A stretch of DNA of 35,102 bases from contig JAURNL010000076.1 of NCBI GenBank assembly GCA_030830205.1, positions 1-35,102 on the forward strand, given 5' to 3'. Position 1 is the stretch's first letter. Each line of letters begins with the position of its first letter. The stretch comes from Crocinitomicaceae bacterium (GTDB lineage Bacteria; Bacteroidota; Bacteroidia; Flavobacteriales_D; Crocinitomicaceae). Shown here piece by piece: positions 1 through 35,102 of the stretch. The notes below the pieces were generated by a model. That model made no database searches. It saw only the letters and a program-made list of their open reading frames with translations, and had not been told where the DNA came from. The translations under genes were made by a program, and so were the position numbers.

Positions 1-468
1 CTGAGAAAAGTGAACAGATAAATCACCAAAATCTGTGTAGCGGAACAAAAGTTTTTGTGCGGCAACCGAACCAGAGGAAAATACACCAATTTTGATTCCC
101 TGTGCACGCCATTGATTCAGTGCAGCAGGTACGTCATCGTAGACATGACCAGTAATTTGACCTGATTCATACCCACTCTTCCAAATCACCCCCTGTACTG
201 TTTTAAGTGGAGTAAGTTTTTTATCCTCCTCGCTCCATTGTTTTAAAGTTGCCAAAACCTCTTCGGTTGTAGTCAAGTGTCTACCCTCTTCCCTCGATAT
301 GATTTCAATGACATCTGCAAATGCTTGCTTGACTTCATTGAGTTGTGCGTGTTGGGTCAGCTCACCTAAGTGCGCTCTGAAATATGGAAAAAGTACCTCA
401 TAGACAAAGTGTACCGAACTAGTTGTTCCCTCTATATCTGTTAGTACATATTTAATTTGCTTATCCAA
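1..468 (-). CDS. mtnC: Enolase-phosphatase E1 (MtnC), C-terminus cut by window edge
   Basis: HAD-superfamily enzyme of the methionine salvage pathway. It enolises and dephosphorylates 2,3-diketo-5-methylthiopentyl-1-phosphate to give the acireductone used by the neighbouring MtnD. I translated the strand by hand: the N-terminal nucleophile motif reads DIEGTTSSVHFV (the D and E are the family hallmark), and near the edge GIKIGVFSSGSVAAQKLLF followed by FGDLS carries the second HAD motif (SSGS). About 156 residues are visible of the roughly 220-230 usual, so the C-terminal third lies outside the window. No ATG lies in the right place. The likely start is TTG at 468-466, overlapping the mtnD stop by a few bases, which implies translational coupling. 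Identity is secure; the exact start is inferred. Confidence 0.9.
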   Translation of the reverse strand, partial: MDKQIKYVLTDIEGTTSSVHFVYEVLFPYFRAHLGELTQHAQLNEVKQAFADVIEIISREEGRHLTTTEEVLATLKQWSEEDKKLTPLKTVQGVIWKSGYESGQITGHVYDDVPAALNQWRAQGIKIGVFSSGSVAAQKLLFRYTDFGDLSVHFSQ

Positions 469-1006
469 GGTCAGGTGCTTTAAAATTTTGGTATCTATCC
501 TCAATTCCTGATGAGGTATAATGTGGAATCCAACCTGACATATCGGTAAAGATTCGAATGGCTTTAACAAATGGGGCATCTTTTCCCGCATCAAACCAAT
601 GTTTTGTACCTGAAGGCACGCTGATCAAATCCCCGCGTTGACAGAGGAGGTTGAAAACAGGAGCTTCACTCAAATTGAACCAAAATAAGCCCTGTCCATC
701 GACAAAAAAGCGAATTTCATCCTCATCATGGATGTGTTCGGCTAAAAATTTGGCTCTTATTTGATCATAATTAGGCGTATGTGCATTAATTGAAATTACA
801 TCCGCACTTCGATAACCGACCTTAGACATAAAAGGATTCAAGTCTTTATCATAAGCGGCTAAAATCTCTTCTTGAGTAGCTGAATCGTCGAAAATGACAG
901 GACAGTTCCACTGATCAAAAAACACGCCATATTGGTTCAAAAAAACCTTAATTTGGGAGGGTTCAGTGATTTGAATATCTTGATCTGGAATGGAGAGTAT
1001 TGCCAT
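461..1006 (-). CDS. mtnD: Acireductone dioxygenase (MtnD)
   Basis: Cupin-fold metalloenzyme of methionine salvage. With Fe(II) it converts acireductone to the 2-keto acid precursor of methionine plus formate; with Ni(II) it runs an off-pathway reaction. The 181-residue length is normal. The metal ligands are visible as H91, H93 and E97 in the EHIHDEDEIRFFVDG segment and H136 in PSGTKHWF, matching the family's His-X-His-X3-Glu...His pattern. It sits between mtnB (3 bases upstream) and mtnC (overlapping downstream), so the pathway steps lie in order mtnB, mtnD, mtnC. Which metal is used cannot be told from sequence. Confidence 0.95.
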   Translation of the reverse strand: MAILSIPDQDIQITEPSQIKVFLNQYGVFFDQWNCPVIFDDSATQEEILAAYDKDLNPFMSKVGYRSADVISINAHTPNYDQIRAKFLAEHIHDEDEIRFFVDGQGLFWFNLSEAPVFNLLCQRGDLISVPSGTKHWFDAGKDAPFVKAIRIFTDMSGWIPHYTSSGIEDRYQNFKAPDLG

Positions 1007-1009
1007 TTT

Positions 1010-1591
1010 TTAGCGTAAAAATTCACATTCACAAAGGTAATCTAAAGTCTCAAGATGTTTTTGAGCCTCAAATAATGTCTCACCCCAAGCATAGGTACCA
1101 TGACCTTCTATAATAAAGCAATGTTGCTGTACTTCATTTTTTCTAGCGTCTAAAACTTGACAAAGTTCAGACATGTCCTGCGTGTTATCTACAATTGGTA
1201 TTTGCAAGTTATCGAGGTGGCTTGTACAGCCTTTGAATCCTTTTTGTAATTCATATCCTTGAATTGGTAAAAAGTGTTCGTTAAATTGTGCTACAAGTAC
1301 AGGATACTTACTATGGCTGTGCAAGATGACCTTAGTATGAGGAAAATTACGATATATCCAGAGATGAATTTGAGTTTCATCTGAAGGTTTCGTGCCATGA
1401 AACAGAGCTGTTCCAACTCCATTTTCATCTATGGTCATGAAGTCTTGCTCCGTGAAATTAGCTTTATTTACACCCGAACGAGATACCCAAATTTGCTGCT
1501 GTTCATCAACAAACGAATAGTTAGTGGAAGTCGCTGGAGACCAACCTCTTTCATTGAGTATTCTGATTAGTTGAACGAGTTCGGTTTTCAT
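1010..1591 (-). CDS. mtnB: Methylthioribulose-1-phosphate dehydratase (MtnB)
   Basis: Class II aldolase-fold dehydratase acting on 5-methylthioribulose-1-phosphate in methionine salvage, upstream of MtnC and MtnD. The zinc-site signature is visible: HSHS at residues 91-94 and a third histidine at H164 in EGHGTYAWG. The KPSDET segment (69-74) and QGYE (111-114) are also typical of MtnB. The length of 193 residues fits a stand-alone enzyme rather than the MtnB-MtnC fusions known in plants. Its ATG overlaps the stop of yqeY by one base (TAATG), so it is probably translationally coupled to it. No mtnA or mtnK/mtnN is in this window. Confidence 0.93.
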   Translation of the reverse strand: MKTELVQLIRILNERGWSPATSTNYSFVDEQQQIWVSRSGVNKANFTEQDFMTIDENGVGTALFHGTKPSDETQIHLWIYRNFPHTKVILHSHSKYPVLVAQFNEHFLPIQGYELQKGFKGCTSHLDNLQIPIVDNTQDMSELCQVLDARKNEVQQHCFIIEGHGTYAWGETLFEAQKHLETLDYLCECEFLR

Positions 1592-2040
1592 TACTGGGCT
1601 AAAGTCTCTTTTACAAGTGCGGCAATAACTTTTCCATCAGCTTTACCTGCTAGTTTTCCTGAGAGTATTCCCATCACTTTGCCCATGTCTTGTGGACCAC
1701 TTGCACCTGTTTGAGCAATAGCATGCTGAACTTCTAATCTGATTTCATCTTCGGTAAGCATCTGAGGAAGATAAGCCTCTATTACTTGTGCCTGAAATAA
1801 TTCCTCCGCTGCCAAGTCTGCTCGATCCTGGGCCTGATAAAGGGCATATGTTTCCATACGCTGCTTATGTAGCTTCATGCAAATTTTAAGCGCGGTTTCT
1901 TCGGATACCTCGGCATCAGCACCAGAGGTTGCCTCTAGTAATAGCTTTGATTTGATATCGCGTAAAGCAGCAAGTTTCTCCTTTTCTCGGGCAAGCATTG
2001 CACTTTTAATATCTTGATTGATGCGTTCAGTGAAAGTCAT
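1591..2040 (-). CDS. yqeY: GatB/YqeY domain protein
   Basis: Small soluble protein of 149 residues belonging to the YqeY family. It resembles the C-terminal helical tRNA-binding region of GatB, the amidotransferase subunit that makes Gln-tRNA or Asn-tRNA. The characteristic N-terminal stretch (REKEKLAALRDIKSKLLLE, about 18-36), the middle LPQML..DEI and the C-terminal DMGKVMG...GKADGKVIAALVK are all present. Stand-alone YqeY proteins have no settled function. It lies 2 bases downstream of ftsZ, an arrangement I recall as common in Bacteroidota, and overlaps mtnB, so it joins the dcw run to the methionine salvage genes. Confidence 0.9.
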   Translation of the reverse strand: MTFTERINQDIKSAMLAREKEKLAALRDIKSKLLLEATSGADAEVSEETALKICMKLHKQRMETYALYQAQDRADLAAEELFQAQVIEAYLPQMLTEDEIRLEVQHAIAQTGASGPQDMGKVMGILSGKLAGKADGKVIAALVKETLAQ

Positions 2041-2042
2041 AT

Positions 2043-3686
2043 TTAGTCGACGTTGTCATGTAGAAAATTATTGCTTCGCAAAGTGCTGTTGCCCTCTGCA
2101 TCTTTACCAATTCCAAAACGAGAAATAGGTTCTTGAAGGCTAGGATCTTGCTGCTGAAGTTGGATATTGCGGCGTACAAAAGCAGGCTCATTTTCAAATT
2201 CAAGTAAACCATCTGGTTTTTTCAGCTTGGAAGTAAATTCTTGAATGCGAGAAACACGCTCTTGATTCTTTTTTTGCTGTTCTTCAGGGGAAAGGACACG
2301 TCTTGGCAATTCCATTTCAATCTGCTGCTGTGTATCATCTTCCAGTACATGCTTCACAACTTCTGCTTGGACTGGAGTCTGAATTGGAGCTACTTGAGGT
2401 TGTTCTGATTCAACATCAAAAATTTCCCAACTAATAGCAGTCTGTGCTGAGGCTACAACCTCTTCTTGTTCATCATAAAGATTAAAGGTAGTTTTTGGAC
2501 TAGCTGCAATGGCATCTAATGGCTCTTGTTCTACCTGTAAAGGATTTGTAAGCGGTGACTCTACTTGCTTGATGAAAGGTTCTGAGGTCTGCTCAGCAAT
2601 TGGAGCTGCAGTTATAGACTCAAAAGGAGAGGAAAGCGGTGAAGTAATTTCTTGTTTTCTTTCCTCATCAAGTACCACAACAGTTCTTTCAGGAATCTTT
2701 TCAAAACCTGTTAACGGTGATGAACTGAATCCGGTAGCAATAATTGTTAGGCTAATATTATCGCCAAGTGAGGCATCATAACCATGTCCCCAAATTACAT
2801 CTGCCGTTGAGCCAGCAGCTTCTTGAATATAGTCAGTTATTTCTGTGATTTCATCCATCATGACTTCGCGGTCACCATAAGAGATATTCAGTAGAACATA
2901 ACGTGCTCCATTGATATCATTATCGTAGAGTAATGGTGAAGTTAAGGCGTTTTTCACGGCAATAACAGCGCGATCTTCACCAGAAGCAATTGCGCTACCC
3001 ATAATTGCATGACCAGAGTCGCGCATCACTGTATTGACATCGTTGAAGTCGACATTAATGGCTCCTGTGACGGATATGACTTCTGCAATTCCTTTTGCAG
3101 CAACTGTTAGAACGTCATCGGCATGAGAAAACGCTTCTGACAAAGACATATTTTTGCCGAATTCTCTTAATCGCTCATTATTGATAATCAACAAGGTATC
3201 GACATTTTGACGCATGCGCTCTAAACCTTCTTCTGCTTGCTGACGTCTTTTGCGACCTTCAAAATTAAATGGAACCGTTACAATACCGACTGTTAATATG
3301 CCTAAGTCTTTTGCTACCTGAGCTATAACTGGAGCAGCACCTGTTCCAGTACCGCCACCCATTCCGGCTGTTACAAACACCATTTTGGTGTCTTTAGAAA
3401 GCAATTCACGGATTTCTTGGATATTCTCCATTGCAGCATTCATTCCTACTTCTGGAATCATACCCGCTCCTCGGCCTTCAGTTAGATTAGGTCCTAGTTG
3501 AATTTTGTGTGGTACTGGAGAAAGATCCAATGCCTGACAATCTGTGTTGCATACAATAAAATCTACTCCTGCGATTCCTTGTAAGTACATGTGGTTGACT
3601 GCATTTGAGCCTCCACCTCCTACCCCAATCACCTTAATGATAGAGGCTGCTTGAGGACTGTTGTGTTTTGGTAAATCAAATTCCAT
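2043..3686 (-). CDS. ftsZ: Cell division protein FtsZ
   Basis: Tubulin-like GTPase that polymerises into the Z ring at mid-cell and recruits the divisome. The GTPase core occupies about residues 15-335: [11 protein letters not shown] at 21-31 and the tubulin signature [10 protein letters not shown] at 110-119 are intact, with NNERL and the T7-loop region ([11 protein letters not shown]) following. The protein is long (547 residues against about 380 in E. coli). The extra length is a Q/E/P-rich, presumably disordered C-terminal linker of some 150-170 residues. The tail ([20 protein letters not shown]) is probably the conserved C-terminal peptide that binds FtsA. It is separated from ftsA by a 34-base gap in which I see no convincing promoter or terminator. 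Confidence 0.98.
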
Positions 3687-3720
3687 AATGCTGCTTTATA
3701 TAACCAAGTTTGTCTAAATA

Positions 3721-5103
3721 TTAATCTTCAGAATCATCAAAGAATGTTTTTACCGAACCTAAAATTCTGGTAAAAAACTCACCCCTTTTGTCTGTATTTG
3801 AATGCGTTTTAATCTTTTCTTGCTTATCCAATATTTTTTTATCGGCATTAGCTACCTCTTGCTCCGTATTTACTGATTGTTCCCAAGGCATTGCCGCTTC
3901 ATAGGATTCAAACCCTTTTAACACTAAGCCTATTCCAGTTGCATACATAGGACTTGCAAGAGATTCTATATCGTTCGTGTTTGCTAGATGCTCAGTAGGA
4001 TAACCGATTCGGGCATCCATACCAGTAAGATATTCAATGAGCTGTGTGAGGTGTTTAAGCTGAGAGCCACCACCAGTAACCACAATTCCACCAATCAATT
4101 TCTTTTCGTAACCAGAATCCTTGATTTCAAAATTGACCAATTCAATGATTTCTTCCATGCGGGCTTGGATGATACTCGCGAGGTTACGTAGTGTAATTTC
4201 TTTTGGGTCTCGACCTCTTAAACCTGGTATGCATACCACTTCATTTTCTTTACTTTCAGAAGCCAAAGCGCTGCCAAATTTCACTTTAAGCATTTCAGCT
4301 TGACGCTGCATTATACGGCATCCTTCTTTGATGTCTTGCGTAATGACATTTCCACCAAACGGAATAACTGCGGTGTGACGTATGAGACCGTCGTGGAAAA
4401 TCGCTACATCTGTGGTGCCACCGCCGATATCTACAAGGACAACACCTGCTTCTTTTTCCTCTTCTGAGAGTACGGCTTCAGCAGATGCAATAGGCTCAAG
4501 AATGATATCTTTCACACTCAAACCAGAGCGATCTACACAACGTGTTATATTTTGAACATTCGTTACTTGACCAGTGATGATGTGAAAATTTGCCTCTAAG
4601 CGTACTCCGGCCATACCGATTGGGTCTTTGATTTCAGGTTCACCATCAACTATATATTCTTGCGGAATAACAGTAATGATTTCTTCTCCTGGCTTCATAA
4701 CTAATTTGTACATATCGTCAACAAATGCATCGATATCTACCTGTGATATTTCACCTGTTGCGGTCCGACGCGTGTAGATGCCTCTATGTTGCAAGCTTTT
4801 GATATGCTGACCCGCAATACCTACGTGCACATTCTTAATTTTTAAGTTGCCATCAACAGCTTCTTGAGTCGCGGCAACGGCTGTGTTGATCGATTGAACG
4901 GTTCGCTCAATGTTAGACACTACGCCACGCATGACACCGAGTGACTCACTTTTGCCCATTGCAATAATTTCTATCTTGTCATGTTCGTTTTTACGACCGA
5001 CAAAACATGCGATTTTGGTCGTGCCAATATCCAAACCAACAACAACACGTGTGCGCTTTACTTCGGAATTGTTATTTTTTTCTGCAAACGATTTGTCCTT
5101 CAT
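3721..5103 (-). CDS. ftsA: Cell division protein FtsA
   Basis: Actin-like ATPase that tethers FtsZ filaments to the inner membrane and links them to later division proteins. The phosphate-1 loop (VVVGLDIGTTKIACFVG) lies near the N-terminus, phosphate-2 (VVLVDIGGGTTDVAIF) in the middle, and the adenosine motif (GGIVVTGGGSQLKHL) towards the C-terminus. The last residues (FFTRILGSVKTFFDDSED) resemble the short amphipathic membrane-targeting helix. I chose ATG at 5103, giving 460 residues; a GTG at 5112 would add three residues. Either start lies inside the end of ftsQ (overlap 32 or 41 bases), so the two are likely coupled. A charged linker of about 50 residues precedes the C-terminal helix. Confidence 0.97.
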   Translation of the reverse strand: MKDKSFAEKNNNSEVKRTRVVVGLDIGTTKIACFVGRKNEHDKIEIIAMGKSESLGVMRGVVSNIERTVQSINTAVAATQEAVDGNLKIKNVHVGIAGQHIKSLQHRGIYTRRTATGEISQVDIDAFVDDMYKLVMKPGEEIITVIPQEYIVDGEPEIKDPIGMAGVRLEANFHIITGQVTNVQNITRCVDRSGLSVKDIILEPIASAEAVLSEEEKEAGVVLVDIGGGTTDVAIFHDGLIRHTAVIPFGGNVITQDIKEGCRIMQRQAEMLKVKFGSALASESKENEVVCIPGLRGRDPKEITLRNLASIIQARMEEIIELVNFEIKDSGYEKKLIGGIVVTGGGSQLKHLTQLIEYLTGMDARIGYPTEHLANTNDIESLASPMYATGIGLVLKGFESYEAAMPWEQSVNTEQEVANADKKILDKQEKIKTHSNTDKRGEFFTRILGSVKTFFDDSED

Positions 5104-5866
5104 ACTTGACACTTATTTCTTTGTATTTATTCCAACCTTCGTGAGGGAGGGCTTCTTTGTAAAAATGTCTCAAACGTTCAAATTTGTCTGAAACTTCTTC
5201 AGCAGTACGTGCCTGACCGAAGATAATTTGTTGATCACCTAGGATGGGAATGAGGATGAAATCGCCATCTGCCTCTAGGTAAACCTGACCAATTAATTTA
5301 TGCATCAATGGATCATTACAAACATAATTTGAAATGTGGTAGATTTGACTAATTTTTTGAGAACTTTTCAAATTGGGATTGTTAATAAAATCATAGTTAA
5401 CACGGGGGTTGTAGGCATCCCAAATATATCCTGAAAAGACCAAGACTCGCGCCGTGTGCAGAGTCGACCGATTCATCATAAATCCATCTTGATCAAGGTA
5501 ATAACTTTGACCCTTTTTATTGAAAATTCTTGCAATTGGTTGGCGTAATTCTAATATAATCTCCCAACGCCCACCTAAATGTTTAAAAACCTCTACATGT
5601 TTTACCTCTGGCATTGAAGAAATAGATCGTTCAATTCGGTGAATTTTTAATGCACTTACCTTCATTTTTGGATAAAATAAATGCTTCAACTCAAGTCGAT
5701 CTAACAATTCAGATCTTGTCAAAAAGGCATTTTCATCTGCAGAATGAATGACAATTTTTGGCCGTTTAAGTTCCTGCATCGCTTCATTTGAAGATGCTAG
5801 GTAAAAAACAAAAATTACCCCTACTGAAAGTAGTAGCCAGCATATGCGAAGTAGCCAAATTCTCAT
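5072..5866 (-). CDS. ftsQ: Cell division protein FtsQ/DivIB
   Basis: Bitopic inner-membrane divisome protein that bridges early and late division proteins. A short cytoplasmic start is followed by one membrane segment (about residues 4-25, WLLRICWLLLSVGVIFVFYL). Then comes a POTRA-like domain (about 36-105, IVIHSADENAFLTRSELLDRL onward) and a periplasmic beta domain containing LRQPIARIFNKKGQSYYLDQDGF. At 264 residues the length is normal. The identification rests on topology, this beta-domain motif and position between murC and ftsA, because FtsQ sequences diverge strongly. Its ATG overlaps the murC stop by four bases (ATGA), and ftsA starts inside its 3' end. Confidence 0.9.
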   Translation of the reverse strand: MRIWLLRICWLLLSVGVIFVFYLASSNEAMQELKRPKIVIHSADENAFLTRSELLDRLELKHLFYPKMKVSALKIHRIERSISSMPEVKHVEVFKHLGGRWEIILELRQPIARIFNKKGQSYYLDQDGFMMNRSTLHTARVLVFSGYIWDAYNPRVNYDFINNPNLKSSQKISQIYHISNYVCNDPLMHKLIGQVYLEADGDFILIPILGDQQIIFGQARTAEEVSDKFERLRHFYKEALPHEGWNKYKEISVKYEGQIVCRKK

Positions 5867-7242
5867 CGGTTCATAATTTGGATGTTGAGTAAATCAGTGA
5901 GCGGCCCAACCACTCGATCAATATCTCCCGCACCAATTGTAAGCAATACGCCTGTTTGCTGTTCTCGCAACAACGTAAGTAATTCGTGAGGCTGAACGAC
6001 AATAACGTTTGCTATAGAACAGAGCTCTGCTAACCACTCGCTATTTACACCCGGAATTGGCAACTCCCTTGCTGGATATATGGGCAATAAAAAAAGCCTG
6101 TCTAATTTTGAAAGTGCTTGTGCGAATTCTGGACCAAAGTCTTGTGTACGAGAAAATAAATGGGGTTGAAATATTCCGGTAATTTGCTTTTGCGGATATA
6201 TGGCGCGCACCGAAGCAATCAATGCATTGATTTCAGTTGGGTGATGCGCATAGTCGTCGATGTAAATCAACTCAGGAGTACGAAGGTGATACTCAAATCT
6301 ACGTTTGACTCCTTTAAATCCCTTAAGTGCAGGCTTGAGTTTTTCAATATCAAAACCTAAACAATGTAAGAGCGCAATACACCCTAGGGCATTTTCAGCA
6401 TTGTGTATCCCTGGTAAGCCCAAGGCAATTCCCATCATAATATGGTCGTTTATCCGTAAATCTGCCAACTGAAATCCGTTTTCGTAACGCAAATTGATGA
6501 AACTATAATCTGCAGTATTTGATTCAATTGCATACGTCTTTTTAACCGCCAAACTTTCTAGGCCAAGACCCTCTTTTTGAATGCAAAATCCTTTTGGATC
6601 GATGCGCATTGTAAACTGACGGAACCCTTGAACAAATGCTTCTTCACTTCCATAAATATCCAAATGATCTGGATCAATAGCCGTCACAATAGCAGCAAAA
6701 GGTGAAAGTTGTAAAAAACTGCGGTCAAATTCATCGGCTTCTATAACGGCAAATGGACTACTCGGATGTAGAACCAAATTAGAGGCGAAATTAGTAGCAA
6801 TACCCCCCAAAAATGCAGTACAACCCTCATTTGACTCAGTCAGAAGATGCGCTAGAAGTGAACTTGTAGTAGTTTTACCATGCGTTCCTGCTACACACAA
6901 TCCTTGATAGGTTTGCGTGAGCGCTCCTAATACTTCAGCACGTTTAAGAATCGTAAAAGTGCTTCTCCGAAAAAAAGCCAACTCTCCCAACTCTTTGATT
7001 GCCGGTGTATAAACGACTAAAGTATGAGTTGGGTCCTGAAATTCACTCGGCAACGCTTCACCTAAATCAACATAGTGTATATCTATTCCCTCAGCATTCA
7101 ATTCCTTAGTAAGAGCGGTTTCAACCCTATCGTAACCTGCCACCCTCTTACCACGAAAGTGAAAGTAACGTGCCAAAGCACTCATTCCAATGCCGCCAAT
7201 ACCGACAAAATAGACTCGATCAAAGTTGGCCAATTGCTTCAT
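5863..7242 (-). CDS. murC: UDP-N-acetylmuramate--L-alanine ligase (MurC)
   Basis: Cytoplasmic ATP-dependent Mur ligase that adds the first amino acid, L-alanine, to UDP-MurNAc. The N-terminal nucleotide-binding motif GIGGIGMSALARYFHF and the ATP-binding GTHGKTTTSS (centre of the ligase) are clear, followed by EADEFDRSF and DDYAHHPTEI, both typical of MurC. The reading frame extends to an ATG at 7263, but I prefer the ATG at 7242 (protein beginning MKQLANFDRVYF, 459 residues). That start gives the exact four-base ATGA overlap with the murG stop seen elsewhere in this operon, and fits the usual N-terminus. Confidence 0.96.
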   Translation of the reverse strand: MKQLANFDRVYFVGIGGIGMSALARYFHFRGKRVAGYDRVETALTKELNAEGIDIHYVDLGEALPSEFQDPTHTLVVYTPAIKELGELAFFRRSTFTILKRAEVLGALTQTYQGLCVAGTHGKTTTSSLLAHLLTESNEGCTAFLGGIATNFASNLVLHPSSPFAVIEADEFDRSFLQLSPFAAIVTAIDPDHLDIYGSEEAFVQGFRQFTMRIDPKGFCIQKEGLGLESLAVKKTYAIESNTADYSFINLRYENGFQLADLRINDHIMMGIALGLPGIHNAENALGCIALLHCLGFDIEKLKPALKGFKGVKRRFEYHLRTPELIYIDDYAHHPTEINALIASVRAIYPQKQITGIFQPHLFSRTQDFGPEFAQALSKLDRLFLLPIYPARELPIPGVNSEWLAELCSIANVIVVQPHELLTLLREQQTGVLLTIGAGDIDRVVGPLTDLLNIQIMNR

Positions 7243-8342
7243 ATCATTGCGACTTTCTGACATACATCAACAATATCTCTTGTTGCATTTGGTAAAGCCA
7301 TAGCCTTAAGTGACATGGCAAGCTCCTTTTGCTTGGTGATGTCTTTAAGAAGCTTTAATGCTAACGGAATTAATTCGCTATCCGCATTTTCATCCTTAAC
7401 AAGTAAAGCTGCACCATGATTGACGAGAGCAAGTGCATTTTTAGTCTGATGATCTTCAGCTACATTTGGTGAGGGGACTAAAATTGCAGGTTTTGAAACC
7501 AAAGCCAACTCACTTACGGAAAGCGCGCCTGCTCTTGAGATAATAACGGTAGCCAGCGAATAGGCAAGATCCATTCGTTGGATAAATGGGAAAACCCTGA
7601 TTTGAGAAGGCAAACTATTTTGAAAACCCAATAACTCTTGCTGATAAGATTTTCCACATTGCCACAAGACTTGTACTCCGGAATTGCTCAAGTCTGAAAT
7701 CGCTGAGCGCATGGCATGGTTTAAGGTTCTTGCGCCCAAACTTCCACCCATTATCAATAGCGTAGGTTTTGTTGCATCAAGTTCGAAAAAAATGGCTGCT
7801 TCTTGTTTGCTTGCCTCTAAATCCTGAAGTATTTCTGCTCGAACAGGATTACCTGTAAGTTGTATTTTACTCGCTTCAAAAAAAACATTCATGGATGGAT
7901 ACGCCACACAAATAGCCTTTGCTTTGCGTGCTAAAATTTGATTGGTCTTTCCAGGGTAAGAATTTTGCTCTTGTAAGATGGTTGGTATACCTAAAAGCTG
8001 TGCCATCTGTAAAGTGGGACCACTGGCGTAACCCCCTACCCCAATCACCACTTCCGGTTTGAAACGCCGAATAACCGTGAATGCCTTTAGTAAACTTTGT
8101 ATAAGTTTAAATGGTAGCCAGAGATTTTGAAGTGTTATTCTACGTTGAAAGCCCGCGATTGGCAATCCTACGATAGAGAAACCTGCCTGCGGGACTTTTT
8201 CCATCTCCATTTTTCCATTTGCCCCAATAAATAATATATCTGCATCAGGATTGCGCCGTTTTATTTCATGGGCAATTGCCAAAGCTGGAAATATATGTCC
8301 ACCTGTACCGCCGCCGGATATAATGACTCTATTCAATTTCAT
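7239..8342 (-). CDS. murG: UDP-GlcNAc:lipid I N-acetylglucosaminyltransferase (MurG)
   Basis: Peripheral inner-membrane GT-B glycosyltransferase that converts lipid I to lipid II by adding GlcNAc from UDP-GlcNAc. The N-terminal glycine-rich loop GGGTGGHIFPALAIA (10-24), the QEQNSYPGKTNQIL segment (about 143-156) and the C-terminal donor-binding region (ISRAGALSVSELALVSKPAILVPSP) are all present. The length of 367 residues is normal. It overlaps ftsW by 14 bases upstream and murC by 4 bases downstream. Its substrate is made by MraY, encoded four genes earlier in the same run. Confidence 0.97.
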   Translation of the reverse strand: MKLNRVIISGGGTGGHIFPALAIAHEIKRRNPDADILFIGANGKMEMEKVPQAGFSIVGLPIAGFQRRITLQNLWLPFKLIQSLLKAFTVIRRFKPEVVIGVGGYASGPTLQMAQLLGIPTILQEQNSYPGKTNQILARKAKAICVAYPSMNVFFEASKIQLTGNPVRAEILQDLEASKQEAAIFFELDATKPTLLIMGGSLGARTLNHAMRSAISDLSNSGVQVLWQCGKSYQQELLGFQNSLPSQIRVFPFIQRMDLAYSLATVIISRAGALSVSELALVSKPAILVPSPNVAEDHQTKNALALVNHGAALLVKDENADSELIPLALKLLKDITKQKELAMSLKAMALPNATRDIVDVCQKVAMI

Positions 8343-9522
8343 TTTGTTCTAGGCTAGCAAATTGTTGATCTTGTTCATTTTTAGATAATTCTTTTGCAAA
8401 TGACTGTACAATTCCAATAGACACGCATGCCATAACTAGAGCTGAGCCACCCATTGCTAAAAAAGGCATATTCTGACCTGTGACAGGAAATACTCCTGTA
8501 CACACTAACATGTTTACACTGGCCTGGGTAAGTAAATGAATACCAATACCTAATGCAACATAACTTTGGAATAAATCAGGGGTTTTGAGTGCCAATCTGA
8601 TCATTCGAAAAAGCAGAATTAGATAAAGTAATATCAAAACAAAGGATGAAACCAAACCAAATTCCTCAACAAATGTGGCGTAATAAAAATCTGCATAGGC
8701 TTCTGGTAAAAATTCTTTGAGCTTACCATCACCTACACCTTGTCCGAATACCGCCCCGACTGATATGGCCAACTTCGCATTATTGGCTTGCTGATTAGCT
8801 TGTAAACTTTCAATGCTCTGGTCTTTTGCATCAACTCGGTTATTGATGCGATTCATCCATGTATCGTAGCGCGGTAGAATCTTTGCTTGTGGAATAGCTA
8901 GGTGTAATCCAACAATAAGTAAGACTAAGGCGAGTCCGACCCCAGCCATAGTAATTAATTTAAGCATAGGTACTCGACCAATAAATAATAAAATCATACT
9001 CAGCATAAAAACCATAGCTGATGTTGAAAAATTATCCTTTAAAATCAATAGACAAATAGCTCCTATTGGCAAGAGTAAAGGAAAAATACCTTCGCGCCAA
9101 TTATCCAGCTTTTGCTGCTTTTTCACCAACAACTTACTGAGATATAAGAGCAATGCAAGTTTGGCAAAATCTGAGGACTGAAATGTTAGATTGACGAATG
9201 GAATGCGAATCCAGCGACCTGCTCCATTGACTTGAGCGCCAAAAAACCAAGTAAAAATAAGAAGGGCTAATCCAACATAGTAAGCAAATTTTGCCAACTG
9301 ACTTATATATTTTGCCGGTACTCGGTGAATGGCATACATCGCTCCAAAACCAAGCACCACATAAACCAAATGTTTAAACAAATAAATAAAAGGTGAGCCC
9401 CCTTCAATCTTTACAAGAATGGGTACAAAACTATACACCGTGACCAAGGAAAAGGCCATCATTAACAGCGTAATGATCCAAATAACCGGGTCGCCTTTAA
9501 GATATGATAGGTAGGATTTCAT
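8329..9522 (-). CDS. ftsW: Septal peptidoglycan polymerase FtsW (SEDS family)
   Basis: Multi-pass SEDS-family membrane glycosyltransferase that polymerises lipid II at the septum together with its partner class B penicillin-binding protein, here FtsI. The frame holds about ten hydrophobic segments. SEDS landmarks include FGAQVNGAGRWIRIPFVNLTFQSSDFAKLALLLYLS and the C-terminal TGVFPVTGQNMPFLAMGGSALV. The start is the ATG at 9522, giving 397 residues; a TTG one codon upstream is less likely. It begins 8 bases after the murD stop and overlaps murG. RodA has a similar sequence, but the dcw position decides for FtsW. Confidence 0.95.
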   Translation of the reverse strand: MKSYLSYLKGDPVIWIITLLMMAFSLVTVYSFVPILVKIEGGSPFIYLFKHLVYVVLGFGAMYAIHRVPAKYISQLAKFAYYVGLALLIFTWFFGAQVNGAGRWIRIPFVNLTFQSSDFAKLALLLYLSKLLVKKQQKLDNWREGIFPLLLPIGAICLLILKDNFSTSAMVFMLSMILLFIGRVPMLKLITMAGVGLALVLLIVGLHLAIPQAKILPRYDTWMNRINNRVDAKDQSIESLQANQQANNAKLAISVGAVFGQGVGDGKLKEFLPEAYADFYYATFVEEFGLVSSFVLILLYLILLFRMIRLALKTPDLFQSYVALGIGIHLLTQASVNMLVCTGVFPVTGQNMPFLAMGGSALVMACVSIGIVQSFAKELSKNEQDQQFASLEQNEIE

Positions 9523-9530
9523 CAATTAAA

Positions 9531-10877
9531 TTATAACATGCGTACTGCCTGCTTGAATTGTTGACCACGATCTTCGTAGCTAGTAAATAAATCAAAGCTT
9601 GCACATGCAGGAGAAAGTAGGACAGTCTCGTCTTTTGCTGCTAATTGATATGCATAGGAAACGGCCTCATTTGCTGACTTTGCTTCAACAATAGTTGCAA
9701 CCTTATCCTTGAATGCAGCTATGATCTTTTCGTTGTCAATTCCTAAACACACAATCGCCTTTACTTTGTCTGTAACCAAATCGTATAGTTCCGTATAGTC
9801 GTTTCCTTTATCTACACCCCCTACAATCCAAACGGTAGGCTGCTCCATTGACTCTAATGCAAACCAAGCAGCGTTGATGTTGGTCGCTTTTGAATCATTG
9901 ATGAACTCAATGCCATTTACCTTGGCGACAAACTCCATTCGGTGCTCGACATTGACAAAATCTTGTAAGCTCTCTCGCACAATATCAGTGCGGATTTCAA
10001 CTAATCTTGCTGCAATCCCAGCTGCAAGAGCATTTTGAGTGTTGTGCTTTCCTTTTAAAGCTAATTCGTGAATAGACATGGTGAGTAGTTGTTTGTTTAT
10101 ATTGATGTATAGTTGTTGCTGATCTGCGTAAGCCCCTTCTTGCTGTAATTGATGCATAGAAAAAGGGTAAAGTTTAGCATGGTGTTGAAACCCTGCCATT
10201 TGTTTGGCGATGAGGGGGTCATCGGCATTGAAGATGAAATTATCTGACTTCCCTTGATTCTGAAGTATTCGAAATTTCGCGTCGATATAATTTTGCATTT
10301 CATAATTATATCGATCGAGATGATCCGGGGAGATATTGGTCAGTATGGCTATATCGGCCTTAAAATCATACATGTCATCGAGCTGAAATGAACTCAGCTC
10401 AAGTACATAGATATCAAATGATTTAGTGGCAACTTGTTTAGCAAAACTTTGTCCTATGTTCCCTGCTAAACCGACATTGAACCCCGCTTTTTTAAGGATG
10501 TGATAGCACCACATCGTGGTGGTGGTTTTACCATTACTTCCAGTGATGCAAATATGCTTTGCATTTGAATAGTAACCCGCAAATTCAATTTCAGATACCA
10601 CCTGGATTTCTTTCTCACGAATAGCCTTCATGAGTTCAGTTTTTTCAGGAATACCTGGAGATTTAATGATCAAGTCGGCATTCAAGATTGTTGCCATGGT
10701 ATGCTGGGCAGACTCAAATGCGATATCATGGCTTTGTAATTCTTTCTGATAAGGTAATTTGATTGGTGAAGCGTCTGAAACAAATACACGCCAACCCTTC
10801 GCTTTTGCCAAAATAGCTGCGCCCACACCGGATTCACCAGCGCCTAAAATAACGAGCAAGCGATTTTGGGCTTTCAT
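9531..10877 (-). CDS. murD: UDP-N-acetylmuramoylalanine--D-glutamate ligase (MurD)
   Basis: Cytoplasmic Mur ligase that adds D-glutamate to UDP-MurNAc-L-Ala. The N-terminal domain has a Rossmann-like glycine motif (ILGAGESGVGAAILA, 10-24). The central domain has the ATP-binding ITGSNGKTTTT (111-121) and ISPDHLDRY. The C-terminal domain carries NDSKATNINAAW and LLSPACASFDLF, both diagnostic of MurD. At 448 residues it is of standard length. It starts one base after the mraY stop and ends 8 bases before the ftsW start. Confidence 0.97.
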   Translation of the reverse strand: MKAQNRLLVILGAGESGVGAAILAKAKGWRVFVSDASPIKLPYQKELQSHDIAFESAQHTMATILNADLIIKSPGIPEKTELMKAIREKEIQVVSEIEFAGYYSNAKHICITGSNGKTTTTMWCYHILKKAGFNVGLAGNIGQSFAKQVATKSFDIYVLELSSFQLDDMYDFKADIAILTNISPDHLDRYNYEMQNYIDAKFRILQNQGKSDNFIFNADDPLIAKQMAGFQHHAKLYPFSMHQLQQEGAYADQQQLYININKQLLTMSIHELALKGKHNTQNALAAGIAARLVEIRTDIVRESLQDFVNVEHRMEFVAKVNGIEFINDSKATNINAAWFALESMEQPTVWIVGGVDKGNDYTELYDLVTDKVKAIVCLGIDNEKIIAAFKDKVATIVEAKSANEAVSYAYQLAAKDETVLLSPACASFDLFTSYEDRGQQFKQAVRML

Positions 10878-10878
10878 T

Positions 10879-12123
10879 TTATCTAAGTTTGAGTGTTACG
10901 ATGGTAATGACAGCCAAAAGGACAGCAACAATCCAAAAACGTGCTACAATTTTCGCTTCGTGAATTCCTTGTTTCTGGTAATGATGGTGTAATGGCGCCA
11001 TTAAAAAGATCCGACGACCCTCACCATACCGCCGTTTGGTGAATTTAAAATACCCCACCTGAAGCATGACAGAAACGTTTTCTATTAAGAAAATACCACA
11101 TAAGACAGGAATGAGTAGTTCTTTTCGGATCGCAATGGCAAAAACTGCAATAATACCACCTAGCGCAAGACTGCCAGTATCACCCATAAAGACTTGGGCC
11201 GGAAAAGCATTGTACCATAAAAATCCTACGCAGGCACCCACAAAAGCTGCGATAAATATCACAAGTTCTTCTGCCTCTGGAATGTACATGACGTTGAGGT
11301 AATCAGCAAATTTGGCATGTGAACTTACGTATGCTAAAACAGCCAATGCCAAACCAACAATAGCTGATGTACCTGTGGCCAGACCATCTAATCCATCTGT
11401 CATATTTGCACCATTAGATACAGCAATGACAATGAAAATGACAATTGGAATGAATATCAACCAGCCATAAGACTTATTCGTATCGCCTATCAGCCAATTG
11501 TAATTAAATTCGTTTCCTTTGAAAAATGGAATAGTAGTGGTCATGTCGTCGGTACGGATCCACTTATAATTCTCACCAGCATTTTGAGCATGTTCGTGTG
11601 TCACAAAACGCTCTTCGGCTTGCAATTTGTAGTCGGCAGAAACTCTTTTGTGTACTACGACGTCATCAGAAAAATAGAGGATGCCACCAACAATAAGACC
11701 AACTCCAATTTGACCAATAACCTTTGATGTGCCTTTTAATCCTTCTTTATTTTTCTTAAATACTTTGATGTAATCATCTAAAAATCCAATTAAGCCCAAC
11801 CAAACCGTAGCAATCAGCATGGTGATGACGTATACATTCTGCAACTTGGCAAAGAGTAAGGTAGGAACGAGAATGGCAGCTAAAATAATAAGCCCACCCA
11901 TTGTTGGTGTACCTGATTTTTCTAGCTGACCTGCGAGCCCCAAATCCCTTACGGTCTCTCCGATTTGCTGCAAGCGCAGTCTTGCAATAATGCGCTTGCC
12001 AATTACAACTGATACAAGCAAGGAAGTAATGAGCGCTAATGATGCTCGAAAGGAGATAAATTGAAACAATCCCGCTCCAGGAATATTCATTTCATCTAGC
12101 CAGGAAAACAAATAATACAGCAT
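10879..12123 (-). CDS. mraY: Phospho-N-acetylmuramoyl-pentapeptide transferase (MraY)
   Basis: Integral membrane enzyme that transfers phospho-MurNAc-pentapeptide to undecaprenyl phosphate, making lipid I. Conserved catalytic-region motifs are visible: TPTMGGL (72-78), FLDDYIKV (114-121) with the paired aspartates, [15 protein letters not shown] (237-251), FMGDTGSL and [10 protein letters not shown]. The protein has 414 residues against about 360 in E. coli. The excess is a hydrophilic insertion at roughly 152-220 ([16 protein letters not shown] onward) between two membrane segments, a feature of Bacteroidota MraY. It directly follows murE with a one-base gap; murF, which sits here in proteobacteria, is absent from the cluster. 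Confidence 0.97.
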
Positions 12124-12124
12124 T

Positions 12125-13582
12125 TTATTTATCGAGTTGGTTAATAAGTTCTTTGGTAATCGCTACATCGTCAAAAGGTGTTCGTACACCATGAATTTCT
12201 TGATAGGTCTCGTGTCCCTTTCCTGCAATGAGCAGGATGTCACCAGGATGCGCAAGCATTAAAGCGGTTTTTATAGCCTGCTTTCGATCCAACACCGTCA
12301 GTGTACGCCCAGCTGCTGCTGCGTCCAAGCCAGCTTCCATTTCAGCAATTATTTGCTGTGGATCTTCTGTTCGGGGATTGTCTGATGTCAATACAACCTG
12401 CTGACTAAATGCAGCCGCAATTGCAGCCATTTGTGGTCTTTTTGCTTTATCTCGATCACCGCCACAACCTACTACAGTTATTAATTTATTCTTTTGCTGA
12501 AATGCAGACATAGTTCTCAAGACATTCTCTAAAGCATCAGGAGTATGCGCATAATCTATAATAGCTGTGATGCCTTTTGGACTTCTGAGATGTTCAAATC
12601 GGCCCGCCACATGAGTGAGTTGACTTAAGACACGTAAAACCTCCATTCGTTCCTGGCCCAGACCAATTGCCAATCCATAAACGAGTAGTAAATTAGATGC
12701 ATTAAATGCGCCAACCAACCGAGTGTGAACCTCTTGACCATTGATTTGTAAAACCAACCCTCCCAGGCTATTTTCTATAATCTTGCCTTTGAAATCTGCC
12801 GGTGTCCTAAGCCCAAAAGTCTGGCGTTTTGCGCTCGTATTTTGTAGCATTACTAAACCGTTTTTATCATCGGCATTGACGAGTGCAAATGCGCTTTGAG
12901 GCAGCAAATCGAAGAATGTTTTTTTAACGCGCAGGTAAGCTGAAAAAGTATGATGGTAATCTAAATGATCGTGTGTAATATTGGTGAAACCCGCTGCTGC
13001 AAAATGCAAACCACCTATTCGTCCTTGATCTATCGCATGGGAACTGACTTCCATAAAACAATACTGGCACCCAGCATTGACCATCTCGCGCAACATAGCG
13101 TTTAATGCTACTGGATCTGGTGTGGTATGGGTTGCAGCGGTTGCTTGCATTCCAATTTTGTTCACTACTGTAGAGATCAAGCCTACATAAAATCCTAATT
13201 GACTAAAAAGGTCATGTAATAATGTTGCTGTTGTTGTTTTACCATTGGTCCCAGTTATCCCTACCAAAGTAAGTTCTTTGGATGGGTGACCATAAAAAGC
13301 ACAAGCTAGATGCGCAAGAGCCATTTTGGTATTTTCAACCAAAATAATTGTCGCATCAAATGGTAACTCAATCTCCCTCTCAGCTACAAATAAACGGCAG
13401 CCTTTAGCATATGCTTGCTGCACATACGCGTGACCATCAGTTTGGGTCCCCACCATGCAGCAGAACAAAGTACCCGTTTCTGCTTTACGAGAATCAAAGA
13501 CAATTGCCGTAGGCGTGATTGTCTGATCACCTTGTAGAAGTGAATACTGAAGACCTGTGAATAACTGCAATAGTGAATTCAT
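12125..13582 (-). CDS. murE: UDP-MurNAc-tripeptide ligase, meso-DAP type (MurE)
   Basis: Cytoplasmic Mur ligase adding the third residue of the peptidoglycan stem peptide. The ATP loop [14 protein letters not shown] is at about 109-122, the lysine expected to be carbamylated lies in YLRVKKTFF (about K220), and the substrate-selecting motif DNPR is at 401-404. DNPR is the known signature for meso-diaminopimelate, as opposed to lysine-specific MurE, so this organism should have DAP-type peptidoglycan. The length of 485 residues is normal. It follows ftsI by 2 bases and precedes mraY by one base. Confidence 0.96.
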
Positions 13583-13584
13583 TA

Positions 13585-15693
13585 TTAATGTAATTTGATT
13601 TCGATCAATTGTCCCTTAACCAATGGTTCACCGGGTAAAATCGATTGGCTATAAACCTGACCTCTACCTGTGAGTTGCACAACTAAACCACGTGATTCTA
13701 AGAGATAAACAGCATCTTTTGCACTCATTCCACTCACCTGAGGAACTTTATTTTCAAGAATCCTTTTATGCTGGATTTGTAAGCGCTGGTTTGTTGTATC
13801 TCCGTATACCCATTCACTTTCTGAATTAAGCTGATACCTCACATTGAGCTGTTTAAGGACAGCAGTAAGATCTTTTTTGCTACCACTTTTGATGAACGGA
13901 ATATCCGTTGCTAGTGGATTACGTGGATCGTTAATTGCGCGATGATATTGAAGGGAGGAGGCATAAATTTTGTTGGCAATTTCTGCAAAAACAGTTCCGG
14001 AAACTGCAGCGCCGTAATAAGCACGAACAGGTCTAGAGATGACAACAATACAAGAGTAAATAGGGTTCTTTGATGGAAAATAACCCACAAAAGATGCTTG
14101 GTAGGCCTTAGCCTCCGTATTATTTCGGTAACCATCATCGCCACGCAGTACGGCTGTTCCGGTTTTACCTGCTATACTGAATAGTGAACTTTTTAGTCCT
14201 TTACCCGTACCACGGGTCATGACCCCTTCGAGGCATCTTTGTAAAATCTTCAAAGTATGAGTAGAGCAAATCTCAGGATTGAGTACAACAGGTTTAAAGG
14301 TTTTAATGACTTGGCCGTGTCTTTTTATCTTTTCTACAAATAATGGCCGAACTAATTTTCCGTTGTTAGCAACAGCATTGTAGAAAGCTAAAGTTTGTAA
14401 CGGTGTTTGCATGACCTCGTAACCAACAGCTTGCCACGGCAATGATAGTGCTGACCAATTTGAATCTCCTGGCTTTGTGACTTTTGGTACAGGCTCCCCT
14501 TTTAGATCAATTCCCAATTTGTCCGTTAGACCAAATTGCTTTAAGCGTTCAATAAAGACCTCTGGATCATTGCGATAACTCCTATTGATAAGCTGTAAAA
14601 TGACATTCGAAGATTTTTCAAATGCCTGTTGAATGGAAATAACACCATACCCCATTCCATGATTAGAATCAGACATTCCATCACGGCCTACCGTATAACG
14701 ACCCGTTGCGTTGACCTTATCGGTAATTTTAAAGCGTTCATCCTCAAGACCAGCCATTAAGGAAGCTAACTTGAAAGTGGAGCCCGGAACCTCAAGGTGA
14801 CCAATGGCATAATTGAAATTTTCAGCATATTTTCCTTTACTGACTTTAGTAAGGTTGGCAATAGCACGCACATAGCCTGTCTTAACTTCCATCAAGATGA
14901 CACTACCGTGCTCAGCCCCCATGTAAATCATTTGTTTTTCGAGCTCGGAGTGTGCTACTTCCTGAATTTCTTTATCTATAGTTGAAACCACATCAGCTCC
15001 TTCAACAGCATCCTTAATTATTTTTCCAGTCCGTTTCCAACCAGAAGAAATTCGCTGTTCAATCTCTTTGCCTTTTTCTCCTTTGAGGTAGTCGTAATAG
15101 GCTCCTTCAATTCCAACACGAAGCGTGTCGTTGTCGTTTATTTTATAATAACCTAAAGTCCTGTTTAATAAATTACCGAATGGTTTTTTGCGCAAAATCA
15201 CCTCTATGTTATCAATGATTCCGCCCTTCATTTGTCCTAGTTCAAAGATGGGCAACTGTTTAATTTTCTTGCGTTCAGAATTGGTTACTTTTCTTCGGAT
15301 TAGTAAAAATCTATTATTATTGGCTCTAGCTTTGCGAATTTTTTGTTCGTAAGCTCTGGCTGATTGCTCTGGATACATCTTGTGCAAGCCCTCGCAAAGT
15401 CCGCTGACGTGCTCATCAAAAACGGCAGAATCGACTACCGTTGGATCCATGTATATATCGTAGAATGTAATACTAGTAACAAGAGGAACATCATGACGAT
15501 CCAGAATTTGACCCATTCGAGGTATGCGATCTGCAACGCGCGTAGGCAATTCGCCATCTTTAGTCGTATTCGCCACACCAGGACCGTTAAATTGGAGGTC
15601 AATTGTAGAGTAGAGAACCAGCACCATGATACCTACAAACCCGAAATAAACCAGGTAGGCTCTATAATACAGATGTTTTCTATCCTTACTCAT
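13585..15693 (-). CDS. ftsI: Division-specific penicillin-binding protein FtsI (PBP3) with PASTA domain
   Basis: Class B penicillin-binding protein, the septal transpeptidase that works with FtsW. One membrane anchor lies near residues 12-30, followed by the dimerisation/pedestal domain (RVADRIPRMGQILDRHDVPL) and the transpeptidase domain. Its three active-site motifs are intact: STFK at 305-308 (S305 acylated by beta-lactams), SSN at 361-363 and KTGT at 510-513. A single C-terminal PASTA domain (about 645-702, VPQVSGMSAKDAVYLLESRG onward) distinguishes it from E. coli FtsI and resembles SpoVD/PBP2x-like proteins. The start overlaps the ftsL end by 8 bases. Confidence 0.97.
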   Translation of the reverse strand: MSKDRKHLYYRAYLVYFGFVGIMVLVLYSTIDLQFNGPGVANTTKDGELPTRVADRIPRMGQILDRHDVPLVTSITFYDIYMDPTVVDSAVFDEHVSGLCEGLHKMYPEQSARAYEQKIRKARANNNRFLLIRRKVTNSERKKIKQLPIFELGQMKGGIIDNIEVILRKKPFGNLLNRTLGYYKINDNDTLRVGIEGAYYDYLKGEKGKEIEQRISSGWKRTGKIIKDAVEGADVVSTIDKEIQEVAHSELEKQMIYMGAEHGSVILMEVKTGYVRAIANLTKVSKGKYAENFNYAIGHLEVPGSTFKLASLMAGLEDERFKITDKVNATGRYTVGRDGMSDSNHGMGYGVISIQQAFEKSSNVILQLINRSYRNDPEVFIERLKQFGLTDKLGIDLKGEPVPKVTKPGDSNWSALSLPWQAVGYEVMQTPLQTLAFYNAVANNGKLVRPLFVEKIKRHGQVIKTFKPVVLNPEICSTHTLKILQRCLEGVMTRGTGKGLKSSLFSIAGKTGTAVLRGDDGYRNNTEAKAYQASFVGYFPSKNPIYSCIVVISRPVRAYYGAAVSGTVFAEIANKIYASSLQYHRAINDPRNPLATDIPFIKSGSKKDLTAVLKQLNVRYQLNSESEWVYGDTTNQRLQIQHKRILENKVPQVSGMSAKDAVYLLESRGLVVQLTGRGQVYSQSILPGEPLVKGQLIEIKLH

Positions 15694-16054
15694 TAATGCG
15701 TTCTTTGATTCGAATAACTTTTGTTGCGTTCTTAGTTTCTTTAAGTTGGCGACCAGACAAGCGTTCTGCCATCTTAAATCGACGTGTAACTAATTCTAGT
15801 CTGGCTTTTGCTTCAATGAACTCTGCAGAGTGCTGATCTAGATTACGCTGAGTTGTATCTGTGTCTTTGGTGAGTTGTTTACCATAGTAGCCCTTGGAAA
15901 TCAAGAGTATGAGTAAAAACATGATGAAAAAAATGTAACTCAGATTATCAAGCACAAAAGATTTGGTAAGAAATTCACCATTTAAAATTTGGGTAAATGC
16001 CTTTGTCTTCCCCCCCTTTCGAGTAGTTTTATTTGATGTAGTCGATTTAGCCAT
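15686..16054 (-). CDS. ftsL: FtsL-like cell division protein
   Basis: Small bitopic protein expected to join FtsQ and an FtsB partner and to activate FtsW-FtsI. It has a lysine-rich cytoplasmic tail, one membrane segment (LSYIFFIMFLLILLIS) and a helical, coiled-coil-prone C-terminus (QRNLDQHSAEFIEAKARLELVTRRF). Sequence conservation is low in this family; position between rsmH and ftsI decides the call. I chose the ATG at 16054 (protein MAKSTTSNKTTRKGGK, 122 residues), which overlaps rsmH by 8 bases. The open frame continues upstream to a GTG at 16081. A run of seven Gs encodes the RKGGK stretch. Confidence 0.82.
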   Translation of the reverse strand: MAKSTTSNKTTRKGGKTKAFTQILNGEFLTKSFVLDNLSYIFFIMFLLILLISKGYYGKQLTKDTDTTQRNLDQHSAEFIEAKARLELVTRRFKMAERLSGRQLKETKNATKVIRIKERINE

Positions 16055-16961
16055 TTCTTTCTGCAATTCTGAGTTTAGCACTACGCGCTCTTGAATTCAG
16101 AGCACATTCATTTTCATCTGCAACAATAGGATGGCGGTTTACTTCTGTAAGTGGTTTTTGAACATTGCCAAAAAAGTCTTTTTCTATATCACCCGAAAAA
16201 CTCCCCCTTTTCATAAAATTCTTTACCAAACGATCTTCTAATGAATGATAGGACATTACTACCAGACGCCCACCTGGCTTGAGTACTTGAGTACTTTGTT
16301 CAAGAAAATCTTTTAACACTTGCAATTCTTGATTAACCTCAATACGGAAAGCCTGGAACACTTGCGCGTAGAATTTATGATCCTTGAATTTTGGAGCGAA
16401 ACGCTCAAGTGCTTTGATTAAGTCGAAAGTGGTTAGAATTGGGGCATTATCTCGTTGGCGAACCAAAGCAGCTGCCAAGGCTCTAGAGTTACGCAATTCT
16501 CCATATTCATAGAGTATTGCTGCCAGTTTTTGCTCATCAGCACTTGCTATGAGTTCAGCTGCAGACTGACCTCCATTGCGATTCATACGCATGTCTAGCG
16601 GCGCATCTTCACGGATTGAAAAGCCGCGCTGAGCAGTGTCAAATTGATGAGATGAAACTCCGAGATCTGCGATAATGCCATCCACACTTGGCATTCCAAG
16701 CGCACGCAAGTGATTTCTTAAAAAAGCAAAGTTCGCCGGGACAAAATGAAAATTAGGTGCGACCCATGTGTTATTACGTGCATCAGGATCTTGATCGAAT
16801 ACGACGAGGTGACCTTCTGGCGCTAAGCGCTCAAAAATGGCTCTAGCATGACCACCACCACCAAAAGTAACATCCACATAGGTTCCGTCTGACTTGATAT
16901 TCAAGCCATCCAAACAGGGTTGCAACATAACTGGAATGTGGTAGTCTGTGTTAATTTTCAT
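16047..16961 (-). CDS. rsmH: 16S rRNA (cytosine-1402-N4)-methyltransferase RsmH (MraW)
   Basis: SAM-dependent methyltransferase that modifies C1402 of 16S rRNA in the decoding centre. The SAM-binding loop is visible as VDVTFGGGGHARAIFE (29-44), and the family signatures GIIADLGVSSHQFD and MSYHSLEDRLVKNFM follow. At 304 residues it is the usual size. It overlaps the end of mraZ by 11 bases and the start of ftsL by 8 bases. It is the standard second gene of the dcw cluster, and its role there is probably coordination with growth rather than direct wall synthesis. Confidence 0.97.
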   Translation of the reverse strand: MKINTDYHIPVMLQPCLDGLNIKSDGTYVDVTFGGGGHARAIFERLAPEGHLVVFDQDPDARNNTWVAPNFHFVPANFAFLRNHLRALGMPSVDGIIADLGVSSHQFDTAQRGFSIREDAPLDMRMNRNGGQSAAELIASADEQKLAAILYEYGELRNSRALAAALVRQRDNAPILTTFDLIKALERFAPKFKDHKFYAQVFQAFRIEVNQELQVLKDFLEQSTQVLKPGGRLVVMSYHSLEDRLVKNFMKRGSFSGDIEKDFFGNVQKPLTEVNRHPIVADENECALNSRARSAKLRIAERNG

Positions 16962-17409
16962 TGTCTAAATCACCCATTACTTCATCCGCTAAATCAGCGA
17001 AATCCGCCATGTTGCCTTCGATCATTTCGAAGTACTTAGACTTATCCCAGATTTCAATGCGGTCATTGTAGGCAATTAACATTACCTCAGCAACCAGCCC
17101 AACCCGCTCCATTAAAGCAGAAGGCACCAAAATGCGACCAGCATTGTCAAGGGCTACTTGCTTAGCACCTTGATGAAACAATCGGTAAAACATTCGGTTT
17201 TTAGGCTTAAATAAGTTCATTTTAGAAAGCTTCTGACTGATGCGTTCCCATTCTGGAAGTGGGAAAAGCGTCAAGCAGTCCTCAAAACCCTTATTTAACA
17301 TGAAATCACGCTGGGATACAGCAGGCAATTGCTTGCGCAAACCGGAAGGAAAGAGGAAGCGCCCCTTTTCATCCATTTTGACCTCAAATTCACCTACTAG
17401 TCCTGACAT
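16951..17409 (-). CDS. mraZ: Transcriptional regulator MraZ
   Basis: First gene of the dcw run. MraZ forms a ring-shaped oligomer that binds DNA and in E. coli represses its own operon. Two AbrB-like repeats are visible: DEKGRFLFPSGLR (13-25) and DNAGRILVPSALME (88-101), each with the conserved D-x-x-GR loop. I place the start at the ATG at 17409 (MSGLVGEFEVKMDEKGR, 152 residues). The frame is open for 16 more codons upstream, but that stretch carries promoter-proximal repeats rather than conserved protein. The acidic C-terminus (DLADEVMGDLDNEN) is specific to this protein. Candidate MraZ binding repeats lie just upstream. Confidence 0.95.
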   Translation of the reverse strand: MSGLVGEFEVKMDEKGRFLFPSGLRKQLPAVSQRDFMLNKGFEDCLTLFPLPEWERISQKLSKMNLFKPKNRMFYRLFHQGAKQVALDNAGRILVPSALMERVGLVAEVMLIAYNDRIEIWDKSKYFEMIEGNMADFADLADEVMGDLDNEN

Positions 17410-17432
17410 AGCGTTTATAATGGGTAAAATTA

Positions 17433-17457
17433 GTGGATAATTACCACTTTTTACCAC
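17433..17457 (-). promoter_or_regulatory. Candidate MraZ-binding repeats in the mraZ leader
   Basis: Reading towards mraZ, GTGGT occurs twice, at 17457-17453 and 17447-17443, exactly 10 bases apart (TGGTA, 5 bases, TGGTA), about 35-48 bases before the ATG. A third copy in inverted orientation (TCCAC, 17437-17433) forms an AGTGG/CCACT dyad with the second. The known E. coli MraZ target is direct TGGGN repeats with 5-base spacers, so spacing and position fit while the fourth base differs. Autoregulation of the operon is inferred. Confidence 0.45.
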
Positions 17458-17500
17458 AGCTCTTTTGTATTGTTGATAACTTCTAACGTATAAGAGTAAT

Positions 17501-17532
17501 AAAGGTTACATATTAACAATTATTAAAAGCAA
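17501..17532 (-). promoter_or_regulatory. Possible mraZ (dcw operon) promoter
   Basis: Reading the minus strand, TTG at 17532-17530 is followed after 21 bases by TAACCTTT at 17508-17501. This is a partial match to the Bacteroidota -33/-7 pattern (TTTG, about 19-21 bases, TAnnTTTG; the last base is missing). It would give a leader of about 90 bases that contains the GTGGT repeats. The match is weak and other starts in this AT-rich stretch are possible. Confidence 0.3.
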
Positions 17533-17566
17533 TATTTCCTTATTTAATAAAGGATTAAAGACAATA

Positions 17567-17584
17567 TGTGGGAATTTGTGGGAG
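17567..17584 (+). promoter_or_regulatory. TGGGA direct repeat, MraZ-box-like
   Basis: TGGGA at 17569-17573 and again at 17579-17583, separated by exactly five bases (ATTTG), with TGTGGGA repeated at a 10-base period. This is a perfect match to the E. coli MraZ target form TGGGN-N5-TGGGN. It lies in the 246-base region between mraZ and the divergent EamA gene, on the strand facing EamA, about 160 bases from the mraZ start. It may be part of the MraZ operator or control the divergent gene. Confidence 0.5.
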
Positions 17585-17619
17585 TTTTTTCAACAATTTG
17601 TTAATATCCGATTTTTCAC

Positions 17620-17652
17620 TTGTCTTTCTCGATGGGATTTACACTAAATTTG
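17620..17652 (+). promoter_or_regulatory. Candidate promoter of the EamA gene
   Basis: TAAATTTG at 17645-17652 matches the Bacteroidota -7 element TAnnTTTG exactly, with TTG at 17620-17622 as a possible -33 element 22 bases upstream. The -7 element ends only 3 bases before the chosen ATG (17656), so the transcript would start at or within the start codon. Either the mRNA is leaderless or the motif is accidental. Confidence 0.4.
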
Positions 17653-17655
17653 CAT

Positions 17656-18579
17656 ATGCAAAACAAACAACTCAGCTACCTCCTCATCCCTCTTCTGGCC
17701 TGTATTTGGGGTAGCTCATTTATCTTGATGAAGCGAGGCATGTTCGACGCAAATCAAGTGATCATATTTAGCGCTGAGCAAGTTGCGAGCATCCGGATCA
17801 GTTTGGCAGGGGGAGTTTTCATCCCATTTTTCCCCGCCTTGGTTCGAAAACTCATTCAAAAAAAAGATCTGTTATATTTCTCTGTTGTTGGATTGTGCGG
17901 TAACCTTATTCCAGCATTTCTTTTTACCTATGCTGAACAAACATTAGACTCTGGTATTGCGGGCATCATGAATAGCTTCACTCCTATTTTCACTATACTT
18001 GTTGGGGTCATGCTTTTTGGAACCAGGATCACCAAATACCAACTATTTGGCACACTAATAGGCTTCGCTGGAATCTCTTGGCTTATCATGCTTAGCAGTC
18101 CCGTGAAGAGTGGATTTCAACTCACGCCCGCTCTAGCAATATTATTTGCGACTCTGCTCTATGGAGTAAGTCTCAATACCATCAAGCACAAACTTTCTTT
18201 ATACAACCCCTTTGAAATTGCTACCGGTGGATTTAGCATAGCCTTTTTACCCGCACTCTTTTTCTTCTTCTTTTTTGATACGACTCGTGTTTTCAACCAA
18301 AATCCTCAAGCTACTCAGAGCTTCACTTACATCCTAATCCTCGGACTTGTAGGCACTGCTTTTGCCGTCATTTTATTTAACCGAATCATTGCCCAAACAA
18401 CAGCAATTGCAGCTAGTACAGTCACCTATTTCATCCCTATTATCGCTGTTGCAATCGGCATTTACAATGGTGAAAGATTCGCGTGGCAACAGCTCATCGC
18501 GATGCTGGTCATCATAACAGGTGTGGTAATCGTGAATGTAAATTGGGCAAAAAGCAACAAAAAAGATCAAATTGCGTAA
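17656..18579 (+). CDS. EamA/RhaT-family drug/metabolite transporter
   Basis: Inner-membrane protein of 307 residues with about ten hydrophobic segments arranged as two EamA repeats. The first contains LLACIWGSSFILMKRGM and ends near GVMLFGTRITKYQLFGTLIGFAGISWL; the second ends in GIYNGERFAWQQLIAMLVIITGVVIVNV. The motif of a conserved glycine-rich end plus a following helix is typical of the DMT superfamily. Substrate cannot be predicted; family members export amino acids, nucleotides or other metabolites. The start is the ATG at 17656; an upstream frame extends to an ATG at 17620 but includes the likely promoter. It is divergent from mraZ and separated from rplU by 88 bases with its own promoter. 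Confidence 0.85.
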   Translation: MQNKQLSYLLIPLLACIWGSSFILMKRGMFDANQVIIFSAEQVASIRISLAGGVFIPFFPALVRKLIQKKDLLYFSVVGLCGNLIPAFLFTYAEQTLDSGIAGIMNSFTPIFTILVGVMLFGTRITKYQLFGTLIGFAGISWLIMLSSPVKSGFQLTPALAILFATLLYGVSLNTIKHKLSLYNPFEIATGGFSIAFLPALFFFFFFDTTRVFNQNPQATQSFTYILILGLVGTAFAVILFNRIIAQTTAIAASTVTYFIPIIAVAIGIYNGERFAWQQLIAMLVIITGVVIVNVNWAKSNKKDQIA

Positions 18580-18589
18580 GAAAACGCAA
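18572..18589 (+). terminator. Weak hairpin at the EamA stop
   Basis: TTGCGT (18572-18577) and ACGCAA (18584-18589) can pair around a six-base AAGAAA loop that includes part of the stop codon region, followed by GCAAATTTTTG. The stem is only six base pairs and the T-run is short, so this is at best a weak terminator before the rplU promoter. Confidence 0.3.
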
Positions 18590-18596
18590 GCAAATT

Positions 18597-18627
18597 TTTG
18601 GTGTACACGCAGAAAACACTATATTTG
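18597..18627 (+). promoter_or_regulatory. rplU-rpmA promoter (Bacteroidota type)
   Basis: TTTG at 18597-18600, a 19-base spacer, and TATATTTG at 18620-18627 make an exact match to the Bacteroidota housekeeping promoter (-33 TTTG, -7 TAnnTTTG). Transcription would begin about 18632-18635, leaving a leader of roughly 35 bases before the rplU ATG at 18668. Confidence 0.8.
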
Positions 18628-18667
18628 CACTCCAATTTTGGATTATTTAACAATTAAATAAAGCTAT

Positions 18668-18979
18668 ATGTACGCAATTGTAGAGATAGCAGGGCAGCAA
18701 TTTAAAGTGCAAAAAGACCAAAAGGTTTTTGTACATCGTCTCGATGCCGAAGCAGGTCAGAAATTAGATTTCGATCGTGTTTTATTAATCGAAGACGCTG
18801 GCAAAGTTACCCTTGGCGCCCCAGCTATAGAAGGTGCTAAAGTCACCGCAGAAGTTCTTGACCATGTGAAAGGCGATAAAGTCATCATTTTCAAGAAAAA
18901 AAGACGTAAAGGTTACCGAGTTAAAAACGGTCACCGTCAGCAATTTACTGCAATCACTATCAAAAGTATCAAAGCATAA
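18668..18979 (+). CDS. rplU: 50S ribosomal protein L21
   Basis: Large-subunit ribosomal protein that binds 23S rRNA near L20. The sequence [25 protein letters not shown] is the standard L21 N-terminus, and the basic segment [21 protein letters not shown] near the C-terminus is the rRNA-contacting part. At 103 residues it is full length. It is co-transcribed with rpmA 30 bases downstream, the usual L21-L27 pair, from the promoter at 18597-18627. Confidence 0.98.
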
Positions 18980-19009
18980 CTTCCTATTAGGAACTAAATA
19001 GAAGAAACC

Positions 19010-19279
19010 ATGGCACACAAGAAAGGAGTCGGTAGTTCGAAAAACGGTCGCGAATCGCATAGCAAACGCTTAGGTGTTAAAATCTTTGGTGGTCAGGCTG
19101 CCATTGCTGGTAACATTATCGTTCGTCAACGTGGGACGCAACATCATCCAGGTAACAACGTAGGTATTGGTAAAGACCACACCTTGTTTGCACTTACAGA
19201 TGGTCTTGTCGAATTCCGCAAAAAGAAAGACAATCGTTCATTTGTATCTGTTGTTCCCTTCGAGGCAACTCAAGCATAA
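19010..19279 (+). CDS. rpmA: 50S ribosomal protein L27
   Basis: Ribosomal protein whose N-terminus reaches the peptidyl-transferase centre. It starts [29 protein letters not shown], the canonical L27 N-terminus without the cleavable extension found in Firmicutes. [29 protein letters not shown] follows. At 89 residues it is full length. It is the second gene of the rplU-rpmA unit and is followed by a strong terminator. Confidence 0.98.
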
Positions 19280-19296
19280 TACAACGAACCAATTTT

Positions 19297-19328
19297 AAAA
19301 AGCTCCCTTATTGGGAGCTTTTTTTTTA
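19297..19328 (+). terminator. Rho-independent terminator after rpmA
   Basis: AGCTCCC (19301-19307) pairs with GGGAGCT (19313-19319) around a TTATT loop. The stem is extended by flanking A and T runs and followed by a continuous run of about nine Ts. It lies 20 bases after the rpmA stop, a strong terminator for the rplU-rpmA transcript. Confidence 0.9.
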
Positions 19329-19409
19329 TCTCTACTTTTCAATTCTTCAACTGCTTGATAAAGAAAACTGACCTTGTAATTTCAAAGCATAGCATCACCA
19401 TATATTGCT

Positions 19410-19417
19410 TATTTTTG
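19410..19417 (+). promoter_or_regulatory. Possible -7 element of the lnt operon
   Basis: TATTTTTG fits TAnnTTTG and lies 17 bases before the lnt ATG, after the rpmA terminator, where a promoter for lnt and the genes behind it is expected. I see no clear TTTG or TTG about 19 bases upstream, so the call rests on one element and position. Confidence 0.35.
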
Positions 19418-19434
19418 ACACGACAATACACCAT

Positions 19435-21072
19435 ATGAAAAATTCACTGTTCGCGCTTTTATCAAGTTCCTTACTTATCTTGAGTTTTCCATACACTGGT
19501 AGTTTTACACCTTTTATTTTTATTGGACTATTTCCTCTTTTATTATTGCGACAGGAATTGATAAGGTCCGAAAAGAAGCCCTGGATGTATGCTATTTGGT
19601 ACTATATTGTCTTTTTAATATGGAACATCGGTACCACATGGTGGGTAGCAAATGCATCTCTTAGTGGAGGAATTTTTGCATTTACTATTAATGCGCTACT
19701 TATGACCATTGTATTTGGATTTTGGAGCATCCTTGATCGCAAAATGAATACACGCTATTCATTTTTTATGCTAATTCCAATATGGATTTTATTTGAATTT
19801 AGCCATCAGCGCTGGGATCTTTCTTGGCCATGGCTTACATTTGGGAACTATTTTTCTGTCCGAACAGGTTGGGTTCAATGGTACGAATGGACAGGTACGC
19901 TTGGAGGCAGTGCCTGGATTCTTTTGGTTAATCTTTTGATATACCGCTTATATAATGTGTACAGGGTTGTAGCCAAAAGAAATCAATATATAATTACTAT
20001 TCTAAGCATTTTAATTGTACCAATTGTAGTGAGTCAAATTCTTCAAGTTTTGGCCATTCCAACCCTACAACCCAAACCACTCAATGCGGTAGTGGTTCAA
20101 CCCAATATAGACCCATACGAAGAAAAATTTGCTGTAAGTGCTACCAACGAAGGATTTGTAGATTCAATTCTTTCATTAGCCAACACCTGTATCACTCCTC
20201 AAACTGATTTGGTACTTGCCCCTGAAACTGCTTTACCTTTGTCATTCCTCGAAGATCGTTTTGAAACATTTACGTTTAGTCAAAATTTACTCCAACAAGT
20301 TCAAAAATGGCCAAAAGCAAACTTACTCATTGGAGCCTCAACTGTAAAGCTCTTTAACCAAAAGAAATCTGTAGCTAGTACACCAATTCCAGGTGAACAG
20401 CGTTGGTACGAGAGTTATAATTCAACCTTATTACTTACTAAATCTAATCCACCGCAGTTTGTACATAAATCTAAATTAGTACCTGGCGTTGAATTGATCC
20501 CCTTTTCTAAATACCTCCCCTTTCTGTCTTCCATTGCCATAGAAAATGGCGGTACATCCGGAACATTAGGTATCGAGGATGAACCGATGATAATGACACT
20601 TTCTCAAAGGGATAATGACCCATCGAAACATAGCCATATAGAAGCTAATAAAGTAGTTATTGCACCTATTATTTGCTATGAATCCATCTATGGTGATTTT
20701 GTACGAAAACAAGTTCAGAAAGGAGCACAAATTTTATGTATTGTGACCAACGACGGCTGGTGGGGAGATACACCCGGATATAAACAGCATTTCTCATTTG
20801 CGCGTTTACGTGCTATAGAGACCCGCAGATGGGTTTTACGCAGTGCCAACACAGGGACAAGTGGCAGCATCGATCCAAGTGGGAAAATCATTCAGAAAAC
20901 ACCCTATTGGACCAAAACAGCTTTTACACAAACCGTCCAATTGCGCTCAGATAAAACTTTTTACGCAACATATGGAGATTGGGTTGCAGGGCTTTCTGTT
21001 TCTTGGGTATTCATCAGCTTTAGTATTTTTCTCCAGCATCTTAGTAAAAAAACCCGTAAATTGCAGCAATGA
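19435..21072 (+). CDS. lnt: Apolipoprotein N-acyltransferase (Lnt)
   Basis: Inner-membrane enzyme that adds the third acyl chain to the N-terminal cysteine of lipoproteins. The N-terminal half has about six to seven hydrophobic segments (SLFALLSSSLLILSFPYTG, WYYIVFLIWNIGTTWWVANASL, SWPWLTFGNYF). The C-terminal half is a nitrilase-like CN_hydrolase domain beginning NAVVVQPNIDPYEEKF. The catalytic Glu-Lys-Cys triad is visible in LAPETALP (E264), VHKSKLVPGVE (K347) and PIICYESIYGDF (C414). I chose the ATG at 19435 (545 residues), because the frame upstream opens with a TTG inside the likely promoter. Its stop overlaps the CotH start by four bases (ATGA). Confidence 0.94.
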   Translation: MKNSLFALLSSSLLILSFPYTGSFTPFIFIGLFPLLLLRQELIRSEKKPWMYAIWYYIVFLIWNIGTTWWVANASLSGGIFAFTINALLMTIVFGFWSILDRKMNTRYSFFMLIPIWILFEFSHQRWDLSWPWLTFGNYFSVRTGWVQWYEWTGTLGGSAWILLVNLLIYRLYNVYRVVAKRNQYIITILSILIVPIVVSQILQVLAIPTLQPKPLNAVVVQPNIDPYEEKFAVSATNEGFVDSILSLANTCITPQTDLVLAPETALPLSFLEDRFETFTFSQNLLQQVQKWPKANLLIGASTVKLFNQKKSVASTPIPGEQRWYESYNSTLLLTKSNPPQFVHKSKLVPGVELIPFSKYLPFLSSIAIENGGTSGTLGIEDEPMIMTLSQRDNDPSKHSHIEANKVVIAPIICYESIYGDFVRKQVQKGAQILCIVTNDGWWGDTPGYKQHFSFARLRAIETRRWVLRSANTGTSGSIDPSGKIIQKTPYWTKTAFTQTVQLRSDKTFYATYGDWVAGLSVSWVFISFSIFLQHLSKKTRKLQQ

Positions 21073-22661
21073 GAATTTCGATCCTCCTTGTTATCTTGAT
21101 AGTTCATTTTTACTCAAATGCACAAGTCAACTTTTCTAGTTCTTCACTTCCAATAGTTGTAATTGACACATACGGTGTCAATATACCTGATGAACCAAAA
21201 ATTGATGGATTAATGGGTATTATCAATAATGGGCCAGGGCAAATCAATCAAGTTACTGATGCTTTTAATGAATTTTATGGTCAAATTGCCATTGAAAAAA
21301 GAGGGTCATCCTCTAATAGTTTTCCTCAGAAATCATATGGCTTAGAAACTCGAGGTCCGGATTCTGTCAATTACAACGTGTCCCTTTTTAATTGGCCTTC
21401 AGACAACGATTGGATTTTATATGCACCCTACACAGACAAAGCGCTTATGCGCAACGTACTGACCTATAAACTTGGAAATGAACTCGGGCGTTGGGCTCCT
21501 CGCACCCAATTTTGCGAAGTTGTGCTCAATGGTAATTACATTGGAGTTTATGTACTCATGGAGCGCATCAAAACAAATCCTGGTAGAGTTCAAATTAATC
21601 CTCTACATTACGAAGATACACTCGATAATCACCTTACGGGTGGCTATATCTTGAAAGTAGATAAAACCACTTCTGGTGGTATTATTGCCTGGACTTCCCC
21701 CTACCCATGCCAAACACCAGGAACAGGGCCTATTCGATTTCAACTCCACGACCCAGAAATAGATACGATACACCCTCTTCAAAAAGCTTATATCCAAGAT
21801 TATATCACTGATTGGGAAGTTGCTTTAAAAAGCAACAACTTTACAGATCCAAATACTGGGTATAAGCCTTATATAGATGTTGGTTCGTTTATTGATTTCT
21901 TCCTAATCAATGAACTCTCAAAAAATGTTGACGGCTACAGAATATCCACTTTTCTACACAAGCAGCGATTTAGTGAAGGAGGCAAATTAGTAGCCGGCCC
22001 ACTATGGGATTTCAATATCGCTTGGGGAAATGCAAACTATTGTCAAGGTGGTAGTACCGCAGGCTGGGAAATCAATTTCAATAGTGTTTGTGGTGGAGGT
22101 GGTGAATTGCAGAATCCTTTTTGGTGGAACCGCATGCTTCAAGATCCATTATTTGCCAACGAAGTCAATTGCCGCTGGACCACCTTGCGTCAATCAACAC
22201 TCCATAATGATACACTTATACATTACATAGACTCTTTGGCACTGCAACTTGCTGAACCAGCATCTCGTCATTATCAAAAATGGCCAATTTTAGGGAACTA
22301 TGTTTGGCCCAATAATTTTATTGGTCAAACCTTTCAAGAAGAAATCAATTATCTCAAATCATGGATAATACAGCGTACGGCTTGGATGGATGCAAACATG
22401 TTCGGAACTTGTAATGCAAACCAACAAGAGTTTTCGCCCTACCCAATTACAATTCAACCTAACCCAACCACGGGAGCATTTCAATTAACAGGACTGCCAA
22501 ATGAAGGACAAATTTTTATTCTTGATTTATCTGGAAAAATAATCATGGAGCAAAAATATTCATCACCAAGCAATTTGATCAATATTGAAGAATTGAAACG
22601 CGGCATTTACTTTATTTCAGTACCAAACTTCGGCATCTATGAAAAAATTATCAAAGAATAG
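21069..22661 (+). CDS. Exported CotH-family protein with T9SS sorting domain
   Basis: Protein-kinase-fold family named for Bacillus spore-coat CotH, a secreted serine kinase; the substrate of Bacteroidota members is unknown. A Sec signal peptide (MRISILLVILIVHFYSNAQ) precedes the CotH domain, about 65-430. Family motifs are present: KRGSSSNSFPQKSYGLETR (77-95), NDWILYAPYTDKALMRNVL (113-131), KNVDGYRISTFLHKQR (285-300) and GPLWDFNIAWGN (310-321), which hold the aspartates needed for metal/ATP binding in characterised members. The last 90 residues (YPITIQPNPTTGAFQL to KRGIYFISVPN) are a T9SS type A sorting domain, so the protein should cross the outer membrane. It overlaps lnt by 4 bases and the next lipoprotein gene by 23 bases. 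Confidence 0.88.
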   Translation: MRISILLVILIVHFYSNAQVNFSSSSLPIVVIDTYGVNIPDEPKIDGLMGIINNGPGQINQVTDAFNEFYGQIAIEKRGSSSNSFPQKSYGLETRGPDSVNYNVSLFNWPSDNDWILYAPYTDKALMRNVLTYKLGNELGRWAPRTQFCEVVLNGNYIGVYVLMERIKTNPGRVQINPLHYEDTLDNHLTGGYILKVDKTTSGGIIAWTSPYPCQTPGTGPIRFQLHDPEIDTIHPLQKAYIQDYITDWEVALKSNNFTDPNTGYKPYIDVGSFIDFFLINELSKNVDGYRISTFLHKQRFSEGGKLVAGPLWDFNIAWGNANYCQGGSTAGWEINFNSVCGGGGELQNPFWWNRMLQDPLFANEVNCRWTTLRQSTLHNDTLIHYIDSLALQLAEPASRHYQKWPILGNYVWPNNFIGQTFQEEINYLKSWIIQRTAWMDANMFGTCNANQQEFSPYPITIQPNPTTGAFQLTGLPNEGQIFILDLSGKIIMEQKYSSPSNLINIEELKRGIYFISVPNFGIYEKIIKE

Positions 22662-23427
22662 CATCGCTCCTTTTACCCTCATTCTATTGTTAAGTATAGG
22701 TGTTTTTTCTTGCGTGAAGAAAAATCCAGGCCCGGGTGGCACTTCTGCAATCACCGGGAAAATTATTGGGCAAGAATTCAAGCCAGGAGAGCAAGAAATA
22801 CAGCAAATAACCTTTACCGGGGGCAACCAACTCGAGCATGGAGACTACTTCTTGCTCAACAAACTCACTGGGCTCAACGACAACTACTACATCTATTTTA
22901 AAAACCCAAACTGGGTATCGCCTGCAGATCCTGGCCTACAAGGTAGAATTGGCATAGAAGTCCTTTTTAACTACAGTGATTCCAACATAGACATTGCGCA
23001 AGCGGTAAAAAATAAATTGAATACACTGAGCTCCTCGGCCGTTACTTATGCGTTGTATCAAGATATACTTACCATAACATGGGGCCAGATTGGCCCAGTA
23101 TCTGACCCGGATAACGGCAGTACCAATTTTGCTATTGATATCGTTAATCAAGGTAAAGCAAATTATATCAGTCCACTTATTCAAAATATGGTTGAGCAGC
23201 GTGTCTATTTGTGCTACGGAGACGACAAATTCCCGAGTGAAGATGTCAGAACAAATCAATACGGAGAATTCCAGTTTAAGAACCTTCAAACGGGCAGCTA
23301 CAAGGTTTATGTCCTTAGCGAAGTCCCATTTTTACCCTATGACAACTTCGAAGAAAAAAGCCAGATTGTACAAATCACCCAAAAAGAAAGTATCCTTGAT
23401 ATTGGCGCACTTCAAATGATTTATTAA
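22639..23427 (+). CDS. Putative lipoprotein with carboxypeptidase-regulatory-like domain
   Basis: I do not recognise a named family for the whole protein of 262 residues. It starts with a lipoprotein signal peptide (LILLLSIGVFSC, lipid-modified cysteine about C25; the lipobox VFSC is not ideal). The middle contains repeated aromatic and asparagine-rich strands without a motif I can name. The C-terminal 60 residues (DVRTNQYGEFQFKNLQTGSYKVYVLSE onward) look like a CarboxypepD_reg/SpaA-type beta-sandwich. It is probably anchored in the outer membrane. It overlaps the CotH gene by 23 bases and the following gene by one base (TAATG), so all three are likely made together; a partner or substrate role for CotH is inference only. 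Confidence 0.7.
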   Translation: MKKLSKNSIAPFTLILLLSIGVFSCVKKNPGPGGTSAITGKIIGQEFKPGEQEIQQITFTGGNQLEHGDYFLLNKLTGLNDNYYIYFKNPNWVSPADPGLQGRIGIEVLFNYSDSNIDIAQAVKNKLNTLSSSAVTYALYQDILTITWGQIGPVSDPDNGSTNFAIDIVNQGKANYISPLIQNMVEQRVYLCYGDDKFPSEDVRTNQYGEFQFKNLQTGSYKVYVLSEVPFLPYDNFEEKSQIVQITQKESILDIGALQMIY

Positions 23428-24107
23428 TGAAGAAATTCGTATTTCCGCTTCTCTTACTTAGTCATCTTTCTTTCGCACAGACTGGCTTATGGCTTGATGC
23501 TGGGCTATCTAAAAAATGGAATAAATCGCTGAAATCTTCGATAGAACTGGGTTATAGGCAAAACCTTGGAAAAGGTTTTGACCGCATTTATGCTGATTTT
23601 GGACAGGCTGTGAAACTCATAGATGGCTTAAAAATAAGTGCTGCATATCGTTTGGTACTCAACGAAAAAGGCGATCAATTGATATTAACTGAACAGCAAC
23701 TTTCCAATCGATTCCAGCTTGGTATTGACTTTGATATTTTAGATGCTTTTGATATTGGCTCTAAACGATTGCAACTTTCTCTCAATTCTACTCAACAATG
23801 GGGCTTAGAAGCTCAAAAAAGAACTAACAGTATTTGGCGAAATAAAATCACCTTTGGATATGACATTAAGCATTTCCCAATCACCCCATTTGTTAGTGCT
23901 GAACACTTCTACAGATGGAATGCAAATGTAACTTACACAGCAACGGATGTAATCATCACTGGTGAGACGGTACAATGGCGCTATTTTATTGGTGCATCTT
24001 TTGAATTACCCAAACAACATTCCTTAAAAATACAGTTTGGGCTAAGAGATAGAGCATCAGGTGTCCAAGCCATTATGCGTGCTTCTTATCAATACAATTT
24101 CAAATAA
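23427..24107 (+). CDS. DUF2490-like outer-membrane protein
   Basis: Protein of 226 residues with a Sec signal peptide (MKKFVFPLLLLSHLSFAQ) followed by alternating polar/hydrophobic strands rich in aromatic residues, typical of an outer-membrane beta-barrel. The spacing of the strands (WLDAGLSKKWNKSLKSSIELGYRQ, DFGQAVKLIDGLKISAAYRL, SLKIQFGLRDRAS) and the overall length resemble DUF2490 proteins of Bacteroidota, whose function is unknown. It is the last gene of the lnt-CotH-lipoprotein run, starting within the stop of the lipoprotein gene, and a terminator lies 24 bases downstream. Confidence 0.7.
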   Translation: MKKFVFPLLLLSHLSFAQTGLWLDAGLSKKWNKSLKSSIELGYRQNLGKGFDRIYADFGQAVKLIDGLKISAAYRLVLNEKGDQLILTEQQLSNRFQLGIDFDILDAFDIGSKRLQLSLNSTQQWGLEAQKRTNSIWRNKITFGYDIKHFPITPFVSAEHFYRWNANVTYTATDVIITGETVQWRYFIGASFELPKQHSLKIQFGLRDRASGVQAIMRASYQYNFK

Positions 24108-24130
24108 TAAGCACCAATAAATCAAAATAA

Positions 24131-24164
24131 TAAAAAAGGGAGAGTCCGAAAACTCCCCCCTTTC
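24131..24164. terminator. Bidirectional terminator between convergent operons
   Basis: GGGAGAGT and ACTCCCCCC form an imperfect stem with a small CGAAA-type loop. It is flanked by an A-run on the left and CTTT on the right. On the minus strand it reads as a GC-rich stem followed by TTTTTT, the better direction, about 25 bases after the susD stop. It can also end transcription from the plus-strand DUF2490 gene. Confidence 0.75.
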
Positions 24165-24187
24165 CATCAATCAACATTTTGAATAAG

Positions 24188-25755
24188 TTAAAAACCAGGA
24201 TTCTGTTGTAAATTCGGGTTCAATACAATATCTGAAGTTGGAATAGGATATAACTCATATTTTGCTTCTACTCCTGCACCGACATCTACACCGCCTTTAA
24301 AAGGCCATACATAAAAAGGGCTTGTGAAAAGATCAAAACGTATGAGGTCGGTACGACGCGTACATTCCCAGTTCAATTCACGTGCACGTTCGTCAATGAA
24401 ATCATTTAATACAAGTGAAGTATAATTATGATTGAATTCCCGTATGCACGTTCACGAATATAATTCATGTATGTAAGTGCAGTTGCCTCATCACCAGTTC
24501 TGTATTTAGCCTCTGCATACATCAAGAATACGTCAGCCAAGCGGAACATTGGGAAATCAACGTCAACATGTGCTGAGGTGGCATTATTAGAACCATTCAA
24601 ACCGTCTTTCGTTTTGTTCTTGTATTTTGGATTTGGATAACCTTGAGTAAAGGTACTCATTGATGTAATATCCATTTGCTGTCCAGCGGTGTAGAACATC
24701 CAACGGGAATCCTCTGTGGAATCTGCAAATTTTTCAATAAACGGTTTTGTAGCACGGTTACCCGCCCATTTGCCATTTACACCATAGTCAGCAGCTACCA
24801 TTGATCCACCCAAAGTTGAACAAATCATAAAAGTTGTACCACCCCAAGTTTGGGCATATAATCCATCATATACTATTGGAAAGATAATCTCAGGAGAAGT
24901 ATGGTTGTCTGCCAAGAATAAATCTTGATATACATCATCTAACTGGAAGTTATTTGTATTGATGATTTTTTCACAATAAGTTGCACAATCACTATAACGT
25001 GGTGAACCCGTATATACTTCAGCATTTAGATACATCTTTGCCATAAGGGCGTGTGATGCACTGCGTGATGCGCGGCCATAATCAACACTTGAAGCAGGTG
25101 TAAGATCATTTTCAATGGCTTTCAATTCATCTTCAATATATTTAAACAAATCTGCGCGCATGATTTGTTCTGGGTTAAAGGCTCCGACACGATCTTCCTC
25201 GGTAACAAATGGAACATTACCAAATAAATCCATAGCGTGGTAATAAGCCAAGGCGCGAAGGAAACGAGCTTCATTACGCATGGTAACAATATTTGCAACT
25301 TGTGCAGCTGAAAAACCACGATCATTGAGTTTTTCATCACGTGACTGCCATATGAATTCGTTACATAACGTTATTTGGTAAAAAATACGATAATACATTC
25401 CTTTTACCCAAACGTTATCTGCATTCCATTGAGATTTATTTAAATCTGGGATACCTGGGTCATTCCAACCACAAATTGCTTCGTCGGTTGGTAACTCCTG
25501 CATGTTCCAAAGTACGCGTACATAAGCTGAAAAACCTTCGTCGATGCCTGCGATATCCGCCTGACCAGCAGGTCCTTGATTTCCAGTCATTGACATTCCT
25601 GAATACAACTTTGCAAGTACTTTAATATAATTATCAGCATCGCTATAAACTGCCTCTGCATTAAGGCCGTATTTTGGCGATTGATTTAAGTTTTTGCCAC
25701 AAGCCCCTAATAAGAGTGCACTGGCTATTACTGTATAAGCTACTAATCTTTTCAT
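24188..25755 (-). pseudogene. susD: SusD/RagB-family starch-binding lipoprotein, frameshifted
   Basis: Surface lipoprotein that caps a SusC transporter and binds the incoming glycan. The signal peptide is MKRLVAYTVIASALLLGAC with an LGAC lipobox; I chose the ATG at 25755, ten bases after the susC stop. TPR-like helices run through the middle (FLRALAYYHAMDLFGNVPFV). The frame breaks near 24430: after YMNYIRERAYGNS it runs into a stop (IIIILHLY). The -1-shifted frame continues TSLVLNDFIDERARELNWECTRRTDLIRF and ends YPIPTSDIVLNPNLQQNPGF, the conserved SusD C-terminus. Adding one base restores a 522-residue protein of normal size. As written, about 80 C-terminal residues are lost. Whether this is a real mutation or a sequence error cannot be told here. 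Confidence 0.85.
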
Positions 25756-25765
25756 GGTTTCCGAA

Positions 25766-28700
25766 TTAGAAATCAAACGTTAAGTTAACTGAAAATACGC
25801 GTGGACGCGGATAGAAATTGTTGTCTATACCTCCACCTATTTCTGGGTCTTGACCACTGTATTTGGTCACAACAAATGCATTTTGTACTACAAAGCTAGC
25901 ATTGAGTCCAACCTTTTCTTTAGCAAAACCTAGTTTACCAAAGTTGTAACCAATGTTAATGAAGTCCATTCGTAAGAAGTTTGCTATTTCTAAGTAATGG
26001 TCACTCATCAATTGGTTGGCCGTTACTCGCTGAACCTCATCTTGGTAATACAATGAACTGATATTATTCAGATATTTTTTTGTACCATCAATGGTTTGGA
26101 ATACAGCACTGTTAGAATGAATGTTGTTGTAAATAGTAGCACCTAATTCAGCTCTAGCAGAGAAGCCCGCATACCATTTTTTGTACTGGAAATTGATGGC
26201 AGTTCCAAAGAACATTTTTGGTGCAGCCTGGCCAGAGTAATAGCGATCTTCAACATTGATGATACCATCTCCATTTTGATCTACAAATGCATTTGTATCT
26301 TTCCATTTGTCTGCAGCAGTAATTTGACCATCACCGTTCATGTCAATTTCGGCTTGCGAACCTACTTCAATTACACGTCCTTGAGAATCATATTGTTGTT
26401 CAAGAACAAAGAACGTATATGTTGGATAACCAACTTGATGTGCTTGAATGGTATTTCCGATACCTCCACCAATTCCACCAATTAATACCCCTGGTGAAGT
26501 TGTATCAACAACTTGAGATAACTTCACAACCGTGTTTTTGTTATAGGTGGCATTAAGCGTCCAGTCTAGGCGCATATCTTTCTTTGCAATTAAACCAGTA
26601 TTGACAGATACTTCTACACCTCGGTTTTGCATGGCACCCACGTTAGTTAAAATTTCGTTGGTGAAATTCGTACCAGCAGGAACAGGAACCGTTGCTAATA
26701 AATCGCGGGTGTCTTTTTGATAAACGTCAATACTACCTGAGAAACGATCATTTTTGAAACCAAAGTCTAATCCTAAGTTATAGGATGAAGTAGTTTCCCA
26801 TTTGAGGTTTGCATCAAATCCAGCTGGACGTAAAACTTGATAATACTGTCCGCCAAAAGCATATTGTGCAGTAGTAGCACCTTGGAAGTAATTACCAATA
26901 TATGCGTAATCACCAATGCCATCCTGCTGACCAGTTACACCCCAACCTGCACGTATTTTTAACATATTGATGGACTTGCTATTTTTCAAGAAATCTTCTT
27001 CAGAAAGTAGCCAAGCTGCAGACGCAGCAGGGAAAATACCCCAACGCTTATCAGGACTAAAGCGCGAAGACCCATCTCTACGTACAGATACATTGAATAC
27101 ATATTTACCTGCATAATTATAAATTGCACGACCGTAATAAGACATCAAGACATTGCGAGTGTAGAATGGGAATGCCGTCTCAGGAGCAATAACACTATCC
27201 TGGGCTTCATTCCAAGTAGGATTATTTGGGCTGTAAGTATCCCAATCCTGATAAGAATAACCTGCAACAACCTCTAAGGTTTGATTTTCCCATTTTGAAC
27301 CAGAATTATAGCTCAAATATGATTCAAACAATTTGTTGGTTTTTGTAGTTCTGTATTTACTATAGCGTCCGTCTGTATAATATCCGGATGCTGATGAAGC
27401 AGGCGTAATTGTATAACCTGTTCCTTCTGAGAAATCACCACCAACATTTACTGTTGCTCTTAATGCTGGAAGCGATGGTAGGTTATAAGTTAGTTTTGCA
27501 TTTGCAATTGCACGATTTACCTTGCTTTGGTCTGTAGATTGCTCTATCAATCCTAATGGGTTGCGCGCAGATAATGTATTTGGCTTATTATTATCAATCC
27601 ATTCAAAATAACCACCATAAGCATCATTCCCTGAATAAATAGGTTGTGTTGGATCAAAGAAAGCAGCACCCAAGGCACCACGATTAGCGAAAAAAGAGGC
27701 AGTTTGTACATATTTCAAGTTTGCTTCAATCTGCAAGGTCTTATCTAGTAGACTTGGATTCATGTTTAATCCTACTGTTGTACGTGCAAATTGATCTCTT
27801 TTGAGGATACCGTTATCCATGCGATTACCAACAGACAAGCGATAAGGGAAGTTTTTTATACCTCCAGTTATGGAGACGTTGTTATCGCTTACCACCGCGG
27901 TACGGAAAACTTGTCTTTGCCAATCAGTACTTGAATCTCCAAGCAATGCTTGCTGAGCTGCAGTACCATTTGCATTTACCAAATTTCTCAAGGAGTCTGC
28001 ACTCAAAACATCAAAATATTTTGCAATTGTAGAAATAGATGTTTTAGAATCAAGTACGACTTTTACATCATTGGAAGATGAACCCCTCTTAGTAGTAATC
28101 AAGATGACACCATTTGCAGCTCTTGAACCATAAATGGCTGTTGCGGATGCATCCTTAAGGACCACAAAAGAAGCGATGTCATTAGGGTTAACAAGAGATA
28201 ATGGATTTGCAGCGCCTGCAATACCTCCGTTATCTAATGGCACACCATCAACCACGATGAGTGGATCATTGGATGCATTGATGGAAGTTCCTCCACGCAA
28301 ACGGAGTGTGCTTCCTGAACCAGGGGCCCCATCGTTAGATGTCACTTTCAATCCGGCTACTTTACCCATTACGAGCTGCTCCGGACTTGCAAGGGAGCCT
28401 TGGACAAAATTTTTCTCGTTGATGATGGTTGCTGAACCAGTTAAATCTTTGGTTCTTTGTGTACCATATCCAATAACTACAACATCGCCAACATCTTGTG
28501 TTTTAGATGCCATTTGAAAATTATTGGTAGTCATTTGGTTGGCCACTACAGTTACTTGATCTGACTGAGGATCCATACCCATGAATTTGTACACTACCTT
28601 GTAGGTACCAGCCTTCATTCCAGTAATTTCATAATAGCCTTTGTCGTTAGACACTGCGCCCTTGCCCTGACCTTCCACCAACACCGAAGCGTTGAAGAGC

Positions 28701-28816
28701 GGAACGCCAGCTGCATCCGTGATGATTCCTTGAATGCCAGTTTGACCAAAAGCCAAAAGCGACATACCAAAAAACATCAAAAGGGCAAAAAAACTTGTAG
28801 TAGTTTGTTTTTGCAT
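25766..28816 (-). CDS. susC: SusC/RagA-family TonB-dependent transporter
   Basis: Outer-membrane TonB-dependent importer for oligosaccharides, here probably maltodextrins given the amylases upstream. It has a signal peptide (residues 1-24), a CarboxypepD_reg domain (about 27-108, GIQGIITDAAGVPLFNASV), then the SusC plug with DVVVIGYGTQ, DPLIVVDGVPL and DIASFVVLKDASATAIYGSRAANGVILITTKRG. The rest is a beta-barrel ending in VFSVNLTFDF, with the terminal Phe used for outer-membrane insertion. Two calcium-type loops (DMNGDGQIT and DQNGDGIINVED) lie in an extracellular region, as in many SusC proteins. The length of 1016 residues is normal. It has its own promoter and is followed by susD 10 bases downstream. 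Confidence 0.96.
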   Translation of the reverse strand: MQKQTTTSFFALLMFFGMSLLAFGQTGIQGIITDAAGVPLFNASVLVEGQGKGAVSNDKGYYEITGMKAGTYKVVYKFMGMDPQSDQVTVVANQMTTNNFQMASKTQDVGDVVVIGYGTQRTKDLTGSATIINEKNFVQGSLASPEQLVMGKVAGLKVTSNDGAPGSGSTLRLRGGTSINASNDPLIVVDGVPLDNGGIAGAANPLSLVNPNDIASFVVLKDASATAIYGSRAANGVILITTKRGSSSNDVKVVLDSKTSISTIAKYFDVLSADSLRNLVNANGTAAQQALLGDSSTDWQRQVFRTAVVSDNNVSITGGIKNFPYRLSVGNRMDNGILKRDQFARTTVGLNMNPSLLDKTLQIEANLKYVQTASFFANRGALGAAFFDPTQPIYSGNDAYGGYFEWIDNNKPNTLSARNPLGLIEQSTDQSKVNRAIANAKLTYNLPSLPALRATVNVGGDFSEGTGYTITPASSASGYYTDGRYSKYRTTKTNKLFESYLSYNSGSKWENQTLEVVAGYSYQDWDTYSPNNPTWNEAQDSVIAPETAFPFYTRNVLMSYYGRAIYNYAGKYVFNVSVRRDGSSRFSPDKRWGIFPAASAAWLLSEEDFLKNSKSINMLKIRAGWGVTGQQDGIGDYAYIGNYFQGATTAQYAFGGQYYQVLRPAGFDANLKWETTSSYNLGLDFGFKNDRFSGSIDVYQKDTRDLLATVPVPAGTNFTNEILTNVGAMQNRGVEVSVNTGLIAKKDMRLDWTLNATYNKNTVVKLSQVVDTTSPGVLIGGIGGGIGNTIQAHQVGYPTYTFFVLEQQYDSQGRVIEVGSQAEIDMNGDGQITAADKWKDTNAFVDQNGDGIINVEDRYYSGQAAPKMFFGTAINFQYKKWYAGFSARAELGATIYNNIHSNSAVFQTIDGTKKYLNNISSLYYQDEVQRVTANQLMSDHYLEIANFLRMDFINIGYNFGKLGFAKEKVGLNASFVVQNAFVVTKYSGQDPEIGGGIDNNFYPRPRVFSVNLTFDF

Positions 28817-28852
28817 TTTTCTTGTTTTTGCGTTAATAACAGATTAATCACC

Positions 28853-28883
28853 CAAATATATTTGAATTTTTGTTAACGTCAAA
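28853..28883 (-). promoter_or_regulatory. susC promoter (Bacteroidota type)
   Basis: On the minus strand, TTTG at 28883-28880, a 19-base spacer and TATATTTG at 28860-28853 match the Bacteroidota promoter exactly, 37 bases before the susC ATG. The gene is therefore probably transcribed separately as well as by read-through from the GH31 gene 87 bases upstream. Confidence 0.75.
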
Positions 28884-28890
28884 TTGACAC
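28871..28890. promoter_or_regulatory. Palindrome over the susC -33 element, possible operator
   Basis: GTCAA-A-TTGAC at 28878-28888 is a perfect inverted repeat with one central base, covering the -33 TTTG of the susC promoter. Just beside it, TTAACGTCAA (28873-28882) is a near-palindrome with a central CG, the shape of LacI-family operators. No regulator gene is in the window, so binding by a maltose regulator is inference. Confidence 0.4.
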
Positions 28891-28903
28891 AAAGAAAAAG
28901 TTA

Positions 28904-31360
28904 TCACCACATAACCTTTAAATTGCATGAATTTTGATCGATTGATAAATATGTAGGCTCTAAAATATAAATGCTGCCAGCTTTAGGGTCAAAAGAAAAT
29001 TTTACCTTCTTACCATTTAAATACATCCTTTTTGGAGCATTTGGCGAATGAATCAAGAGGGAAAATTTAAAATATTTTTCCTTGACCAACTTTCCAATTT
29101 CGGCCTCAAATTGCAGTGTGCTTTGTTGTTCATGAGTGGAAACAGAACACTTTAACTTCTTAGATGCCCCAAGTGCTTCAGCATTAAAGAGAGCCCCGTC
29201 ATCCTCATACCAAACGAATTCATTTGAAAATTGTATTTGTTTAGGATCCAGATATAAATTTAAAACAACCGCTGTATCAGCATATTCTTCCGTACTTTGA
29301 ATAACCGAAGTCATAGGTATAAAAGAACCGGATTTCACAAATACAGGGATTTCCTGTAGTGATTTGGGGGTTTCAACCATCACAAATTCATCTGACCTTT
29401 GCTCGGTGGCTGCTGAATAAATTAATTTTGAACTGTGAAAATCAAACCAAGAAGATTCAGCCGGTAGTGCCGTTTTGTACGTTGATGCTGCATCGGATCC
29501 TAAAGAGTCAGTGATTGCATGCACTAAGAAAGCACTCCCCCACATATATGTTTCATGCGCTTCAAAGGACCACATGGCTTTTGGAAACTCCATAAAAATT
29601 GGTCTCATTAATGGAACCCCATGCAGGTGATTTTCGTATGCTAAACTATAATTGTACGGCAAAAGTTGGTAACGCAATTCAATAGCAGCTTTAGCAAGTG
29701 CTTTTGTTTTTTCATCTTTGAAAATGGCTTCGCTTGGCTCTTCTTGTTGAGCATGGGGTCTAAATATCGGTTGAAAAACCCCATATTGCAACCAACGCAC
29801 GTAAAGCTCTGGGTCTGTATTTGCTCCAGCAAAACCACCCAAATCTGAATGCATATAAGCCATACCTTGTAAGCCCATTTGCATCGATATTTCCATTTGA
29901 GGCTTCAGGCCGCCCCATGTTCTATTGACATCTCCAGACCACGGAACCATACCAAATTGTTGAGAACCTGAATAGCCAGCGCGCATTAAGATAAATGGAC
30001 GTTCACTCGGGAAATCATGGCGATATCCTTCGTATAATAACCTTGCCCAATCGTGACCATAAATATTATGAACCTCATCGGCCCATTTGTTACCATGCTT
30101 CAGATTCGTTGGATGTACTTCAGGCTCGCCTAAATCTCCCCAAAAACCAGCTACACCCTGACCGTGTAGATTTGTATAGATATCCCAAAACCAAGTTCTT
30201 GCCTCCGGTTTGTACAAATCTATCAACCCCGTATTTCCAAAATAAAAATCATAGCGATAAGAATTGCCCGCAGAATCTGTACCTAAAAGTTTAAAGCGGT
30301 CTGCTTCGTTCCATTTTTTCGAAGTCGTTAACACGAATGGCTCAGTTATCAAAATAGTTTTGATATGCTGTTTACGAAAATCAGCAATCATTTGCTCGCC
30401 ATTTGGAAATGAATCTCTGAAAAATTCAAAATTCCCTAGGGTTCCTTGAATATCTTTTCCAAACCAATACAAGTCGAAAATAATAGCGTCTAGCGGAATT
30501 TGTTGTTTTTTGAATTCCGAGATAACATTTTTCGCTTCTGATTCAGAGTGATAACCAAAACGGCTGGCAAAATTTCCTAATGTCCATCGAGCGGGCATAG
30601 GTTGGCGACCTAATAAGTGTGTGATATTCTCTGTTAAATTTTTCCAATCATTGGCAACAACTACTTGATAGCGCAGAGGGCCGCCAATTACTTCATACGT
30701 TAATTTGTTTTCCTTTTTAGAATCGAGGTCTAAAAAACCAATTTGTGGATTGTCGAAATGAATGGCATAACATTCATCTGAGATGACAATTGGCATGGTG
30801 AAATTCATGAGTTCTGAATGCGTTTCATACCCGTAATGCGCACGATTATAGAGTTGCAAGCGGTAACCCCTCCGATTCATACCAAGTGCACGCGCCCCGG
30901 CGCCCATTAATTGCTCATCTTTTTTTAGATTGAATTCAAGGCTTGGTGTTTCACCCAAATAATAACCGCGAGCCTCAGATGTAATTAGTTGATCTTTGTA
31001 AAAAAACTGAAGTTCAAATTGTGGACTGGTCTTGACCACCACATGAAAGTCACCATTTTCAATGTTAAAAAATTCATAAGGCAATTTAGCGTCAGAGACT
31101 ATCGAGTAAAGAAAAGGCTTTGATTTTGTAGGGAGCACTACCGCATGAGATGCAGCTAATGTGGTGGTATCACCTTTAGGAATAAAACTTACTTCAAGGA
31201 TTTGATCCGTATAAGCAGCTAATAAGTACTTGCCATCGCTTACTTGAATTTCACAACCTGAATCTGTAAGCTTGTGTGAAATATATTGTCTAGTTGGGTT
31301 TTGAGCAAAGACGAAAACGCCGTAAGTAATCGCAAAGAAAAAGAACGTATATTTCAACAT
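28904..31360 (-). CDS. GH31 alpha-glucosidase / 4-alpha-glucosyltransferase
   Basis: Glycoside hydrolase family 31 enzyme acting on alpha-glucans with a retaining mechanism. A Sec signal peptide (1-20) sends it to the periplasm or beyond. An N-terminal beta-domain (about 30-250) is followed by the TIM barrel. The nucleophile is predicted as D409 in GFWGDLGEPEVHP, the acid/base as D477 in VPWSGDVNRTWGGL. The motif DLGEPE instead of the common DMNEP is shared, as I recall, with the Cellvibrio Agd31B alpha-transglucosylase group, so transfer rather than hydrolysis is possible. C-terminal beta-domains follow from about 620. No T9SS domain is seen. It sits 2 bases after the GH13 gene in the same unit. 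Confidence 0.9.
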   Translation of the reverse strand: MLKYTFFFFAITYGVFVFAQNPTRQYISHKLTDSGCEIQVSDGKYLLAAYTDQILEVSFIPKGDTTTLAASHAVVLPTKSKPFLYSIVSDAKLPYEFFNIENGDFHVVVKTSPQFELQFFYKDQLITSEARGYYLGETPSLEFNLKKDEQLMGAGARALGMNRRGYRLQLYNRAHYGYETHSELMNFTMPIVISDECYAIHFDNPQIGFLDLDSKKENKLTYEVIGGPLRYQVVVANDWKNLTENITHLLGRQPMPARWTLGNFASRFGYHSESEAKNVISEFKKQQIPLDAIIFDLYWFGKDIQGTLGNFEFFRDSFPNGEQMIADFRKQHIKTILITEPFVLTTSKKWNEADRFKLLGTDSAGNSYRYDFYFGNTGLIDLYKPEARTWFWDIYTNLHGQGVAGFWGDLGEPEVHPTNLKHGNKWADEVHNIYGHDWARLLYEGYRHDFPSERPFILMRAGYSGSQQFGMVPWSGDVNRTWGGLKPQMEISMQMGLQGMAYMHSDLGGFAGANTDPELYVRWLQYGVFQPIFRPHAQQEEPSEAIFKDEKTKALAKAAIELRYQLLPYNYSLAYENHLHGVPLMRPIFMEFPKAMWSFEAHETYMWGSAFLVHAITDSLGSDAASTYKTALPAESSWFDFHSSKLIYSAATEQRSDEFVMVETPKSLQEIPVFVKSGSFIPMTSVIQSTEEYADTAVVLNLYLDPKQIQFSNEFVWYEDDGALFNAEALGASKKLKCSVSTHEQQSTLQFEAEIGKLVKEKYFKFSLLIHSPNAPKRMYLNGKKVKFSFDPKAGSIYILEPTYLSIDQNSCNLKVMW

Positions 31361-31362
31361 AA

Positions 31363-33258
31363 TTAATGACTTAACTTGATGATGTATGAAGTTTTGGCCG
31401 GGACTTTTCCTGTGGGCACTTCAAAATCAAAAGTTTGATTCGTCAGGACATCTTTCCCCTTGTCAAAACCGAAGAATCCTTCTGAAAAACGAGACCAATT
31501 GAGTGTTTGTTCCTCTTTTGAATTATTGATAATAACCATTATCACCTCAGCCGGTTGCGCCATTTCTTTGATTGGCTCTAGATAACGGAAATAAACATAC
31601 AAGTTATTTTGCGGTACGAACTGGAGTAATTTACCTTCATGAATAACCTTTTGCCCTTTTCTCCAATTCAAGAGTGTTTTTGTGAACTGAAAATAAGCCT
31701 CTTCTTCAGGTGTTCTACCAGTTTGAGACCCTCTGCATTTGAGATCTTCATTGCTGCAAAATGCAGAATGCTGATCTGTAGCCCAACCACCCGGAAAGTC
31801 TCTGCGAATATCGGCATCACCAACTGACTTACTTCCTTTCATGCCAATTTCCGAGCCGTAGTAAATTTGAGGTATTCCTCTTGTTGTTGCAATTAAAGTT
31901 AAGGCCATTTTATAGTCTGCCATATCTGGAAACGATTCGTTGAATCTTTGGGTATCGTGGTTTTCCATGAAAACCAACAAATTTTGAGGATTAGCATAAA
32001 GGTAGTCTTGTGAAAAATTCTCGTAAAATCGGATCATTCCTTGATCCCATCCTTGTTGCTGCTCCTTCCAAGCTTGCATTATGGCATCATGTAGCGTAAA
32101 ATCCATAACAGAAGGCATGTTGCTATTGAAATCTTGAAGCGCACCAATAGGACTATCTTTTTGCCAAAAAGACATTTGTGCCTGATCGTGCATCCAGACT
32201 TCACCCACAATATTTAAATTAGGGTATTCCGTCATGATTGCTTTTGTCCATTGAGCAATCGCGTCTTTATCATTATATGAATAAGTATCTACACGCAAGC
32301 CATCAAGTTGAGCATACTCTATCCACCAAATCGTATTCTGAATGAGGTATGTCAACAACAAGGGATTCTGCTGATTCATATCTGGCATTGTAGTATCAAA
32401 CCAACCATCAGCAGAGGCCTTTTGATCTATTTTTGATGCATAAGGGTCAAATTGTGTTGTAGTACGATAGCTGGATCGAGTGAAATGATCAAACTGATGT
32501 ATCCAAGTAGCAGTAGGGAGGTCTTGTATCATCCAATGCTTGCTCGACCAATGATTGGGAACCTCGTCCTTGATTACCTTCAAGCCTTGACGATGAGCCT
32601 CTAAGACCATTTCTTTATACCAAGTATTAGTACCATATCGCGGATCTATTTTATACAAATCAGATTGAGCATAACCATGATAAGAATACGTAGGTTCATT
32701 GTCCTCTAATAATGGAGTAGTCCAGATAGTGGTTGCTCCTAATTCTTTAATATAACTCAGACGTTGGATGATACCCATGATGTCACCTCCATGTCGACCA
32801 CTAGGATTGGATCGATCTGTTTGTTCTTTGACATCAGGATGCTTGTCTAAACCCTCATTTCCGTTTGCAAATCGATCTGGCATTAATAAATAGATGACAT
32901 CTGAACTGTTGAAACTTTGTCTGTATTTACTTTCATTCATGCGTTCTTCCAACATAAATTCGTGTGAGGCCATAACTTTCTTATTATCTAGAAGCTTGAT
33001 TGGATAAGTGCCCGCAACTTTATCTTTTGTTTCTAAAGTGACAAAAATATAGTTAGGGTTCTCAGTACGAATTTCCTCAAGAACAACGAGACCAGAAACT
33101 TCTACACGAAACTTAGAGATTTGAGGTCCATGAAGTAAGACTTGAACTTGATGATGTTCCATATTTACCCACCAATTACCAGGCTCTACATGCTGTAAAA
33201 CTTGTGCTTGAGCAAAAGAAAATAACAAGAGGAAAAAAGAGAGGTTAATCCATTTCAT
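31363..33258 (-). CDS. GH13 neopullulanase/cyclomaltodextrinase-type alpha-amylase
   Basis: Probable SusA-like enzyme that cuts maltodextrins and related oligosaccharides. The signal peptide is MKWINLSFFLLLFSFAQAQ. An N-terminal beta-domain (VEPGNWWVNMEHHQVQVLLHG) is the cyclomaltodextrinase-type N domain, then the GH13 barrel begins at YLLMPDRFANGN. Conserved regions are visible: I DEVPNH (from D231), II LDGLRVDTYSY (nucleophile D324), III NIVGEVWMHD (acid/base E353), IV MENHDTQRF (stabiliser D435). The chosen ATG at 33258 (631 residues) lies inside the CotH end; the frame continues up to a TTG at 33285. There is no T9SS domain or lipobox, so a periplasmic place is likely. Confidence 0.93.
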   Translation of the reverse strand: MKWINLSFFLLLFSFAQAQVLQHVEPGNWWVNMEHHQVQVLLHGPQISKFRVEVSGLVVLEEIRTENPNYIFVTLETKDKVAGTYPIKLLDNKKVMASHEFMLEERMNESKYRQSFNSSDVIYLLMPDRFANGNEGLDKHPDVKEQTDRSNPSGRHGGDIMGIIQRLSYIKELGATTIWTTPLLEDNEPTYSYHGYAQSDLYKIDPRYGTNTWYKEMVLEAHRQGLKVIKDEVPNHWSSKHWMIQDLPTATWIHQFDHFTRSSYRTTTQFDPYASKIDQKASADGWFDTTMPDMNQQNPLLLTYLIQNTIWWIEYAQLDGLRVDTYSYNDKDAIAQWTKAIMTEYPNLNIVGEVWMHDQAQMSFWQKDSPIGALQDFNSNMPSVMDFTLHDAIMQAWKEQQQGWDQGMIRFYENFSQDYLYANPQNLLVFMENHDTQRFNESFPDMADYKMALTLIATTRGIPQIYYGSEIGMKGSKSVGDADIRRDFPGGWATDQHSAFCSNEDLKCRGSQTGRTPEEEAYFQFTKTLLNWRKGQKVIHEGKLLQFVPQNNLYVYFRYLEPIKEMAQPAEVIMVIINNSKEEQTLNWSRFSEGFFGFDKGKDVLTNQTFDFEVPTGKVPAKTSYIIKLSH

Positions 33259-34672
33259 AAATACGTTGTTGAGTTCCATTTTCAAAGATTATGATTTTTA
33301 CACAATTTTTAGCGTCGGGTGCAATTTCTCTTCCAAGAATATCAGTAACACATCGTACTTTACCATTAGGATTTTGATTTTCCTCCAAGCCAAGAGAGCA
33401 AGGGTTTGTTAAAGCCTGATAAGTACTAAGCTGTGCAAGCGCACTGGTTTTTCGAGTTTGGAGGTAAGGTATAATGCCTGACTTCACGTGTGCTCCCCAA
33501 CTTTCTTGTAAAGCGTCTAAAAAATCTTGATCACTAAAACCATAGTCTAATCCTTTGAAGTCATCCAACAAAGCTGCGGGAGCGATGAGTTGTTGCATAT
33601 TTTCTAAGTTGGATTGGAGTGCCGATACATTCCAAACATTGCTAAGGAGATCAAGCATGTGGAAAGTAAAACGGTCCCTGAAATAGGGTACCGCCAAAAG
33701 CTTTGAGTAAAGAGGACGACTTTGATTTCCTGGTGACCAAGTATAGATGTTGCGCAATGCCCAATTGATATTGAACCAATCAATACCGAAAGTATTATCA
33801 AGGTCGTAGGATAAGAAAACAATTTTCTGATCGCTTTCGCGTTGGTATAATAAGTAATTATTCTTATTGTAGGCATAACCATCCCATTGCCCCATCAAAA
33901 TTTCCAATGCAATATTGCGCAAAAACATTTCCACATCAAAAACTTCTTGTATCGCACATGCAAAATTAGTTGAAGGCGTATTATTTAAAACATCAATAAA
34001 ATGGATCAATGCGGAATAGTCGGCACTATCTTTATTTGTTTTTAACTCATATACTGCTTGATAACTCGTTGGATTAGCACCCCACCAAGTGAGATCAGCA
34101 CCATATGCACATTTCCAAAGATTTCCATTAGCTTGCCCCGGGAATCGGAGGTCCAAGAATTCATCATCAAGGTGCTCTACATTTAGGTATAAACCTTTAT
34201 ATACATTATTTATAAAGAGTTTGATATAACTTGTACGCGACGCTGGAAGTGCTGCAGATCGCAATAATTGTTGGGCAAGGTATGAACGCATAATAGAGAC
34301 ATCATTATGTTCGCCGTTCAAATTAATTTCCTCTAAACCTTGAAACTTTTGGCCCGAAATAAAACGATTAAAGTCGATTTTAAAGGATTTTTTTTGCGAA
34401 GCTAAGGAGGTATTGCCCCTTGCTCTAAATCCAATACTATCCGTAGTAACGTTTAAAACCGTACTTTGGTAATGAACAGTAGCCATAAATTCGTGGCCAC
34501 TATATAAACTATCTCCAAGTAATAAATTCAAAGAATCGGGATGAATATCAACATATACACTCGCTACTTCATCTTGAAGAAATGCTAAATTATACGGTGG
34601 CTGAACAACTTGGGCCAGGGTCCCCTTGATGCAAATCCAAAGAAAAGCCGATAAACAAATAGATTTAAGCAT
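33245..34672 (-). CDS. CotH-family protein inside the starch locus, T9SS-type C-terminus
   Basis: Second CotH protein of the window, 475 residues from the ATG at 34672. A signal peptide (MLKSICLSAFLWICIKGTLAQ) precedes the CotH domain. Motifs: FRARGNTSLASQKKSFKIDF, NGEHNDVSIMRSYLAQQLL, the GQWDGYAYNKNNYLLY segment (about 261-276) and FLSYDLDNTFG (287-297). The last two correspond to the catalytic/metal-binding D-x5-N-x-Y and D-x-D regions of Bacillus CotH, so kinase activity is plausible. The end (VTDILGREIAPDAKNCVKIIIFENGTQQRIYE) resembles a shortened T9SS sorting domain. The gene starts 10 bases after the amylase stop and overlaps the GH13 start by 14 bases, so it belongs to the locus; its role there is unknown. 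Confidence 0.85.
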   Translation of the reverse strand: MLKSICLSAFLWICIKGTLAQVVQPPYNLAFLQDEVASVYVDIHPDSLNLLLGDSLYSGHEFMATVHYQSTVLNVTTDSIGFRARGNTSLASQKKSFKIDFNRFISGQKFQGLEEINLNGEHNDVSIMRSYLAQQLLRSAALPASRTSYIKLFINNVYKGLYLNVEHLDDEFLDLRFPGQANGNLWKCAYGADLTWWGANPTSYQAVYELKTNKDSADYSALIHFIDVLNNTPSTNFACAIQEVFDVEMFLRNIALEILMGQWDGYAYNKNNYLLYQRESDQKIVFLSYDLDNTFGIDWFNINWALRNIYTWSPGNQSRPLYSKLLAVPYFRDRFTFHMLDLLSNVWNVSALQSNLENMQQLIAPAALLDDFKGLDYGFSDQDFLDALQESWGAHVKSGIIPYLQTRKTSALAQLSTYQALTNPCSLGLEENQNPNGKVRCVTDILGREIAPDAKNCVKIIIFENGTQQRIYEMD

Positions 34673-34682
34673 CAAATATTCC

Positions 34683-35102
34683 TTAATCAATTTTTACGAA
34701 TCCTTCATTTGCCATTGCTTGGCCCACTTTAATTAAAAAGTGATAGTTACCCGGTGCAAGATCCATCACATTGAATAGTAACTCATTTGTACCACTAGAT
34801 GAGGTGCCTTGTCTCTCAATTACAACTTGGCCCGCCTCATTTAAAAGCAAAGCCTTGTATGGTGAGATAGTAGAAGATTGGAAACGCAAGGTTACTGATT
34901 GAGCCGATGGATTTGGATATACGTTTAAATCAAAACTTGAATGCATCAATTCATCAATGGAAGCTGGAGCCTCAGTAATAGCTGGTTGATCTAATTTGAC
35001 ATCAGTGTATATTCGGTATTCTCCGGCAATAAGACTTATTGGCGCAAGTGAATTAGATACATTAATACTATCTCCGGTAAAATATTCATACCACCATCCT
35101 GC
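34683..35102 (-). CDS. Alpha-amylase C-terminus with T9SS sorting domain, N-terminus cut by window edge
   Basis: Only the last 139 residues are in the window. The first part, translated by hand (GWWYEYFTGDSINVSN, then LIAGEYRIYTDVKLDQP), matches the final beta-domain of Bacteroidota GH13 alpha-amylases, which typically reads W-x-Y-F-x-G then L-x-P-G-E-Y-R-x-Y-T. This is followed by a T9SS type A sorting domain from about FDLNVYPNPSAQSVTLRF to NYHFLIKVGQAMANEGFVKID. The protein should thus be exported across the outer membrane and act first on starch. It is the most upstream gene seen of the locus; any operon promoter lies outside the window. The catalytic domain is not visible, so the enzyme class rests on the C-terminal domain and context. 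Confidence 0.75.
   Translation of the reverse strand, partial: AGWWYEYFTGDSINVSNSLAPISLIAGEYRIYTDVKLDQPAITEAPASIDELMHSSFDLNVYPNPSAQSVTLRFQSSTISPYKALLLNEAGQVVIERQGTSSSGTNELLFNVMDLAPGNYHFLIKVGQAMANEGFVKID

Follow-up and report, generated by a model that had tools for sequence, protein, structure and literature searches.

CotH proteins of Mucorales fungi are surface invasins. The Bacillus member of the family is a spore-coat kinase that phosphorylates CotB and CotG, and its D228Q and D251A variants are reported to be inactive (PMC7821199). Bacillus cotH adjoins cotB/cotG; the gene described in this study, CotH1, lies instead in a starch locus of a Crocinitomicaceae bacterium (GenBank assembly GCA_030830205.1), within a window of 35,102 nucleotides, that is, the whole stretch of DNA analysed (contig JAURNL010000076.1, positions 1 to 35,102). 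The evidence leads us, tentatively and with somewhat less than even confidence, to the view that CotH1 may be a genuine, selected component of this alpha-glucan (starch) utilisation locus, and an exported kinase whose substrates are starch proteins at the cell surface. Read from the sequence, the arrangement suggests that starch capture outside the cell may involve phosphorylation. The CotH family itself is already known; its setting in a starch locus, the conservation of that setting and the specific partner appear to be new to us. The literature was covered in part, and within that coverage no report was found of CotH within a SusC/SusD locus, nor of a CotH kinase treated together with type IX secretion and an amylase, it being possible that papers lacking some of these terms mention CotH.

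CotH1 (33245..34672, minus strand) specifies a CotH kinase-family protein of 475 aa with an apparent signal peptide. A CotH gene had been proposed at this position from the sequence alone, and it is well founded: the open reading frame with its stop codon occupies these coordinates, and a Pfam scan gave a match to PF08757 with an E-value of 5.2e-63 (213.9 bits against a cut-off of 23.8, profile positions 2-299 of 322), the kinase domain spanning residues 83-378 (33539..34426, minus strand). The gene had also been placed between an exported alpha-amylase and a GH13 enzyme, with a 10-base gap on one side and a 14-base overlap on the other. Both junctions were confirmed on the sequence, 10 bases separating the stop codon of the upstream amylase from the CotH1 ATG, and the last 14 bases of CotH1 overlapping the start of the GH13 gene, the ATG of which is at 33258. 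The amylase flank also proved correct, with only the C-terminal 139 aa of that protein, a T9SS tail (Por_Secre_tail), lying in the window before the contig end cuts it (34683..35102, minus strand). The remainder is found in the same genome on contig G000:C36, which starts with the window's last 23 bases, and that part of the amylase has Pfam matches to DUF4961, CBM48 and Alpha-amylase domains; motifs resembling the GH13 catalytic triad were seen by eye in one full-length relative.

On the other side of CotH1, and likewise on the minus strand, are genes for a GH13 enzyme similar to cyclomaltodextrinase/neopullulanase (31363..33258; PF00128, PF09087 and PF10438, including the cyclomaltodextrinase N- and C-domains), a GH31 alpha-glucosidase-like enzyme (28904..31360; PF01055, E 5.8e-80), a SusC-like TonB-dependent receptor (25766..28816; PF00593, PF07715, PF13715) and a SusD-like protein (24406..25776; PF07980, PF14322), with spacings of 2 bases between GH13 and GH31, 87 between GH31 and SusC, and -11 between SusC and SusD. 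On G000:C36 the gene ahead of the amylase specifies a protein of 337 aa that bears a T9SS tail. Orthologues of this protein matched PF16411 (SusF_SusE-like) at E<=0.001 in three of the seven genus genomes (one just above the cut-off, the others below), there was no PF16411 match to the protein in the genome of origin, and PF14292 (SusE/SusF-type) was found in none of 12 genomes searched. The locus order is then a weakly SusE/F-like protein, amylase, CotH, GH13, GH31, SusC and SusD, and it can be classed as Sus-type by its adjacent SusC/SusD pair and alpha-glucan hydrolases, an arrangement that recurs in relatives. A role for CotH as a replacement of SusE/SusF is not favoured, because in relatives the position next to the amylase, on its upstream side, is already taken by a weakly SusF_SusE-like protein with a T9SS tail.

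The far end of the starch locus holds a second CotH-family gene, CotH2 (21069..22661, plus strand; PF08757, E 3e-58), with a standard T9SS tail (PF18962), and in 17 hand-picked genomes of the genus it lies 10.5-12.3 kb from CotH1. CotH1 is strongly constrained, with pN values of 0.12-0.17 and pS values of 0.78-0.84 in comparisons with three relatives.

An AlphaFold2 model of CotH1 (pLDDT 85.4) closely resembles the structure of B. cereus CotH (5jda), with a Z-score of 37.6 and an rmsd of 2.4 over 348 aligned residues, and a Foldseek E-value of 1.3e-19; against the Fam20 kinases the Z-score was about 10-11. B. cereus CotH is also the sole match that sequence searches of the PDB gave for the kinase domain (E 2e-17 with the single sequence, 4e-42 with a profile), the other PDB match of the profile being a lipase, and then only in its T9SS-tail part. 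In sequence alignments, Asp264 (33881..33883, minus strand) and Asp290 (33803..33805, minus strand) each fall on an aspartate of B. cereus CotH. With the alignment made to B. cereus alone, they are inferred to be the equivalents of D228 and D251 of the B. subtilis protein from the spacing of the two B. cereus aspartates, which at 23 residues equals that of D228 and D251. Conservation was assessed across 108 distinct clade members, obtained from 191 BLAST hits by keeping the 178 with >=36% identity over >=330 query positions, so excluding 13 partial or distant hits, and dropping identical domains. Both aspartates, predicted originally to be kept, were invariant (108/108), as were Trp263, Asn269, Asn271, Asn272 and Asp292, while Lys94 and Lys95 were retained in 107 with one gap. 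Because the catalytic aspartates are conserved throughout, a pseudokinase is not favoured.

The N-terminus of CotH1 is hydrophobic and ends in LAQ, as judged by eye, with residues 2-19 modelled as a helix, and it looks like a signal peptide. The claim that CotH1 is exported by the T9SS fared less well. Its C-terminus matches neither PF18962 (Pfam) nor TIGR04183 (NCBIfam, searched up to E 5), so it was not filed as T9SS cargo; it has instead a short C-terminal tail of 46 aa (33248..33385, minus strand) that is modular in the genus and like that of other secreted proteins there. In the genome of origin a narrow tail profile (A2) recovered CotH1 itself and one poor match. A broader profile (A3) found the C-termini of unrelated secreted proteins of the genus, with matches in 23 of 40 genomes, G017 for example having six; CotH1 itself is part of these counts and some of the matches in G007 are in very short frames. 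The tail pattern was visible in all 17 matched stretches inspected. Eight of these stretches were scanned, and their similarities included a serine hydrolase, a PHB depolymerase, a leucine-rich repeat protein and a mutarotase-like protein; T9SS tail models were absent from the matches listed for them (in one case the best 25 of 48). T9SS signals normally comprise 70-100 residues, and the signal of HBP35 has been mapped to the last 22 (PMC11285876). Since a signal can be as short as that of HBP35, it is plausible that the CotH1 tail is a short T9SS-type tail, and CotH1 may be exported by means of it.

CotH1 matches were found in 87 of 100 genomes, its own included, many at 50-82% identity, and the loci of the genus repeat the order amylase, CotH, GH13, GH31, SusC and SusD where contigs allow. 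Recurrence beside amylase genes, a check suggested with the original prediction, was examined in named loci comprising the best 80 of 566, a set that by its selection leans to close relatives, the best contigs being labelled mostly Crocinitomicaceae, Cryomorphaceae or Flavobacteriales. Among these 80, an amylase lies directly upstream of CotH in 52 and a GH13 gene directly downstream in 65; 54 have an amylase on the locus, 67 an amylase or a GH13 gene, and 13 neither. The amylase-CotH boundary, measured to the first possible start, is mostly -1 or -4 bases (31/52). Other families of the order contributed 14 loci (L036-L049); an amylase is within 5 kb of CotH in seven, and the seven without one include some at contig ends. 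In several of the linked loci (L038, L039, L042 and L047) the CotH protein is longer (732-744 aa) and its gene comes before the amylase, which is followed by SusC. The two of these that were scanned, L038 and L042, gave matches to lamin-tail and T9SS-tail models, some of them under the cut-off.

The second suggested check, co-occurrence statistics, gave a strong association. Among 299 genomes of the order (cut-offs of 1e-60 for the amylase and 1e-80 for CotH1), 150 carry the amylase and 136 a member of the CotH clade; 131 have the two together, 19 have just the amylase, five have just CotH and 144 have neither. The odds ratio is 199; Fisher's test ignores shared ancestry, and its p-values are descriptive. 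CotH2, found in 147 of the same genomes, served as a control, being an imperfect counterpart in that it was searched with a single sequence at 1e-50 and CotH1 with a profile: both genes occurred in 82 genomes, amylase only in 68, CotH2 only in 65 and neither in 84, an odds ratio of 1.6 (p 0.06) against 199 for CotH1. CotH and amylase lie within 3 kb of each other in at least 61 genomes, a lower bound as the listing of amylase places is partial, with the amylase first in 30 and CotH first in 31. The genome of origin is outside the 61 because its amylase is on another contig. For the other 70 genomes among the 131, a pairing closer than 3 kb was not seen in the partial listing of amylase places, and some of these may be contig breaks. 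In four genomes from other genera of the same family (G145, G116, G171 and G323), CotH and amylase are 21-25 kb apart on opposite strands, and in G145 CotH still heads the series CotH, GH13, GH31, SusC and SusD. The main exception is one family of the order (f3), which supplies eight of the 19 genomes that have the amylase without CotH1 and has both in two. Within the genus, CotH1 and the amylase can be lost together since they are in the same operon. A chance neighbour in a single assembly is ruled out by the recurrence of the neighbourhood and the order-wide co-occurrence.

Across 395 genomes of the phylum, at a CotH1 cut-off of 1e-70, a CotH1-like gene was found in 50, the amylase in 200 and both in 44 (odds ratio 8.9). 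Outside the order there are 47 genomes with a CotH1-like gene, of which 41 also have the amylase, and the 38 of these with a listed amylase place showed, by eye, no close pair: the genes were on different contigs in 33 and at least 17 kb apart on the same contig in five, the nearest pair (G470) at about 17 kb. Linkage as a phylum-wide rule is unsupported, and the close tie to starch genes is therefore, within the genomes sampled, particular to this order. Of the original interpretation, the recurrence beside amylase or GH13 genes and the invariant aspartates, the two points on which it had staked itself, have both stood; the assignment to the T9SS gave way to a short, non-standard tail, and its generality has narrowed to a link specific to the order as sampled.

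A quick tree of 116 rows was also made, without bootstrap and with long-branch warnings, and is provisional. A 15-row mixed group falls within its amylase-linked part, although 14 of these rows lack a neighbouring amylase, GH13 or SusC gene; SH-aLRT support is 100 for this group and 81 to 98 for the forks that fix its position. The placement is read as a loss of linkage. The remaining non-linked rows, mostly of family f9, are elsewhere in the tree.

The simplest reading is an exported kinase that acts on the starch machinery, because it makes use of the retained catalytic residues and has a precedent in the action of CotH on CotB and CotG. CotH1 would be exported via its N-terminal signal peptide and would function as a kinase of the CotH/Fam20C type, either on the surface of the cell or in the periplasm. 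The likeliest targets would be Ser/Thr residues of proteins made and exported together with it, foremost the adjacent T9SS amylase, and the modification could tune how the starch-degrading machinery of the surface assembles or how active it is, much as CotH acts on its coat-protein partners. Extracytoplasmic ATP is scarce, and where such a kinase would obtain it is the main difficulty. A more far-reaching reading, in which the exported kinase would mark the surface amylase or the alpha-glucan itself with phosphate, so that extracellular phosphorylation would control polysaccharide capture in Flavobacteriales, we regard as quite unlikely; its boldest form would be a bacterial surface starch kinase.

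In a different role, CotH1 would be a scaffold at the surface or an adaptor that binds glycans, its kinase fold holding the amylase or starch there and catalysis being beside the point. A structural role, in addition to a regulatory one, has been proposed for cellulosome CotH proteins (PMC12484212), those of anaerobic fungi have been speculated to bind plant cell wall (PMC8665504), and lamin-tail domains and/or T9SS tails are present on CotH relatives from other families. However, retention of both aspartates in 108 of 108 proteins would be unexpected of a pure scaffold, and the weakly SusE/F-like T9SS protein encoded upstream of the amylase in relatives could be counted against a further one; we consider this role unlikely. 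A glycan kinase would fit an operon of alpha-glucan hydrolases and SusC/SusD, and one kinase of this fold class, Fam20B, acts on glycans (PMC7948968), but no gene for handling phosphorylated sugars is among the Pfam matches of the locus. We know of no glycan kinase in the CotH family, and judge this very improbable.

CotH1 could also be a mere passenger of the starch operon, an envelope protein or surface kinase of general use with a function unrelated to starch. Its presence elsewhere in the mixed 15-row clade and in several other lineages would suit a passenger, as would the amylase of family f3, mostly without CotH1, and the five CotH-family matches in the genome of origin. Against this, the co-occurrence persists at a distance, as in the four genomes with the genes on opposite strands, the neighbourhood is kept in two opposite gene orders, and CotH2, the control, is hardly associated with the amylase; a passenger is, on balance, unlikely. 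An exported kinase serving the starch machinery is the reading that we tentatively retain. Gene order and co-occurrence connect one CotH clade with a defined pathway in which candidate partners can be named. With partners named, phosphorylation of exported polysaccharide-degrading enzymes in bacteria becomes directly testable.

In comparison with known systems, the locus resembles the Sus-type loci of Bacteroidota in having SusC, SusD, a surface amylase, GH13 and GH31 enzymes and perhaps, from weak similarity, a SusE/F-like protein, and differs in the extra CotH gene in the operon, the T9SS tail on the amylase, and GH31, which stands here where the Bacteroides locus has the GH97 enzyme SusB. 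With the Bacillus CotH spore-coat kinase (PF08757; PDB 5jd9, 5jda), CotH1 has in common its family, predicted fold and catalytic aspartates, but the two are only 24% identical, and CotH1 is apparently exported by a Gram-negative bacterium and has a short C-terminal tail. The Fam20 secretory-pathway kinases belong to the same fold class and act on exported substrates (PMC7948968), but are animal enzymes with about 10% identity to CotH1. In clostridia and in anaerobic fungi, CotH proteins of cellulosomes are likewise associated with extracellular polysaccharide degradation, and their role is presented as unsettled (PMC12484212, PMC6083626, PMC8665504); they are described there with dockerins, whereas CotH1 has, by Pfam, a CotH domain alone and is partnered by a SusC/SusD starch locus.

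A second CotH-family gene of the window, CotH2 (21069-22661, plus strand), has a 530-aa product that carries a standard T9SS tail and lies past SusD, on the strand opposite to the starch locus. In 17 genomes of the genus, hand-picked as having both genes on the same contig, CotH1 and CotH2 are 10.5-12.3 kb apart, and so the starch locus is there bracketed by two CotH genes. On the 3' side of CotH2, the Pfam scan covered a 262-aa ORF without a Pfam match and a gene for a DUF2490 protein (together 22639-24107, plus strand). The left part of the window is taken up by a cell-division and cell-wall cluster (2043-16961, minus strand) with FtsZ, FtsA, Mur ligases, a MurG-like protein, FtsW, a transpeptidase and MraW; the scan took in eight of its ORFs.

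A different pairing occurs elsewhere in the family: two lineages, with two records apiece, have CotH1 head to head with a divergent second CotH gene (L150, 178-2445; L152, 6517-8778; L194, 8163-10430; L195, 7837-10098). The divergent proteins are 753-755 aa long, and the one of L194 was shown to carry a lamin tail and a T9SS tail.

In the quick tree of CotH1 relatives (116 rows, without bootstrap), the rows of ten records (L097, L101, L102, L103, L124, L131, L145, L146, L148 and L151) cluster with rows labelled Flavobacteriales or Crocinitomicaceae. Their titles, among them Chryseobacterium gleum, Chitinophaga pinensis, Polynucleobacter meluiroseus and Sphingomonadales, look misassigned.

CotH1 itself ends in a short modular tail of about 40 aa (33248-33385), with the pattern D..GRE...N.PLI.IYSDGS.EK. 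In the tail-bearing proteins scanned, the matches listed include no standard T9SS tail model for this tail. The same tail forms the C-terminus of unrelated secreted proteins of the genus, in 17 fetched stretches (L172-L188), and it is a candidate short sorting tail.
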